A stretch of 64,000 nucleotides of DNA from assembly GCA_010672585.1 (NCBI GenBank), contig JAAHGF010000028.1, forward strand, positions 1 to 64,000, written 5' to 3'. Numbering within the stretch: position 1 is the first letter of the stretch; each line of letters begins with the position of its first letter. Of this stretch, positions 1 to 64,000 are shown piece by piece. Source of the DNA: Okeania sp. SIO1I7 (GTDB lineage: Bacteria > Cyanobacteriota > Cyanobacteriia > Cyanobacteriales > Microcoleaceae). The notes beneath the pieces are model-generated. The model was given only the letters and a program-made list of their open reading frames with translations. It searched no databases and was not told where the DNA came from. The position numbers were made by a program, and so were the translations under genes.

Positions 1-607
1 CTAAGGTTAGCTGAGAGGACTATTTTATTTATGAATTTTCATTTTTCTTGAATACTAATTCTTCCTTCCCAAATAATGAGTTAATAACTCATAGCTGATA
101 GCTGATAGCTGACGGCTGAATGCTTACATCCTATCCGTTCTCTAGGAGAGGTAATAATTAATAATTAATAATTAATAATTAATAATTAATAATTAATTGT
201 TGAAGCTTTGCTGACGATACATTTACAGCAGTTTTTGAGTCTTGGAGGTACAAAGTTTTAGGACTTTAGGCAACAGGCAACATAATAACTTTACCTCACC
301 ATTCTAAAAAGTGCTTTCATTAATGGATAATGGATAATGGATAATTACCTCTCCCTAAAAGGGAGAGGATTGACTAAAAGGAAAAGATTTATTCTCTTAG
401 TCGATTGGAGGACAGCGAGGAAACCTCGCCATCTCTCGACCGCTTTTTTCCCTTTGAAAGGGGAGTCTTCAAGGCGCGAATTATCTAATTATTTAATTGT
501 TTAATTATTAATTATTTCGGTAAGTCTGAATATTATATGCAGAATACAAGATAGTAATTATCACAATATCTACACAACATCTAAATAATACATCAAAGGT
601 AATCAAA
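1..607. other. Gene-free leader region, repeat-rich
   Basis: No convincing gene is seen. The stretch holds heptamer tandem tracts: an AGCTGAT-type tract near 91-119, TAATAAT units at 152-197 and GGATAAT units at 321-346. It also holds a fragment of a dispersed repeat (about 350-460) that recurs near 1663-1745 and 49901-49990. The bases just before 608 contain AAAGGT, a plausible ribosome-binding site for the next gene. Confidence 0.6.
152..197. repeat. Heptanucleotide tandem repeat (TAATAAT)n
   Basis: About six and a half perfect units of the 7-bp motif TAATAAT lie in a row. The same unit recurs at 1598-1645 and 7061-7117. It fits the class of short tandemly repeated heptanucleotides described in filamentous cyanobacteria. 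Confidence 0.85.
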
Positions 608-1534
608 ATGAATGTAGCCGATCTGAAAACAGGGCAAATGGCAATAGTCGATCGAGTGTTAAATATTGGTCGCGATCGAGGAATTGTTGAGAGACTCGCA
701 GCAATGGGAGTAGTTTCTGATAGACCAGTGCAAGTTTTGCGAGAGGGAAGCTTTAGTGGACCTTTGCACATTCGAGTTGGTTTAAGCACAGAAATAGCTA
801 TCCGGTCCCATGAAGCAGAAATGATCGTGATTAAAACAGATGGGGATGAGGAAACAAATTCATCAGCAGATTATGAGATGCTCCCCAAGTCTGTAATGAA
901 GTTAACTAAACAAGTTAAAACTCTCTCATTACTGACATTAACTGCCATTGTTATAGTTGTTCTGGCTGAAATTTATCAACTTTTGAATAATGGAAATATT
1001 GATGGGGGCGATCGAGAAAAAACTACTGCTAATATTGTTTCTAATTCTACTTCACAATTAACGGAAAATGAAAATTTAGAGACGGTAGATACAACTTTAT
1101 CTGCACCAACAATAGCTGGAAATTCGGAGACTGTAAATGATAAATCTGATTCCCTTGAAACGACAAATCAAGCAACTATTGAAAATACCATTAATCCCGT
1201 AGCAACAACAAGTAATTCTGCCGTTGAAAATGTAGAATCAATAGGTGAAAAAATTACTGATCAAGAAGAAATTGCTAGATTACAAGAAAAACTCTATACT
1301 GATATTGATAAAAACTGGAAAAAACCAGTAAAACAAACGGCAATTTATCTAGTTAAGGTAGATAAAAATGGAGATATTATTTCTTACGAAGCTTTTAATC
1401 AAATAGCAAAAAATCATTTGAGCAGTACACCACTGCCGAATTTAGTTAAGCCTAATGCTACTAATAAAATAGAATGGACTGAGTTTGCTATTTTACTCTA
1501 TGCAGACGGTAGTTTAGAGATAGAGCCAAAGTAA
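608..1534 (+). CDS. FeoA-domain protein with membrane segment and TolA/TonB-like C-terminal region
   Basis: The first ~75 residues match FeoA, the small SH3-like protein of ferrous iron uptake: the early MNVADLKTGQ, then VERLAAMGVV and the closing IAIRSHEAEMI. Unlike ordinary FeoA (about 75-85 residues), the chain continues to 308 residues. A single hydrophobic segment at about 99-121 (TLTAIVIVVLAEIYQL) is followed by a Thr/Asn/Ser-rich linker (about 130-215). The last ~90 residues (LQEKLYTDIDKNWKKPV onward) resemble the TolA/TonB C-terminal fold seen behind transmembrane segments in cyanobacterial proteins; this part is inference. The start ATG has AAAGGT about 8 bases upstream. feoB follows on the same strand after a 1-kb repeat-filled gap, so the FeoA domain probably acts with FeoB at the inner face of the plasma membrane. 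Confidence 0.75.
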   Translation: MNVADLKTGQMAIVDRVLNIGRDRGIVERLAAMGVVSDRPVQVLREGSFSGPLHIRVGLSTEIAIRSHEAEMIVIKTDGDEETNSSADYEMLPKSVMKLTKQVKTLSLLTLTAIVIVVLAEIYQLLNNGNIDGGDREKTTANIVSNSTSQLTENENLETVDTTLSAPTIAGNSETVNDKSDSLETTNQATIENTINPVATTSNSAVENVESIGEKITDQEEIARLQEKLYTDIDKNWKKPVKQTAIYLVKVDKNGDIISYEAFNQIAKNHLSSTPLPNLVKPNATNKIEWTEFAILLYADGSLEIEPK

Positions 1535-1539
1535 TGAAC

Positions 1540-1572
1540 GAAGGCAGAAGGCAGAAGGCAGAAGGCAGAAGG
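1540..1572. repeat. Heptanucleotide tandem repeat (GAAGGCA)n
   Basis: Four to five consecutive copies of GAAGGCA start within 10 bases of the stop of the FeoA-like gene. The reverse-strand form of the same unit recurs at 47468-47505. Confidence 0.8.
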
Positions 1573-1597
1573 GAAGAAAAGTTTAGAAAGGAGAAGT

Positions 1598-1645
1598 AAT
1601 TATTAATTATTAATTATTAATTATTAATTATTAATTATTAATTAC
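1598..1645. repeat. Heptanucleotide tandem repeat (TAATTAT)n
   Basis: About seven units of the same AT-only heptamer as at 152-197, in the opposite orientation. It is bordered by GAGAAG on the left and CTTCTC on the right, which could base-pair. Confidence 0.8.
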
Positions 1646-1758
1646 TTCTCCTTGAAAACTTATAGGATTGACTCAAAGGAAAATTGAAAATTTTTTCTTG
1701 TTTCTCCTTTAAAGGAAAGGCTTTAAACCTTAATTATTCCCTAGAAGGGAGTTATGCT

Positions 1759-1783
1759 GTTTGCGCAGCATTCCGCAGGAAAG
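1759..1783. repeat. Short GC palindromic repeat (GTTTGCGCAGCATTCCGCAG type)
   Basis: A near-identical 25-bp block occurs at 9827-9851 and a diverged one at 47104-47126. At 9827 it is an extra block compared with the paralogous region at 60553-60949, so it appears to move as a unit. Confidence 0.6.
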
Positions 1784-2531
1784 TTAGAAGGGTTCAAAAG
1801 TATAGCTTTGGGTGTTGAAAAAAATTTCTTATAGTAAAGAAACAGAGATAAGAGTTTTATACTTTGCGCTCTATTTATGAATTGTATATCCTGCATGAAC
1901 TGATATATTTTCATTTGTGCAGCATTCTATAGAAAAGAAAAGTAGAAGAGAGAAGTGTTTAGACTTGAGAGCTGACTTATAACTATAAGCATTCAGCTTT
2001 TCAATATTTGTCTATCGCTTTAATTTTCTGCTTTTTTTAATCTATATAAACCCTCGAAATATTCTGAAAAAAAATCTCCACAAAAACTTAAAGACTTCTA
2101 AAAATAATCCCAAATTTTCAGAAGTTATGTTTATAATAAAGTCATAAAAATATCTCGCTAACTTTAAGATAAATAATTCAGTAACAAATGACGGAAAAAT
2201 TATGGTCAATAGCCTCCCCCTTTTAACTATGCTTTATAAACATCTTTCTTAACACAAAACGTAGACATTAGATAGAAGTTATGTGCTAGCCATTCAATGG
2301 GTATTTCGGGAGAGTAAACATATTTAATGAGAGATTTTTTTCTCCCCATTCCCCCATCTCCCCATCCCCCATCTCCCCATATACAGGGTTTCAGGAGTTC
2401 CTTATAAGGGATAGCTCTTTTAAGGGGATAAAAAGCGGTCTAGGGATGGCAAGGTTTCGGAGCCATATCTAATCTAATCGACCAAAAAAAAGAGAATATT
2501 CCAGATTTTAAGCCTCCTTATTGCAGAGGTA

Positions 2532-2570
2532 CTGATAATTGATAACTGATAACTAATAACTGATAACTGA
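2532..2570. repeat. Heptamer tract (GATAACT)n abutting the feoB start codon
   Basis: Five units of GATAACT/TAATAACT run to within two bases of the feoB ATG. They occupy the place where a ribosome-binding site would be expected, and no purine-rich site is visible between tract and ATG. Confidence 0.8.
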
Positions 2571-2571
2571 A

Positions 2572-4407
2572 ATGACTTGTCATACCACTACAACTACAAC
2601 AATATCAAAATCCCAATCTACAAAAAGAGTTGCTTTAATTGGGATGCCAAATACTGGAAAATCAACATTTTTTAATCGAATTACTGGAGTTTCTGCTCAT
2701 GTGGGAAACTGGCCTGGAGTAACAGTCGATCTCTTGCAAGCTAACGTCAAAATAAATGGTGAAACAACTGAATTTGTAGACCTACCAGGAATTTATAACT
2801 TTAACGGTTTTTCCGAAGACGAAAAAGTTGTTCAAACATTCCTAGAAAGTTATGCCATTGACTTAGTATTAGTTATTATTAATGCTGCACAAATTGACCG
2901 TCAAATTCGACTGCCATTACAGATAAAAGCTTTGGGTTTACCAGCAGTTTTGATGCTGAATATGTCAGATGAAGCAAAACAATATGGAGTTACAATAGAT
3001 ACAGAAGAATTATCAAAACGATTAGAAATGCCAGTGTTTCTAATTAGTGCTAAATATGGCAAAGGCTATATGAATGCATATATGGCAATTTCTGAAAAGT
3101 TAAAAGAGGTAGAAAATTCCGTCAAATTAAATAATGTCACATCTTGGATAGAATCACAGGAGGATATTTCTCTTAGCGATATAGATAAAGTTTTAAATGG
3201 TGCTGTAGTTATGCCTTCTCAAATGGCAAAAAACTTCACAGCTCAAGTTGACAAAATACTCCTTCATCCGGTGTGGGGTTTACCTTTATTTTTCCTCGGA
3301 ATGTTCCTTGTTTTTTGGGCAGTTTGGAACATCGGACTTCCCTCAATAGACCTGCTCGAAATAGTTGTTGAATGGGTACACTCATCAATAGTTGAACCTC
3401 TAGTTCAACCTTTTCCAGAGATAGTTCAAGACTTTCTTATTAATGGAGTTTGGGCAGGGGTAACTACTGTTGCTTCTTTTGTGCCATTAATCATCGTATT
3501 TTTTATTATTATGGCAGTGCTAGAAGATAGTGGTTATCTATCACGTTCTGCCTATTTAATGGATGCCTTTATGGCAAAATTAGGTTTAGATGGACGTAGT
3601 TTTGTACTGCATATAATGGGGTTTGGTTGTAATGTACCAGCATTAATGGGAACCAGGGTAATGCGATCGCCTGCTTTGCGCTTATTAACGATGTTAATTA
3701 TTCCTTTTGGTTTATGTTCGGCACGACTGCAAGTATTTGTATTTATCATTGCTGCAGTATTTCCGAATGGCAATGGAGCGATAGTTTTATTCTCTCTATA
3801 TATCCTCAGTTTTCTGGTAGCTATTATCACCGCGGCATTATTTCAAGGGGTATATAAAAATGAAGAACCTTTCATTTTAGAACTACCTCCTTATCGTTTA
3901 CCTACATTAAAACAAGTTTTACTGAGAAGTTGGGGAGAAGTCAGAGAATTTTTAGTCAGAGCATCTGGCTTTATTACTGTTGGTTGTATTGCAGTTTGGA
4001 TACTTACAAGTTTACCACCAGGTGCAACAGGATTAGATACAATTGGCGGTAAAATTGGTCAATTTATGAGTCCAATTATGGACCCAATTGGGATTAATCC
4101 TTATTTAACATTATCCCTATTTTTTGGGTTTATTGCTAAGGAAATTGTAATTGGTTCTTTGGCTGTTATTTACAGTATGAGCGAACAAAATGTTAGTAGT
4201 AATATTGCGGAGACAGTTACTTTTATTCAAGGATACAGTTTCTGTATTTTTTGTTTGCTTTATACCCCATGTTTATCTACTTTAGCAACTATAGTTAAAG
4301 AGGCAAAATCATGGAAATTTTCCTTGCTTTCTTTAGTATTTCCATTAGTTTTAGCTTGGGTTTCTAGTTTTATTTTCTATCAAGGAGCTTTGGCTTTAGG
4401 TTTTTAA
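2572..4407 (+). CDS. feoB: Ferrous iron transport protein B
   Basis: FeoB is the GTP-dependent Fe(II) permease of the plasma membrane. The N-terminal G domain shows G1 GMPNTGKST (residues 24-32), G3 DLPG and G4 NMSD. It is followed by a helical spacer and a membrane part starting near residue 225 (HPVWGLPLFFLGMF). The family signatures GFGCNVPALMGTR and a second Gate region with CSARLQ are present, and the chain ends in hydrophobic helices (FIQGYSFCIFCLLYTPC). At 611 residues it is shorter than the ~770-residue enterobacterial protein. The start at 2572 gives a Thr-rich leader (HTTTTTT) before the G domain; an internal start is possible. The FeoA-domain gene lies upstream on the same strand, but the 1-kb gap makes a simple operon doubtful. 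Confidence 0.95.
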   Translation: MTCHTTTTTTISKSQSTKRVALIGMPNTGKSTFFNRITGVSAHVGNWPGVTVDLLQANVKINGETTEFVDLPGIYNFNGFSEDEKVVQTFLESYAIDLVLVIINAAQIDRQIRLPLQIKALGLPAVLMLNMSDEAKQYGVTIDTEELSKRLEMPVFLISAKYGKGYMNAYMAISEKLKEVENSVKLNNVTSWIESQEDISLSDIDKVLNGAVVMPSQMAKNFTAQVDKILLHPVWGLPLFFLGMFLVFWAVWNIGLPSIDLLEIVVEWVHSSIVEPLVQPFPEIVQDFLINGVWAGVTTVASFVPLIIVFFIIMAVLEDSGYLSRSAYLMDAFMAKLGLDGRSFVLHIMGFGCNVPALMGTRVMRSPALRLLTMLIIPFGLCSARLQVFVFIIAAVFPNGNGAIVLFSLYILSFLVAIITAALFQGVYKNEEPFILELPPYRLPTLKQVLLRSWGEVREFLVRASGFITVGCIAVWILTSLPPGATGLDTIGGKIGQFMSPIMDPIGINPYLTLSLFFGFIAKEIVIGSLAVIYSMSEQNVSSNIAETVTFIQGYSFCIFCLLYTPCLSTLATIVKEAKSWKFSLLSLVFPLVLAWVSSFIFYQGALALGF

Positions 4408-4535
4408 AGTAAATATAAAGGGATGAGGATTTGATTAAACTTCTTGCAGAAGTCAGGGAATAGGAAGTAGGGAATAGGAATTAGGGAATAGGCAGTAGGG
4501 AGATGAAATTATTGATTTTATATCTTAAATTGATT

Positions 4536-4706
4536 TATAGCAATGAGCGCTGGTATATTTACAAATTGCAGGAGATGCCAAATAGCTAAAAGTCTTATAT
4601 TATCGTTTTTTTATTCCCCTCCTGGGAGGGGGAGGGGCGAGGGGTGGGTTCCCTGTTGCCAGATGAGCTGTTGCCAGATGAGCTGTTGCCTGCGCACAGC
4701 GCTATA
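4536..4706 (-). mobile_element. MITE-like element, family 2 (TATAGC ends), copy A
   Basis: The ends are TATAGCAATGAGCGC and GCGCACAGCGCTATA, imperfect inverted repeats with TA at both borders. Read on the minus strand, the interior (CAACAGG tract, ATTATCG, TAGCTAAAAG, TTTGTAAATATACC) matches the elements at 47043-47194 and 59384-59513. This copy also carries the C/G-rich repeat at 4616-4650. Confidence 0.65.
4616..4650 (+). repeat. C/G-rich dispersed repeat (CCCCTCCTGGGAGG core)
   Basis: A 35-bp block: a CCCCTCC/GGGAGGGG inverted pair, then GAGGGGCGAGGGGTGGGTT. It is nearly identical to the block at 5543-5577. Confidence 0.8.
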
Positions 4707-4721
4707 ACTAAAACTTTTCAA

Positions 4722-4818
4722 TAGACATCTTCGGGAAAGAGGGAGTAGGGAATAGGGGAAATAATTGATAATTTCTGTGGGATAATTAATTTTATTTTTG
4801 ATTATCACCAGATGTCTA
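4722..4818. mobile_element. MITE-like element, family 5 (TAGAxATCT ends), copy A
   Basis: Begins TAGACATCT and ends AGATGTCTA (perfect 9-bp inverted ends). The interior carries AATAATTGATAATTTC followed by TTATTTTTGAT. The same plan occurs at 12810-12971 and 13956-14069. Confidence 0.6.
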
Positions 4819-5542
4819 ATATTGCAGGGGTTTGGTGACCAAACCCCTACTACTAAGCTTGTGGTTTTTGCCTCTTTTAGAACCTCCCAATTCTAAAGTA
4901 ATACCAATTAACTTTAAAAGTGTCACAAATAGTTTCAAATTTTTAGATGGTTAATAATTTCCTGGAATTATAGTAGCATCAAAGTTTTGAACCTATAAAT
5001 TCTTACTTTTAACTTTTAACTTTTAATATCAATTTCATAAAATATTTCTACAATGGCTTTGTTCTTAGGAGTCAGGAGTCAGGAGGTAATAATTTATAAT
5101 ATTTATTTTTTCTGAAAGTTAAACTGTTCCATGATTGACTAAAAATAGTCTGATAACTATAATAAATTGTTTTTTACCCTCTACGTCAGCAGGAAATTTA
5201 CTAACTGTTTTGTAATCATTCTACTGTAACTATCTTTTTTGAATTTGGTATAACTTCATATATAGCTCCATTCGTAAACTTCTAGAGTTTATTTAATCCT
5301 CAACCCTTAGTGAAAAACTGAGCAAAATTTAATTAAAAATTAACTACTTTTGAGCATATTTTCTTATGACAATAATAGTTTAGAAATCAGGAGGGCATAA
5401 TACCATTTTGAAAAAAGAATGTTACGAATAATAAGTGCAATATAAAGACTTTAGAGAAGATGTCCTTTTGACAAAAAAAAGAGAATTTCCGACCTAAAAA
5501 CTGGTATTGAAGTCATTCATTCTGACTCCTGACTCCTGACTT

Positions 5543-5577
5543 CCCCTCCTGGGAGGGGGAGGGGCGAGGGGTGGGTT
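5543..5577 (+). repeat. C/G-rich dispersed repeat
   Basis: A second full 35-bp copy of the block at 4616-4650. It is preceded directly by a CTGACTC heptamer tract. Confidence 0.8.
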
Positions 5578-5633
5578 GACTCCTAAGAAATAGCCTAACT
5601 ATTTCTAGCAAACAGTTATCAAATTGCTCTAAT

Positions 5634-6032
5634 ATGGTAGAACAAATGAATCAAAATTCACCAGAATCACTTAATAACAATTTACCCGTTGTAGTTAATC
5701 AAACCTGGCAACAAACAACTCATAACTTACCGCAACAAATTAAAAAAACTTTCATTCAAAATAAAGTTCCAATTGCAGTAGGTGTAGGAACAATTGTGTT
5801 AACTCCGATTATTTTATCCCTGTTAAAACCTGTAGCTCAAGTAACTATTAAAACAGGAGTTTCTTTAATTGAAAAAACTAAAGGTGCTTTAGCAGAAACT
5901 GTAGAAGTATTCGGGGATATTGTGGCAGAAGCAAAGGCAGAAGTAGCAGCAGAAACACAACATAAAGCTAACTTAAAAGCAGGTTTATATTCTCAACAAC
6001 AATCAAATACAAGTAAGTCAGCAACTTCTTAA
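5634..6032 (+). CDS. DUF5132-like small membrane-associated protein
   Basis: A 132-residue protein resembling the cyanobacterial DUF5132 family, whose function is unknown. The middle (about residues 43-70) is a hydrophobic glycine/proline-containing segment (VPIAVGVGTIVLTPIILSLL) followed by KPVAQVTIKTGVSLIEKTKG. The C-terminal third is an Ala/Glu-rich probable helix. The same layout occurs in the 92-residue protein at 8235-8513. DUF5132 proteins are often found beside HMA-domain proteins and P1B ATPases, and such genes follow at 10.5-13.7 kb, so a role near a metal transporter is plausible but inferred. A second ATG lies four codons downstream. Confidence 0.7.
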   Translation: MVEQMNQNSPESLNNNLPVVVNQTWQQTTHNLPQQIKKTFIQNKVPIAVGVGTIVLTPIILSLLKPVAQVTIKTGVSLIEKTKGALAETVEVFGDIVAEAKAEVAAETQHKANLKAGLYSQQQSNTSKSATS

Positions 6033-7481
6033 AACATTTATTAGGTAACAGTTAACAGTTATCAATAGTTCCTATTTTTAAAAGTTGGTGAATTTAAAAG
6101 TATTTTTGGATAGTAATAAGGTGCGTTACATTCATTTTTCCTGACGGAATGCTCCGCAAACATATCACGCAGTGTTAAAGGAGTTATGCGACAGCAAAAC
6201 GCACCCTACTATAGCGATCGCCCTGTTTATTCTGGTATGTTGATGGTTAGTTGATACATAAAATCTGTTTTTTATTAAGAGTATTAATTGCCAAATGAAA
6301 AAAACGTAATTATAGGAAGCGCTATAAAACTATGTTCTGCTACGCGATAAAACTACGTTACGCTAGCGCGATAGAACTCCGTTCCGCTACGCGAACGCAC
6401 TCCCACTCACTAATACCCTTTTTCATTTTAATAAGCTCCTATGCAGAGCAAATTACTTACTTCAAAAATACACGAAAATTTCTTTCCCTGCAACCGCCCT
6501 GTATTTCTTACATATCAATACTTTAATAGAATGGCCAATTATAACGCGATCGCACCCAAATTATCCCGATTTTTCCCCTAAATAGCTCATTTCAACTTTT
6601 TTTGCAAAATTAAGTTTAAATTCCAAATATATTTAATAATATTTGATAAGTATAACTAATATAAGAATTTTTCTCTCACTCACTAAACCCTAAAAAGCTT
6701 ACAGACATTACTTTTCAGTCGAACTAATAGCTGAATACTGAATATCAGCTATCAGCAAAAAGACTCTCTCATATAGGATAGTGTTTAAATCCCACATTCC
6801 ACACCACAAAATGTAGTACATAAGAAGGAGCCAGGGGGACCGAGTCAGAATTTAGGAGAAAATCATAGCTGCCGTAATTGAGTAAACAATCAAGCAAGTA
6901 TTTATGCTTAATTATTTACTCGGAATTTGATGAACGAAAAAAGTAATAGAGATGATTTGTATAGTATAAATACTTACTATAGCGGTTTTCATTTCAGTAG
7001 ACCACAGTAGGGGCGAATGCCATTTGCGTTCCGCAAAGCTCCGAATGGCGGCCTTACCGAATAATTAATAATTAATAATTAATAATTAATAATTAATAAT
7101 TAATAATTAATAATTAAATAATTCGCGCCTTGAAGCCTCCCCTTGGATAGGGGAAAAAAAGCGGTCGTTAGCGCAGCGCACCCGTTGGGTGGGATGGCGA
7201 GGTCCCGGAGCCATATCCAATCGACCAAGACAGCGGTCGTTTGCTTTTGCTTCGCAAAACTGGCGTAACGCAACGCTGTCGCGTTTCGCGACAGCGGAAC
7301 GGAGTTCTCTCTTCGCAGCTTTCCCGTAGGGTGGGATGGCTCCGAAACCTGCGCTGTCCGACCATCGACCAAGAAAAGAAAATATTCCTTATATTCAATT
7401 CCGTAGCGGTTAAAACCCGAGGTAATTATCAATTATCAATTATCCATTATCCATTAATCAAAGGGTTTTGGTTATGACGAT
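6033..7481. other. 1.4-kb gene-free stretch of small palindromic and tandem repeats
   Basis: No gene is supported. The stretch contains clustered GC-rich mini-repeats built from CGTTCCGC/TACGCG (about 6145-6180, 6330-6400, 7025-7055, 7160-7375). It also holds a single TATAGCGGTTTTCATTT end at about 6979 resembling the outer ends of family 3 elements, the AT heptamer tract at 7061-7117 and an ATTATCC tract at about 7421-7456. Open frames across it encode only repeat-derived peptides. Confidence 0.6.
7061..7117. repeat. Heptanucleotide tandem repeat (TAATAAT)n, longest copy
   Basis: About eight consecutive units of TAATAAT, the longest such tract in the window. Confidence 0.85.
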
Positions 7482-7880
7482 GTGGTTTATCAATCTAAAA
7501 AGCGCTGTAAGGTACGGACTTATATACTACTTATAATGTTACATTTTGAAGTGCGGAATGTGGGTTATAAGTTAATAGAGATGTTAAGATATAAAGCCCA
7601 ACTAAGAGGAATAAAAGTAATAATTACAGAAGAATCTTGTACATCTCAATCAAGCTGTTTAGATAGGGATGATTTACCAACATAAGGAGTTCAAAAACCG
7701 AAATTTAGTGGAAAAAGAGTAACAAGAGGGTTGTATAAAACCAGGGAAAATAAATTATTAAATGCAGATGTAAATGGGTCGTTGAACATTATTAAAAAAG
7801 TAATTTATTATTTCTTTGACCAGAGAGTAAAGGGTTTGCCGTTTAACCCTGTGGTGGTCGATCCACTTGAGTTCAACTAA
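7482..7880 (+). pseudogene. Broken tnpB (IS200/IS605 accessory gene), C-terminal part
   Basis: The frame encodes the typical C-terminal end of cyanobacterial TnpB/OrfB: GYKLIEMLRYKAQLRGIKV, the zinc-finger segment TEESCTSQSSCLD, then GKRVTRGLY and LLNADVNGSLNIIKK (last RuvC Asp), ending in NPVVVDPLEFN and TAA at 7878-7880. An in-frame TAA at 7683-7685 interrupts it just after the first half of the zinc finger. The N-terminal two thirds, with the first RuvC motifs, are missing. It is therefore a dead, 5'-truncated copy; the recognisable coding part starts near 7540. TnpB proteins of this kind are RNA-guided nucleases. Confidence 0.75.
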
Positions 7881-7941
7881 GCTTTCAGGCTTTCTCGTTC
7901 AGTTTGAGTAAGTTTAGTTGAGCGGTAGGTTTTTTCTAATT

Positions 7942-8208
7942 AGGGCTTGCTGATTAAATCTAAAAGCATTGACATATAAAGACAACTGCCTTTTTGGGGT
8001 CGAATTGCAGTGCCTGGTATCACGTCTAAAACGCTCATGCATGGAGCGTATTTTAGGCTCATAGTTGGGCAGAACAATCTTGGGACAAAACGCCCGCTTC
8101 TACCTCCTCGCTCCCGACCCTTTTCTCCCCTCCCCTCCTGGGAGGGGCGAGGGGTTGGTTGTCTCCTGTCTCCTACCCCTACTAAAAGACTAGTGAAGCG
8201 CAAACCCT
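7942..8208. mobile_element. MITE-like element, family 1 (AGGG(C/T)TTGC ends), copy 1
   Basis: Starts AGGGCTTGCTGATTAAATC and ends GAAGCGCAAACCCT, so the outer 9-10 bp are inverted repeats. It is flanked on both sides by AATT (7938-7941 and 8209-8212), a 4-bp target duplication. The interior shares TTGGGCAGAACAATCTTGGG with the other copies and contains a C/G-rich repeat at 8132-8160. No transposase is encoded. Confidence 0.8.
8132..8160 (+). repeat. C/G-rich dispersed repeat, short form
   Basis: A 29-bp version of the CCCCTCCTGGGAGG block nested inside a family 1 element. Confidence 0.7.
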
Positions 8209-8234
8209 AATTATTCAACCTACCCCAAAAAAAA

Positions 8235-8513
8235 TTAACTTTTCATTTCAGTTTGAGATGCTGCTAAATTATCAGCAAATTCTTCACCAACTTCTGCAAA
8301 AGTTGTCTTACTTTCTTCATATAAAGAAAGACCACTTTTAATCACAGATTTAACGATTGGTCTAGCAAATTTTGTGATAGTTGGAGCAATGTATGGAGTA
8401 AGCAAAAATGCACTTAATCCTAATATGGCAAGATGATTATTAGTTTGACCGTCTTCAATCATTTCTCGGAGGTGCAGAGTGACGACAGATTTTTTTAAGT
8501 GAACAAGTGACAT
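8235..8513 (-). CDS. DUF5132-like small protein, second copy
   Basis: The ATG at 8513 gives a 92-residue protein beginning MSLVHLKKSV. A hydrophobic segment (LAILGLSAFLLTPYIAPTI) is followed by KFARPIVKSVIKSGLSLYEE and an acidic Ala-rich tail. This is the same order as the protein at 5634-6032, so the two are probably paralogues (DUF5132-like, function unknown). An upstream in-frame extension to 8573 exists, but its residues look like translated spacer. The gene shares the strand of the P1B ATPase and HMA-like genes (10533-13726) but lies 2 kb downstream, separated by repeats. Confidence 0.6.
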   Translation of the reverse strand: MSLVHLKKSVVTLHLREMIEDGQTNNHLAILGLSAFLLTPYIAPTITKFARPIVKSVIKSGLSLYEESKTTFAEVGEEFADNLAASQTEMKS

Positions 8514-8688
8514 GATTTTAAGAATTAAGAAGTAAAAAGGAAGTAATACCGTTTCACGGAAGTCAAAATTCAAAAGTCAAAAGCGAGTGCTAATTGGCGA
8601 GGTCTCCTCAGAATGTAAGACGCACTCAAGACAGTCAAAAGTAAGATTTATAGCGGTTTTCATTAACATAGAATATAGCTATTAGGTC

Positions 8689-8727
8689 TTTGACTTCTAA
8701 CCCGACTGAAGTACGGGTGATTCTAAG
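8689..8727 (-). mobile_element. IS200/IS605-type right-end remnant
   Basis: Read on the minus strand this is CTTAGAATCACCCGTACTTC followed by AGTCGGGTTAGAAGTCAA, a hairpin-forming end typical of elements carrying tnpB. A diverged version lies at 54073-54110. No tnpB reading frame survives next to it. Confidence 0.4.
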
Positions 8728-9172
8728 GAGTTGTTCCAAATCGGTTTAAAAACACGATTCGTCACACCTACTAGCTGTCGCTGGACATCTTCCCAGTGGT
8801 GGCAGCTCAAAAACCACCTACAGACTCAGATATGCTGACAAAAATGCCACATACATTGCCTTTACTTTTTTAGTTTTATTTTCAGAGTGGTTTTGCTCAA
8901 GTCAGAGCCATAAATCCCTATCTCTGCTGCCTACTTGCCTGTGCCAAGCGTCTTGGTAGAACAGTGCTACTAGTTTCTTACTGGCGGGAGTTTCACCCCT
9001 ACAAGCATTGAGTCTATGGGACTAACCTTGTTCTTACTCATATTCATAGCTATTATCCCACATTTTGGGATACTTGGGAATAAATTCCCACAACTTGTTT
9101 TCATCCAAGGGCTAAAGCCTCTTGGCTTTCAACTGCACGTTTTTTTGTAATTATTAAACTTTAAATATACTT

Positions 9173-9467
9173 AGGGCTTGCTGACTAAATCTAAAAGTAT
9201 TTACAGATAAAGGTTTTAGCCTTTTTAAGTATCAAAAAGTGCGAGGTTTTAGGTGGTAATGGTTCAATTTAGGAGCGGATTTTGGTCAAGATTTGGGCAG
9301 AACAATCTTGGGACAATTCTTACTCCTACCTCTTCGCTCATTCCCATTTATCCCCTCCCCTCCTGGGAGGGGTTAGGGGTGGGTTGGGAGGGGGAGGGGC
9401 GAGGGGTGGGTTGTCTCCTGTCTCCTATCTCCTATCCCTACTAAAAGACCAGTGAAGCGCAAACCCT
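9173..9467. mobile_element. MITE-like element, family 1, copy 2
   Basis: Begins AGGGCTTGCTGACTAAATC and ends GCGCAAACCCT. It is flanked by ACTT on both sides (9169-9172 and 9468-9471). The interior contains a doubled C/G-rich repeat (9357-9412), which accounts for its greater length. Confidence 0.8.
9357..9412 (+). repeat. C/G-rich dispersed repeat, doubled copy
   Basis: Two versions of the block are fused head to tail, one with GGTTAGGGGTGGG and one with GGGCGAGGGGTGGG. This suggests slippage or insertion of one copy into another. Confidence 0.7.
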
Positions 9468-9515
9468 ACTTATATTTTATCTGTAGTTTACCTTTGTGAA
9501 AACCGCTATAATAGA

Positions 9516-9913
9516 GAGTTTCGACTTAGTTAACAATTTGCGCAATTTATTGACATAATACGCTAGTTCTCACAGGCAAGTAGTAACGAGGGTGAAATTT
9601 GTATCTTCTGCACTAATCCCTGCTATTCGCATTTCTGGCAGTCTATCTATATAGACGTAGACCTATCGATAAATCCCGCTCCCTACGCTAAAACGGCGTA
9701 GTAAGGGTTTGAGGACTTTTTTAGTTATGTTAATTGACAAAGACTTAAATGTAAGTATAGAGTGTAGAGATGCGGTTGGCTTGACCGTTAATGCCTGTGG
9801 ATGAGTAACCGCCGACGGCCTCACTTGTTTGCGCAGCATTCCGCAGGAAAGCAGGAAGTAAACATCAATTTGTCGCATCGATGTGACTCTTTGTATCAGT
9901 TTTATGAAGCAGA
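9516..9913 (+). mobile_element. Degenerate IS200/IS605-like remnant, copy 1
   Basis: About 400 bp homologous along its whole length to 60553-60949. Shared landmarks are TTTCGACTTAGTTAACAATT at the left, CTGGCAGTCTATCTATATAG in the middle and ATCAATTTGTC...TCAGTTTTAT at the right. A short frame (GTTAATTGACAAAGACTTAA onward) encodes a peptide with RDAVGLTVNACG, resembling the tail of some cyanobacterial TnpB proteins; this assignment is tentative. Relative to copy 2 it carries an extra GTTTGCGCAGCATTCCGCAG block at 9827-9851. Confidence 0.5.
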
Positions 9914-10140
9914 ACACTTTGACGTTGCAATAGTTTCAACGGATTATTTGACATAATAACTTTGAAACTATTTGTGACATATTTAAAGTGAAATGGTATA
10001 AGAAATTAACTGAAATATTTCTTTAAAAGTTCTTAGCTCGTAAATAATATCCTGGTCTTAAGGATGGGGTTAAAAAAGAAAAGAAACCGTGCAGTTATTT
10101 TCTATCATTAGATTTTAACAGTTATTTACCAGAAGTAATT

Positions 10141-10495
10141 AGGCCTTGCTGATTAAACTTTAAAGCATTGATAGATAAAGGTTTTAGCTGTTTTAGGTAG
10201 AAAACAAGTGCTAACTTTTCGGTTGCTCAAGGTCAAAAAGGAGCGCATTTTGGGCTCATAGTTGGGCAGAAAAATCTAGGGACAATTCTTTCTCCTACCT
10301 CCTCTATAATTCCAATTTCTCCTGACTCCTGATATCAAATCCTGTTGAATACTTATCTTATGTTTGGGGGTGGGGAGTGTGGGGAGGGTGGGGAGTGTGG
10401 ATAGAATTATAAACATATACTGTATAACCGGATTCTATATGACTCCTGACTCCTGAGTCCTACCCCTACTAAAAGACTAGTGAAGCGCAAACCCT
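10141..10495. mobile_element. MITE-like element, family 1, copy 3
   Basis: Begins AGGCCTTGCTGATTAAAC and ends GCGCAAACCCT, flanked by AATT at 10137-10140 and 10496-10499. It is the longest copy (355 bp) because of an internal G-rich GTGGGGAG run and CTGACTC heptamers. Confidence 0.75.
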
Positions 10496-10532
10496 AATTA
10501 TTCATTATCAATTATCCATTATCCATTATCCA

Positions 10533-12779
10533 TTATTGACTACTTTCCAACTGATGCTGTACTAGAGGACGTAAACTATTTAAACCTGCGGCGATCGCGC
10601 TGCCATTATGGACCACGGTAGCAATTAAAGGATGTAGTCCCACTGTTGAAGCAAACCCCAAAGCCACCAAATTTGGCCCTACTACCATGACGGTATTTTG
10701 TTCGATGAGATGTTTAGTCTGCTTGGCAATAGCGATCGCCTCCAACAAACTAGATAAATTGTTATTCATCAACACCACATCTGCTGTTTCCCTTGCTACA
10801 TCTGAACCATCCTCAAAAGAAACCGACACATCAGCATAAGCTAAGGCCACAGAATCATTTAACCCATCTCCGACAAAAGCTACAGTTTTTCCAACTCGAC
10901 ACAAATTTCGCACAATAGCAGCTTTTTGGTCAGGAAAAGCCTCCGCATGAACTTGAGACGCAGGAATTTTCAACTCCTCCGCCACCATCTTTGCCCTAAC
11001 CTCATTATCCCCAGTCAGTAAATGGACTTCCATACCATACTCTTTTTCCAACCTAACAATTAAAGGCATACTTTCGGGACGTACTGGGTCTTTATATTGA
11101 ATTGCCCCTTGAAATTCCCCATTACAAGCGACATAAATCAAAGATAACCACTCAGACACCGGGCATTCAAGGCTTGGATATTCGCAATTTTCCTGAAAAC
11201 AGGGATGGTGCTCATAAAAACAATCCAAATTAACCCCCGCCTGAGTCAAAAACTTCGCACTCCCCACCAAAACATCCTGACCATTAATATCTGCCTGAAT
11301 ACCCAACCCAACTTTATAATCCCACTCACCCCGTGGATAAATCTCCACCCCCTTTTCCTCAGCATAACGAGCGATCGCCTCTGCCACTGGATGAGTAATA
11401 CGTTGTTCGGCGGAAGCAGCTATTGCCAATACTTCTTCTACACTCATTCGCCCAGGGACAGTTTCCACTCCCACCACAGCAATATTACCTTGAGTCAAAG
11501 TACCAGTCTTATCAAAAACAATCGTATCAATATCAGCCAACATTTCCAAAGTACGACCGCTCCTGACCAAAATTCCATGTCTGGTAGTATGATTAAGGGC
11601 ACCCAAAAATGCCGTAGGAACAGATACCCGAATTCCTGTCACAAAATCTAGGGTAAGAATAGATGCTGCTCTACTGGGGTCGCGAGTTGTAGCTAAGACT
11701 ATTCCAGCTAAAACTAAGGACGGCAAAATTAACTTGTCTGCCATTTGAGAGGCATAGTTTGCCATTCTAGTGTCATAAACTGGAGCTTTTTCTAATAGCT
11801 CGATACTTGCAGCAGCGCGAGTTTGTTTACCTACCCTTTCTGCTGTGATGTAAATTTGACCAGAACGTACCAAAGTCGAAGCATAGACAAAAGTACCTGT
11901 TCTTCCTACCACTGGCATTGACTCTCCCGTGAGTTGTTGTTGGTCAATGACTGCTTCTCCTTGCAAAATTTCCCCATCTACAGGTATTTGTTCTCCTGGG
12001 TAAACTATTACTGTATTGCCCTGTTTTACCTGGTCACTTGGTATTTGTTGTTTTTCTCCATTTCGTTCGACCCAGGCAAAACGTCCTATTGCATCTAATA
12101 GGTCGGCAGTTTGATGTTCGGTTGACCTGGCAGTTTGTTCGCGAATTACATCTCCCAGTTCGTGGAGGGTTAAGACTAATGCAGGTGTTAATACTTTGCC
12201 TTGAATAGCACCCAAGGTTAGGGAGAGGAAGTCGAGACAGTCGATATTCAGGCGATGGTTGATAAATATACTCTGAAAAGCTCGTTTAACCACTGGAAAA
12301 GCTGCAATAGCTAAGGCGCTAAAACTTAGTTGTGGGGAAATTGGTAATTTTAATGGCCCGCCGAGAAAAGCTAACAGAGTTGCTATACCTGGTATTGCTA
12401 AACTTGACCATTCTCCCTCATTTTCATCTTCCGTTTCTGGTGGTGGTTGGGAGTCAACTTTTTTACTGGCAACTGTGATAGTAGAACTATCAACATTTTC
12501 CATCAGATATACCAGATGGTCTTGCACTTCCCCTTCTGTTCTGCCTTTAGTCTGATAATTAATGGCGATGGAACCCGCAGCTTGGTTAACCCGAATTTTT
12601 TTGACATGGGTATCCGATTCTAATAATTCTTGTACATTTTTAGCATAATTTTTATCTATAGTCAAGCGCATCATGCGAAACCTAGCTCGTCCAGGAATCC
12701 CGTGAATTAATGATATTGTGGGAGTTTTAACTCCTAGTGCAGATGCTGACCCTTGCTCTTGTGATTTGATAATTTCCAT
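10533..12779 (-). CDS. P1B-type heavy-metal translocating ATPase with atypical metal site
   Basis: A 748-residue membrane pump using ATP to move a metal ion. An HMA-like domain (about residues 20-90: LIHGIPGRARFRM...VRVNQAAGSIAINYQ type) precedes the membrane core. Core motifs are LTGES in the actuator domain, DKTGT (phosphorylated Asp), ITHP in the nucleotide domain and GDGLND. The transmembrane position that is CPC or SPC in most P1B pumps reads GIRVSVPTAFLG, so the metal is uncertain. A Cys/His-rich insertion (CFYEHHPCFQENCEYP) sits in the nucleotide-binding domain. The ATG at 12779 is chosen because the longer frame to 12896 runs through a MITE and a GC palindrome. The HMA-like gene 13148-13726 lies upstream on the same strand. 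Confidence 0.9.
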   Translation of the reverse strand: MEIIKSQEQGSASALGVKTPTISLIHGIPGRARFRMMRLTIDKNYAKNVQELLESDTHVKKIRVNQAAGSIAINYQTKGRTEGEVQDHLVYLMENVDSSTITVASKKVDSQPPPETEDENEGEWSSLAIPGIATLLAFLGGPLKLPISPQLSFSALAIAAFPVVKRAFQSIFINHRLNIDCLDFLSLTLGAIQGKVLTPALVLTLHELGDVIREQTARSTEHQTADLLDAIGRFAWVERNGEKQQIPSDQVKQGNTVIVYPGEQIPVDGEILQGEAVIDQQQLTGESMPVVGRTGTFVYASTLVRSGQIYITAERVGKQTRAAASIELLEKAPVYDTRMANYASQMADKLILPSLVLAGIVLATTRDPSRAASILTLDFVTGIRVSVPTAFLGALNHTTRHGILVRSGRTLEMLADIDTIVFDKTGTLTQGNIAVVGVETVPGRMSVEEVLAIAASAEQRITHPVAEAIARYAEEKGVEIYPRGEWDYKVGLGIQADINGQDVLVGSAKFLTQAGVNLDCFYEHHPCFQENCEYPSLECPVSEWLSLIYVACNGEFQGAIQYKDPVRPESMPLIVRLEKEYGMEVHLLTGDNEVRAKMVAEELKIPASQVHAEAFPDQKAAIVRNLCRVGKTVAFVGDGLNDSVALAYADVSVSFEDGSDVARETADVVLMNNNLSSLLEAIAIAKQTKHLIEQNTVMVVGPNLVALGFASTVGLHPLIATVVHNGSAIAAGLNSLRPLVQHQLESSQ

Positions 12780-12809
12780 GGCTTTAATTGAATCAGAAAG
12801 TATTGCTAG

Positions 12810-12971
12810 TAGAAATCTCCAGAAAAGAGGGAATAGGGAATAGGGAACAGCGGTGCGACCCCGCGACGACGACAGTCGCAAGGGAATGCGCACCAAGAGA
12901 GGGAACAGGGAAGAATAATTGATAATTTCTGGGTAAGAATTGATTTGATTTTTGATTTTTGGAGATATCTA
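12810..12971. mobile_element. MITE-like element, family 5, copy B
   Basis: Begins TAGAAATCTCC and ends GGAGATATCTA. The interior AATAATTGATAATTTC and GATTTTTGATTTTTGG match copies A and C. It has been expanded by the 45-bp GC-rich block at 12850-12894. It lies 30 bp upstream of the ATPase ATG and may carry or displace that gene's promoter. Confidence 0.65.
12850..12894 (+). repeat. 45-bp GC-rich element (GCGGTGCGACC...GCGCACC)
   Basis: The block opens GCGGTGCGACCCCGCGAC and closes GCGCACC, followed by AAGAGA. A 47-bp relative with the same ends and the same AAGAGA flank interrupts tnpB at 61421-61467. Confidence 0.65.
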
Positions 12972-13147
12972 GTAGAAATCATTAATTTCTCTTACTTTTA
13001 ACTTAATACCAATTCACTTTAGAGATGTCACAAATAGTTTCAAATCTTAGATGTAAAATAATTTCGGTGAAATTACTGTAGTGTCAAAGTTTTGAGCCTG
13101 TAAAATCTTATTTTTAACTTTTAACTTTTGACTTTTAACTTTATAAC

Positions 13148-13726
13148 TTACTCCTCTACTTCAGATATTTTCTCTTCATCAGAATCAGCTTTTTGAATTA
13201 TACTCATCAATAGCATTCCCAATTCCCAGTCCGACATTCCCTCCGCCTGATATTGAATGACAATAGAAGCTGCTGCCCTATTTATCCGAACCTTTAATAC
13301 ATGGGAATCAGTATTTAACAGTTGTTCTAACCGTTTAGTATAATCTGGTTCCGATGCTACCCTTGGTATGCGCAACCGGATGCGACCAGGAGTCGAATGT
13401 ACTATAGTGTATGCTGGCGAGTCGTCACTGGCAACTGGAGTCACTGATTGAGAAATAGTTGTTGCTTCAGTCTCAACCACAGGTGTAACTACAGTTATTT
13501 TTTGCTCTTTAAGTTGTTCAATAATTTGTCGCACGAAACCAGCAACTGTCAGGTTAACCAGCAGTGCGGTGGCACCCCGTAATTGAAATCTGTTGGTAAT
13601 CATCAATCCCACTAGAGGTGGTAGAATAAATTCAATTTCATTGTGAGCTTGTAAAAATGCACCTAACTGTTCCCCAGTTGTCTCAACTGTGTTTGTGTTG
13701 TTTGTATAGTTTGAGGTTGTGGCCAT
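13148..13726 (-). CDS. HMA-like (heavy-metal-associated type) domain protein
   Basis: A 192-residue protein. The N-terminal ~80 residues contain weakly hydrophobic segments (EFILPPLVGLMITNRF; ATALLVNLTVAGF) and a variable linker. Residues ~105-175 form a domain close to that at the N-terminus of the neighbouring ATPase: YTIVHSTPGRIRLRIPRV, then VLKVRINRAAASIVIQYQ. The CxxC metal-binding pair of classical HMA domains is absent, as in the HMA_2-type family. It lies upstream of and on the same strand as the P1B ATPase, and the shared domain suggests it works with that pump, perhaps as a regulatory or docking partner (inference). Confidence 0.75.
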   Translation of the reverse strand: MATTSNYTNNTNTVETTGEQLGAFLQAHNEIEFILPPLVGLMITNRFQLRGATALLVNLTVAGFVRQIIEQLKEQKITVVTPVVETEATTISQSVTPVASDDSPAYTIVHSTPGRIRLRIPRVASEPDYTKRLEQLLNTDSHVLKVRINRAAASIVIQYQAEGMSDWELGMLLMSIIQKADSDEEKISEVEE

Positions 13727-13955
13727 TATTTACATCCTCTTAAGTTATGGATTATTAATATCAAAAGTAAACATATTAATTTTATATTTTCAAGTAATCG
13801 TAGGAATATCTGAAGTGAACTTAATGATTACTTAACTATTGAAGAAAACATGACTTGAATCAAGTTTAGTCTTTTTGTAGTAAATTTGATTAATTACATT
13901 TAATTAACCTTGAATTTATTTACTAAAACTATATGTCAAAACTTTGTTTTCTAAA

Positions 13956-14069
13956 TAGAAATCTCCACCAAAAGAGGCAACAGGCAACAGCTCATCTGGC
14001 AACAGGGGGAAATAATTGATAATTTATGGATAAGAATTGATTCTATTTTTGATTTTTACCAGATGTCTA
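13956..14069. mobile_element. MITE-like element, family 5, copy C
   Basis: Begins TAGAAATCTCCACC and ends CCAGATGTCTA. It carries a short CAACAGG tract and the family interior AATAATTGATAATTTATG and TATTTTTGATTTTTACC. Confidence 0.6.
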
Positions 14070-14322
14070 ATTGACAATAATTTCTTCGATCTTGAATATG
14101 GACGCTTGTTGTATCATCGCCATCGTAAGCATTCAGCCGTCAGCCATCAGCTATCAGCTATTGCTTTTAGTTTAGGGGAAAAATTTTATGAACCGTCTTG
14201 CTACAAAAGTTGCCTCCCTGGTCCTTAAAGTCAGTTGTTAATTTAAACACCGTCCTTTAAGTAGAGAGTCTTGTAGCTGATAGCTGACTGCTAATAGCTG
14301 AATGCTTACTCGCCATCTTTAA

Positions 14323-14451
14323 AACCCAAATATTTTAGATTACCCAGTCAAACTGAATAATTCAGAATCTCTAGAATGGGAACCTATTCATAGCGATCGC
14401 CAAAACGATACGGGAAGACTAGCAATTTGGCATATTGACTGGGAACATTGA
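14323..14451 (+). pseudogene. Possible 3' remnant of an unidentified gene
   Basis: An open stretch of 42 codons without a start encodes a non-repetitive peptide that includes LEWEPIHSDRQNDTGRLAIW and ends WHIDWEH before TGA. Its composition looks protein-like, unlike the repeats around it, and the 5' side is replaced by an AGCTGAT heptamer tract. I do not recognise the family. Confidence 0.3.
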
Positions 14452-14510
14452 AACCCTTATCCCAAAATAATTTTGAAGTGTTTGTCACCCCGTGATTTGA
14501 AAACTTTATT

Positions 14511-14615
14511 TACAGCGCTTTTCAAGTCGATGAACCACATCTTCACAAACAAAACCTTGTAGGGACGTTCCATGGAACGTCCCTAATGTGGTCTACCCAA
14601 ATGAAAACCGCTGTA
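14511..14615. mobile_element. MITE-like element, family 3, copy 1
   Basis: Ends TACAGCGCTTTTCA and TGAAAACCGCTGTA form inverted repeats bordered by TA. The centre (14560-14585) is a perfect 26-bp palindrome around GTTCCATGGAAC. The element is 105 bp long, the same size and layout as 26521-26625. Confidence 0.75.
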
Positions 14616-14949
14616 AGTAACTGATGTTACGCAAAAAGGAGTAAATTAGGCTATGATTATAAAATTGTATGATTAGATACTATGAGTTATAATAACAGCT
14701 CAATAACTTAATACAATTACTTAACTATAGAATCAATTTGGGATTTATTAAGCATCTCCTCCATGGATAGGGAGTATGGAGTAGGGGAAAGAATTGATGA
14801 ATAATACCAATTTCCATGGATTAATCCTATACTTATGATGCGACTTCAGTTATTAAGTAATAATAATGCTTCAGTAATGTTTGCATGCGATTATCGCCAT
14901 TAAACCAAAATATCTTATGTCTTTTAACCCTACTCCCTACTCCCAAATT

Positions 14950-14983
14950 CCCCTCCTGGGAGGGGGAGGGGCGAGGGGTGGGT
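14950..14983 (+). repeat. C/G-rich dispersed repeat
   Basis: A full copy of the CCCCTCCTGGGAGG block, lying about 230 bp upstream of cobA. Confidence 0.75.
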
Positions 14984-15182
14984 CCCTACTCTCAAGGAGA
15001 TGTAGCAAGAATGCGTGAGAAATGGTATAAGAGTGCAATAATTGATTTGATTTTTGATGGTGGGAGATATCTATCTATCTATGTAATTAAATATCAATAT
15101 CCTAACTTTTTAGCCTAAAAACCCAACATTAGCTAATATTCCAAATGGCTTCTATATTGTTTTTTTATCTAAAATAATAAAT

Positions 15183-15953
15183 ATGAATCAGTCAAAATGT
15201 ATAGGCAAAGTTTATTTAGTAGGAGCAGGACCAGGAGATCCCGGACTACTGACACTTAAAGGCAAAGTGCTATTAGAACAAGCAGATGTCGTTATCTATG
15301 ACGCTCTCGTCAGCGCTCCTATCCTAGCAATGATTAACCCTAATGCAGAAAAAATCAATGCAGGCAAACGTCGTGGTCGCCACTCCCTACCACAAACACA
15401 AACAACTCAACTGCTAATTGAAAAAGCTCAAACTCATGCAGTGGTAGTACGTTTGAAAGGAGGCGACCCCTTTATTTTTGGTCGTGGTGGAGAAGAGATG
15501 GAAGAGTTAATACAAGCAGGAGTACCGGTAGAAGTTGTTCCCGGTGTTACTTCTGGTATTGCTGCACCTGCTTATGCGGGTATTCCCCTTACCCACAGAA
15601 ATTATAGTTCCTCAGTTACTTTTGTCACAGGTCACGAAGCAACAGGTAAATATCGAGCAAATATAAACTGGCAAGCGATCGCCCAGGGTTCGGAAACTAT
15701 TGTGATTTATATGGGAGTTCATAACCTACATAATATTATCACAGAACTTATAGTCGCCGGATGCTCCCCAGTAAAACCCATTGCTTTAATTCAGTGGGGA
15801 ACTCGTCCCGAGCAAAAAGAATTAATTGCTACTCTCGAAACTATTGTAGAACAAATTGAAGTAACTGGGTTTAAAGCACCAGCTATTGCAGTTATTGGTG
15901 ATGTGGTTAATTTCCATCAAATATTAGGTAGTTATCAGAATTATATCATGTGA
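15183..15953 (+). CDS. cobA: Uroporphyrinogen-III C-methyltransferase (SUMT)
   Basis: Uses S-adenosylmethionine to methylate uroporphyrinogen III at C-2 and C-7, giving precorrin-2, the precursor of siroheme and cobalamin. The 256-residue length is typical of single-domain SUMT. Family signatures are visible: [18 protein letters not shown] at the N-terminus, [27 protein letters not shown] and [20 protein letters not shown]. mobA follows 400 bp downstream on the same strand. Siroheme and the molybdenum cofactor are the prosthetic groups of nitrite and nitrate reductases, so the pair may serve nitrate assimilation, although no nitrate genes are in the window. Confidence 0.93.
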
Positions 15954-16079
15954 GTCCTCAGGAGGACCGAGTCAGGAGGACCGAGTCAGGATTCAGGAGG
16001 GAGAAGTGGTGAAAAAAAGAATATATCACTAGGAGAAGGAGAAGAAAGTTTTTTGATCACTAATTAGCAGACATAATAT

Positions 16080-16322
16080 TAGGCATCTCTAGAAAAGAGG
16101 GAACAGGGTTAACGAAGTCAGAAGTCAGAAGTCAACCCACCCCTAACCCCTCCCCCTCCCAGGAGGGGAAGTCAGAAGTTATTTTTGTAACGGGGATTTA
16201 GAGCAACTCTCCAAAAATATTGCGCCTTAAAAGGCGGGGTTTTAGACCCATATTATTTTGATAAATGATTGACAATTTCATAGAAAATCATTGCTTTAAA
16301 TTTTAATTTTTGAAGATTTCTA
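16080..16322. mobile_element. Possible MITE-like element, family 5, diverged copy
   Basis: Begins TAGGCATCTCTAGAAAAGAG and ends TGAAGATTTCTA. The left end matches copy B well and the right end only loosely. It contains a C/G-rich repeat in reverse orientation. Confidence 0.4.
16134..16168 (-). repeat. C/G-rich dispersed repeat, reverse orientation
   Basis: Reverse complement of the CCCCTCCTGGGAGG block, flanked on both sides by GTCAGAAGT heptamer-type sequence. Confidence 0.75.
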
Positions 16323-16352
16323 TTTATTTTAACTAAAGAAGTCAAATACCTA

Positions 16353-16949
16353 ATGAATACATCTTCACTTTCACTCCCGAAAAATCATCTAGTAGCACTC
16401 ATTCTTGCAGGTGGTAAAAGTTCTCGTATGGGTAAAGATAAAGCCCTAATTCCTTGGCAAAATATACCTATGCTAAAAAGAGTTTATCAAGTAGCTAGTG
16501 AATGTACAGAAAAAGTTTATATTATTACTCCTTGGCCAGAAAAATATCAGCATATTTTACCTACAGAATGTGAATGGTTAACAGAGATTAAAACTGAAGG
16601 ACCTTTAGTTGCTTTTACTCAGGGATTAGCTCAAATTAATAGTGATTTTATTTTACTATTAGGGTGTGATTTACCTCTGTTGAACTTAGATATTATTCAA
16701 ACTTGGGCAACTCAGTTCAACCAACTTTCCCCTGAAATTTTAGCTTTAGTTCCGAAAACATCTCAAGGGTGGGAACCATTATGTGGTTTCTATCGGCAAC
16801 AGATAAAAATTGAGTTAAAAAAATCTCTTGAGCAAGGAAATCGCTCCTTTCAAAAATTACTTGCTCAAATTCCAGTTCAACCATTATCTATTGATACTCA
16901 GGCAGAAAAAATGTTATTTAACTGCAATACTCCCTCAGATTTACAGTAG
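16353..16949 (+). CDS. mobA: Molybdenum cofactor guanylyltransferase
   Basis: MobA transfers GMP from GTP to molybdopterin to make the dinucleotide form of the cofactor. The N-terminal nucleotide-binding loop LAGGKSSRMGKDKALIPW is diagnostic. LLGCDLPLL (metal- and GTP-binding DLP motif) and a C-terminal PLCGFY region also fit. At 198 residues it has the usual size. The start at 16353 places the loop at about residue 18, as in the family. cobA lies upstream on the same strand. Confidence 0.92.
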   Translation: MNTSSLSLPKNHLVALILAGGKSSRMGKDKALIPWQNIPMLKRVYQVASECTEKVYIITPWPEKYQHILPTECEWLTEIKTEGPLVAFTQGLAQINSDFILLLGCDLPLLNLDIIQTWATQFNQLSPEILALVPKTSQGWEPLCGFYRQQIKIELKKSLEQGNRSFQKLLAQIPVQPLSIDTQAEKMLFNCNTPSDLQ

Positions 16950-17020
16950 TTTTTCACTGAAAAACTGAGTCTGAAGTCTCCTCCTTTTAGAGCGACTTTA
17001 ATTATTTGGTTTTGGTATAA

Positions 17021-17162
17021 TATCATGTCCGGTAGCATCGGTCTTGTATAGTAAATAGGCAACAGGCAACAGGCAACAGGCAAAACAGGCAAGAAAAAAA
17101 CTTAAATTTCCTGTAGATATCCACGCTAACTTTTACACAAACGCGCCCCAACGGACATGATA
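17021..17162. mobile_element. MITE-like element, family 4 (TATCATGTCC ends), copy 1
   Basis: Begins TATCATGTCCGG and ends CGGACATGATA. It is flanked by TAA on both sides, compatible with a 3-bp target duplication. The interior holds the AACAGGC tract at 17056-17092. Confidence 0.65.
17056..17092. repeat. Heptanucleotide tandem repeat (AACAGGC)n
   Basis: Four to five AACAGGC units inside a family 4 MITE. The same unit sits inside family 2 MITEs at 47043-47194 and 59384-59513. Confidence 0.8.
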
Positions 17163-17227
17163 TAAAATCCAGTTATATCATGTGCCCCCTTTGGGGGAAC
17201 TACGCTTACAGTAGAACAGTTATAATT

Positions 17228-17452
17228 AGGGCTTGCTGATTAAATATAAAAGTATTTATACATAAAGATTGAGCGCCTTTTTAAGTATCAAAAAGTGCAA
17301 AGTTTTCAGTGGTAATGCTTCAATTTAGGAGCGGATTTTGGTCAAGATTTGGGCAGAACAATCTTGGCAAAATTCTTACTCCTACCTCCTCGCTCCCGAC
17401 CCATTTCTCCTGTCTCCTACCCCTACTAAAAGACTTTCCATACGCAAACCCT
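17228..17452. mobile_element. MITE-like element, family 1, copy 4
   Basis: Begins AGGGCTTGCTGATTAAAT and ends ACGCAAACCCT, flanked by AATT (17224-17227 and 17453-17456). It is the shortest copy (225 bp) and lacks the C/G-rich repeat. It lies just downstream of the stop of the hybrid kinase gene. Confidence 0.8.
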
Positions 17453-17523
17453 AATTATTAATTATTCGGTAACGAGGGCGATCGCTATCAAATATAGTCA
17501 ATTTTTTCATAATTAGTATAACT

Positions 17524-20500
17524 CTATAATTTTTTTTTCAAAACTGCTATTACTTTTTCATATTCAGCATCAAGTTCTAACACCATATCCATTCCTTCAG
17601 TTATCAGTTCAGAGCCTTGTAAATTTGCTAATTTATCACATAAAATAGGAATATTTATTGCTCCAATATTAGCACTATAAGCACCCAAACGTTGAGTATA
17701 CTTTTTTAATTCTTCTGTTGAATTAATAGCAATTGCATTTAAAATTTGTTGCATATAATGAGCAGCATTTTCTAAATAATCCTCAATCATTTTAGCTATA
17801 ACATTATTTGCGTTTGTGCCTGATGCTTGGCGAATAGAATCTAAAACTGTTAAATCTAAAACTGAGTGATTAATATTATTAACAGAGTCACTAAAACTAT
17901 TATCAGTAATAATTTCAGTGACGGAAGTTGACGAATCAATATTATTAATAGATCTAAAATTAATCAATGCTTGTGTGAATTGTTCGTACTCATTTTCAAG
18001 TAGAGGAAAAATTTCTGCCGCTCCTATGGTAGTATCTGCTCGTCCCAAATCTTCCAGCTGATTACATATATTTCCCATAGTAACTGCTCCCAAATTACCA
18101 CTACTAGAACGCATAGTATGAGCTGCCATTCGTAATGCCTTAGCATCATTAGTTGTAATTGCTTCTCGAATTGCTGCTAACCTACCTGGAGTATAATTAA
18201 GATAATCTCCAATAATTTCACTTAAAAGTTCATCGCCTCCCATCTTTCTAATTGACTCTAACATTGTAATATCTAGCATTGACTTGTCCTGTGTTATAGA
18301 ATTATCTCTAATAATACTATTACTTAACTGTTGATTATTTTGAATAATATGAGTATCAAAACTATTTTGCCATATTGATATATCTGCATCAATTCGATTA
18401 GCTTGCTGTAGTACATAGGCTAATTCTTGAATTTGGATAGGTTTAGAGATAAAATCACTCATACCAGCCTCCAAACATTCATTGCGGTCCTCTAACATAG
18501 CGTTAGCAGTAACAGCAATAATGCGTGGACATAGTTCAGTAGAGTATTGCTGACGTAGAAGACGAGTTGCTTCCAGACCATCCATTTCTGGCATTTGTAA
18601 ATCCATCAACACCACATCATAAGGCTGACGTTGCAAAGCCTCTAAAACCTCTATGCCATTTGCCACAACATCTGCTCGGTATCCTAACTGCTGTATTTGT
18701 AGCAAGGCGACTTTTTGGTTGACTACATTATCTTCTGCCAGTAATATTCGTAGGTTTTGTACTGGTTGAAAGTCAGCCTTCGGTGCAACAGCTAAATTTT
18801 CAATACTGACTTTTTTGCCTGTAAAAATATTAATTATCGTATTATAAAGTGAAGATATTCTAATTGGTTTATTAATAAATGCAGCAAAATTAACATCTGA
18901 AAATTCTGCTAACAGCTTCTGTTCTTCTAATGAACCTAACATAATCAGAGGTAAATTTTGACCTAAAGTTTGTTTGCGGATGGTTATAGCTAGAGTCAAA
19001 CCGTTCATCTGAGCCATATCAATATCCAATATAGCTAGATCGAACTTCATGCCTTGGTTAATTAAATCAACCGCCTCACTACCAGAAGCAACTGCCCAAG
19101 TTAACATTCCCCAAGACTGTCCTTGTATAGCTAGCATTTTTCGATTAGTTGTATTATCATCTACTATTAGTAATCGTTTTTCCGCTAAATATTGCTTTGC
19201 TTCTTCGTTAACGTTATTTGAATCGATCGCAGGTCTAGCAACTATCGTAAAGTAGAAAGTTGAACCTTCACCTACTTTACTTTCTACCCACATTTTACCC
19301 CCCATTAATTCACTTAACTTTTTACTAATTGCCAAACCTAGACCAGATCCACCATAATTACGATTAATAGAAGAATTAACCTGACTAAAAGACTTAAATA
19401 AACGGTCCATTTGCTCTGGAGCAATGCCGATACCAGTATCTCGCACGGCAAATTGAATTTCATAAATGTCATTATCGTCACTGTCGTCCCTGGAAGTTGC
19501 CTGTACATGAACCGTAACTTCTCCAGCATTAGTGAATTTAATGGCATTACCGAGCAAATTTACCAGAATTTGTCGTAAACGAGTCACATCTCCGATAATC
19601 TTCAGAGGTGTCATTTGTTCAACTATGTAAGCCAACTCCAGATTTTTCTCTTGCCCTCTCAAAGCTAACAAATTCAAAGATTCCTCAATACATTCTTGTA
19701 AATCAAATGCTTGTTCTTCTAGCTCTAATTTATCAGCATCAATTTTTGAGAAATCAAGGATATCATTAATTAGAGTCAGTAAACTATTTCCACTCATGCG
19801 AATAGTTTCAGCAAAATCTCTTTGCTGAGTTTGTAACTCTGTATCTAGAAGCAAACCTGTCATACCAATCACCGCATTCATCGGAGTCCGAATTTCGTGA
19901 CTCATTGTGGCTAGAAATTGACTTTTTGCTTGAGCTGCTGCTTCTGCTGCTTTTGTCGCTTTTTCCAAAGCACAATTTTTTAGAGTCAATTCCTCTTTTC
20001 GCAAAACTTCTTGCTCTAACAGATGAGCGTGAGCGATCGCTATACCTACTTGTTCAGCTATTGCTTCCAATAATTCTATTTCTTCTGTTGTCCATTCACG
20101 ATAAGAGTCACATTGATGTAATCCTATAATACCATTAGCTTTTCCTTGATAAGAAGTTCGTACTGCCAACATTGATTTGAGATTTATCTGCTGACAGAAA
20201 TCTATCATTGGTTTGAGCAACGGATGGGTATATACATTAGGAGTAGAGACAGCTCGGTCTTGGGATAAAATTTGTTCCACATGGGGGTTCCCGACAACTG
20301 GAACCTTCAAACCTAGTAAAGATGGATGCCCAGTCTCCAAATATTCTGCCATATAGGGAATTTCTGGTAGAGCTATGTTAATGTAGGTATGAATCATGCA
20401 GCGATTTACTTTAAAAGCACGACCTACTTGGTTAACTGTAGTCTGAAAGATGGTGTTAATATCTAAACTCTGGCGAATTTCTTGGCTAATTTGCCTCAAC

Positions 20501-22578
20501 AATACTCCTCGTTGGACCTGTTTTTCTAGAGCTGTTTGAGCTTGCTGACGTTCTAATTCATTACCTACCCATTGAGCCATTAATTTTAAAAGTTGGCGAT
20601 CGCTATCTTTGAAAGGTGTTGTCCGTTTATTGAAACTTCCAAAGGCAAGTACACCATGAAGTACTCTTCCCACTGACACAGGAGTACCCATATATGCCTC
20701 TAAACCAAGGTTAGTGTAGGCGGGATGGGAAGACCATGTTGATTCCTGAGCTGCTTCAAAGCATATAAATTTTTCCGAACGAAAGACTGTGCCACAAAAA
20801 GTTTGGTCTAAATCAAACTCATCTTCTACCTGAACTGAAAAATCAATGTGTTTTGGTTTCTGTACAGCAATTGCTTTGTAGCGATCGCCATTAATATATC
20901 CTAGAATACCAATTTCAAGTTCAAAACGTCGTCTTCCCATAGCTAGAAGTCCTTGTATTCGTTGGTTAAAGTTAAGCTTTGGTGCTGAAGCTACTTTGTA
21001 AAGAGAACGAATAGCTACTTCTCCTTCTCGGATTTCTTTTTCTATTTGTTTGCGTTCGCTAATATCCCGAACAAAAGTACAATTATACTCTTTTCCATTA
21101 AATTCTAAATAATTCACAGTCACATCTACTGGAATAATTTTACCTTCTTTAGTTCTGTGAAAACTTTCTATTCTGAAAGTGCGAAAATCTTTCAATTCTT
21201 GCCAATGTTGCCTCCACTGTTCCTCAGATGAGATGATGGTATCAACATCCAAAACTCTCATCTGTAGAAGTTCAGCTTTGGAATAACCTAGAGTACGACA
21301 CGCTGCTTCATTTACATAGAAAAATTTGGCATCATAACCCATTAAATAAATTGCATCCGCAGCTTTGTCTAAGGAAAAATGACTCAGCTTTAAAGCTTCC
21401 TCAACTTGTTTGCGTTGGGTAATATTATTCAGAGTTCCCGAGGTTCCAGTTAAATTACCCTCTGCATCGAAATGAGTTTGGATAAATGCTTCAATCCAAC
21501 AAAACCCACCTTTTTTAGTCAGGTAGCGGGATTCTATATTTCCATTTTTACTATCTTGACCATTTATATAACTTTGGAACTTGTTTAAAGTTTGGAGACG
21601 CTCGGATGGATGTATAAAATCTGAAAAGTTCTTTCCTAGACTTTCTTCTACTGTAAAACCTGTCATATTTTCCCAAGCTGCATTGAGAAATATCCATTTA
21701 CCTGTAGCATCTGTTTGAAAAATTACTTCTGCGATATTATCAACTACATAGCGATATTTTTCCTCCCTTTCTAACAGTGCAGTTTCTGTCTTTTCCCTTT
21801 CTACGATCTGCTGTTGTAAATCTAACAAATTTTCTTGAATTTGAGTGGCCATTTGATGCATACTACCCTGGATAATGCCTATTTCATCATTGCCTTGGGT
21901 ATCATTATTTTCATCTAATTTTCTTTTTGTGAGTGTTGTAGCAAGCTCAGTTAATTTTTGTAATGGAACACCAACCTGTCGCTGAAACAAAATTATTATT
22001 ACAGTCACTAGCACACCACTCATAGTCATAGAAATAACTAAAGTTTTGACAGCATTTTGATATAATTCTGTTGTAATTTTGTTTACTGAAAAACCTAATC
22101 TTATTTCTCCAAGATATTCATCATTATTAATAATTGGAGAACTTACTTCGTATATATTCTCTTTTTCTTTAAGGTGATTAATAATATTGAGAGTATTATT
22201 TTTTTTCAAGTTATGTATTTTAAGCTCCTTGGCGATCGTCGGGTTTTCTAAATCGATTTGAGCTGTGAGGGGAATTCCTTGTCGATCTATGGCAGCACCG
22301 TAAATAAAATTACTATCGTGAATTGTGCGTTCCATAAATGTTTGTAAGGTGCTGAAATTTGACTTGAGAATTGCTTCTCCACTAATAGTACTTAAAAATT
22401 GGACTTCATTTTCAGCTTTTTTTTCTAGTTTCTCTAACTGCCATTTCAAGTTTTGTCGGATTAGGACTATTTCTGCTACTAGGTTGATACTTATTAATAA
22501 GATACTTGTAATTACCAAATAGCGAACAGCAATACGACTTTTCCACCAAGTATGTACAGACCTTTGATTATTATCCAT
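17524..22578 (-). CDS. Hybrid sensor histidine kinase with two receivers and two HPt domains
   Basis: A 1684-residue membrane-bound multistep phosphorelay protein. In order: membrane segment (19-40), periplasmic sensor, second membrane segment (~180-198), HAMP (~199-255), PAS (~270-390), PAS (~395-515), GAF (~530-665), GAF (~690-860), HisKA with [14 protein letters not shown] near residue 891, HATPase with [18 protein letters not shown], receiver 1 (LIVDDN ~1137; acceptor in LDID), receiver 2 (LLAEDN ~1283; [12 protein letters not shown]), HPt1 ([14 protein letters not shown], His ~1487) and HPt2 (~1580-1680). In HPt2 the phospho-accepting His is replaced by Gln ([14 protein letters not shown], residue 1629). 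The signal sensed is unknown. The gene stands alone on its strand between repeat-filled gaps. Confidence 0.93.
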
Positions 22579-23354
22579 TTCTTATTTCCTATGTACTAAA
22601 CTTATTTATATTTTAAGTGAATCAAAAGTTTAGTAGCTCAATTTTTTTTATTTCAATTTTTTAGTTTTAGCTAGTTTGAATGATACTTTGGTACTTATTA
22701 TTAATGATTAATGAGAATACAGTATTTTTTTCCTCTTCTATCTCTTTATAGATTATCGACGACTCACAGTTGCACCGCTGTCCCCTAAAAGCCAAAACTT
22801 TTTACCCGATCTATTTGAGATAGAGAAATGCTAAATACCAATCCGTGCATAATGTGTAAAAAATTCAAAAAATTAAGTCTGAAACTCTTATCCCAGATGA
22901 GCTTTTGCCTTTTTATAGAATCTTTTTCACACAACCGCGTTGCGGACTATCATCTGATATGGTATCTGGATATTTAGTTATCGTATGATTTAGTCCTCAG
23001 GAGTCAGGAGTCAGGAGAAAGGAGTCAGGAGTCAGGAGTCAGGAGAAAGGAAGGATGAGAGTGGGAATTATCTGGAAAAATTCCGGCATTTTATGTCTGC
23101 ATTGAATGGAAGTAGAAAGTGCGATAACTGTATAACCGAATTTTATCTGATCTTTCCTTAGTATATGGATACTCTAATAGCAAATATTTATCAAATTGGT
23201 ATAAGTCTTTATTGGACTTAGACTGGAGAATCTATAATCATATTTACTTATTTACTTAACAAATTTTTGGACTTACTGATGGCCAGAGAGAAAACCGAAC
23301 AAGAGAAATAGCCTACACTAATAACAAAGTAAACAAAATAGCGATTCATTTTCT
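22579..23354. other. Gene-free stretch between two divergent genes
   Basis: Lies between the kinase (leftward) and the protease (rightward), so it must hold both promoters, none of which I can place with confidence. A GTCAGGA heptamer tract is at 22993-23050. No gene is seen. Confidence 0.55.
22993..23050. repeat. Heptanucleotide tandem repeat (GTCAGGA)n
   Basis: Interrupted run of GTCAGGA units, with GAAAGGA variants inside. The reverse form GACTCCT occurs at several other places (about 5520, 10440 and 47505). Confidence 0.75.
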
Positions 23355-26318
23355 ATGCCCGTATTAAGCGAAAGAACCTTAGAAGTTGGACAACAATTAG
23401 AAGGCTTTGAGGTAAAAGCCATTACCCCCCTCAAGCAACAGCAGATGGTGGCATATCAACTGGAGCATCTGAAAACTGGTGCCAAACTGCTACACCTCTA
23501 CTCAGAAGATGCGGAAAATCTGTTTTCTATTAGTTTTCCTACTCCTCCGCCAAATAGTACAGGAATACCCCACATTCTAGAACATTCTGTTTTAGCAGGT
23601 TCAGAAAAATATCCTGTACGAGAACCATTTTTTGAAATGCTAAAAATGAGTCCGGCAACCTTCATCAATGCCATGACCGGACCTGACTGTACTTATTATC
23701 CAGTCTCCAGCAAAGTCAAACAAGACCTATTCAACCTAGCAGAAGTATACTTTGATGCAGTATTTCATCCTCTGCTGACTGAAAATACATTCAAACGGGA
23801 AGGCCACCACCTAGCTCCTGCCGATCCGGAAAACCCTCAAGGCGAACTCAAATTTACTGGGGTAGTTTACAACGAGATGAGTGGTGTCTTTTCAGACCCC
23901 GAACAACGCTTAGATAGTATTGCCAACCGGATTCTATTTCCTGACAACATTTATGGCCTTGAATACGGAGGCGACCCGAAAAATATTCCCGAACTAACTT
24001 ACGAAGATTTCCGGGAGTTTCACGCCAACTATTATCATCCTAGTAATGCTTACTTTGTATTCTATGGGAATATTACCACTCCAGAATATCTACAATTTTT
24101 GGCTGAAAAGTTAGATGTTTTTGAACAACGGAAACCCAACATAAACATTACTCCTCAGTCTCAATGGAGCGAACCTCGTTTCCAAGAAGATTCTTATCCT
24201 ATTAGTGCAGCAGACTCAGCAGAAGAGAAAACTTATATTCTGCTCAAATGGTTAGTGGGAGATAGCACCAACTCTGATGAATGGGTTGCCTTGGATATTC
24301 TCAGTCGAATACTTTTGGGAAATGAAGGAGCACCATTAAAAAAGGCGATCGTTGAGTCTCAAATAGGTCAAGACTTACTAAGGTCTGGAGTAGACTCTTT
24401 AGGTAAGGAAACTACTTTTCATATTGGTATTCAAGGTAGTGAACCAGACCGTGGTGAAGCATTCAGTCAGTTAATTATTAATACTCTCGCAGAACTTGCA
24501 GAAACTGAACTTGAACCTAGTCTTGTGGAAGCAGCTTTTCAACAAGCAGCATACCAACATCAAGAAATTGCCAGTATGTATCCTTTGCGGATGTTGTTCC
24601 GGGTGATGCAAACTTGGATTTATGGTAACGACCCGTTAACGTTTTTGCAGATCGACGATCGCCTTGTTGAATGTAAACAACGTTATCTTGAAAATCCTAA
24701 TTATTTCAACGACCTCATCCGCGAAAAGTTACTCAACAACTCCCACCGTTTAACTTTAGTATTAAAGCCAGACCAAGAATGGCAATCTGCTTATGACCAA
24801 GAAGTAGCAGCACAAGTTGAACAGGTACGTTCTCAACTGACTCCAGAAGAGCTAGAGCATATAGCTAATGAAGCAGAAGCACTAGAAGTGGAGTCAGGAA
24901 CTCCCAACGATCCAGAAGCAGTAGCTAAACTACCTCAACTACAGGTAAGCGACTTACCGCCAAAACCAGATGATATTCCTACTGATGTCGAACAGATTGA
25001 TGGTGGAGTGACACTATTACGCAACCATGTGTTAGCAAATGGGGTAAACTATTTACAACTAGATTTTAGTTTGCGGGGGTTGCCTGAAGATTTGTGGTTG
25101 TATGTACCTACTTATATAGATGCTTTGCGGAAGTTGGGTGCAGGGGATATGGATTACGAACATATTGCCCGACGCATTGCTTCTTATACAGGGGGAATTA
25201 ATTTTAGAACTCAGTTGCGGACTCACGCTCAAGACCCCTATCGTCCTATATATGGATTTCGTGTTACTCTGAAAACTCTTGACGAACAACTACAACCGGC
25301 ATTAGATTTATTGCGAGATTTGATTTTTGCAGTCAACCCTCGCGACACAGCTAGACTGCGGGATGTTGTTAATCAGTCTCTGGCTCAATGTAGTTCTGAT
25401 TTGGTTTACAATGGTATCTACACAGCCATGTTGCGGGCTAGCGCTGGCATGACTGCAGAAGCTAAAATTAGCCAAGTTATTAACGGTTTGCCTCAATTAG
25501 AGTTGCTGAATAAAGTATGCGATCGCTTTGATGAGCATGGGGCAAATTTGATGGCCAAAATTGAAACCATCCGCGATTATGTTGCGAATCAACCTTTAAC
25601 TGCTAGTTTCACTGGTTCCGACCATGGTTATGAGCTGGTGAAGAAAACTCTCTCAGAGTGGAGTCAGCAGCAACAGCAACAACCAGGAGAGAATTTTCCT
25701 AATCGCTTCGATCCTATTTACAATCTACGGGAAGGTTTGGCAGGTCCTGTACAGGTAGCATATTGCGTTCAGACTATGCCTGCTCCTCACTTCAGCCATC
25801 CAAAATCTCCATTGTTAGCATTAGGCGCTCATTTGTTGGGTTTGGGTTATCTATTCAGTGAAATTCGTTTGAAGGGTAATGCTTACGGTGCTGGATGCTC
25901 TTACAGTGGGTTAGGAAAAGTTATTTCTTTGTATTCTTACCGAGACCCTCATGTGAGTCGCACTCTTGAGGTGTTTGTTGGTTTGATAGATTATATCAAG
26001 GATTTAGATTGGACTCAGACTGATGTTGACCGAGCTATTATTGCTACTATTCAGGATGATTCCCCAGTGTTACGCCCAGAGATGGCTACAAGTTTAGCCT
26101 TGGAGCGTTATTTGATAGGGCAAACTACTGAAGTACGAGAGGAACGTTATCAGCGATCGCTCAATGCTACGATAGCGGATGTGAAGCAAACTTTGTTAGA
26201 TGTGTTTACTTCAGGAATGGAACGCAGTAACATTTGTGTGATGTCTTCTCGCGCCAAATTAGAAGAAGCAAACCATCAAATGGAAGCAAACCCGTTGGAA
26301 ATTTCTGATATTATGTGA
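23355..26318 (+). CDS. M16C peptidase, presequence protease-like (PreP family)
   Basis: A zinc metalloprotease of the pitrilysin family, 987 residues, matching the ~1000-residue PreP subfamily that degrades presequences and other short peptides in organelles and cyanobacteria. The inverted zinc motif HxxEH is HILEH at residues 73-77, followed by SVLAGSEKYPVREPFFEML and FINAMTGPDCTYYPVSS, strongly conserved in PreP. The second half carries the M16C-associated region and the inactive C-terminal halves of the chamber. No signal peptide is visible, so it is probably cytoplasmic. It stands alone, with the next gene on the opposite strand. Confidence 0.92.
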   Translation: MPVLSERTLEVGQQLEGFEVKAITPLKQQQMVAYQLEHLKTGAKLLHLYSEDAENLFSISFPTPPPNSTGIPHILEHSVLAGSEKYPVREPFFEMLKMSPATFINAMTGPDCTYYPVSSKVKQDLFNLAEVYFDAVFHPLLTENTFKREGHHLAPADPENPQGELKFTGVVYNEMSGVFSDPEQRLDSIANRILFPDNIYGLEYGGDPKNIPELTYEDFREFHANYYHPSNAYFVFYGNITTPEYLQFLAEKLDVFEQRKPNINITPQSQWSEPRFQEDSYPISAADSAEEKTYILLKWLVGDSTNSDEWVALDILSRILLGNEGAPLKKAIVESQIGQDLLRSGVDSLGKETTFHIGIQGSEPDRGEAFSQLIINTLAELAETELEPSLVEAAFQQAAYQHQEIASMYPLRMLFRVMQTWIYGNDPLTFLQIDDRLVECKQRYLENPNYFNDLIREKLLNNSHRLTLVLKPDQEWQSAYDQEVAAQVEQVRSQLTPEELEHIANEAEALEVESGTPNDPEAVAKLPQLQVSDLPPKPDDIPTDVEQIDGGVTLLRNHVLANGVNYLQLDFSLRGLPEDLWLYVPTYIDALRKLGAGDMDYEHIARRIASYTGGINFRTQLRTHAQDPYRPIYGFRVTLKTLDEQLQPALDLLRDLIFAVNPRDTARLRDVVNQSLAQCSSDLVYNGIYTAMLRASAGMTAEAKISQVINGLPQLELLNKVCDRFDEHGANLMAKIETIRDYVANQPLTASFTGSDHGYELVKKTLSEWSQQQQQQPGENFPNRFDPIYNLREGLAGPVQVAYCVQTMPAPHFSHPKSPLLALGAHLLGLGYLFSEIRLKGNAYGAGCSYSGLGKVISLYSYRDPHVSRTLEVFVGLIDYIKDLDWTQTDVDRAIIATIQDDSPVLRPEMATSLALERYLIGQTTEVREERYQRSLNATIADVKQTLLDVFTSGMERSNICVMSSRAKLEEANHQMEANPLEISDIM

Positions 26319-26697
26319 TTTCAGAATGGTTAGATAAAATCAGTTAATCAGTTAATCGCTTAATGGCTAATAGCTAATAGCTGAATAGGTTATTAGTTGT
26401 TAGCCATTAATTTTCAGCTGCTCCATAAAAAGGAAGTAGATGGTTATAGTAGTAACGCCAGAGAAATCAGATCAAAGAGATTAGATCGCTAAACCCTATA
26501 TAAGGGTTTGATACTATTCTTACAGCGCTTTTCATATTGATGAACCACATCTTCACAATCACAACCCAGTAGGGACGTTCCATGGAACGTCCCTACTGTG
26601 GTCTACCCAAATGAAAACCGCTGTAATATATTTTTTACCAAAGTACCGTTAAGTTCGGCAACAGTATCAGTTGCGACTCAAACCCCTCCGTTTGCTG
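26319..26697. other. Spacer downstream of the protease, with one MITE
   Basis: Convergent intergenic region between the protease and the leftward lipid cluster. It holds AGCTAAT/AGCTGAA heptamers (about 26350-26400) and the family 3 element at 26521-26625. No gene is seen. Confidence 0.6.
26521..26625. mobile_element. MITE-like element, family 3, copy 2
   Basis: Same length (105 bp), TACAGCG.../...CGCTGTA ends and central 26-bp palindrome (26570-26595) as the copy at 14511-14615, with only scattered differences. It sits at the downstream edge of the lipid gene cluster. Confidence 0.75.
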
Positions 26698-27567
26698 TCA
26701 CAACGCTGGAAGGCTACAATTAAGCCATTCAAGCAAATGCTGATTAATTTCTTGGTAATTTTCTAATTGAGGCCAATGATTGCAATTAGACAATCTTAGA
26801 TATTGCCATTTTTCTTGCACTAGACTTCCTGTTTTTTTCATTTGATCTTCTGCCATAAAATTATCTCCCGAACTCCAAATTCCAAGAGTTGGAACTTTTA
26901 TCAAATTTTTTAACTGTGATTCTTTTTTTTGAAACGAAGACAAAACGACAGGGATTACAGGATTTGCTTTTTCCCAAACTTGAATGTAGAAAGGATCTTT
27001 GTCCTGCAAGAATTTATCGATCACACTTTCTCTGTCAGGATGACCTCGTAATACCCATCTAAAAAAGAATCCATTCATGAAACGATATATAGGAACAGCA
27101 ATAGATAAGGGGTTAAAAATCAGATACCAGCTCTTGATTAATGATTCAAGAGAAACATTTCTGACTAGAACAAAAGGATGTCCTACTGATATTGCGACAT
27201 AGGATACAAGTTTCTCTGGATATCTTTCTGCTAATTCCCAACCGACCACTGCACCGTAATCGTGAGCAATACAATGTGTATTTCTCAACTTCAATGCATC
27301 TATTAGGCCAACTACATCAGAAGATAGAGAAGCAAGTGTATATTTACTCAGATTTTTGGTCTTTTCACTTTTTCCATGACCGAGCCAATCAAAACAGATA
27401 ACACGATATCCAGACTGCACTAAGGCAGGAATTTGAAATCTCCACAGGGAACAATCATCTGGCCATCCATGCAGTAAGATAACGCTAGCACAGTTGGAGT
27501 CAGAGTTATTGCAATATTCTTGAACATAGTACTCACAACCGTTGATTTTAATGTAGCTTTCTTGCAT
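26698..27567 (-). CDS. Alpha/beta-fold hydrolase, epoxide hydrolase/dehalogenase-like
   Basis: A 289-residue soluble hydrolase. The oxyanion region is LLHGWPDD. The nucleophile elbow reads HDYGAVVGWELAERYP, with Asp at the nucleophile position as in epoxide hydrolases and haloalkane dehalogenases, not the Ser of esterases. The acid is probably in GIWSSGDNF and the catalytic His in NCNHWPQLEN. It is the last gene of the leftward block headed by the acyl ligase-oxoamine synthase, 80 bp after the transporter gene, and may tailor or recycle the cluster product (inference). The substrate cannot be read from the sequence. Confidence 0.85.
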   Translation of the reverse strand: MQESYIKINGCEYYVQEYCNNSDSNCASVILLHGWPDDCSLWRFQIPALVQSGYRVICFDWLGHGKSEKTKNLSKYTLASLSSDVVGLIDALKLRNTHCIAHDYGAVVGWELAERYPEKLVSYVAISVGHPFVLVRNVSLESLIKSWYLIFNPLSIAVPIYRFMNGFFFRWVLRGHPDRESVIDKFLQDKDPFYIQVWEKANPVIPVVLSSFQKKESQLKNLIKVPTLGIWSSGDNFMAEDQMKKTGSLVQEKWQYLRLSNCNHWPQLENYQEINQHLLEWLNCSLPAL

Positions 27568-27647
27568 TGAGCTTAATCTCCTATTTGGAATATCTTTAAT
27601 ATGACAATCTGGGCAAAAAATAGTACTAATAATGATGGCTAGATATC

Positions 27648-28484
27648 TTAAATATTGAGATCATAAGAACGTCTACAATAGAAAGATACTAGCAAGTTAA
27701 TAATCACTTCAACTAACCCAAAAGCAATCACAGTGGTTTCTATATCTGTTTGAGGAAAAGTTTTTATGGCAACAAGCAGCATCAAAGCTAAGTTTCGCGA
27801 TCCTGTCGTAAAAATCAAAGATTTTTGAGTATAAGCTTTAAAGTTCCCTAATTTCCAACCAATGACTAAAGTTGATACATTAAAACCTATTATCGCCACA
27901 ATAGATAACCATTCTAAATTAAAAATAATACTAAATTTATTGAATAAAAAAATAACTAATAGTGATACAAAAAGAATATCAGAAATAAACTCGACCGGAC
28001 GCAATAATTGCTTAACTAAAGCTTTATTACGATGATGAATAACAAAACCAACGATTAGGGGTAATAACTGGAATAATATTAAACTCCCGACGATAGGCAT
28101 AACATTAATCAGTAAGTTTCCTTCGCTAAAATAAGCCAATTGAACTGCTAAGGGTGTTACAACCACTGCTAAAATTGACAAGATAAATGTCAAGCTAACG
28201 GCAGCGGATAAATCGCCACAAGCAATCGCCACTAATTTAGGCGCAAATGCCGCTCCAGGAGCTACTGATGCAAGAAAAAGAGTAAATGCTGTAGTTCTTG
28301 GAATATCGATCATTTCCGTAAAAAAATAAGTCGCGAATGGTATGAACAAAAAATTAGCCAGTAAAGAACTGATTATTAGTCGAGAGCGTTGAAGGGTGTG
28401 AAAAATATCTTGTGCTGTTATTTGAAAACTAAGCGACAGCATTAGGGTTACGATAAAAAGTTGTAACAAAAATGTAACTATCAT
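27648..28484 (-). CDS. BASS (bile acid:sodium symporter) family transporter
   Basis: A 278-residue polytopic membrane protein of about nine or ten hydrophobic helices. The N-terminal LSLSFQITAQDIFHTLQRSR and FLASVAPGAAFAPKLVAIACGDLSAAVSLTFILS match the BASS superfamily fold. The ATG at 28484 overlaps the stop of the acyl-CoA dehydrogenase gene by one base (TGATG), which indicates translational coupling; a TTG at 28490 is the alternative. Animal SLC10 members carry sulfated and amphipathic organic anions, so export or uptake of a sulfated lipid made by this cluster is an attractive but unproven role. Confidence 0.8.
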   Translation of the reverse strand: MIVTFLLQLFIVTLMLSLSFQITAQDIFHTLQRSRLIISSLLANFLFIPFATYFFTEMIDIPRTTAFTLFLASVAPGAAFAPKLVAIACGDLSAAVSLTFILSILAVVVTPLAVQLAYFSEGNLLINVMPIVGSLILFQLLPLIVGFVIHHRNKALVKQLLRPVEFISDILFVSLLVIFLFNKFSIIFNLEWLSIVAIIGFNVSTLVIGWKLGNFKAYTQKSLIFTTGSRNLALMLLVAIKTFPQTDIETTVIAFGLVEVIINLLVSFYCRRSYDLNI

Positions 28485-30085
28485 CAGCAATACAACATTT
28501 CGTCTAATGAGTGCGATTCTCCAGAGAGAGTTTGTTCGATATCTCCAATCGTGTAAGAGTAATTGCCAATTATATCGTTGATAGTTTCAGGATCTGACAT
28601 TACTAGTTCTGCTGGAGTTCCAGACAAAATTCTTTCTAGTTTTTGCTCAAAACACAATTTTGCCCAAGTGACTGTACGATGCAGTCTCTTAGAACCAGAA
28701 CGTTCAAAAGCTCCTTCAACTGCCGCTAATACAATTCCTAGAGTAGTTATCTCGCCAGTACATGCATATAGCCAACGACTTGCAGTATTTTTGTCTGCAA
28801 AAGAAAATCCTGAATTAGTATATCGATCCTTAATCTGCTCTACTGCTATCCTTAAATCTTCAGCTATTTGAGGAGTTTCTAAACCGTGACAAATAAATTG
28901 ATATAACTCTTCATTTTTTACATTTATCCTAGAACCAATAAACATATTTAAAGTTTCAGTAGGACCCTCATAAATGCGAAGAATTCTCGAATCGCGTAAT
29001 AGCTGGGGCGCAATATTAGTTTCTATATAACCCCGTCCGCCTAGCATTTGAACTAGGCTGTCAGCAGCTTGCCAGAAGAACTCCGAACCAATTATTTTAC
29101 AGGCAGCATAGGCTTCTATAGGAATCCTAGACCCACCATCTAGTAACACAGCAATTCGAGTAACCAAACTTTCCACTGCCATAATATGTTCCGTTATAGT
29201 TGTTAACTTCACGAGTGTTACTGGATTATTGATTAATCGACCTGTTGATATATTTCGACGTTTTGCATAGCGAAGTATTAGTTGGGCGCACCGCTTCATT
29301 CCACCCAGACTGACAGCTGTAATACATAGACGTCCGTACATCATTGCATCTTGAGCAACTTTCATACCCGCTCCCAATTCACCTAATAAATTCTCTGAAT
29401 CTACAGAAACATCGTCTAAATGTACTGCATTCTGAACCATGCCACGCAAACCCATAGTCAATGCTTCCAGTCCTTGTCTCAAACCTTTGCTTCCTTGGCG
29501 AACTACAAAACCACTGATTCCTAAATATTGACCTTCATTGTCAAAAGTTTGGACAAAAGTATTAATCGTACTCGCCCATGCTGCCGAGCCAATCCAGATT
29601 TTATTTCCTTGCAATTTCCACCCTCCTCGACTATCTGGTATGGCTTTTGCTGAAATGGCTTGAGGGTTTGATCCAGCTCCTTGCTCGGTAAGGGCAAAAG
29701 CAGCCAATTCTCGACCTGTAGCAATATGGGGAAGAAGTTCGTCTTTAAGATTGTCAGACGCATAATTCATCAAGGGACGAATCCCAAGAAAGTTATGAAC
29801 TCCAACAAATGAAGCTAATGTAGCATCGATAGCACCTAGCTGTTGTATCAACCGTAGAGTATCTTGATTACTCAGACCAATTCCACCGTACTTAGGTAGC
29901 ACTTGCATCCCCAAGAGTCCGCGATTCCCAAAATCAAGGACGATGTACGGTGGTATACAACGACGTTCGTCAATTAGACGAGAATTAATTCGCTCTTTCG
30001 CATAACTCCGAAGCCATTCTAGTAAATCGTCTGTGAGATCTTTACGTTTTGTATTTTGCTGATCTTGATATGACATTGTTTGCAT
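28484..30085 (-). CDS. Acyl-CoA dehydrogenase family protein
   Basis: A 533-residue FAD enzyme introducing an alpha-beta double bond into an acyl thioester. The N-terminal helical domain is followed by AFALTEQGAGSNPQAISAKA and the beta-domain NKIWIGSAAWAS. The C-terminal helical domain carries QMLGGRGYIETNIAPQLLRD and RILRIYEGPTETLNMFIG, which contains the family's conserved Tyr-Glu-Gly catalytic-base region. About 140 further residues follow, as in the longer members that act on carrier-bound acyl chains. It is coupled by overlap to the downstream transporter gene. In this cluster it may desaturate the acyl chain used by the synthase (inference). An alternative ATG lies three codons in. Confidence 0.9.
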   Translation of the reverse strand: MQTMSYQDQQNTKRKDLTDDLLEWLRSYAKERINSRLIDERRCIPPYIVLDFGNRGLLGMQVLPKYGGIGLSNQDTLRLIQQLGAIDATLASFVGVHNFLGIRPLMNYASDNLKDELLPHIATGRELAAFALTEQGAGSNPQAISAKAIPDSRGGWKLQGNKIWIGSAAWASTINTFVQTFDNEGQYLGISGFVVRQGSKGLRQGLEALTMGLRGMVQNAVHLDDVSVDSENLLGELGAGMKVAQDAMMYGRLCITAVSLGGMKRCAQLILRYAKRRNISTGRLINNPVTLVKLTTITEHIMAVESLVTRIAVLLDGGSRIPIEAYAACKIIGSEFFWQAADSLVQMLGGRGYIETNIAPQLLRDSRILRIYEGPTETLNMFIGSRINVKNEELYQFICHGLETPQIAEDLRIAVEQIKDRYTNSGFSFADKNTASRWLYACTGEITTLGIVLAAVEGAFERSGSKRLHRTVTWAKLCFEQKLERILSGTPAELVMSDPETINDIIGNYSYTIGDIEQTLSGESHSLDEMLYC

Positions 30086-30123
30086 GGTTTTTAAATCAAA
30101 AATATTTTATCGAACTCTGTATA

Positions 30124-31041
30124 TTAATCGTTGCTTATTTGACCTGTAATATAACTTTGTTCTCCTGTGATTGAGGCATTTTTTGGTATGCCCAAATACC
30201 ACATAACAAGACGATCTAGGACTTTGCTTGGAAGTATTTTAGATAGTAGAATATTTGTTTTGGCATCCAGACCAACAATATATCGATTTTTTGGTTTCTC
30301 TTCAATAATTGCTCTTGCAATTACTTTTGCTACTGCATCAGTAGAAAGACCATTTTTTTCTAGTTTTCCAGCTGTTTCTTTGACAGCTTCAAATATTGGA
30401 GAATATAGCTGTTTGGCTTGCTCTGGAAATTTCTCCCATATTTTATTTACTTGATCGATCGATTTGTTCCAAATTGGGGTTCTAACTGTTCCTATCTCAA
30501 TAATAGAAACATCAATTGCCCAAGGCTTTAACTCCATTCGAAGTGCATCTGTTAGTGCTTCCATAGCAAATTTAGAAGCACAGTAAGGACCTAATAAAGG
30601 CCCAGAAACTCTACCGTAATCAGAACCTATGTTAATAATTCGTCCTTCAGATTTTCTCAATAACGGTAGAAAAGCCTGCGTTACTGAAATTTGTCCAAGT
30701 ACGTTAACTTCAAGTTGCTTTCTTAATTCATCTATAGGAAGAAATTCAAGTGGACCTGTAGTAACAATTCCTGCATTATTAATCAGACCAGTTAGTCCAT
30801 GAACATTCAGTAAAGGTTGAATTGTTTCTACTGCCATTTCGATGGACATCCGATCGGTAACGTCAAAGATAATTGGAATTACCCTATCTAGGGTCTTACG
30901 CTTTAGCGTTTCACCATCAACTTTGTTACGGACACCTGCAAAAACCTGATAACCTAACTGATCCAAGTAAATAGCACAAGCCTCGCCTATTCCACTTGAT
31001 GCTCCACTAATTGCAATCGAGCCTTTTATAGATCTTTTCAT
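30124..31041 (-). CDS. Short-chain dehydrogenase/reductase (possible 3-keto reductase)
   Basis: A 305-residue classical SDR. The nucleotide loop is ISGASSGIGEA (residues 11-21), the NNAG motif is present, and the catalytic Ser-Tyr-Lys set reads NIGSDYGRVSG and YCASK. An Arg in GVRN after the second strand suggests NADP(H). The C-terminal ~100 residues carry a hydrophobic patch. In a cluster with an alpha-oxoamine synthase, the natural role would be reduction of the 2-amino-3-keto intermediate to the 3-alcohol, as 3-ketosphinganine reductases do. It lies 38 bp upstream of the dehydrogenase gene on the same strand. Confidence 0.88.
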   Translation of the reverse strand: MKRSIKGSIAISGASSGIGEACAIYLDQLGYQVFAGVRNKVDGETLKRKTLDRVIPIIFDVTDRMSIEMAVETIQPLLNVHGLTGLINNAGIVTTGPLEFLPIDELRKQLEVNVLGQISVTQAFLPLLRKSEGRIINIGSDYGRVSGPLLGPYCASKFAMEALTDALRMELKPWAIDVSIIEIGTVRTPIWNKSIDQVNKIWEKFPEQAKQLYSPIFEAVKETAGKLEKNGLSTDAVAKVIARAIIEEKPKNRYIVGLDAKTNILLSKILPSKVLDRLVMWYLGIPKNASITGEQSYITGQISND

Positions 31042-31083
31042 TTTTAGGATTGAAATAGCCTATGCAAAAAACATTTAAAACTT

Positions 31084-31210
31084 AGGGTCTGTCATCAATT
31101 AGAAGTTAGAAGCTGTGTCAGTCAAGGTTTTTAGCCTCTGGAGTCTTTCAATACCAAAAGCTAAAAACTCTTGCTACATAGCACTTTCAGATTTAATTGA
31201 TGACGCGCTC
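31084..31210. repeat. Inverted-repeat element with GTCATCAATTA arms
   Basis: Left arm AGGGTCTGTCATCAATTAG and right arm TTTAATTGATGACGCGCTCT are imperfect inverted repeats about 90 bp apart. It lies between the SDR and PEP-CTERM genes inside the cluster, and may be another MITE or a transcript-stabilising or terminating stem. Confidence 0.45.
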
Positions 31211-31226
31211 TAGGTTTGGAGCAAAA

Positions 31227-31808
31227 TCAAACAGTTTTGTTTAGTTTTCTATGACAAGAAAAACGAATACTCATCAGGCCAGTAAACAACATTCCCATTA
31301 ATAAGGAAGGCTCTGGCGTAGAAGCATAATCTTCTGTGGTAACTAGAGTAATAAAAAGCGCTGAATCAGCTTCTGGGTTAGTTTGAAAATCTGCAAAAAA
31401 GACCTCATCTACCCCAATGATTCCTTGGGTAAAAGAAAGCTGTTGCCCGTTGTTAGATATATCAATATCGCTAAAGATATTAGAAACTCCACCGACGAAG
31501 AAAGCCGGTCCCTGAGGGCGATTTTCGGGGAGATCGGCAATTATGCCTACGATAGGAAACGCTGTATCATTTATATAGGGTTCTGGAGGGGTTGGAAGAT
31601 TGGGATTGACATCTGGAACGATACTTAGCACACCTGGACTGCAAATTTGTACAAAGGCACAAACTCCTTTGGGTGCTTGATCAAAAACAGTTGGAGGGGT
31701 GTCGAACGTTATACTAAATTCTGTTCCAACGAAACTAGCAGCATTGGCAAGACTGGCACTTCCCAAAACAACAGAGGCAGTTCCCAAGATAGATAGTACT
31801 TTTTTCAT
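31227..31808 (-). CDS. PEP-CTERM sorting domain protein
   Basis: A 193-residue exported protein of unknown function. The ATG at 31808 gives a clean signal peptide (MKKVLSILGTASVVLGSASL, cleaved near ANAA). The mature part is beta-rich, with no recognised domain and two cysteines in GVCAFVQICSPG. The C-terminus is TPEPSLLMGMLFTGLMSI followed by RFSCHRK: a PEP motif, a hydrophobic helix and a basic end. That is the PEP-CTERM signal recognised by the exosortase system, which sends proteins to the cell surface. It lies within the lipid cluster on the same strand, perhaps only by chance. The longer frame to 31919 adds an unlikely leader. Confidence 0.85.
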   Translation of the reverse strand: MKKVLSILGTASVVLGSASLANAASFVGTEFSITFDTPPTVFDQAPKGVCAFVQICSPGVLSIVPDVNPNLPTPPEPYINDTAFPIVGIIADLPENRPQGPAFFVGGVSNIFSDIDISNNGQQLSFTQGIIGVDEVFFADFQTNPEADSALFITLVTTEDYASTPEPSLLMGMLFTGLMSIRFSCHRKLNKTV

Positions 31809-31980
31809 AATAGAATAGATGATAAGAAAGACAAAGTAAAGGTTTAAAAAATCAAGGTTGATTCGAGTAAATATTTTCCGATCAAAAGTTAAAAAACTAT
31901 TCTTTGATCGAATAATCATTTTCTGAATCGAGGTTAATAACAGAGCCGTTCATTTGGGTCAAACGAACAAGAATTGCAAC

Positions 31981-33144
31981 TTAATTACTATTGATACATG
32001 GTGGTTGATATCCCCAACGATCAATCCAATGGCTCCATGCTTTCCGAACAATTTGTAAATTTTCTTGGTCGTATTGATAAGTGTTTTGTTGGTAATTTTT
32101 TTGCTCCTCTATATATCGCTCAAAGTGGGGGAATGCACTTTCCCATCCTGAAAAATTGAGCTGTGTATAAACTTGTTTTAATGTTTCCAAAGGACGATCT
32201 CTAACTTGCTCAAAACTAACTTCAACAAGCCTATTTGATGGAATTGATTGCTTTTGACGATCGTATGCTTGCATCATGAGTATGTATCTCCTCAGAATAC
32301 CTTCATGTAATTCTTTTAAATCAAATAACTTTTGAAGGCGCATATTTTGCGTGTGTATCTGGATCATTTTGATATTAGATTCAAATACCTCATAAGGATT
32401 GCGATAGATATGTATAAACCGAGCTTGAGGAAAGAGCTGTGTCAAGGCAGCAATTCTACAAGTATTCACAGGGTTTTTTAGCAGCAAAGGACGACCTCTA
32501 AAAGACAAATTTATCTTTTTCAAAAACCATAGATAATCTTGCTGCCAAGCTGCAAATTCTTCTGCTCCTATATTTTCAAACAAAGCATATCGTCGAAAAA
32601 AATCATCAGTCATCTGCGGAAAAATAACAGCATGATAAAAGGAACGATGAGAATAAGACAATAGAGCCTCTTCTTCTTCTTCTGGCATATCTAACTTGAC
32701 TTTTACCCTATCATATCCTCGATCTTCAGGCAATAGATTAGATAATATAAACCTGAATCGCTCGAAAGTAAAAAAGGTTTTTGGATAGAAAACATTAAGA
32801 TGTCTTGGCGTTGCCCATTGAGGATCTTGAGTGAGTATATTGTGCAGATGCGTAGTACCACTGCGCCAATGACCAATGACAAAAACTGGATCTTCAGTAA
32901 GTCGTGCAGCTTCAATACGAGAACCGTAAATAAAATCTTCGTATACAGAAAAGGGAAATTCAGCAAGACTTCCTAGCAAAAAGATACAAGCTCTTCCTAG
33001 ATAAGGCATATCGACACCATACTTACTAATAAAAGAAAGAAGAGTGATCAGCGAGTTTTTCCGAAAGGAGCTACAGATCGATATCCTTGTATTAATATCG
33101 AATTGGGTATTTACTGTATTATTAGCCACAATATTGTTGGTCAC
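31981..33144 (-). CDS. Sulfotransferase (PAPS-dependent)
   Basis: A 387-residue enzyme transferring sulfate from 3'-phosphoadenosine 5'-phosphosulfate to a hydroxyl or amine. The 5'-phosphosulfate loop is VIGHWRSGTTHLHNIL (about residues 88-103). The 3'-phosphate-binding region is ARFIHIYRNPYEVFESNI. It falls in the broad bacterial sulfotransferase group. It lies 198 bp downstream of the ligase-carrier-oxoamine synthase gene on the same strand, so the likely acceptor is the alcohol (or amine) of the lipid produced there. This is the main reason for predicting a sulfated product; the acceptor itself is inferred. Confidence 0.9.
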   Translation of the reverse strand: MTNNIVANNTVNTQFDINTRISICSSFRKNSLITLLSFISKYGVDMPYLGRACIFLLGSLAEFPFSVYEDFIYGSRIEAARLTEDPVFVIGHWRSGTTHLHNILTQDPQWATPRHLNVFYPKTFFTFERFRFILSNLLPEDRGYDRVKVKLDMPEEEEEALLSYSHRSFYHAVIFPQMTDDFFRRYALFENIGAEEFAAWQQDYLWFLKKINLSFRGRPLLLKNPVNTCRIAALTQLFPQARFIHIYRNPYEVFESNIKMIQIHTQNMRLQKLFDLKELHEGILRRYILMMQAYDRQKQSIPSNRLVEVSFEQVRDRPLETLKQVYTQLNFSGWESAFPHFERYIEEQKNYQQNTYQYDQENLQIVRKAWSHWIDRWGYQPPCINSN

Positions 33145-33342
33145 AGTTCTTCTCGAGTAAGATTGAAAAAAAAACCATCTTCCTCATGTAATGAGTTAGA
33201 TAAAAAACTGGTTGTCCTACATAGTAATGGTGAAGATACATATTTTTTTATTTCTTCCCACACTATCTCTACCATTACTATGCACAACTACCAAAAAACT
33301 AACAGGTATAGATCGATTGATAGATAAGACAGCTTGCTAAAC

Positions 33343-36300
33343 TCACAATTTCTCTAGTAATTCGGCAATGGTTTCAGTAGTGAATTTTATCTGCTCTTCC
33401 GTGTGTAAAGACGAAACAAAAAATCTTAATCTCGCCTTATCAAAATCTACTGCCGGATATCCAATAGCAAAAACATTAATGCCTTTTTTATAAGCAGCAT
33501 CCGCCAACCTAGTCGCTCGATCTGAATCTCCTACAATGATGGGGACTACTCCCGAACCTTTGCTAGTACCTATATTTAGCCCTTTTTGTTGGGCAAGTTC
33601 TGAAAAAAGTTGGGCACGATCTTGAAGCTTCGATACTAATTGATTGTCTGACTGGAGTTTTTGGATGGCTGCCAATCCCGCTGCCACATTGGCAGGAGAA
33701 GCTCCAACAGTGAAAAGAAATCCTGGCGAAGAATGTTTTAAGTAAGCAATTAATGATTTACAACCGGCAATATATCCTCCACTACTACCTAAAGCCTTAC
33801 TAATAGTTCCCATCCAAATATCAACCCTGCTCGGATCGATGCCGAAATGTTCTCCTACCCCTCGCCCAGTTTCACCCAGGACGCCAATTGAATGAGCTTC
33901 ATCAATAAACAACCACGATTTGTAGCGCTCCTTAATCTCAATAAGTTTGGGCAAATCGGCAAGAATATCTCCATCCATGCTATAAACCCCTTCGACCAAT
34001 AGAAGGACACGCTGATAATGCAATCTATTCTGCTCTAAAATCTCCTCAAGGGCTTGTAAATTATTATGAGAAAAGGATACTGTCGTTGCACCAGACAATT
34101 TACTCCCCATCAAAGCACTATTGTGCATATATTTGTCGTGTACGATCAGATCGTTAGGGCCAACAATAGAGCTAATTGCATAAACATTAGTTGCATGTCC
34201 ATGGCCAAATACCATCGCATCTTCAGTACCTAACCAGCGAGCAATCGTATCTTCTAGTTCTTGATGTAAAGGGGTCTCGCCTGAAACAATTCGACTCGCA
34301 CCGGCAGAAGTTCCATACCTTTCAACTGCTAGTTGGGCGGCTTTTATAACATTGGGATCGCTAGAAAGGCGCAAATAGTCAAAGCTTGAAAAGTCGATAT
34401 ATTCTCGATCATCAATCAACGTAGTTGACTTTGTAGATTTCTGTTTGGCCCTAAAGTAGGGATAATCTAGCTCTCCAGACTCATAAATTGAGAATTTTTC
34501 TTTAAAATCTAGATATTCAGGCAGCAAGTCAAAATGATAGTACTCTGGCAAAACGTCTTGTAAAGACCCGAATTGCTTTGCTGCAGAAGAATCTTCAAGG
34601 GTATCAATTTCAGTATCTCGTGCTGCATCTTGCTCCTTTGCCATTAAAAATAGCTTGTCAACTCGATCGCCCAATCGATGAAGAATATGTGCGCTCAATT
34701 CACGGATGGTTGGGTAAACAAAGATAGTGCCTTCTGCCAGACGAACATCTAAGAGCTTTTCTATTTCAGAAGCAAACTCAATTGCTCGCACTGAATCCAA
34801 TCCATAGTCGATGAACTGAGAATCCGAAGCAATTTTTTCGGGGGGGATGCTCAATTCTGCCTGACTAACAATCCACTGCTTCATCCAATATTCTAGGATT
34901 TTTTCTGGATTCTCTTCATTTGAGCTAGAAGATTTAGGTCCTGTAGATAACTTGTTCTGTTGTGGAACATTTGCTTCAGTCTTTCCAAGAAGAATTTTTA
35001 ATTCACCATTTAAGTACTTTTGTTTGCAAGCAGATCTCTGGATTTTTCCGCTAGAAGTCTTAGGAATTGATGCTGTTTTAATTAACACCACTTCATGAAC
35101 CTGCAACTCGTATTCCTCAAATACAGCTCGACGAATACGTTTACTTAATTCAGTGACATCAATTTTTCGGAGATATTCTCGTTTCACCTCTTGGACAATA
35201 ACTAAACTCTCTGCCCCATCTAGATCAATTGTAAAAACTGCACCACAATTTAGACGTAGTGACAGATCGCTTTGCTCGACAGTAGTTTCAATATCTTGAG
35301 GATAATAATTGCGACCTCGAATGATAATCAAATCTTTGATGCGACCCGTAATAAATAATTCTCCGTTATTTATAAAACCTAAGTCTCCAGTTCTTAGAAA
35401 AGGTCCTTCTCCTGTATCCGTCAGATAAGCTTTAAACGTTTTTTCCGTTTCCTCTGGCTTATTCCAGTAACCTCTAGCAATGCTAGTACCTTTCACTAGA
35501 ATCTCACCAACTTGATTGAAAGGAGTTTGTTTCAGGGTGTCTGGATCGGCTATAACAACTTTCGTATCTAACCAGGTACCGCCACATCCAACAAACTGTC
35601 TGATATCTTGAGTATTCTCGTCAGCTGTAACGATACAATTTTCTTCTAATTTGCTAGCCCGAACTGTCAGGTAAACAGGCTTATCAGCAGGAGAACCACC
35701 TGATATCATTAGAGTAGATTCGGCCATGCCAAAGCAGGGATAAAAAAACTGAGGTTTAAAACCACAAGGAGCAAAGAAGTCGGAAAAACGTTTTAAGGTT
35801 TCAGCGCGCACTGGTTCTCCACCACTATAAGCAGTTAACCAAGAGCTTAGATCTAGAGTATCTCTCAAATCGGATCTGACTTTATCAAGACAAAGATCGT
35901 AGCCAAAATTAGGTCCTCCACAATGGGTGGCTCTGTATCGGGAAATTGCTTGTAACCACAGCAAAGGATTAGATACAAAAGAATCAGGAGACATTAAGAT
36001 ACCATGAAACCCCGTATACAAAGGCTGGAGAATACCATCAACCAATCCCATGTCATGAAAGATAGGAAGCCATGACACGGAAACACTTTTCGATGTTAAT
36101 TGAAACGCTGTCTTTATATATTCAGAGTTATAAAGCAGATTTTCATGACTGACAATCACCCCTTTAGGCGTACCAGTAGAACCAGAAGTGTATTGAAGAA
36201 AAGCAGTCGTATGACCGTCTATATTTGGCTTCTTCCAGTCTGAAGCTAGCTCGCTAACGACAATGTCTGTCGCTAAACAGCTTAAAGATTCTGATTCCAA

Positions 36301-36762
36301 ATATTGCGCAAAGCGCCTACGAATGTTATTTAACAAAGATGTCTCTGTCAGAACCACTTTTGCTTTTGAATCGTTGACGATTGATTCTAACCTAGACATC
36401 TTCCGATTTTGCTTGGGCGGATAAGCAGGTATTGCAATGACTCCTGCATACAAACAACCAAAAAATGCTGCGATATGCTTCAATCCTGAGGGATAGAGAA
36501 GTAACGCTCTATCTCCCAATGAAGTATGTGCCTGTAGAAAAGCAGCGATAGCTTTTGCCCGCAAATCCAATTCTGCGTAAGTGATAACGATTTCTTCTTG
36601 ATCAACAAGAAAAGTAAAGGCTACTTGATGAGGCTGTTGTAAAGCTCTCAATTGTAACAGTTCCACTAAATTTTTGCTAGGAAAACTCACATTTACGGGA
36701 GAACTTTCCGTTTTTTCGTCAGTAGAAAATTCATTGGTGTACATGGGATTAGACTTAAACAT
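33343..36762 (-). CDS. Fused fatty acyl-AMP ligase - acyl carrier - alpha-oxoamine synthase
   Basis: A three-domain enzyme of about 1140 residues. Domain 1 (to ~620) is a fatty acyl-AMP ligase: LQYTSGSTGTPKGVIVSHEN, GGPNFGYDLCLDKV and TGDLGFI. Domain 2 is a carrier protein with the phosphopantetheine Ser in DYGLDSVRAIEFA (codon near 34800). Domain 3 (last ~350) is a PLP-dependent alpha-oxoamine synthase: LFIDEAHSIGVLG and the PLP Lys in TISKALGSSGGYIAG (near 33800). Known chemistry implies activation of a fatty acid, loading onto the carrier, then decarboxylative condensation with an amino acid to a 2-amino-3-ketone, as in serine palmitoyltransferase. The start is uncertain: in-frame ATGs lie at 36795, 36762 and 36744, none with a clear ribosome site. 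It heads the leftward cluster and faces a TetR gene. Confidence 0.93.
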   Translation of the reverse strand: MFKSNPMYTNEFSTDEKTESSPVNVSFPSKNLVELLQLRALQQPHQVAFTFLVDQEEIVITYAELDLRAKAIAAFLQAHTSLGDRALLLYPSGLKHIAAFFGCLYAGVIAIPAYPPKQNRKMSRLESIVNDSKAKVVLTETSLLNNIRRRFAQYLESESLSCLATDIVVSELASDWKKPNIDGHTTAFLQYTSGSTGTPKGVIVSHENLLYNSEYIKTAFQLTSKSVSVSWLPIFHDMGLVDGILQPLYTGFHGILMSPDSFVSNPLLWLQAISRYRATHCGGPNFGYDLCLDKVRSDLRDTLDLSSWLTAYSGGEPVRAETLKRFSDFFAPCGFKPQFFYPCFGMAESTLMISGGSPADKPVYLTVRASKLEENCIVTADENTQDIRQFVGCGGTWLDTKVVIADPDTLKQTPFNQVGEILVKGTSIARGYWNKPEETEKTFKAYLTDTGEGPFLRTGDLGFINNGELFITGRIKDLIIIRGRNYYPQDIETTVEQSDLSLRLNCGAVFTIDLDGAESLVIVQEVKREYLRKIDVTELSKRIRRAVFEEYELQVHEVVLIKTASIPKTSSGKIQRSACKQKYLNGELKILLGKTEANVPQQNKLSTGPKSSSSNEENPEKILEYWMKQWIVSQAELSIPPEKIASDSQFIDYGLDSVRAIEFASEIEKLLDVRLAEGTIFVYPTIRELSAHILHRLGDRVDKLFLMAKEQDAARDTEIDTLEDSSAAKQFGSLQDVLPEYYHFDLLPEYLDFKEKFSIYESGELDYPYFRAKQKSTKSTTLIDDREYIDFSSFDYLRLSSDPNVIKAAQLAVERYGTSAGASRIVSGETPLHQELEDTIARWLGTEDAMVFGHGHATNVYAISSIVGPNDLIVHDKYMHNSALMGSKLSGATTVSFSHNNLQALEEILEQNRLHYQRVLLLVEGVYSMDGDILADLPKLIEIKERYKSWLFIDEAHSIGVLGETGRGVGEHFGIDPSRVDIWMGTISKALGSSGGYIAGCKSLIAYLKHSSPGFLFTVGASPANVAAGLAAIQKLQSDNQLVSKLQDRAQLFSELAQQKGLNIGTSKGSGVVPIIVGDSDRATRLADAAYKKGINVFAIGYPAVDFDKARLRFFVSSLHTEEQIKFTTETIAELLEKL

Positions 36763-36795
36763 ATTTATGGTACAAGAGCAAAATCGTGAGGGCAT

Positions 36796-37206
36796 AGGTT
36801 CGCTTTAAATAGCTGACAGAACCAGCTCTGCACAGCATAAGTTTAAGTCCAGCAACAATATGCAACAAGGCCGTAGAAACATATAAAATTTGGACAAAAA
36901 ACAGAATTTTTAGAAAACATATCCAGGACTTCAGCAAAAATAGAAGTTTCTGCTGGAGAAAATCACAGCAACAGAAAAATGAGTTAATATGATACCCTTA
37001 GTAAAAACAATTCCTATGCATGCATTTGTCCTATATTGATGTGACAATTGCTATGCCGATAAGTGTGCTTAATAGCACTCTACTAAAAATGAGGTTTTCT
37101 CACATTTTGCTACTAAAACCAACTTAATTCCAATCCTAAACTTTTGTCAAGTAGAAGATTTATTTGCATAGCTTATTGATTACAATAGATACTATATTTT
37201 TTTCTA
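36796..37206. promoter_or_regulatory. Divergent control region between the ligase-synthase and tetR genes
   Basis: 411 bp with no gene between divergently transcribed genes, so it should hold both promoters and the regulator's operator. A short palindrome ATGCATGCAT is at about 37016-37026. I cannot pick a convincing operator or -35/-10 pair. Confidence 0.4.
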
Positions 37207-37818
37207 ATGAAACATGAGGCACTCCGTAAACTACCTCAACAAGCTCGTAGCCGTAAAAGATTTAATCAAATCTTAGATATGGCTGCTCAGATATTTGAAG
37301 AGATGGGCTATGAAGCTACTTCCACTGAATTAATTGCGGAAAGAGCTAATACTTCAATTGGTTCGATCTATCGCTTTTTTCCGGACAAAGCAGCTATTGT
37401 ATATGCTTTGGCAGAACGATATGCCGAGCAAATGCAAAGTCTTTTCGCCACCTATTTTCATTTTTCAGCAGTACATAGTCCCCTCGATAAAATTGTAGGT
37501 GATACCATTGATGCTTTCGATGATTTCTATACCAAGCAACCCGGATGTCGTGTAATTATGTTGCAATCGTTAATTTCACCTGAAATACAAGAGATAAATA
37601 AGCGGGCAGACCACATGATCATAGAACAAATGGATGCTTTTTTCGCAGTGCGAAATCCCAAAATAGATGCGGCTCAACGCAAATTGGCTGCCTTAGTAAG
37701 TATTGAAATTGCTAATACACTTCAGCTATGGGCTCTCACTCAAGACGATAAATTTAGAAGACAAATTATAGAAGAAACAAAAAAGGTTATTATTCGCTAT
37801 CTTGAAACGATGTTCTAA
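37207..37818 (+). CDS. TetR/AcrR family transcriptional regulator
   Basis: A 203-residue repressor-type protein. The N-terminal helix-turn-helix domain is plain: RFNQILDMAAQIFEEMGYEA, then STELIAERANTSIGSIYRFF and PDKAAIVYALAERY. The C-terminal ~140 residues form the ligand-binding helical part, which contains no residue pattern revealing the ligand. Divergent orientation from the acyl ligase-oxoamine synthase gene suggests it controls that cluster, possibly sensing a fatty acyl compound or the product. A dead IS1-type transposase gene begins about 40 bp downstream. Confidence 0.9.
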   Translation: MKHEALRKLPQQARSRKRFNQILDMAAQIFEEMGYEATSTELIAERANTSIGSIYRFFPDKAAIVYALAERYAEQMQSLFATYFHFSAVHSPLDKIVGDTIDAFDDFYTKQPGCRVIMLQSLISPEIQEINKRADHMIIEQMDAFFAVRNPKIDAAQRKLAALVSIEIANTLQLWALTQDDKFRRQIIEETKKVIIRYLETMF

Positions 37819-37855
37819 GCTGTTACGCAGCTTACAGGAAAACTATTGGAAACCT

Positions 37856-38534
37856 TGCTGTGGTGGTGACCATATTGTTAGTTAAAAATGGGACAATTCA
37901 TAATAAAAAACAGAAATATCAATGTCAAGCCTGTCAAAGACAATTTTTTCAAATAACTCCAAAGTATATATCAACAATCAAACCAAATAATTGATTGATA
38001 AATTATTACTAGAAAAAAATCAGTTTAGCTGGCGTTATTAGTGTAACAGGTGCATCTGGAAAATTGCTTCACACATTAATTTAACCTTAAGTATACAGAG
38101 GTTTCGCAGTTTGTTAAATGTGCTAAAAAAACCAGGAATACTCACCATTGAATGTGATTAAATTTGGTCATTTGTTGGGAGTAAAAATAACAAGCAATGG
38201 CTCTGGCTAGCCATTGATATAGAAAACAAAGAAATCGTGGGTTTCTTTTTAGGAGAAAGAGGAGAAAAAGGCGCATTGGGATTGTGGAATTCATGGCCTA
38301 GGAGCTATAGGCAATGCACAATTTGTTATACAGATTTCTGGTCAGCTTGTGATTTGATTTTTTCTGATTGTAGGTATATATTCAGTGGGAAAGGAAACTG
38401 GTTTAACTGCCCATATAGAAAGATTAAATAATACTTTACGTCAAAGACTTTCTCGTTTAGTCAGGAAAACTTTATCTTTAAAATTAGAAAATCATTTGGG
38501 TGCTATTTGATATTTTATTCATCATTATAATTAA
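37856..38534 (+). pseudogene. Degenerate IS1-family transposase
   Basis: Fragments in several frames match the IS1 InsA/InsB type. They are a zinc-ribbon part with KNGTIHNKKQKYQCQACQRQ, a helix-turn-helix part (LLLEKISLAGVI type), then SFVGSKNNKQWLWLAIDIE, IVGFFLGERGEKGALGLWN and CYTDFWSACD. The end is NNTLRQRLSRLVRKTLSLKL and YFIHHYN before TAA at 38532. Frameshifts near 37885 and 38380 and several stop codons (including TGA just before YFIHHYN) show it is dead. It borders the lipid cluster on the tetR side. Confidence 0.85.
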
Positions 38535-38690
38535 GCGTTGGCGGAGAAAGTGCGACAGCTATATCGCTTCACCGTAATTTGATCACTACATATATAGTAC
38601 TACCCAATATTTTAATGCTACCGGATTTGATATTACCCAATATTTGATGCAATAATATTTCGGCACTATGAGCGATAATACTGTCCTGTT

Positions 38691-39728
38691 ATGCCTGAAA
38701 TTCCGCAATTTCCTGAAGCTCTTGCTGAGGCCCTCAATAACTTTCCAGAGCTAGATTTGGACCTGCCAGACCCAGAAGATGAAAATATTCCAGACTCAGA
38801 CTTTCAAAAAGTAGTAGACACAGCATGGAAAGTTTGCGATCGCTTCGACCTCCAGACAGAAATCTGGCGGGGACGCATCTTAAGAATCATCAGAGACCGA
38901 GAAAAAATAGGAGGAGATGGGCGAGGTAGCGGATTTCTCAATTGGCTTAAGGAAAGAGAAATCAACAAGAGTCAAGCTTATGCCCTGATAGAATTGGCCA
39001 ATAGTGCTGATACTTTAATTGCAGAAGGACATTTAGACCCAGACTCCATTAATAATTTTAGTAAACGGGCTTTTGTAGAAACAGCAAAATCTGTTCCAGA
39101 AGTCCAAGAAATGGTGACAGATGCTGCAAAAAAAGGCGATCGTATCACTAGACGAGAAGTCAAACAATTAGCAGATGAATGGATGGCCATTAGTTCAGAT
39201 TTACTTCCCAGCGAAATCAAAGAAAAGGCCACATCTGGTTCCATGCCACCACGTTATTTAGCTCCCCTAGTGCGAGAAATGGAAAAATTACCAGAATCTC
39301 ATTTGAGCGCAATTCAAGAGGAGATCGTTGAAAATCCTGAGTTGGAGACCGTTAAGCAATTGACCTCAGATGCCAAAAACCTTTCTAAATATCTTGATTC
39401 AGCAGCCAAAGTTCAAGCATTGAATGAATCACCATTAGATATGGAAATGGTACTAGAAGAAGCTTTGAGATTAGAATGTCTGAATATAGTCGCCGATCTA
39501 GTAAAACAGTCTGGTCAACTAGAAGCAACAACTGCTAAACTTTACAGCACTTGGAAGCGAGTAGGTAATCTATCAGAACGGTTATTTGTTGATACTGGTG
39601 CTAGTACACCTCATTTACGACACTTGTTAGGATGTTTAGACAAACTATCTAATAATGTAATTGAGATCCGTCTAAGTGAAGTCAATGACCAAATTATTCG
39701 CCTACAAATACTCTCTGATGGAGACTGA
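38691..39728 (+). CDS. Conserved hypothetical cyanobacterial protein
   Basis: A 345-residue soluble, acidic protein with no signal peptide or membrane segment. The N-terminus is Pro/Glu/Asp-rich. Residues ~45-100 (WRGRILRIIRDREKIGGDGR, then FLNWLKEREINKSQAYALIE) resemble the helical element found in phage- and plasmid-type DNA-binding or DUF3102-like proteins; this is a loose resemblance. The remainder is predicted helical, with no catalytic motif. I do not recognise a function. It follows a dead IS1 element and precedes an array-type G-rich palindrome at 39753-39834. Codon use looks like that of its neighbours. Confidence 0.7.
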   Translation: MPEIPQFPEALAEALNNFPELDLDLPDPEDENIPDSDFQKVVDTAWKVCDRFDLQTEIWRGRILRIIRDREKIGGDGRGSGFLNWLKEREINKSQAYALIELANSADTLIAEGHLDPDSINNFSKRAFVETAKSVPEVQEMVTDAAKKGDRITRREVKQLADEWMAISSDLLPSEIKEKATSGSMPPRYLAPLVREMEKLPESHLSAIQEEIVENPELETVKQLTSDAKNLSKYLDSAAKVQALNESPLDMEMVLEEALRLECLNIVADLVKQSGQLEATTAKLYSTWKRVGNLSERLFVDTGASTPHLRHLLGCLDKLSNNVIEIRLSEVNDQIIRLQILSDGD

Positions 39729-39752
39729 AGAAGGAATTTGGGTACATCACTC

Positions 39753-39834
39753 GCCCCCTAAATCCCCCAAAATTGGGGGACTTTTACCAGCTAATGGATT
39801 CTTGTTCCCCCCAGAATTGGGGGGCTCGGGGGGC
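39753..39834. repeat. G-rich palindromic repeat (CCCCCTAAATCCCCC type), copy 1
   Basis: Two adjacent stems, ATCCCCCAAAATTGGGGGA and TTCCCCCCAGAATTGGGGGG, enclosed by outer arms GCCCCCTA and the diverged CGGGGGGC. Three more copies lie at 42454-42737. Confidence 0.8.
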
Positions 39835-39994
39835 AAATTTCAGTATTAAACAACTTTTCAAATATCCTCTAAAAGTTCAATTGATAGGCATTAGAAAATA
39901 TTAAGGATGTCATAAAATCTTATTTAGAATATATGAAAGAGTTAAATTCAGATGGTGAGTTGCATAATTCCTAATAATAAAAAATAAGCATTTC

Positions 39995-40113
39995 GTAGGT
40001 TGGGTAGAACTAAGTGTTAGCGGAGCTTATCCGTTAGGATAAACCCAACATATATCTTATGTTAAAAGATGCAGATTTTTTGTTGGGTTGCGCTGTCGCT
40101 TAACCCAACCTAC
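39995..40113. repeat. Inverted-repeat element with GTAGGTTGGGT ends
   Basis: Left end GTAGGTTGGGTAGAAC and right end TTAACCCAACCTAC are inverted repeats, with AACCCAACA and TGTTGGGTT pairing inside. This type of repeat is frequent in cyanobacterial genomes. Confidence 0.6.
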
Positions 40114-40368
40114 TAAGTTAAATTAATAATAATTTGTTAGATTATTTCCACTAAGGAACGAACAGACAAAATTTCATCTTGTTCTCGATATACTAATAAA
40201 TATTTAGTCCGTTTTTCATCAGGAATAATTACAGGTTGGGGTAGTTTCATTATTTGAGGAGTAGAAACAATAAATTTTTGATATGACTACTGGGGTTATT
40301 TTGTTAATTTTATTCATAACAATAAACTTTAAATCTCTTGCTGATAACTGACTAGGTGGCTGAAACGC

Positions 40369-41985
40369 TTATATGTTATAGTCTACAAGTCTTTGCGCGA
40401 TAGAAGAACCAACATCAATACCGGATTCTCGAGTGACACCCCTTATGCCGCCCCCAGGCAGATGCCCCATGTAATGCAAATTCTTATCCTCAAACAGCTC
40501 TCTGTAGCTCAACCATTCGTCTCCTTTTCTCCATCCTACTTTCTCTCCAAACTTTTCCCATACCTCTCGATTATAATCTTTTGTTCCACCCAATTCCTGA
40601 TAAATTTTCTTCTGTACAGAAAAGCCAAACTTACCATTACTATATTTTACCCAAAGTTGGTCAATTGTGCGGAGGTCTGTACAAGGAAAATTTTCTATAT
40701 CTTCTATGTCTAGATATCCTTGCTCCTCTCGCCCCGCAACTTTCAACATACAACGAGCAGTTTCCATATCTGCCTCTTTCCACTCCTTATTTACTAGAAA
40801 TTCACGGAGTTTTGTATAGTCTACATTTTTGTCAGAAAGTAATTCTATTTCATCATTTTGAGGGCTAGTTTCAATAGCTTTTGCCACCGCAAAAACTTCA
40901 GAATTTGATTCTGATAACTCTGGTAAAAATCGTTCCTCAATATCTGCAACATCCTCATCTCTCAATCCTAAAAGTGACTGAATTTCCCGCAAAGTTTCAC
41001 GAGTATTTTCTGTAAAAGGATAAGATTTTTCAACAGCTTGACTAAAGATTTCCTCATAACGCTTTAACTTGTTCCTAAACAGAATATAAGGTTCCATTTC
41101 CTCAGATTCAATTGCCTTTGCCTCCTCAGAAGATATACCATATCTCTTGCATAATTCCTCCAATAAAAAACGATTGAGAAAATCTATATCGCCATTATTT
41201 TTACGCAATATTTCCTGCACCTTGCGACGATATTGCAACTTCGGATCATCCTGTGGCGAACTTGCTAAATAAATTCGATAACCTTCCTTTACAGGTGCAA
41301 ATTGAGGAGTCATTGCCGGAGATTCTTCATATACCTTTTCACTAACATATTGATGCAATTCATCGGCTGAAATTTTGCCATTATTATCGGTATCCGCTGC
41401 CCCAGTGTTAATCCCTTCAACTAGATATTTTGTATAAATAGATAATTCTGAACCTTCCGACTCAAAAGAACTTTGAACAGCACTAGAAGACATCAAAATT
41501 GCCCTACCTTTACCCCCTAATTCTGCTTGAATATCTATATTTTCATCCCCTTTAGCAGTCATTCCTTTAGTAAAAGCACCACTATAACAACAGTCAAGAA
41601 TCACAACAAGACGTTGGGAATAACTATCATTCATTTGACCTTGTAGAACACTAGCACCCACAGCAGTCGGCGTAACAATTCCCCGTTGACCTTTGCGAGT
41701 TTGAGGAGTAGCTAAAAATAAATTACCCTCTCGACTTTTAACTCCATGACCAGAAAAATAAAAAAGTAAAACATCATCCTTATTCCGGTCAGCAAACAAA
41801 TCATAAATAGCCTCTTCTATCTGTTGACGATTGGAATTTTTCAACACCTTAATATCATCAAAACCTCCCATTTCCGAATTACCCAAAACTTCCTTCATTG
41901 CCTCAACATCTTTCAGGGTACTAGGCAAAGCAGGAAATTCTGGGAGGTATTCACTAACTCCAATTAATAGAGCTATTTTTGCCAT
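40369..41985 (-). CDS. Caspase-family protease (peptidase C14) fused to a GUN4 domain
   Basis: 538 residues. Residues 1-245 form a caspase-like domain with the catalytic pair His80 (FYFSGHG) and Cys133 (ILDCCYSGAF). An EF-hand-like loop DTDNNGKISADE lies near 197-208 and could bind calcium. Residues ~255-370 form a helical repeat region (RRKVQEILRKNNGDIDFL; LLGLRDEDVADIEERFL). Residues ~388-520 match GUN4: EWKEADMETARCMLKVAGRE, LRTIDQLWVKYSNGKFGFSV and the GWRKGDEWLSY region. GUN4 binds porphyrins and stimulates Mg-chelatase, so this could be a tetrapyrrole-responsive protease. The small gene 41998-42372 ends 12 bp upstream, suggesting one operon. No signal peptide is seen; a cytoplasmic location is likely. 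Confidence 0.9.
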   Translation of the reverse strand: MAKIALLIGVSEYLPEFPALPSTLKDVEAMKEVLGNSEMGGFDDIKVLKNSNRQQIEEAIYDLFADRNKDDVLLFYFSGHGVKSREGNLFLATPQTRKGQRGIVTPTAVGASVLQGQMNDSYSQRLVVILDCCYSGAFTKGMTAKGDENIDIQAELGGKGRAILMSSSAVQSSFESEGSELSIYTKYLVEGINTGAADTDNNGKISADELHQYVSEKVYEESPAMTPQFAPVKEGYRIYLASSPQDDPKLQYRRKVQEILRKNNGDIDFLNRFLLEELCKRYGISSEEAKAIESEEMEPYILFRNKLKRYEEIFSQAVEKSYPFTENTRETLREIQSLLGLRDEDVADIEERFLPELSESNSEVFAVAKAIETSPQNDEIELLSDKNVDYTKLREFLVNKEWKEADMETARCMLKVAGREEQGYLDIEDIENFPCTDLRTIDQLWVKYSNGKFGFSVQKKIYQELGGTKDYNREVWEKFGEKVGWRKGDEWLSYRELFEDKNLHYMGHLPGGGIRGVTRESGIDVGSSIAQRLVDYNI

Positions 41986-41997
41986 AAAAAAATCTCC

Positions 41998-42372
41998 TTA
42001 AGCATTCAAAAAATTGTCTACTTGTGCCAAAGCTTTATTCAAATATTCCAGATTACCAACTTCAATATCTATCTTTCGACCATTACCTTCAGCCTTAATT
42101 TTAAAAGTCTTACCAGAGAGGCGATCGCCCAAATATCCAACTAAAGCTTTAAGATTTTTAGCATTAATTTCTGCGGTGAGAATTCCTACTAAAAAACTGC
42201 CGATACTTTTTGCACAAGGTTCGGCAGTTTCTATTGACATTAAATCTGCTTTTTGAACGCCATCAAATTTTTCTATTTCCGACAAAATATACCGGGTATC
42301 TTCTTCAAGTTTATCCTCTTCTAATTTTCGGTCAGATAGAGAAATTGTTAGTTGAATATTTTCTAATGACAT
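41998..42372 (-). CDS. Small EACC1-like (effector-associated constant component) protein
   Basis: 124 residues, soluble. The pattern IETAEPCAKSIGSFLVGILT, then NLKALVGYLGDRLSGKTFKI and GNGRKIDIEVGN, resembles EACC1, a small alpha/beta protein encoded beside caspase- or trypsin-type effectors in bacterial conflict systems described by comparative genomics. The identification rests on recall of that pattern and needs a profile search. It sits 12 bp upstream of the caspase-GUN4 gene on the same strand, which is the usual EACC1 arrangement and the strongest contextual support. Confidence 0.65.
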   Translation of the reverse strand: MSLENIQLTISLSDRKLEEDKLEEDTRYILSEIEKFDGVQKADLMSIETAEPCAKSIGSFLVGILTAEINAKNLKALVGYLGDRLSGKTFKIKAEGNGRKIDIEVGNLEYLNKALAQVDNFLNA

Positions 42373-42453
42373 AATATTTAATTGTTAGTTTTCAGGAATA
42401 AAATTACTTATACATAGGAAAAATAATATCATATATTGTTTGGTTCTGCTTAA

Positions 42454-42525
42454 TCCCCCTAAATCCCCCATAATTGGGGGACTTTTAGAGTTTTATTCCC
42501 CCCAAAATTGGGGGGCTAGGGGGGC
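42454..42525. repeat. G-rich palindromic repeat, copy 2
   Basis: Contains AATCCCCCATAATTGGGGGA and TTCCCCCCAAAATTGGGGGG with outer arms ending CTAGGGGGGC. Confidence 0.85.
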
Positions 42526-42566
42526 AAAATTGAAGTATGAATGCGCGATTGTTTAGTTCTGCTCAA

Positions 42567-42639
42567 GCACCCTAAATCCCCCAATTATGGGGGACTTTTA
42601 GAGTTTTATTCCCCCCAGGCATTGGGGGGCTAGGGGGGC
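42567..42639. repeat. G-rich palindromic repeat, copy 3
   Basis: Contains AATCCCCCAATTATGGGGGA and CCCCCCAGGCATTGGGGGG. It starts 113 bp after copy 2 and is preceded by TTCTGCTCAAG; TTCTGCT also lies shortly before copy 2 and GCTCAAG before copy 4. Confidence 0.85.
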
Positions 42640-42665
42640 TTGCATCATACCCATAATCAGCTCAA

Positions 42666-42737
42666 GCCCCCTAAATCCCCCAATTATGGGGGACTTTTAG
42701 AGTCTTATTCCCCCCAAAATTGGGGGGTTAGGGGGGC
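42666..42737. repeat. G-rich palindromic repeat, copy 4
   Basis: Contains AATCCCCCAATTATGGGGGA and CCCCCCAAAATTGGGGGG. It lies 30 bp from the rpoC2 stop codon and may serve as its terminator stem. Confidence 0.85.
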
Positions 42738-42767
42738 AAAAGGAGATACTGATAACTGAAATGACTC

Positions 42768-45700
42768 CTAGATTAAATCAGGCGTGTTTTCATCAAAATC
42801 ATCAAAACCATCATCACTATCATCATCATCATCTATATCTAAGTCATCCTCCAGGTCACTAGGAAAATCGGAATCAAAAGGATCTGGTACAAAATCAGAA
42901 TCATCTAACACTGATTCACTATTACTTAGAATCCCAGGAAAATCAGGCATACTATCATCTATCAATTGATTTGGCTCTTTAGATATGCCTTGAGAATCTG
43001 CAAAATTATTATTCATAGGTGAATTCATCGGTGATAAATTCAGACTATTTTCCAATTCTAATGACCGTGCTGTTTGATCGTCTAAGACCACACCTTGTAA
43101 ATTCTCCTCCTCAATAATATCCATATCCTCATCCCAATTTTGTTCCAAACGACTAATCTCTGCACTCAGGGCATCTTCATAAGCATTAAAACCAGTACCT
43201 GCGGGAATCAACCGCCCAATAATCACATTTTCCTTCAATCCCCTTAACCAATCTGACTTACCTTCAATTGCTGCCTCCGTTAGGACCCTTGTAGTCTCTT
43301 GGAAACTGGCTGCGGAAATAAAGCTATCTGTATTCAAGGATGCTTTTGTAATCCCTAACAACATTGGCGTATACTGAGCTGTTGCTCCACCAGTAATAGA
43401 CATAGCCTCATTAACCTGTTCCACTTGTCGTAATTCTATCAACTCTCCAGGCAACATAGTAGTATCACCACCATCATCAATCCTGACCTTAGCAGTCATC
43501 TGACGCACAATTACTTCAATATGTTTATCAGAAATATCTATACCCTGAGATTGATAAACCGCCTGCACTTGATCTACCAAAAACTTCTGACAAGCCTCAA
43601 AACTCCTCAAACAAGCCTCATAAATGCTTTCATGGTCGCGGTAATAGTTAAAGAAAATCTCCAGAATTTCATGGGGGTTTCGGGGTCCATCTGTGAGTGA
43701 TTCACCCACATTTACATTTTGCCCATCAGAAACAATCACATTCTGCCCAGGGCCAATCGGATAATCTGTAATTGTTCCGTCAGGGGAAACCACGCTAGCC
43801 TCCACATGATCGTCATTAGCCTTAACCTGAGCTTGACCAGGATACTTCACTAAAATACAAGACTCTTTTGGTTTGCGTGCCTCCAACAATTCCTCAATTC
43901 GAGGTAAACCCTGAATAATATCCCCAGTCTTAGCCCGCTCAAATACTAACAGTACTAAATTATCCCCTCGTTGTACCAAATCCCCATCCATAGTCAGCAG
44001 TATCGCTCCTGCAGAAACACGATAAGGTCGGCCTTGACGTAAGATAACTTGATAAGCTTCTTCACCATTATCTGCAACTGTTTTCTCAATTCTAGAAACC
44101 AGACCTGAGTGTTCAATAAATACCCCAGGAGCAATTTCCGTACCAGCAACTAATAAATCCCCTTGAGCTACAGATGGCAAAGTATTAACTGGTATTTTAA
44201 TTAAGTCAGCATCTCTGACGATCAAAATACGACGAATAGCTTCCGAACCTTCTTTGATACCACGTACCTCACCAGCTTCCTTGGATAAAATTTCCGTGCG
44301 AGCTACCACTGCTCCAGCTTCAATCACATCCCTATCTTTAACCAGAAGTTCGGTACTTGTACTACCATGGGTTGTATCTGCCGTTACATCGCGACGAATT
44401 ACTAAAGATTCTAGAATCACCAACTGCAAACGCATTACTCCCTCTTCCTTTGGATCTGGTGATAACTCGATATCAGCAGCTAATTGAGGAGCTTCTTCTC
44501 CAATTTCTAATACTAACTGGGTTCTTAGTAATTCTACACCTTCTACAGATTTAACTCGTTCTCCATCTTTAAAAGGAATGCGTTGTACTGCTCTTAACTC
44601 AATGGAAGAATTAATTGATTTCTGAGAAGGAACACCAGGATCGTCAGGCACATGAAATTCCGTCACAGGACGTAATAATAATCCAGGGTTTTCTGGAGTT
44701 TCTACATATTCAATATACTTTAACTCAGAGACTGCTAATCCTGGCACCACTTCTTTTCCTGGCATTGCGATCTGACCATTTATTAGAGTCAAATCCCCTA
44801 ATTCTGTTTCATAATCTCCACTATGCAGTTCACCTGGTTTAATTACCACTTCCCTGAGAATGTCATTTTTTTGGTGTACTTCTACAACTCCATTAGACAG
44901 GCAGAAAATATCCTTAACTATCTCTGTACCTGCTTCTACATATTGACCATCTTCTACCAATAGCAAAGATATATCTTTATTGACTTCATGGCATTCTTCA
45001 GGAATCCATAACAATGTACCACCTTTTGTCACTTCGTAGCCTTGTTTAGCTTTACCACGTTTGAGAACTTCTACTCCGGCATATTTAATGATGCCACCTG
45101 TAGTAGTTTTATAATTTTCTTCTAAAAGTTCAGCAATAACTTCGTGGTTGCCAACCTTACTGCCAGGAGTAACTTTTAAAGCAAATCGTTGATTATTTTG
45201 GGCTTCAATGATGTACTGGTCTCGGTTAGCAATGGTTTCCATCCTAACTTTTGCCTGGTCTAGTCGCACACTGGCAGTAATGACTTCAATCTCACGAGGT
45301 AGATTATCTTGTGCTTTCGTATACACTGGCAGTTGGGTAGGAATGTTAGCAGTAGTAGTCACTGACTCTTCAGACTCATCAGTTGTTGGCTGTTGAGTTC
45401 CTGCACTCAAAATATTTTGAGTTTTTTCCGTAGAAGGAATTCGTACCACACCACCATGCTCTGTTACTAGCTTAGTCTCAGCAATTACACTATTAACACT
45501 AATTGTAGTAGCATTTTTGATTACTGCTTCTGCACCTGGTGGCAGATTATAAACTTCTCCTGATAAGATCCAGATCAGACCTCCTCTTTGAGCAATGCGC
45601 GTTGTCGTTCCTTGTCTGTCTACCTTTTCTTCCTGCACCAACTTAGCAAATAGAACTTCCCCTGCTAAATCTGAGGCTACTTCTTTTGTAACTTTCTCAG

Positions 45701-47012
45701 TTGTTTTTCTGACCTGACCTGCCTTTGGTACTTCTGCTAAAATGTCTCCTGCTAAAACTTGTTGGTTATTTTGCACCATCAAAATAGAACCTTGAGCAAT
45801 GAATATACTTTCTTGACCGCCATTAGTTCCTACTATTGTTAGGTCAAAATTATTTTCTGCAATCATTGCTTCGTCCCCATGACGAGTCCGGAATGACCTG
45901 GTACGCACAGTTGATGGATACTTGACTACACCTGCAAAAGGAGATATGAACTGACGTGCTACTTCCCCTGTAAATACACCACCAGTATGGAATGTCCGCA
46001 TTGTTAATTGAGTACCTGGTTCGCCGATAGACTGAGCAGCAATAATCCCAATAGCTTCTCCCATATCTACTATCTGGCCATGAGCTAAACTCCAACCATA
46101 ACACTGTTGACAGACAGACCGAGGTGATTCACAAGTCAATGGCGATCGCACAAATACTTTTTCTACACCTGCTTTACCTATTGCTTTAGCTAAATCTTCT
46201 GTAAATACTTGATTTCTGACTGCTTGAACACCACCACTACTAATAATTTCTCCTGTTTCTGGATGTTTAACATCTTCTCCTGCTACCCTACCTAATAACC
46301 TGTCTTGTACGGGGATTAAAACGCGCTCACCATCTTTCATGCTTGTCACTGTTACTCCCCGCTTTGTACCGCAGTCAGCTTCCCGAACTATTACATCCTG
46401 AGAAACATCCACTAAACGACGAGTCAAATAACCGGAGTCAGCAGTCCTCAATGCGGTATCAACCAAACCTTTGCGCGCACCATAAGAGGAGATAATATAC
46501 TCCGTTACAGTTAAACCTTCCCGGAAATTAGTCTTAATTGGCAAGTCAATAATTTCCCCTTGTGGATCTGCCATCAGACCACGCATTCCCACTAACTGAC
46601 GCACCTGAGAAATATTACCCCGCGCTCCAGAAAATGCCATCATATAAACTGAATTTAGAGGGTCACTTGCCTTAAAGTTGCGGACTACTTCATCTTTAAG
46701 ATTTTCACTGGTAACATTCCAGGTATCAATTACTTTTTGAAAGCGTTCTACTTCAGTAATTTTTCCTTTAGTATAGCGGTCAGTTGTATCACGAATTTCT
46801 TCTTCTGCTGCATCTAAAAGTTGTCGTTTAGAAGCAGGTATTCGTAAGTCATCAACACTAATAGAAACTCCTGCTTTTGTGGCATAACGAAATCCTAAAT
46901 CTTTCAGTTTATCTGCCATGTGTGCAGTTCTAGCTGTACCATAATTATTAAAAGACCAAGAAATTAGCTTTTTCAGTTGACCCTTATTAATAACTCTATT
47001 CCGAAAAATCAT
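42768..47012 (-). CDS. rpoC2: RNA polymerase beta'' subunit (RpoC2)
   Basis: The C-terminal part of the split beta' subunit found in cyanobacteria and plastids, 1414 residues. Signatures include [19 protein letters not shown] at the start, [20 protein letters not shown] (trigger-loop region), [20 protein letters not shown] and the C-terminal [15 protein letters not shown]. The large lineage-specific insertion of repeated sandwich-barrel modules fills the middle (about residues 330-1000). The extreme C-terminus is a strongly acidic low-complexity tail (about 60 residues of mostly Asp/Ser/Phe). It is the third gene of the rpoB-rpoC1-rpoC2 cluster, with a 506-bp repeat-filled gap before it. Confidence 0.98.
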
Positions 47013-47042
47013 GTTATTCTCTACCTTTGTTTATTAGTTTAC

Positions 47043-47194
47043 TATAGCGTTGTGCGCAGGCAACAGGCAACAGGCAACAGCTCATCTGGGGGAATAAAAA
47101 ACCGTTTGCGCAGCATCTCCGAAGGAATAATATAAGACTTTTAGCTATTGGACAGTTCTTGTAATTTGTACATAAGCCAGGGCACATTGCTATA
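47043..47194 (+). mobile_element. MITE-like element, family 2, copy B
   Basis: Begins TATAGCGTTGTGCGC and ends GGCACATTGCTATA. The interior has a CAACAGG tract, GGGGGAATAAAAAACCG, an inserted GTTTGCGCAGCAT block at 47104-47126 and TAGCTATTGGACAGTTCTTG. It is inserted between rpoC1 and rpoC2. Confidence 0.75.
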
Positions 47195-47239
47195 ATTTAG
47201 ATAAAAAGACTGTTATTCAAGGAAAGACAAAATAGTTTT

Positions 47240-47327
47240 GTGGAATGGGCATCTTGCCCGTTCCTGATATTTTCCCGTTCCTGATATTTTCGGGACAGGC
47301 AGGATGCCTGCCGCCACTTACCACTTA
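47240..47327. repeat. Palindromic element (GGGCATCTTGCC.../GGCAGGATGCC)
   Basis: GTGGAATGGGCATCTTGCCC pairs with the closing GGCAGGATGCCTGCC. A 17-bp segment CCGTTCCTGATATTTTC is duplicated in the loop. A related element, split by inserted heptamers, lies at 49669-49897. Confidence 0.6.
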
Positions 47328-47467
47328 TATTCATCCCGCCCCTCAGCAATACCAGATGTATGTTGGGGCGTTAACGATAGTTCTGCGAAGCAAATGGCAT
47401 TGGCTAATGCCAAGCTCCGAATTGCACCCTCGCTTGATTTAGTGTCCTTGCGTAAGTCCTGCTTTTC

Positions 47468-47520
47468 TTCCCTTCTGCCTTCTGCCTCCTGCCTTCTGCC
47501 TTCCTGACTCCTGACTCCTT
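47468..47520. repeat. Heptanucleotide tandem repeat (CTTCTGC)n
   Basis: CTTCTGC units change into CTGACTC units and run up to the stop codon of rpoC1. It is the reverse of the GAAGGCA tract at 1540-1572. Confidence 0.75.
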
Positions 47521-49537
47521 ACAAAACACTTTCAATTGTTTGATTGAGAATTATGCGACCTGGTGTTGTCACCACAAACTGTGTCGTTGCTTCTCCATTT
47601 ATCTCCCGCACCTGGCGAGATTTAATATGAACCTGTTTAATTTTTCCCTGTGGAGTGTAATGAACCCGATACAAGTGATAACGCTTCACTACCTCTCCAT
47701 TTTCTAGAGTTTTCTCTGACTTCAACTCTCCCAAATCATCCGGCAATATCTTACTATCCAATGGCATCCAATAAATTTTAACCGCTACTTCTTCTGATAT
47801 CTGTTGGATATCGGGAGGCATTTCTTCTGACTTATCTGTTTCGACTGCCACATCACTAGGCAACCTCAAATACACATAAGTATGTAACCCTACCTTAGAC
47901 TGTTCATAAGCTAAAATTACATCGTTAAAGCTAGCAAAATATAGTTCTTTTCCACCTTGTTCTCTATGGTTTTCTGCTGTAAGATAATAACAACCTAATA
48001 CCATATCTTGAGAAGGCGTAATAATTGGACGACCAGTTGCAGGAGACAGAATATTATTCGATGCCAACATCAATAATCTTGCCTCTGCTTGCGACTCTAG
48101 AGAAAGTGGCACATGAACCGCCATTTGGTCACCATCAAAGTCAGCATTAAATGCCGGACAAACTAAAGGATGTAACTGAATTGCACGACCATCTACTAAA
48201 ATAGGTTCAAAAGCTTGAATACCTAATCTGTGTAAAGTCGGCGCCCGGTTCAACATCACTGGATGACCTTCTATTACTTCCTCTAACACATCCCAAACAT
48301 TCGGGTCTCCTCTTTGAATCAGTTTTTTAGCAGCTTTAATATTATTAACTAATCCCTGACGAATCAACCGATGAATGACAAATGGTTGAAACAATTCAAT
48401 TGCCATTTCTCGCGGTAAACCACACTGATTAATTGCCAATTTCGGTCCGACAACAATTACCGAACGTCCTGAATAATCAACCCGTTTACCTAACAAGTTT
48501 TGCCGGAAACGACCTTGTTTTCCTTCGATAATATCACTCAAAGATTTCAGAGGTCTGTTGTTTGCACCCACCACAGTACGACCGCGACGACCATTATCAA
48601 TCAAAGCATCAACTGCTTCTTGCAACATTCGTTTTTCATTACGGATAATAATCTCTGGTGCTAAAATCTCTTGCAGTCTTGCCAAGCGATTATTACGGTT
48701 AATCACTCGTCGATATAAGTCATTCAAATCGCTAGTTGCAAAGCGACCACCATCCAACTGTACCATTGGACGTAAATCTGGTGGAATGACTGGAATAGCA
48801 TCTAAAACCATCCATTCTGGTCTTGAACCAGTAGCGACAAAATTATCAATTACTCGCAAACGTTTGATTAATTTGGCGCGTTTTTGACCCTTAGAATTAG
48901 CAATTTCTTCCCTTAGTTTTTCTGCTTCTTCTTCTAGAGCAAGATTTTGTAATAACACTTGTAGAGCTTCAGCACCAATACCAACTTCCACCCCAACTAT
49001 TGTTGAATCTTCGCTATAAATTTGATCTTCAATTTCTAGCCAAACATCCTCTGTTAACAGTTGCTTATAACTTAAACTTTCGTGATTCCCTGGGTCTAAT
49101 ACCACATAAGCATTGAAGTAAACAATTTGTTCTACATCTCGCAATGGCATATCTAACAAAATTGCCATATAACTCGGAATACCCTTGAGATACCAAACAT
49201 GAGTAACTGGTGCTGCTAATTTTATATATCCCATACGGTGACGGCGCACCCGTGACTCAGTTACTTCTACTCCACATCTTTCACAAACAATACCTCTATG
49301 TCGGACTCGCTTATACTTTCCACAATGACATTCCCAATCTTTCGCCGGACCAAAGATGCGTTCGCAAAACAACCCATCCATCTCTGGTTTGAGAGTCCGG
49401 TAATTAATAGTTTCTGGCTTAGTAACTTCTCCGACGACTGTACCATTTGGTAGAGTTCTTTCTCCCCAGAGACGAATTCTTTCTGGAGAAGCTAGACCAA
49501 TTTTGACATAATCAAATCTTTGTTCAAGTTTTGGCAT
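47519..49537 (-). CDS. rpoC1: RNA polymerase gamma subunit (RpoC1)
   Basis: The N-terminal part of the split beta' subunit, 672 residues. The N-terminal zinc site reads [20 protein letters not shown]. The bridge toward the active centre includes [20 protein letters not shown] and [16 protein letters not shown]. The catalytic Mg-binding motif is [15 protein letters not shown]. The protein is somewhat longer than the ~620-630 residues usual in cyanobacteria. The extra length appears to lie in the C-terminal part ([20 protein letters not shown] region). It is followed by rpoC2 and preceded by rpoB, both with spacers of about 500 bp. Confidence 0.98.
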
Positions 49538-49668
49538 TTTTACAATAAAGAGTTAAGACTACAAAATTAATAGGCATTGCATATTAAGCGAACAATTTTG
49601 GATTAGGAAATTGAGGAATTGTTGGTAATGATGAATATTCGGTTTTTTTGAGTCACACTCCAAACCAG

Positions 49669-49897
49669 AAGTGGAATGGGCATCTTACTAATGGATAATT
49701 GATAATTGATAATTAATCGAATCTAGGTTTAAAGCCTTTCATGAGCAAGGAGAAAAAAGTGCTAGGAGATTTCCTTATATTCAATTCCGTAACAGTTTTA
49801 ACCTTCTTGTAATTATCCATTATCCATTATCCATTATCCATTATCCATTAATGAACCGTTCCTGATACTTTTGGGCAGGCAGGATGCCCGCCCCACA
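49669..49897. repeat. Palindromic element interrupted by heptamer tracts
   Basis: Left arm GTGGAATGGGCATCTTA and right arm GGGCAGGATGCCCGCCCCAC correspond to the element at 47240-47327. About 150 bp of ATTGATA/ATTATCC heptamers and another repeat now lie between the arms. Confidence 0.5.
49809..49856. repeat. Heptanucleotide tandem repeat (ATTATCC)n
   Basis: Six consecutive ATTATCC units in the rpoB-rpoC1 spacer. The same unit occurs at 7421-7456 and 10500-10535. Confidence 0.8.
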
Positions 49898-50036
49898 AGA
49901 TAATTTAACGAATAATTAAGGTTTAAAGCCTCTCTTTTAAAGCAGAAACAAGAAAAGATTTTCCTTTTATTCAATCCTCTTCCTTGTTAGGGAGAGGTAA
50001 TTATCAATTATCCATTATCAATTATCAATTATTGAA

Positions 50037-53000
50037 CTACTGCTGATTTTCCTCGTGAGACAACGACTCATATACTGGACGAGAAGGCGCTCGCTTTCCT
50101 GGTATATCTGCCATCAAATCAACTTCCACATCCTGAGTAGTACCATCATCCATAGTTTCTACCTTGTGAGCTGCAATATCTAAACATAGAGACTGTAACT
50201 CTCGCATCAATACCTTGAAAGATTCAGGAGTACCAGGTCGTGGAATTGCTTTTCCTTTTACAATTGCATTCAAAGCCTCATTTCGACCTTGCATATCATC
50301 AGATTTCACAGTCAACAACTCTTGCAAAGTATAAGCAGCACCAAACGCTTCCAAGGCCCATACTTCCATTTCTCCAAAACGCTGACCACCTTGTTGTGCT
50401 TTACCACCCAAAGGCTGCTGAGTCACCAGAGAATAAGGTCCTGTGGAACGAGCATGAATCTTATCATCAACTAAGTGAACCAGTTTCAACATATAAGCAA
50501 TTCCCACAGTCACTGGACGGTCAAACTTTTCTCCAGTGCGTCCATCATAAACAGGAATTTTCCCGGCATAATTTTCATTAAATACCCAATCTTTACCAGA
50601 ACGTTCCCTGGCCAATTCCAACATTCGATGTACCGTTTCCCGTGATTTTTCAGGACCGTGCATCTCATCAAAAGGTACACACTTAAATCGCACGTTCAAC
50701 ACCTCACCTGCCCATCCTAGCAAGCACTCAAAAATCTGCCCCACATTCATCCTAGAAGGTACACCCAATGGATTTAACACTACATCTAATGGAGTACCAT
50801 CGGGTAAATAAGGCATATCTTCAATAGGTAAAATCCGTGAAACAATACCCTTATTTCCATGTCGCCCCGCTACTTTATCTCCTACCTGAATCTTTCGCTT
50901 TTGGGCAACATAAACCCTAACCACCATATTTGCTCCAGGTGGCAATTCATCTCCTTTTTCCCTGGTAAATACTCGCACATCAACAATACGACCTTTTTCA
51001 CCATTCGGTACTCGGAGAGAATTATCTCGTACATCCCGTGCTTTTTCTCCAAAAATTGCCCGCAACAACTTTTCTTCAGGTGGTTGGTCAGACTCTCCCT
51101 TGGGTGTTACTTTACCCACAAGAATATCTCCAGATTCTACCCAGGCACCAACCCGGATGATTCCTTGTTCATCTAAGTTTCGCAGACCGTCTTCCCCTAC
51201 ATTAGGAATTTCCCTGGTAATTTCTTCCGGTCCTAATTTTGTCTGTCGGGCCTCAATCTCAAACTTTTCAATATGAATAGATGTATAAACATCGTCATAT
51301 ACTAAACGTTGACTAATCAGAATTGCATCTTCGTAGTTATAACCTTCCCAAGGCATATAAGCCACCAAAATATTCTGCCCTAAAGCCAACTCAGCACCTT
51401 CAGTGGAGGAACCATCAGCTAATACTTGACCAGCTACTACTTGGTCTCCCTCATACACCAAAGGTCTTTGATTTAAGCAAGTATCTTGGTTAGACCTTTG
51501 ATATTTACACAATGGGTAATCTATTGTATTGCCTTCTGGATCGACCACAGATATTTTAGTTGAATCTATAAAGCTAACTTCTCCATCTGTGCGAGTAATA
51601 ACTACCATACCAGAGTCTCTGGCAGCTTGGGCTTCTAAACCTGTTCCAACTAGGGGTCTTTCTGGGCGCAACAATGGAACTGCTTGTCGTTGCATATTGG
51701 AACCCATCAATGCTCGGTTAGCATCATCATGTTCCAAAAATGGAATTAATGACGTAGCAACTGAAACTACTTGCACTGGGGAAACTGCTACATAGTCTAC
51801 TTGTTGGGGAGTGGTAGTAGTAAAGTCTTGTCGATAACGTACTGGTACAACTTCCCCCAAAATATTACCTTCTGCATCGGTCATAATGTCCCCTGGTGCT
51901 ACCCGGGAATCATCCTCTGCGTCTGCTGTCATGTATATTGGCTTGCCCTCGCGCAGCACTCGACCATTTTCTACAGGATAATATGGTGTTTCGATGAATC
52001 CGTAGCTATTGACTTTAGCATGATTTGCTAAGGAACCAATTAAACCAGCATTTGGGCCTTCTGGTGTCTCAATCGGACAAATTCGCCCGTAATGAGAAGG
52101 ATGGATATCTCGTACAGCAAATCCAGCTCTTTCTCTAGTTAGTCCTCCTGGTCCTAAAGCTGATATTCGTCGTTTGTGAGTCAGCTCTGCCAATGGGTTT
52201 GTTTGGTCCATAAATTGGGACAACTGAGAGGAGCCGAAGAATTCTTTGATAGCTGCTACCAATGGTTTTGGGTTAACCAGTGATGCTGGTGTTAATGAGT
52301 CTGCTTCGGATACGGTCATCCGCTCTCGGATAATTCGCTCTAAACGATTTAAACCTACTCTTACTTGGTTTTGTAGGAGTTCCCCTACACTTCTCACCCG
52401 TCGGTTTCCTAAATGGTCAATATCATCTGTTTGACCAATGTCATATTCTAAATTTATGAGATAGTCAACTACTGCTAATATATCTTCTTTGGTTAATACT
52501 CGTACTGTGTCTGGTAAGTTTAACCTGAGCTTTTTATTGAGCTTATATCTTCCTACCTTTCCTAAGTCATACCTTTTTTGGTCAAAGAATCGACTGTGGA
52601 GTAGTTGTTCCCCACCCGCAATAGTTGGTGGTTCTCCAGGGCGTAATTTCCGATATAGTTCTAATAGTGCCTCTTCTTCTCCAAATTGTCCTTCTTTTTC
52701 GATTGTTTTTTGGAAATAATCAGGATGTCTCAAAGAGTCAAAAATTTCACTGTCCCCTAATCCTAAAGCTTTTAGTAATACTTGAGCTGAAAGTTTGCGG
52801 GTTTTATCTATTCTGACCCAAACTAAGTCATTTTTATCTGTTTCAAATTTCAGCCATGCACCTCGGTTAGGAATTAAACTGGCATTATATGTGCGTCGTC
52901 CACTTTTATCTGTTTCTGATTTGTAATAAACTCCAGGAGAACGAACTATTTGATTAACGATTACCCTTTCAGCTCCATTGATGATAAATGTGCCTCTTTC

Positions 53001-53345
53001 TGTCATTAGGGGCAAATCGCCAATAAATACTTCTTGTTCTTTAATTTCTCCAGTTTCTTTGTTTATTAAGCGGGTGGGAACATACATTTGCACTGCGTAG
53101 GTGCTGTCTCTCCGTTTCGCTTCTTCTACAACATATTTGGGTTGTTTTAGTTTGTAGTTTTTGGCAATAAAGTGAAGTTCTAGTTTTCCTGTATAATCTG
53201 TAATTGGAGAATAGCTTTCTAGTTCTTCTATTAGGCCATACTCTAGAAACCATCGAAAGCTTGCCCTCTGAATTTCAATCAGATCGGGCATATTGAAAAT
53301 TGGCAGGTTGCTTTGAGTGTTGATATTTAATTTTTGATGAATCAT
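50037..53345 (-). CDS. rpoB: RNA polymerase beta subunit (RpoB)
   Basis: 1102 residues, the cyanobacterial size. Landmarks are the N-terminal [20 protein letters not shown], the rifampicin-pocket region [26 protein letters not shown], the [20 protein letters not shown] segment, and the C-terminal clamp [26 protein letters not shown]. It is the first gene of the leftward rpoB-rpoC1-rpoC2 set. The start at 53345 is preferred; an ATG at codon 19 would cut into the conserved N-terminus. Confidence 0.98.
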
Positions 53346-54207
53346 TCTTGAGTATCCTGGTTGTTTATCTATAGTTTTTTATGGGTGATTTTATCTCCCA
53401 CAAATTTTATTTAAAACTTGAATATGTAATACACTTGTAAATTAGTTAGTGTAATATATTGACAGTTTATATACATTAGTAAAGCAAAGCTTCTGTGCTA
53501 AGTTATTTTTTTTATAAGTAAGTAAATTTCATAATTTTTATTGAGTGTTCTTTTAATTTTTTGCTGTTAAGTTGACTCACTAACTACTATTTTTGAATAA
53601 AACAACAAAGCTGTAGATAATATCATTTTTATAATTTGGTTAGGATGATGAAGTTTCGCCTAAGTAGTATAAGTATAGTTGTACATTTAGAGCAGAAAGC
53701 CTAATACAAAAAGTTAGTTTTTCGTAATTAGTAATCTAATAAAAAATACATATTAATTTTTCAAGAAAAGCAAGTTAAACGATAATTTTATTGAAGATAT
53801 CATAATTATTTGGTGCAGTTGCCAGACAATTATACTCTAATAAGTTTTTTTATTCCGGCCGTCTCCCAACTCAATATACGCTATTTCTGTCGTTGAGGCT
53901 AGACAATTTTAGTTGTCCTGTGCTAGTTTTATCAATAAAAAGTAAGCAGAATGTTAGGTATTGGCCTAAGCAGACTGTGTAGGGGCACTTTTACTTGTCC
54001 CCAAAGAATATATCTTTGGTCAGCTAAGATATAGACGAAGCAACAAAGATTTATCCTGTTGCGTAGTATCTACTTAGAATCACCGTGACTTGAATCCGGC
54101 GAGTAGTCAATCTCAAACTTACTTTCAGCATTACTTTAGGCCATTAAAGAGCGAACTATTAATTTACTTGTTTGACTTTTAATGATTAAATCTAAATATA
54201 ATAGCCT
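53346..54207. other. 862-bp AT-rich region upstream of rpoB
   Basis: It separates tatD from rpoB and should contain the rpo promoter, which I cannot pinpoint. No gene is seen. An IS200/IS605-like end lies at 54073-54110. Unlike other gaps it has few heptamer tracts. Confidence 0.55.
54073..54110 (+). mobile_element. IS200/IS605-type right-end remnant
   Basis: TTAGAATCACCGTGACTTGA followed by ATCCGGCGAGTAGTCAA is a diverged version of the end at 8689-8727 (read on the minus strand). No tnpB frame remains beside it. Confidence 0.35.
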
Positions 54208-55002
54208 TTAGATATTTTTGGTGTCAATAGATAATCCAAATAGCCTGCAAGCATTTTCGCTAGTTTGTAATGCTAAACTTTCTAGCGTCACACCTCTAAG
54301 TTCAGCTACTTTTTCAGCAACGTACTTAACGTAAGCAGGTTCGTTTCGTTTGCCCCGCTTTGGAACTGGTGCTAGGAATGGACAATCAGTTTCTACTAAT
54401 AGTCGGTCATCATCTACTACTTTAGCTGATTCTTGAATTTGGAGAGCTTTTTTAAAGGTGACAGTTCCACTAAAGCTAATATAAAATCCTAAGTCTATAA
54501 ATATCTTAGTTTCTTCTGGAGTACCTCCCCAACAATGCATTACTCCTCTGACAGGTCCTTGATTTGTTTGGAAATTATCAATAATCTCGGCCATTGAGTG
54601 AGCAGCGTCACGACAATGGATAATTAATGGTTTGTTGAGTTTTTTGGCGATGGTTAACTGTTGTCTAAAAACAAATTCTTGTTGTTCTTTATTCTCTGCT
54701 TTGTAAAAATCTAATCCTGTTTCTCCGATGGCCACTACTTGAGGGTCGGATGCAGCTAACTCTTCAATTTGAGTAGCAGTGGTAGATGTCCACTTATGCG
54801 CATCTAAAGGGTGTAGGCCAACTGCATAAGACAGTTCTGGAAAACGATCTGCTATTGCTTTAATAGCATTGAATTCCTGTGGTTCAACACAAGAGTGAAC
54901 AAGATGAACAACTCCTGCTTGTTGCCAACGTTGGCGTATGTCTTCCAGGTCAGAATTGAATACGTCAAAGTTAATATGAACGTGAGTATCAATTAGCTGC
55001 AT
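54208..55002 (-). CDS. tatD: TatD family metal-dependent hydrolase
   Basis: A TIM-barrel nuclease of the TatD type, 264 residues from the ATG at 55002. Metal ligands are visible in [10 protein letters not shown] (HxH at the N-terminus), the Glu of [17 protein letters not shown], the His of MHCWGG and the final Asp of [10 protein letters not shown]. TatD proteins act as 3'-5' exonucleases in DNA and RNA quality control. The longer frame to 55032 adds [10 protein letters not shown], which is atypical. The gene lies between rpsT and rpoB on the same strand, a common order in cyanobacteria. Confidence 0.93.
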
Positions 55003-55433
55003 TTGTGGCTCTCCAGGTCTTCCAGTTATCATTTATCAGTACCTTCTGCAATCAGGAGGCTTGACATTATAAATATTCTCTTAGTCAGTTTGTAGTGCTA
55101 TATTGTCAGTTGATATAGGTATATTGGCCACAAAAATATACAAAGTTGTTAATGGATCGCTTTAACTATTTTAAACTTTTTTTACTCAAGACAGCTATTG
55201 AAGAAAAAATGAAGTCGGGTAATTAATTTAAGTTCTTACTAATTCAAGCAACTATACCGACTTGTGACATACTCCCACACTAACCATTCGGTATAGTGTG
55301 GGCTTCTCACTTCGCAGTCCTGCCATTGCATCGGACTCCATGAGCTTTAAGGACGGGATGCCCCGCCGCCCTTTTTGCAGAGCGAAAAACTACGCACCTA
55401 GCTCCGCAATAAGACTAAGTAATCCAATCTTTT
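55003..55433. other. tatD-rpsT spacer with transposon-end hairpin
   Basis: No gene. A stem CCCACACT...AGTGTGGG (55274-55302), followed by GGACGGGATGCCCCGCC, resembles an end of IS200/IS605-type elements (about 55260-55375). Confidence 0.5.
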
Positions 55434-55808
<375 letters not shown>

Positions 55809-55810
55809 TT

Positions 55811-55963
55811 ATCTCGTCCCGACGGCTCCCTTGAGAGACACTGCGGAATTCCTAAGACTCACGACTTAGGTTTCTGTTTGATAGCACCTGCCTCCGAGGC
55901 TTTTCCCTCTTTTCGGCCTTACGGTTACTCCACAGACTGACACTGCTAGCCCAGCAGCCAAAA
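55811..55963 (-). mobile_element. tnpB 3'-end remnant (IS200/IS605 family)
   Basis: Homologous along its length to 61022-61175, which spans the tnpB stop and right end of the broken element there. The minus strand still encodes ILAAGLAVSVCG, the last residues of TnpB. Everything upstream of that is gone. Confidence 0.6.
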
Positions 55964-56126
55964 TATATAAAAATATAAAGTACCAGATATATAAATATAG
56001 CATTAATTATCAAAAAATACTAATACTTATTTAAAAATATTGCAATTGAAGGTTTGGTATAGGAGTCGAGGCAAAGGGCGGGGACAGCTCTAAAGCTTAA
56101 AACTCATACAACACCCGATTTTTCCT

Positions 56127-56192
56127 TCTTCCCTCTTCCCTCTTCCTTCTTCCCTCTTCCTTCTTCCTTCTTCCTTCTTCCTTCTTCCTTCT
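56127..56192. repeat. Heptanucleotide tandem repeat (TTCCTTC)n
   Basis: About nine pyrimidine-only units of TTCCTTC/TTCCCTC in a row. A shorter tract of the same kind is at about 63505-63550. Confidence 0.8.
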
Positions 56193-56518
56193 GCTATTTT
56201 AACTTTTGCTAAAGCTATGCTATCGGAGATATTGGCAGATGATGCAGAAAACTGAGTACAGTATTAAAGATGCCAGTGTTGGTACTTCACGCTATAACAA
56301 AGAGTAATGGGTGATTCGGAAACTTAGAGAATGATTTTACTTTGATCCCTGAAATTAAATCAGGGTAAAGTTAAGAGACAGTTGGCGACCAATAAGAATT
56401 TTTCTTTCTTGATTGTCAAGTGTTGAGCATTCTACATAGTTTTAATGTTGCTCCAACTCTCTGAGTTCTGAAAGTACCCTCTACTAGCGAACTTTATTAG
56501 TTGGCATTCCTAATCTCC

Positions 56519-57883
56519 ATGCTGCGAATAATTACTAACTGGCTTGAGGCACAAGCTGAATTAAAACGTATCACAGAACGTACCCATGATGATACGGCTA
56601 TTCATAAAGAAACCACGGTGCGAGAAATCTTGCGCTCCGTTAAAGAGAAAGGCGATGAGGCTCTATTACACTATACATCAGAGTTTGACCATATTACCTT
56701 AACTCCAGAAGAGTTAAAGGTAAGTGGTTCTGAGTTAGATGCGGCCTATCAGCAAGTAAATAAGGACTTATTAAATTCTATTCGTTTTGCTGCTAAACAA
56801 ATAGAAGCTTTTCACCGACAGCGAGTTCCTAAATCTTGGGTTCAGTTCGGCGATGATGAGGTGGTTTTGGGCAAACGCTACACGCCAGTAGATCGAGCTG
56901 GTCTATATGTTCCTGGCGGTCAGGCTGCTTATCCAAGTACAGTTCTGATGAATGCTATACCTGCTCAAGTGGCCAAAGTACCGAAGATTGTCATGGTAAC
57001 ACCACCAGGTCAAGGTAACAAAATTAATCCCGCTGTACTTGTGGCTGCCCAAGAGGCAGGCATTCAGGAAATTTATCGGATCGGAGGAGCACAGGCAATA
57101 GCAGCTCTAGCTTATGGTACAAAGACGATACCAAAAGTGGATGTAATCTCTGGCCCGGGTAATATCTATGTAACTTTGGCAAAGAAAATTGTTTATGGTA
57201 CGGTAGGTATTGATTCTCTGGCCGGACCTTCAGAGGTGATGATTATTGCAGATTCTGAAGCTAACCCAGTTCATTTAGCAGCAGATATGTTGGCTCAAGC
57301 AGAACATGATTCATTGGCTTCAGCTATCTTGTTAACTACAGATTCCGCAATAGCACGTCAGGTGGTAACAGAGGTAGAGCGACAACTTCAGGATCATCCA
57401 CGTCGCACAATGACAGAAAAGTCGATCGCCCATTACGGTTTAGTTGTTGTTGTTGAGTCTCTCAAAGCTGCTGCTCAACTTTCTAATCTATTTGCTCCAG
57501 AACATTTAGAGTTGGAAGTTTCAGACCCTTGGGCTTTAATGGAAAATATTCGTCACGCTGGTGCTATTTTCCTTGGTTATTCGACTCCAGAAGCTGTGGG
57601 AGATTATTTGGCAGGGCCAAATCATACTTTGCCGACTTCTGGTGCTGCTCGTTATGCTTCAGCATTGGGAGTAGAAACATTTATGAAGCATTCTAGTTTG
57701 GTTCAATATTCTTCTGCTGCTTTGCATAAGGTGGCTACAACTATTGATCTATTGGCCACGACTGAAGGGTTGCCCTCTCATGCTAACTCGGTACGAGTGA
57801 GGACGAAAATTCAGGAGCAGGAGCAACAAGAATGGGTGAAAAAAGAAAAAATTAATCAGGAAAATGATGGTAAAAATTTATAA
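56519..57883 (+). CDS. hisD: Histidinol dehydrogenase
   Basis: A zinc-dependent enzyme catalysing the last two steps of histidine synthesis, histidinol to histidine with two NAD. 454 residues from the ATG at 56519; a TTG at 56501 would add six residues. Motifs are YVPGGQAAYPSTVLMNAIPA, RIGGAQAIAALAYGTKTIP, ISGPGNIYVTLAKK, the zinc-ligand region DMLAQAEHDSLASA and GPNHTLPTSGAARYASALGV. A ~20-residue Gln/Glu/Lys-rich tail extends past the usual end. No other his genes are nearby, as is usual for scattered cyanobacterial his genes. Confidence 0.96.
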   Translation: MLRIITNWLEAQAELKRITERTHDDTAIHKETTVREILRSVKEKGDEALLHYTSEFDHITLTPEELKVSGSELDAAYQQVNKDLLNSIRFAAKQIEAFHRQRVPKSWVQFGDDEVVLGKRYTPVDRAGLYVPGGQAAYPSTVLMNAIPAQVAKVPKIVMVTPPGQGNKINPAVLVAAQEAGIQEIYRIGGAQAIAALAYGTKTIPKVDVISGPGNIYVTLAKKIVYGTVGIDSLAGPSEVMIIADSEANPVHLAADMLAQAEHDSLASAILLTTDSAIARQVVTEVERQLQDHPRRTMTEKSIAHYGLVVVVESLKAAAQLSNLFAPEHLELEVSDPWALMENIRHAGAIFLGYSTPEAVGDYLAGPNHTLPTSGAARYASALGVETFMKHSSLVQYSSAALHKVATTIDLLATTEGLPSHANSVRVRTKIQEQEQQEWVKKEKINQENDGKNL

Positions 57884-58338
57884 GTAATGCAAGAGGACTC
57901 CCGTTAGAATCTTTAGATCGCGGGAGAACATACCACTAATAATATAGAAAACTTTCAATTCTATAGCACAAGGAAAAAGGAAGCAGGAAGAAGAAAGAAG
58001 GAAAAATATTGCGTTGTCTGAGTATTAAGCTTTTTCTCTGCGCCCTTTCCTGCGGCTGCTATAAAGTTTGCAATACTGTCAAAAATGGGGATTTAAAAGT
58101 AAGTCTTAATGTCCCACAAGTTGGCTATTAGCTTCTACGGTAGAAAGTCTGTTTAACCTAGATGGAGCTGATTATGGTAGCCTTCTAGGTAGTTATGTAT
58201 GGGAGATATATGGTCAGTCAACATCAAATATGTATGATGTATGAGATTTTGTTTAAATATCTTATAAATAAGATGAATTGTGACTAAATTTATTCAAACT
58301 TTACTTGGTTTCTACAAAGAAACCTTAATTCTCTATTT

Positions 58339-58611
58339 AGGGCTTGCTGATTAAATCTAAAAGCACTCTTTTGATAAAGGTAAGCGCCTTTTTAGGTTGA
58401 AAAAAGTGCCTGGTATTACCTTGAGTTCGCTCAAAAAGTTAGCATAATAAAGTAGAATAATCGCAGAAAAATCACTCTTACAAATATATCCGACTATCTC
58501 TTAATTAATTCCTCGTTTCTCCTAACTACTCTCTACTCCCCTTTTCCCCTCCTGGGAGAGGTTAAGAGTTGGTCTCCTACTCCTTAAAAAGACTTTTGAA
58601 GCGCAAACCCT
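58339..58611. mobile_element. MITE-like element, family 1, copy 5
   Basis: Begins AGGGCTTGCTGATTAAATC and ends GAAGCGCAAACCCT. It is flanked by ATTT (58335-58338 and 58612-58615). It contains a diverged C/G-rich repeat at 58546-58573. Confidence 0.8.
58546..58573 (+). repeat. C/G-rich dispersed repeat, diverged
   Basis: CCCCTCCTGGGAGAGGTTAA and GAGTTGGT preserve the block's plan with several substitutions, inside the family 1 element. Confidence 0.6.
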
Positions 58612-58736
58612 ATTTATTCATACATACTGGTGGGCATTATAATTATTTTGGTAACGGCAGACTAAACATTTGAGACTTCATTTACTATTACTATACAGGA
58701 CTACCTAATTTCTTATCTCTACTAATACTCTTGTCT

Positions 58737-59168
58737 ATGGCCTTCAAAACAATTATTGTCGCTCTCAGCAATTTACACTCAGATCTAGATTTAGTAATTC
58801 AAGCATTGACAGAATTTCACTTAACATCAAAAACGAGAGTGATTTTATCTCATGTGGTTGCTACGGAAAAATCAGATTTGGATTGGGAAGCGGATCAACC
58901 TCAACCTGAAGGGAAAAACATTTCTGTCGGGGAATTTGAAAAGCAGCTCAAAGTTTACCGAGAAAAACTTCCTTGTACTACTGAAGTAGAAGTTGTGACC
59001 GGCGATCCTACTGAAGAAATTGTTCGTTTATCTAATATTTATAATGCAGATTTAATTGTAATTGGTAGTCGGGGATTAAAAGGTATAAATCGGATTTTGA
59101 AGAGGTCTATTAGTAGTGAGGTTGTTGCTGAAGCAAATTGCTCAGTGTTTGTGGTTAAGCAGAGATAG
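58737..59168 (+). CDS. Universal stress protein (UspA family)
   Basis: 143 residues from the ATG at 58737; a TTG six bases upstream is less likely. It has the single-domain Usp fold: FKTIIVALSNLHSDLDLVIQ at the N-terminus, the middle VEVVTGDPTEEIVRLSNIYN and ADLIVIGSRGLKGINRILKR at the end. The ATP-binding signature G-2x-G-9x-G-S/T is altered: after GSRGLKG comes LKRSISS, with Arg where the last Gly is expected. Nucleotide binding is therefore uncertain. Cytoplasmic, monocistronic. Confidence 0.9.
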   Translation: MAFKTIIVALSNLHSDLDLVIQALTEFHLTSKTRVILSHVVATEKSDLDWEADQPQPEGKNISVGEFEKQLKVYREKLPCTTEVEVVTGDPTEEIVRLSNIYNADLIVIGSRGLKGINRILKRSISSEVVAEANCSVFVVKQR

Positions 59169-59898
59169 CTAATATGATTTTTGTTATAGCGTTTTTATCT
59201 GGGATTTGGAAACCAAGTGCTATGAAAAGGTAATAGGTATGGAGGGAGTAGAAAATAGTAAAGGAGGGAAAACACTATTAATATAGTAGCAAACGCCAGG
59301 ATATAAGGTACTATAAACAGTGCTTTTTTTCTTTTTTTATTAGAAAAAAACTCAATCTATATTTACATCTCATTTGAAAATACTATAGCGATGTGCGCAG
59401 GTAACAGGCAACAGGCAACAGCTCCGGAAGGGGGAATAAAAAACCGATAATACAATATTTTAGCTATTGGGCAGTTCTTGTAATTTGTAAATATGCCAGC
59501 GCACATTGCTATATATAAGTAGAAGTATTCAGATCGTAAATTTTCTAAAAATATAACAAACAAATAAGTAATCAAAAGCAATAATATAATTGCAGTATTT
59601 TTTACGTCGTATAGAAAATATGATTAACTTATGGGTTAATGTTTAACCACCGAAAATCATAAATTCAATACAATAATCTTATTTTGTCTTTGTTAAATCA
59701 ATCATAACTTGACATTGAGACAAATTTTAATATCTAGCTCTAAAATACTCAGAAAGTAATTAAAAATACAAAATTGTCTCTAACTCAGGGAATTAGACTA
59801 TATGGGATTTGACAAATAAGAGCATAAGTACGAAAATAAGTCCTAAAATTTCCTATCTATAATTCTCAAGCTATATAAAATTAGGTGAAATAAGAGAC
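59169..59898. other. Gene-free stretch upstream of the DUF3747 gene
   Basis: AT-rich, with a family 2 MITE (59384-59513). No other structure stands out and no gene is seen. Confidence 0.6.
59384..59513 (+). mobile_element. MITE-like element, family 2, copy C
   Basis: Begins TATAGCGATGTGCGC and ends GCGCACATTGCTATA, nearly perfect 15-bp inverted repeats with TA borders. It is the shortest (130 bp) and best preserved copy, containing CAACAGG units, GGGGGAATAAAAAACCG and TAGCTATTGGGCAGTTCTTG. Confidence 0.8.
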
Positions 59899-60480
59899 AT
59901 GAAAACTTTTTTTCAGCAGTCTATAGCTGCACTGACAACTTTAGGACTATTAACTTTCTTTTCTCTTCGTCCAGCACCAGTCAGGGCTAATTTCTTTGAC
60001 CAAAAAGAAGTCGAGCAGTCTCGATACATTGCAATTGCAATTCCTCGTGCTTTTGGGCCACAATTGCTGATTTTAGAACAAAAAACCGATGCCAGACAAT
60101 GTTGGGATGAAAGTGGCGATCGCCCTATTTTGGTAGATCCTCTATTACTAAATTTTGACTTTACGGGTATTTGTGGACGTGCCACCGATAGTAATGGTTA
60201 TTCTATCCGAATAGCAGGTACTGATCTGGCTCTTGAATATGCTCTCTCTTTGCAAATGAGCGGAGGGGATATACGACTAATGGGTATTTCTCGTTATGAT
60301 TCTAATGCACCACGACTACTGATCGGCAGAACTTATGGTTTAGCTGACGGGTTTACTAAAATTATTCTTGAACCTGGTTGGCGGTTTGCGAAAAGAACTT
60401 ATGAGGGTAGAGAGTTAGGTCATATATATGTTACTACTGACTGGATGCCAACAGAGTCAGAAAGTTCTAATAACAACTAG
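59899..60480 (+). CDS. DUF3747 domain-containing exported protein
   Basis: 193 residues with an N-terminal signal peptide (MKTFFQQSIAALTTLGLLTF, cleavage near VRANFF). The mature part matches the cyanobacterial DUF3747 family, of unknown function: FDQKEVEQSRYIAIAIPR, QLLILEQKTDARQCW, ILVDPLLLNFDFTGICGRAT, DSNGYSIRIAGTDL and the Trp-rich end ITTDWMP type. Two cysteines (QCW, ICG) could form a disulfide. It is probably periplasmic or cell-wall located. It stands alone; its promoter is not obvious. Confidence 0.88.
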   Translation: MKTFFQQSIAALTTLGLLTFFSLRPAPVRANFFDQKEVEQSRYIAIAIPRAFGPQLLILEQKTDARQCWDESGDRPILVDPLLLNFDFTGICGRATDSNGYSIRIAGTDLALEYALSLQMSGGDIRLMGISRYDSNAPRLLIGRTYGLADGFTKIILEPGWRFAKRTYEGRELGHIYVTTDWMPTESESSNNN

Positions 60481-61131
60481 ATATAGCAGTTTCCTACTCG
60501 ATCGAGTACATATTATTGATGGTTTTAGGGAGTAGGGAATGGGGAAGATGGGGAGTTTCGACTTAGTTAACAATTTGCGATACGGAGCGCGATATAATAC
60601 GCTAGTTCTCACACGCAAGTAGTAACGATGGTGAGGCTTTGTATCTTCTGCACTAATCGCGACTTAAACATTTCTGGCAGTCTATCTATATAGACATAGA
60701 CCTCACAAGAAATCCCGCTCCCTAGGCTAAAACGGGGCAGTCAGAGTTTGAGGATTTTTTCTGATGTTGATTGACAAAGACTTAAATGTAGGTATAGACT
60801 GTAGAGATGCGGTAGGCTCGACCGTGAATGCCTGTGGATGAGTAAACGCCGACGGCCTCACAAGAAGCAGGTAGGGACGTTGGATAAGGGCGTCCGTACA
60901 CATCAATTTGTCACGTTATGTGACGCTTTGTGTCAGTTTTATAGAGCAGGCCAGATAGGGAACAAGCAAAAAATATTTACCCCGTCAGTTGTACCACATT
61001 GATCGCCGAATCTGCTGTATTTGACATCCTCCCGACCCTGCTCTTACGAGACAGCGCGGGATTCCCTCGCATCGCTTTTAGGGGCTTTCTGTTTCTTAGC
61101 ACTCGCCTTCCGAGATTTACTCCCTTCGGGT
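60481..61131. other. Gene-free stretch made of transposon remnants
   Basis: Consists mainly of the duplicated 400-bp remnant (60553-60949) and the right end of the broken tnpB element (61022-61131). Confidence 0.6.
60553..60949 (+). mobile_element. Degenerate IS200/IS605-like remnant, copy 2
   Basis: Paralogue of 9516-9913. A short frame starting ATGTTGATTGACAAAGAC encodes NVGIDCRDAVGSTVNACG before TGA, a peptide resembling the tail of some cyanobacterial TnpB proteins. Relative to copy 1 it carries GATACGGAGCGCGAT and GTAGGGACGTTGGATAAGGG insertions and lacks the GTTTGCGCAGCATT block. Confidence 0.5.
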
Positions 61132-61955
61132 CTAAAAGCGCGCTCCACAGACTGACACTGCTAGTCCAGCAGCCAAAATGTTAATTGCAGCGTTTATATC
61201 CCTGTCATGGTGAATACCACACTCTGGGCAGTCCCACTCTCTAATGTTTAGAGGCAATTTTTCTACTACATAACCACAGTTAGAGCAACGCTTGGAACTA
61301 GGGAAGTATCGGTCAATTTTGACTAACTTGCGTCCATACCATTCAGCTTTGTACTCTAACTGCCTTACCAATTCTCCCCAATTAGCATCACTGATGGCTA
61401 TAGCTAATTTGTGGTCTCTTGGTGCGCGTTCCGCAAGCGAGCTGGCATAGTCGCGGGGTCGCACCGCTTTTTGGCCATTTTCTTAAATGCCAAATTCTCA
61501 ACTACTATCGTTTGGTTTTCTCTGATTAGTCGAGTTGTCAGTTTATGGGTGTAGTCAAGTCTTGAGTCTTTAATTTGGGCCGGTATTCTGGCTACTTTCA
61601 GCCTGGCTTTTTGATAATTATTAGACTTTTTGTCAGGTTTTCTATCTAGGGACTTCTGGGCTAACCTCAGTTTTTTATGTAACTTCTGAAAATTCTTTGG
61701 GTAGGCAACTTTTTCTCCATCGCTGGTAGTTAAAAGGCTAGTAATACCTAAGTCAATACCTATTTGTTTCTGAGCTAGCTTGAACCTCAAATCTCTGGTA
61801 TCATTAACTCTCAAAGATCAAGACCATCTGCCACTAGGCTCAAGTTTGACAGTAATCGTACTGGGTGCGCAACCTGGTGGTAGTTGTCTACTCCATCTAA
61901 TGGGTAATGGTTCTGAACATTTCGCTAGATATACTTGACCATTTATGTGTGAATC
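61132..61955 (-). pseudogene. tnpB (IS200/IS605 accessory, RNA-guided nuclease family), disrupted
   Basis: The minus strand encodes most of a TnpB: QVYLAKCSEPLPIRWSRQLP, the first RuvC Asp in IGIDLGITSLLTTSDGEKVA, the Glu motif VVENLAFKKMAK, the zinc finger CSNCGYV...CPECG, the last Asp in HHDRDINAAINILAAGLAV and the end SVCGARF. It is broken in two ways. A TGA near 61818 replaces a codon in GRWS-x-SLRVNDT, and a 47-bp GC-rich block at 61421-61467 shifts the frame between AFKKMAK and HKLAIAISDA. The N-terminus before ~61955 is missing. The right end and tnpB tail recur at 55811-55963. Confidence 0.85.
61421..61467 (-). repeat. 47-bp GC-rich element inserted in tnpB
   Basis: On the minus strand it starts GCGGTGCGACCCCGCGAC and ends GCGCACC, with GGTGCG/CGCACC arms. 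Removing it restores a TnpB frame (MAK followed by HKLAIAISDANW). The sister copy is at 12850-12894. Confidence 0.7.
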
Positions 61956-61981
61956 CGCAACATTTAGATAAAATTAATTTG

Positions 61982-62012
61982 AAAAGGCAGTCATTTTTAA
62001 TGACCGCCTTTT
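61982..62012. terminator. Bidirectional terminator-like hairpin
   Basis: AAAAGGC-AGTCATT / AATGACC-GCCTTTT forms a 14-bp stem with one mismatch and a 3-base loop, ending in TTTT on both strands. On the minus strand it would end transcripts of the hydrolase gene at 62236-63123. Confidence 0.65.
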
Positions 62013-62040
62013 AATACTCCTCAACACCACTTAAAATAAA

Positions 62041-62069
62041 TTGACACAAAAGTTGTGTCCTAATATAAA
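62041..62069 (+). promoter_or_regulatory. Consensus-like promoter
   Basis: TTGACA (62041-62046) and TATAAA (62064-62069) are separated by 17 bp. No protein gene follows on this strand for more than 1.9 kb, which fits a non-coding RNA promoter. Confidence 0.5.
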
Positions 62070-62075
62070 CAGAGT

Positions 62076-62176
62076 TTTTTGAGAAAGAGCATCGACGACT
62101 GGCCGTGTTTCGTCTCGATGCTCTTGCTGATTCGCTCCTCACACCCTAGATAGTTTAACTTACTAAGCTAATTTTG
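62076..62176 (+). ncRNA. Candidate Yfr1-like small RNA
   Basis: Downstream of the promoter lies a 5' stem with perfect 11-bp arms, AAGAGCATCGA (62085-62095) and TCGATGCTCTT (62115-62125). An unpaired stretch with CTCCTCACAC (62135-62144) follows. Then comes a weaker 3' stem (TAG-TAGT / ACTA-CTA, loop TTAACTT) ending in ATTTT. The cyanobacterial sRNA Yfr1 is defined by the single-stranded motif ACTCCTCACAC between two stems; here 10 of 11 bases match (G replaces the first A). The predicted length (~100 nt) exceeds the usual ~55-70 nt, and the 3' stem is weak, so this is a candidate only. Confidence 0.4.
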
Positions 62177-62235
62177 TCACTATATTTCAATAATTTTTTT
62201 TTGACAAATCTTGAAAGCACTATCTATCAAGAGCT

Positions 62236-63123
62236 TCACCTTTGAGATAACCAATCTAAAATTAAAGAATTAACTATTGTTGGCCTTTCATCATGGGGAC
62301 AATGACCTGTGTTGGGTACGGGAATAAATTGGATAGATGCACCTTTATCTGCTAAATCTTGATAAATTTTCCCACCAGAAATTGGTGTCCAAGGGTCGTT
62401 TTCTCCCCAAATTACTAACAATGGTGCTTGAATTTTTGGTAACAATTCTGAGGGATGGGGTCCAGCAGGTGCAGTGAGAATTGAAGCAAAAACTTTCTGC
62501 GCTCCAGGGTCGCAGGAAGGACGATGAAGTAGTTCGATTAACTCATCTGTAATGGCTTCTTGATTACTATAAACTTGTTTGAGGGTGCCACGAATACGAT
62601 ATTTTTGACGGACTTGATTGAAAAGAAATGGTCCTAGAGCTGGGGAATTAACTAATTTGCTGAACATTCCCATTATGAATCTTAGAGGAGGATTTAATTC
62701 TTGAGGTCGATGGTTTAAGCCTCCTGCACAGTTAATGAGAATTCCACCTGTACAGATTTCTGGGTAGTCTGCTAGTATCATTAGGCTAAGTAATCCACCA
62801 ATGGAGTTGCCTATAAAAATGGTGGGTTGTTGAATATGTTGGTTCCAGAAGTCGTATAGTAGTTGTTGCCAAAGTTCTAATGAGTAATCTATGGGTGGCT
62901 TAGAAGATGCACCAAATCCTAGTAAGTCCAGGGCAAATACTTGATGGCCTCCAGCGGCGAGGGTAGGGATATTGTTACGCCAATGACCTATGGATGCACC
63001 AAAGCCATGAATTAATACTAGGGGTTGTCCAGTTCCCATGACGGTATATTGGATTTTGTGGTTTTTCCAAGTCCAGGTATGTAGGTCTAGTTGATTTGGT
63101 GGTGTCGCTATAACGGTGTTCAT
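62236..63123 (-). CDS. Alpha/beta-fold hydrolase
   Basis: 295 residues, soluble. The oxyanion loop is LVLIHGFGASIGHWRNN, the nucleophile elbow is IFIGNSIGGLLSL (Ser in GNSIGG), the acid is in VIWGENDPWTPISG and the His in VPNTGHCPHDERP. It therefore has a Ser-Asp-His triad, unlike the Asp-nucleophile hydrolase at 26698-27567. Cyanobacterial and plant relatives of this type include chlorophyll- and carotenoid-related or generic esterases; the substrate cannot be assigned. It stands alone, with the hairpin at 61982-62012 as a likely terminator. Confidence 0.9.
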   Translation of the reverse strand: MNTVIATPPNQLDLHTWTWKNHKIQYTVMGTGQPLVLIHGFGASIGHWRNNIPTLAAGGHQVFALDLLGFGASSKPPIDYSLELWQQLLYDFWNQHIQQPTIFIGNSIGGLLSLMILADYPEICTGGILINCAGGLNHRPQELNPPLRFIMGMFSKLVNSPALGPFLFNQVRQKYRIRGTLKQVYSNQEAITDELIELLHRPSCDPGAQKVFASILTAPAGPHPSELLPKIQAPLLVIWGENDPWTPISGGKIYQDLADKGASIQFIPVPNTGHCPHDERPTIVNSLILDWLSQR

Positions 63124-63224
63124 TTTATAAAGTTTTGTAAAGTTACATATTTATCATAATAGAAATTTTGGCAAAATTTAGGTTTATATTTTCATTAGTA
63201 GGGGAGTGGGGGAGTTGGGGAGTG

Positions 63225-63253
63225 AACCCACCCCTAACCCCTCCCAGGAGGGG
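63225..63253 (-). repeat. C/G-rich dispersed repeat, reverse orientation
   Basis: AACCCACCCCTAACCCCTCC followed by CAGGAGGGG, the reverse complement of the short form. Confidence 0.7.
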
Positions 63254-63470
63254 AAGTAAACATAATAATAATTAACATTAACTTGGCTAAAGTTAGTAAA
63301 AAAATTTATTCTGCTCTTTTTAATTACTTAATAACTGAAGTGTTGCTTAAGTTCAGTATTAATACATGGGAATTGGTATAAGATTATTGCATAAGCGATC
63401 GCTAAAGTACCTTGCGAATAAATATGCTAATTAACTGTGAAGTTGACTAATAAATTCTTGGTGTTTGTTA

Positions 63471-63654
63471 TATCATGTCCGGATAATTAGTGATAAAAAA
63501 AACTTTCTTCTTCTTCTCCTATTCTTCCTCTTCCTTCTTCTTTCTTCCCTCCTGAGGAAGTCGTTCCCCTCCTGGGAGGGGGAGGGGCGAGGGGTGGGTT
63601 GACTTCTGAGGACTCCGTAGTTATTTATTTATCACTGTTCAACCGGACATGATA
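63471..63654. mobile_element. MITE-like element, family 4, copy 2
   Basis: Begins TATCATGTCCGG and ends CCGGACATGATA, perfect 12-bp inverted ends, flanked by TTA on both sides. The interior has pyrimidine heptamers and a full C/G-rich repeat at 63566-63600. It also appears to interrupt one arm of the direct repeat at the window end. Confidence 0.7.
63566..63600 (+). repeat. C/G-rich dispersed repeat
   Basis: Full 35-bp copy, essentially identical to those at 4616 and 5543, nested in the family 4 MITE. Confidence 0.8.
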
Positions 63655-64000
63655 TTACTAGATAATATCTGCTGAAGTTGATTGAATACTTCAAGCAAAT
63701 TTCCGTCTATTAAGGATTTAACTGCTAACTATAACCCAGGGATTTTTTGACTTTTGAAAGCTGGGTGTTTATCTATGGCAACAGAAATATACTTACTCTC
63801 GCTAAAAATGCTAATTAACCGTGGAGTTGACTAATAAATTCTTAGTTTTAGGAATTAGATAATTCCTGCTGAAATAGATTTAATACTTCAGGCAAATTTA
63901 TTTCTATTAAGGATTTAACTGCTAACTATAATCCAGGAAAAATTATACTTTTTATCACTCCGTTTTATCTATGGCAACAGAAATATACTCACTCTAACTA

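Follow-up and report, generated by a model that had tools for sequence, protein, structure and literature searches.

A horizontally moving cyanobacterial gene unit and a candidate route to sulfated, 4,5-unsaturated sphingoid-type lipids

A 64,000-nucleotide stretch of DNA from Okeania sp. SIO1I7 (contig JAAHGF010000028.1; here called the window) holds an eight-gene unit at positions 26698-37818, made up of seven leftward genes and a divergent TetR gene, that moves horizontally between cyanobacteria. We propose, with confidence about evenly balanced, that the product of this unit is a sphingoid-type amino alcohol, 4,5-unsaturated and sulfated.

We infer the reactions, the substrate, and the product as follows. 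The ligase domain of a three-domain fusion would convert a fatty acid to acyl-AMP and load it onto Ser668 of the carrier, and a dehydrogenase would render the chain alpha,beta-unsaturated while it is carrier bound. The alpha-oxoamine synthase (AOS) domain would then condense the chain with an amino acid, with loss of CO2, to give a 2-amino-4-en-3-one, in which the C2=C3 bond of the acyl chain, formed before condensation, becomes C4=C5. An SDR would reduce the ketone to a sphingosine-like base, and a sulfotransferase would move sulfate from PAPS to a hydroxyl group, either O1 or O3. A BASS protein may move the anionic product, and the TetR protein would control expression. In favor of this scheme, the families and catalytic residues are intact.

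An eight-gene unit that moves

An inserted segment (26424..38617, borders approximate) carries the unit. In three sister species (loci L212, L213, and L214), the flanks of the window are 95 to 97% identical and lie 0.2 to 0.9 kb apart, without the segment of about 12.2 kb. Moreover, the whole unit, its order unchanged, is present in genomes G002 and G473 from another family of the order, with flanking genes that differ in each. These two genomes belong to different genera, and yet the unit is about 96% identical between them at the DNA level, versus about 71% for one comparison gene. This difference, together with the absence from sister species at the same place, is why we regard the unit as mobile. 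These two full units, with gene order kept, are loci L127 and L185.

At the right border lies a degenerate repeat (37857..38607) with about 80% similarity to one in a sister species; we read it as probably a transposon remnant. In the sister-species copy, where open reading frames (ORFs) of at least 60 aa were listed, there was none of at least 100 aa. GC content did not set the unit apart, no record in the plasmid collection had 80% of the fusion covered in one place, and the window flanks returned nothing from that collection or only short or distant matches.

The original prediction, made from the DNA letters and their ORFs, had described a leftward biosynthetic block. Every gene that it named lies where it was placed and belongs to the family given, with Pfam scores over the cut-offs, and the recurrence of the whole block in the same order in two other genomes argues that the genes form one cluster and are not a chance arrangement. 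One gene had been missed, which encodes an exported protein between the sulfotransferase and the SDR. For the unit proteins, every NCBIfam model listed (the best 25 for three proteins) scored below its cut-off.

The fusion protein and its amino acid

The fusion (33343..36795, minus strand, 1150 aa; Pfam AMP-binding, PP-binding, and Aminotran_1_2) comprises a fatty acyl-AMP ligase (FAAL) domain at about residues 41-602, the carrier with Ser668, and an AOS domain at about 750-1150. The fused ligase, carrier, and oxoamine synthase foreseen from the DNA alone are therefore present, in an architecture that would fit formation of a 2-amino-3-ketone. Identity to the fusions of L127 and L185 is 62 to 64%, rising to 67 to 68% over carrier and AOS alone. 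By sequence, the ligase domain is nearer to FAALs than to acyl-CoA ligases: the fatty-acid-AMP-ligase NCBIfam models gave 446 and 414 bits and the acyl-CoA-ligase models 305 bits and less (none over its cut-off), and PDB matches include FadD32 and FadD28.

A search of genome contigs for similar loci returned mostly ligases among its best 80 loci, from which near relatives of the window were possibly left out. The nearest full fusion among those 80 was planctomycetal (L039, 41%), and in the 18.5 kb examined there, nothing related to the rest of the unit was found. Three further fusions of 1095 to 1130 aa (L146, L190, and L191) fall outside the AOS group that contains the unit.

Residues aligned with SPT place the third domain among the AOS enzymes, namely, the PLP lysine Lys1000, the PLP-stacking His891, Asp965, and the carboxylate-binding Arg1124. 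The best PDB sequence matches in phmmer are SPT subunits, and a structure model with a pLDDT of only 66 gave KBL and SPT as top Foldseek matches. The amino acid condensed would most likely be L-serine. A 1-deoxy variant, which we consider unlikely although not negligible, would have the synthase take alanine or glycine, so that the product has no C1 hydroxyl and sulfate could sit only at O3; alanine is the substrate of AONS. The amino-acid-size gate of ThAOS is V79, a position filled by Ser in SPT and AONS and by Thr in ALAS, and a V79S variant of ThAOS takes Ala, Gly, and Ser (PMC11906848). Ser834 of the fusion aligns with ThAOS V79 and SpSPT Ser102, so the SPT gate residue is present, but it is the AONS residue too and, occurring in 55 of 55 AOS rows compared, is not unique to SPT. 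Serine is preferred strongly by SgaB, a sphingolipid-making bacterial AOS, according to the available part of PMC12134224, and this preference and the first rank of SPT subunits in phmmer speak against alanine or glycine. An Asn conserved in SPTs, equivalent to SulA Asn53 (PMC9304779, in the portion available), is absent; an alignment read by eye has Phe805 in its place, where human SPTLC2 has Tyr.

Bacteria do have sulfur-bearing sphingoid analogues (PMC9304779, same portion), and a capnine-like sulfonolipid route would use cysteate and leave the sulfotransferase unrelated. This reading we hold to be very improbable and have set aside, since Lys281, conserved in known SulA enzymes, corresponds to Val1030 here and to Thr in L127 and L185, in a column counted by hand. 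A PAPS-type sulfotransferase would also be superfluous to it.

Dehydrogenation on the carrier

A long acyl-CoA dehydrogenase (ACAD) of 533 aa (28484..30085, minus strand; Pfam Acyl-CoA_dh N/M/1) carries a YEG motif, is 68% identical to its counterparts in L127 and L185, and has ACAD9/VLCAD as its best PDB match. Its stop overlaps the transporter start as TGATG, as originally described and as read in the DNA. A role in fatty-acid catabolism was rejected, as the block has no further beta-oxidation gene.

Two relatives suggest the chemistry for which we argue. G382 encodes FAAL, ACAD, carrier, and AOS as one 1683-aa protein, with the ACAD between ligase and carrier, plus an SDR 61% like that of the unit. 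The presence of ligase, dehydrogenase, carrier, and AOS on one polypeptide suggests that the dehydrogenase of the unit probably takes the chain as its substrate while the carrier holds it. The second relative, G546, has a sulfotransferase 55% identical to that of the unit beside a polyketide synthase (DH-KR)-carrier-AOS assembly and an SDR, and no ER was found in the polyketide synthase. Both assemblies would give the synthase an alpha,beta-unsaturated chain and hence a 4,5-unsaturated sphingosine-like base. The product had originally been called perhaps unsaturated; this argument from the G382 fusion gives the double bond a place, C4=C5.

Neither relative holds the rest of the unit. In the 20 kb of G382, there was no relative of the sulfotransferase, BASS, hydrolase, or exported protein, and in the 14.4 kb of G546, none of the ACAD, BASS, hydrolase, or exported protein. 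Also, an ACAD lies near an AOS in only 3 of the 29 loci fetched.

Ketone reduction and sulfation

The SDR (30124..31041, minus strand; PF00106, adh_short), with motifs SGASSGIG, NNAG, and YCASK, is 60% identical to the L127 and L185 copies and is a probable 3-ketone reductase. At 1e-25, the PDB gave DHRS9 and no other match, and its score against the NCBIfam KdsR model NF049977 (144.7 bits) is far below the cut-off of 400. SDR relatives lie at most 6 kb from an AOS in 15 of the 29 fetched loci (13 of the 27 not picked by sulfotransferase); as a comparison figure, obtained by another method and from one genome, the 9.48-Mb genome of the organism itself has 31 PF00106 matches.

The sulfotransferase (31981..33144, minus strand) matches PF13469 (Sulfotransfer_3) at 4e-33, with 115.9 bits versus a gathering cut-off of 27. 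A single-sequence model of it (pLDDT 35) was set aside. Close members, of at least 55% identity, occur in only 4 of 388 genomes of the order, and all four, that of the window organism included, have the PAPS-type motifs (GHWRSGTTHL and RNPYEVFES in the window copy). In 4/4 of these genomes, the gene adjoins an AOS and an SDR. The neighborhood check proposed with the original prediction came out in its favor, with sulfotransferase and SDR both present at the two other close fusions (2/2) among the 388 genomes.

More distant AOS loci mostly have no sulfotransferase; it is near an AOS in 3 of the 29 fetched loci, two of which were picked because of it. Sulfotransferases 30 to 39% identical, in 34 further genomes, were taken as another group and not as relatives of the unit. 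Sixteen of these 34 genomes also have an AOS (E<=1e-100); in 14 of them it lies on another contig, and in the remaining two it is separated from the sulfotransferase by 0.23 and 2 Mb. Many of the assemblies are fragmented.

Another reading, which we judge improbable, takes the aminoketone as a building block for a pyrrole, a pyrazine, or a longer assembly, with the sulfotransferase modifying another molecule. AOS domains also have a part in other pathways (PMC3870968, available text), and an AOS of this kind (E<=1e-100) is widespread, in 97 of the 388 genomes, only 4 of which have the close sulfotransferase. Against this, the close sulfotransferase keeps its place beside AOS and SDR wherever it occurs, the unit moves as eight genes, and no cyclizing or assembly-line partner is recognizable in it.

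Hydrolase, transport, and regulation

The alpha/beta hydrolase (26698..27567, minus strand; PF00561, Abhydrolase_1) has an epoxide hydrolase, 5ng7, as its best PDB match over residues 3-282 and is 61 to 62% identical to the L127 and L185 copies. Its motifs HDYG, NHW, SWY, and FYIQVW lie in stretches aligned with 5ng7 and would supply the epoxide-hydrolase residues: Asp (at the nucleophile place, as originally predicted), His, and two Tyr, presumably the lid tyrosines of epoxide hydrolases.

Sulfate can serve as a leaving group in natural product pathways: a sulfotransferase drives aziridine closure in azinomycin, and sulfation drives elimination in curacin. By analogy, the C3 hydroxyl of the base could be activated by sulfation and the amine close an aziridine (or elimination give a diene), the lipid being a dysidazirine-type aziridine or azirine whose ring the epoxide-hydrolase-like protein opens or tames. 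We rate this as rather unlikely. In its favor, the epoxide-hydrolase-like gene is found in 3/3 units, the close sulfotransferase accompanies AOS and SDR in two different assemblies, and dysidazirine carboxylic acid matches, in its carbon skeleton, a C18 4-ene sphingoid base derived from serine (PMC8911782, available part). Neither a ring-closing enzyme nor an oxidase (for aziridine to azirine or CH2OH to COOH) is recognizable in the unit, however, and no hydrolase relative accompanies the other sulfotransferase-AOS assembly in the 14.4 kb of G546. A fuller version, in which the unit makes a C3-sulfated 4-ene base that becomes a vinyl aziridine and is oxidized elsewhere to an azirine (e.g., dysidazirine carboxylic acid) while the hydrolase protects the cell, appears to us improbable.

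Under the preferred reading, a sulfated amino alcohol, movement of the product would fall to the BASS/SLC10-type transporter (27648..28484, minus strand; PF01758, SBF). Its start was set at the ATG within TGATG (ORF as listed, 27648-28490), and at 41% identity to L127 and L185 it is the least conserved member of the unit.

The exported protein (31227..31808, minus strand; ORF as listed, 31227-31919, with a likely start at 31808) begins with what we read as a signal-peptide-like segment. It is kept in L127 (62%; this copy is interrupted by an IS) and L185 (57%), and among the 388 genomes strong matches to it are confined to the three that have the unit, with weak ones (29 to 34%) in three more. 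A weak PEP-CTERM-like tail (TPEP) scores below the cut-offs in the window copy (PF07589, 14.7 bits against 20.7; TIGR02595, 11 against 16); in L185, PF07589 gives 14.5 and TIGR02595 18, the latter over its cut-off, and the interrupted L127 copy gave none in the Pfam scan. An exosortase gene is present in the genome of the window organism.

The TetR gene (37207..37818, plus strand; PF00440/PF17918, TetR_N) stands divergently at the head of the block, as had been proposed, and is 68% identical and likewise divergent in L127 and L185. The three divergent promoters had no common palindrome that could be a shared operator.

Several observations count against the proposed pathway. These are the low KdsR score, Phe805, the ubiquity of Ser834, the rarity of ACAD and sulfotransferase near AOS, the genes absent from G382 and G546, and Npun_R3567, a cyanobacterial AOS that made no 3-ketodihydrosphingosine in E. 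coli; it groups with BioF homologues, and its operon has no carrier gene (PMC8895605, available part). In addition, a sulfate at O3, next to C4=C5, would be in an allylic position and therefore labile. The unit has no recognizable N-acyltransferase, and the scheme leaves the hydrolase without a task.

Relation to known systems

Ligase-carrier-synthase fusions are already known: Table 2 of PMC3870968 (2013) lists AMP-CP-AOS fusions in Blastopirellula and Microscilla, product unknown, with the same three-domain layout (A-CP-PLP2), and a model is given there for the AOS of B1XHP8, an AMP-binding enzyme from Synechococcus PCC 7002. The available main text has no sulfotransferase or acyl-CoA dehydrogenase. 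The fusion by itself is thus not new; the unit with sulfotransferase and dehydrogenase, and the four-enzyme fusion, were not met in the literature searched (titles and abstract openings), and the mobility of the unit is added here. As a whole, the original interpretation is partly supported.

Pseudomonas fluorescens MYb115 SgaA-SgaB-SgaC makes sphinganines from an assembly-line chain by means of an AOS with SPT activity and a KDSR-like SDR. There, a polyketide synthase builds the chain, as in the G546 relative, and the AOS is made as a protein of its own, whereas our unit has no polyketide synthase gene; the available text mentions no ligase or ACAD and has no word starting with "sulf" (PMC12134224). 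In Caulobacter, a dedicated ligase (AasR) loads a dedicated carrier (AcpR) feeding SPT, but as separate proteins and with no sulfation mentioned in the part available (PMC9386255), while the unit has a fusion, an ACAD, and a sulfotransferase. SulA, of the capnine sulfonolipids, is likewise an acyl-ACP-fed AOS that leads to a sulfur-bearing sphingoid analogue; its sulfonate comes from cysteate, whereas the unit does not have the SulA Lys and would draw sulfur from PAPS (PMC9304779, in part).

Two cyanobacterial lipids bear comparison. Caldora, a marine cyanobacterium, is the source of dysidazirine carboxylic acid, which shares the skeleton of the predicted base (C18, 4E-ene, azirine at C2-C3) but is an azirine with a C1 acid and no sulfate, and no gene cluster is named in the text available (PMC8911782). 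Mooreaside A, a Moorea cerebroside, also has a sphingoid base from a cyanobacterium; it is C17, glucosylated, and N-acylated, and a link to the unit was rejected because its double bond is 5,6 and not 4,5 as predicted (PMC6272925, available part).

Implications

As of 2022, no more than two cyanobacterial sphingolipids had been identified, with no genetic basis reported (PMC8895605, available text). The unit, compact and conserved, offers a genetic entry point to sphingoid-type lipids in these organisms, and as it moves, strains that carry it can be compared with relatives that lack it. Were the azirine reading true, these genes would form a set for azirine lipids that is transferred between cyanobacteria. 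If the proposed pathway is true, bacteria would have a route to the sphingosine 4,5 double bond by dehydrogenation of an acyl carrier before condensation, and not by desaturation of the finished lipid, and this route to 4,5-unsaturation would be coupled to sulfation.

Gene content of the unit

The leftward gene block and divergent TetR regulator of the original prediction are present as described, with one gene to add. Between the sulfotransferase and the short-chain dehydrogenase/reductase (SDR) lies a gene for a small exported-type protein with an N terminus that we read as signal peptide-like and a weak PEP-CTERM tail; an exosortase gene was found in the same genome. The 1150-aa fusion (33343-36795, reverse strand) consists of a ligase domain for which fatty acyl-AMP ligase models score higher than CoA-ligase models do, a carrier domain with Ser668 present, and an alpha-oxoamine synthase (AOS) domain that has the family's PLP lysine, His, Asp, and Arg. 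Top PDB matches were an epoxide hydrolase for the hydrolase, ACAD9/VLCAD for the acyl-CoA dehydrogenase (ACAD), and DHRS9 for the SDR; the predicted structure of the AOS was mediocre, and that of the sulfotransferase was unusable.

AMP-carrier-AOS fusions were already listed in 2013 (accessible text of PMC3870968). Caulobacter is described with a separate ligase, carrier, and serine palmitoyltransferase (SPT) (PMC9386255, in part), whereas the window encodes ligase, carrier, and AOS in one protein; a Pseudomonas cluster of polyketide synthase (PKS), AOS, and SDR yields sphinganines (PMC12134224, in part). New relative to those systems is the combination of fusion, dehydrogenase, and sulfotransferase as a mobile unit, which was not found described in the open-licence papers searched.

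Distribution and mobility

A carrier-AOS query against 386 genomes of the phylum returned the host and a single close match, G002 (68%), and a search of 388 genomes of the order added G473 (67%). Both carry all eight genes in identical order and orientation (loci L127 and L185, respectively). In a tree of 55 AOS rows, the three unit copies cluster with full support, while the 1095- to 1130-aa fusions of L146, L190, and L191 fall outside the 49-row group containing the units.

G002 and G473 represent two genera of one family, and their unit DNA is 95.6 to 96.0% identical, versus 81.6% for the tetR part and 70.6% for a single comparison gene (2.67 kb aligned; by our reading an M16-type peptidase), a thin control though the difference is large. 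The L127 unit is flanked on both sides by a 300-nt direct repeat (95%), hypD-like in our reading of the ORFs. There, an insertion sequence with a DDE_3 transposase (L127 12519-13553) splits the exported-protein gene, the tail of which is lost; thus, the protein may be dispensable, or the G002 unit may be recently damaged. A DDE_Tnp_1 transposase gene adjoins the L185 unit, whose neighbors we read as chlL/chlN. The fusion and close sulfotransferase were not found in any of the four other same-genus genomes searched. The window flanks, at 95 to 97% identity, lie only ~0.2 to 0.9 kb apart in three of that genus (G602, G555, and G596) and on separate contigs in G590; unit borders are approximate, and several compared genomes are fragmented. 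The eight-gene unit moves between genomes.

The right-border element includes, at 38533-38570, a sequence of ~36 bases that is single copy in the window and has many copies in same-genus genomes, some ~96 to 100 bases apart among the matches listed. One protein encoded at 40372-41985 (reverse strand) combines caspase-like (Peptidase_C14) and GUN4 domains.

Partners of AOS genes

Carrier-AOS proteins are common across the order, with matches at an E value of ≤1e-100 in 97 of the 388 genomes. A number of the matches listed sit in open frames of >2000 aa, which are probably polyketide synthases ending in AOS (Pfam check of L186 and L187 only).

The original prediction proposed testing whether the sulfotransferase and SDR co-occur in other genomes; the other two close fusions, those of G002 and G473, are accompanied by both genes. 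Sulfotransferases of at least 55% identity occur in four of the 388 genomes, the host included, and adjoin an AOS in all four. Within 6 kb of AOS at 29 fetched loci, a ligase relative occurs at 20 and an SDR at 15 (13 of 27 once L185 and L186, picked by their sulfotransferase, are left out); ACAD and sulfotransferase occur at only 3 each. Several loci are close kin and therefore not independent. The 31 PF00106 matches in the 9.48 Mb of the host genome give an expectation of ~0.04 SDR per 13.5 kb, from a different search method and one genome. From the 29-locus counts, ACAD and sulfotransferase are rare partners of AOS, and SDR is a common one. A paralogous host locus (L128; G000:C22:149344-150840) has a separate ligase, a carrier-AOS, an SDR, and an FAD-binding protein, and a similar carrier-AOS is found in 4/4 other same-genus genomes searched.

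Amino acid and sulfur source

Position 79 of ThAOS sets amino acid size, being Ser in SPT and AONS and Thr in ALAS (PMC11906848). Ser834 of the fusion aligns with it, which favors serine or alanine over glycine and leaves serine and alanine tied. Because Ser occupies this column in all 55 AOS rows, including a BioF/KBL-like row from the host, Ser834 does not single out SPT. The cysteate-using SulA is marked by a lysine (PMC9304779, in part) that is replaced by Val1030 in the fusion; sulfur therefore more probably enters through the sulfotransferase than through cysteate.

Predicted position of the double bond

In G382, of another family, a ligase domain, an acyl-CoA dehydrogenase spanning three Pfam domains, a carrier, and an AOS follow one another in one 1683-aa protein (L129:8971-14019). 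No such single protein was found described in the open-licence papers searched. The nearby SDR is 61% like that of the window, and no sulfotransferase relative was found in 20 kb of the locus. This domain order suggests that the acyl chain is dehydrogenated while carrier bound. Dehydrogenation of an acyl thioester occurs at C2-C3, and condensation turns acyl C1 into C3 of the base; in the unit, the double bond would thus lie at C4-C5, as in sphingosine.

L186 of G546 is a second sulfotransferase-AOS assembly besides the unit. Its first 8 kb (1-8097) encode a PKS end (DH, KR)-carrier-AOS, a DUF1254/DUF1214 protein, an SDR (31% like the window's), and a sulfotransferase (55%). The contig ends within the PKS-AOS, and a search of the part present (E ≤ 1e-6) detected no enoyl reductase; G590 has a PKS-AOS with that domain and lacks the close sulfotransferase. 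Farther along L186, beyond ORFs that we read as transposases, is an Amino_oxidase-family gene.

An O3-sulfated, serine-derived 4-ene base would stand a single ring closure short of a dysidazirine-type aziridine, and the unit might serve such a pathway: a Caldora product, dysidazirine carboxylic acid, combines a C18 skeleton, 4E unsaturation, and an azirine ring at C2-C3 (PMC8911782, in part). The epoxide hydrolase-like gene, jobless in the plain scheme, would then gain a role. We nevertheless consider ring closure improbable, because the unit has no recognizable closing enzyme or oxidases and the 14.4 kb of G546 shows no hydrolase of this kind.

The plain scheme would end in a sulfated, 4,5-unsaturated amino alcohol, and on the unsaturation the two assemblies agree. 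With a dehydrogenase in the ligase route and DH-KR with no enoyl reductase found in the polyketide route of G546, a comparison of a handful of architectures with no statistic, both routes would yield an alpha,beta-unsaturated chain.
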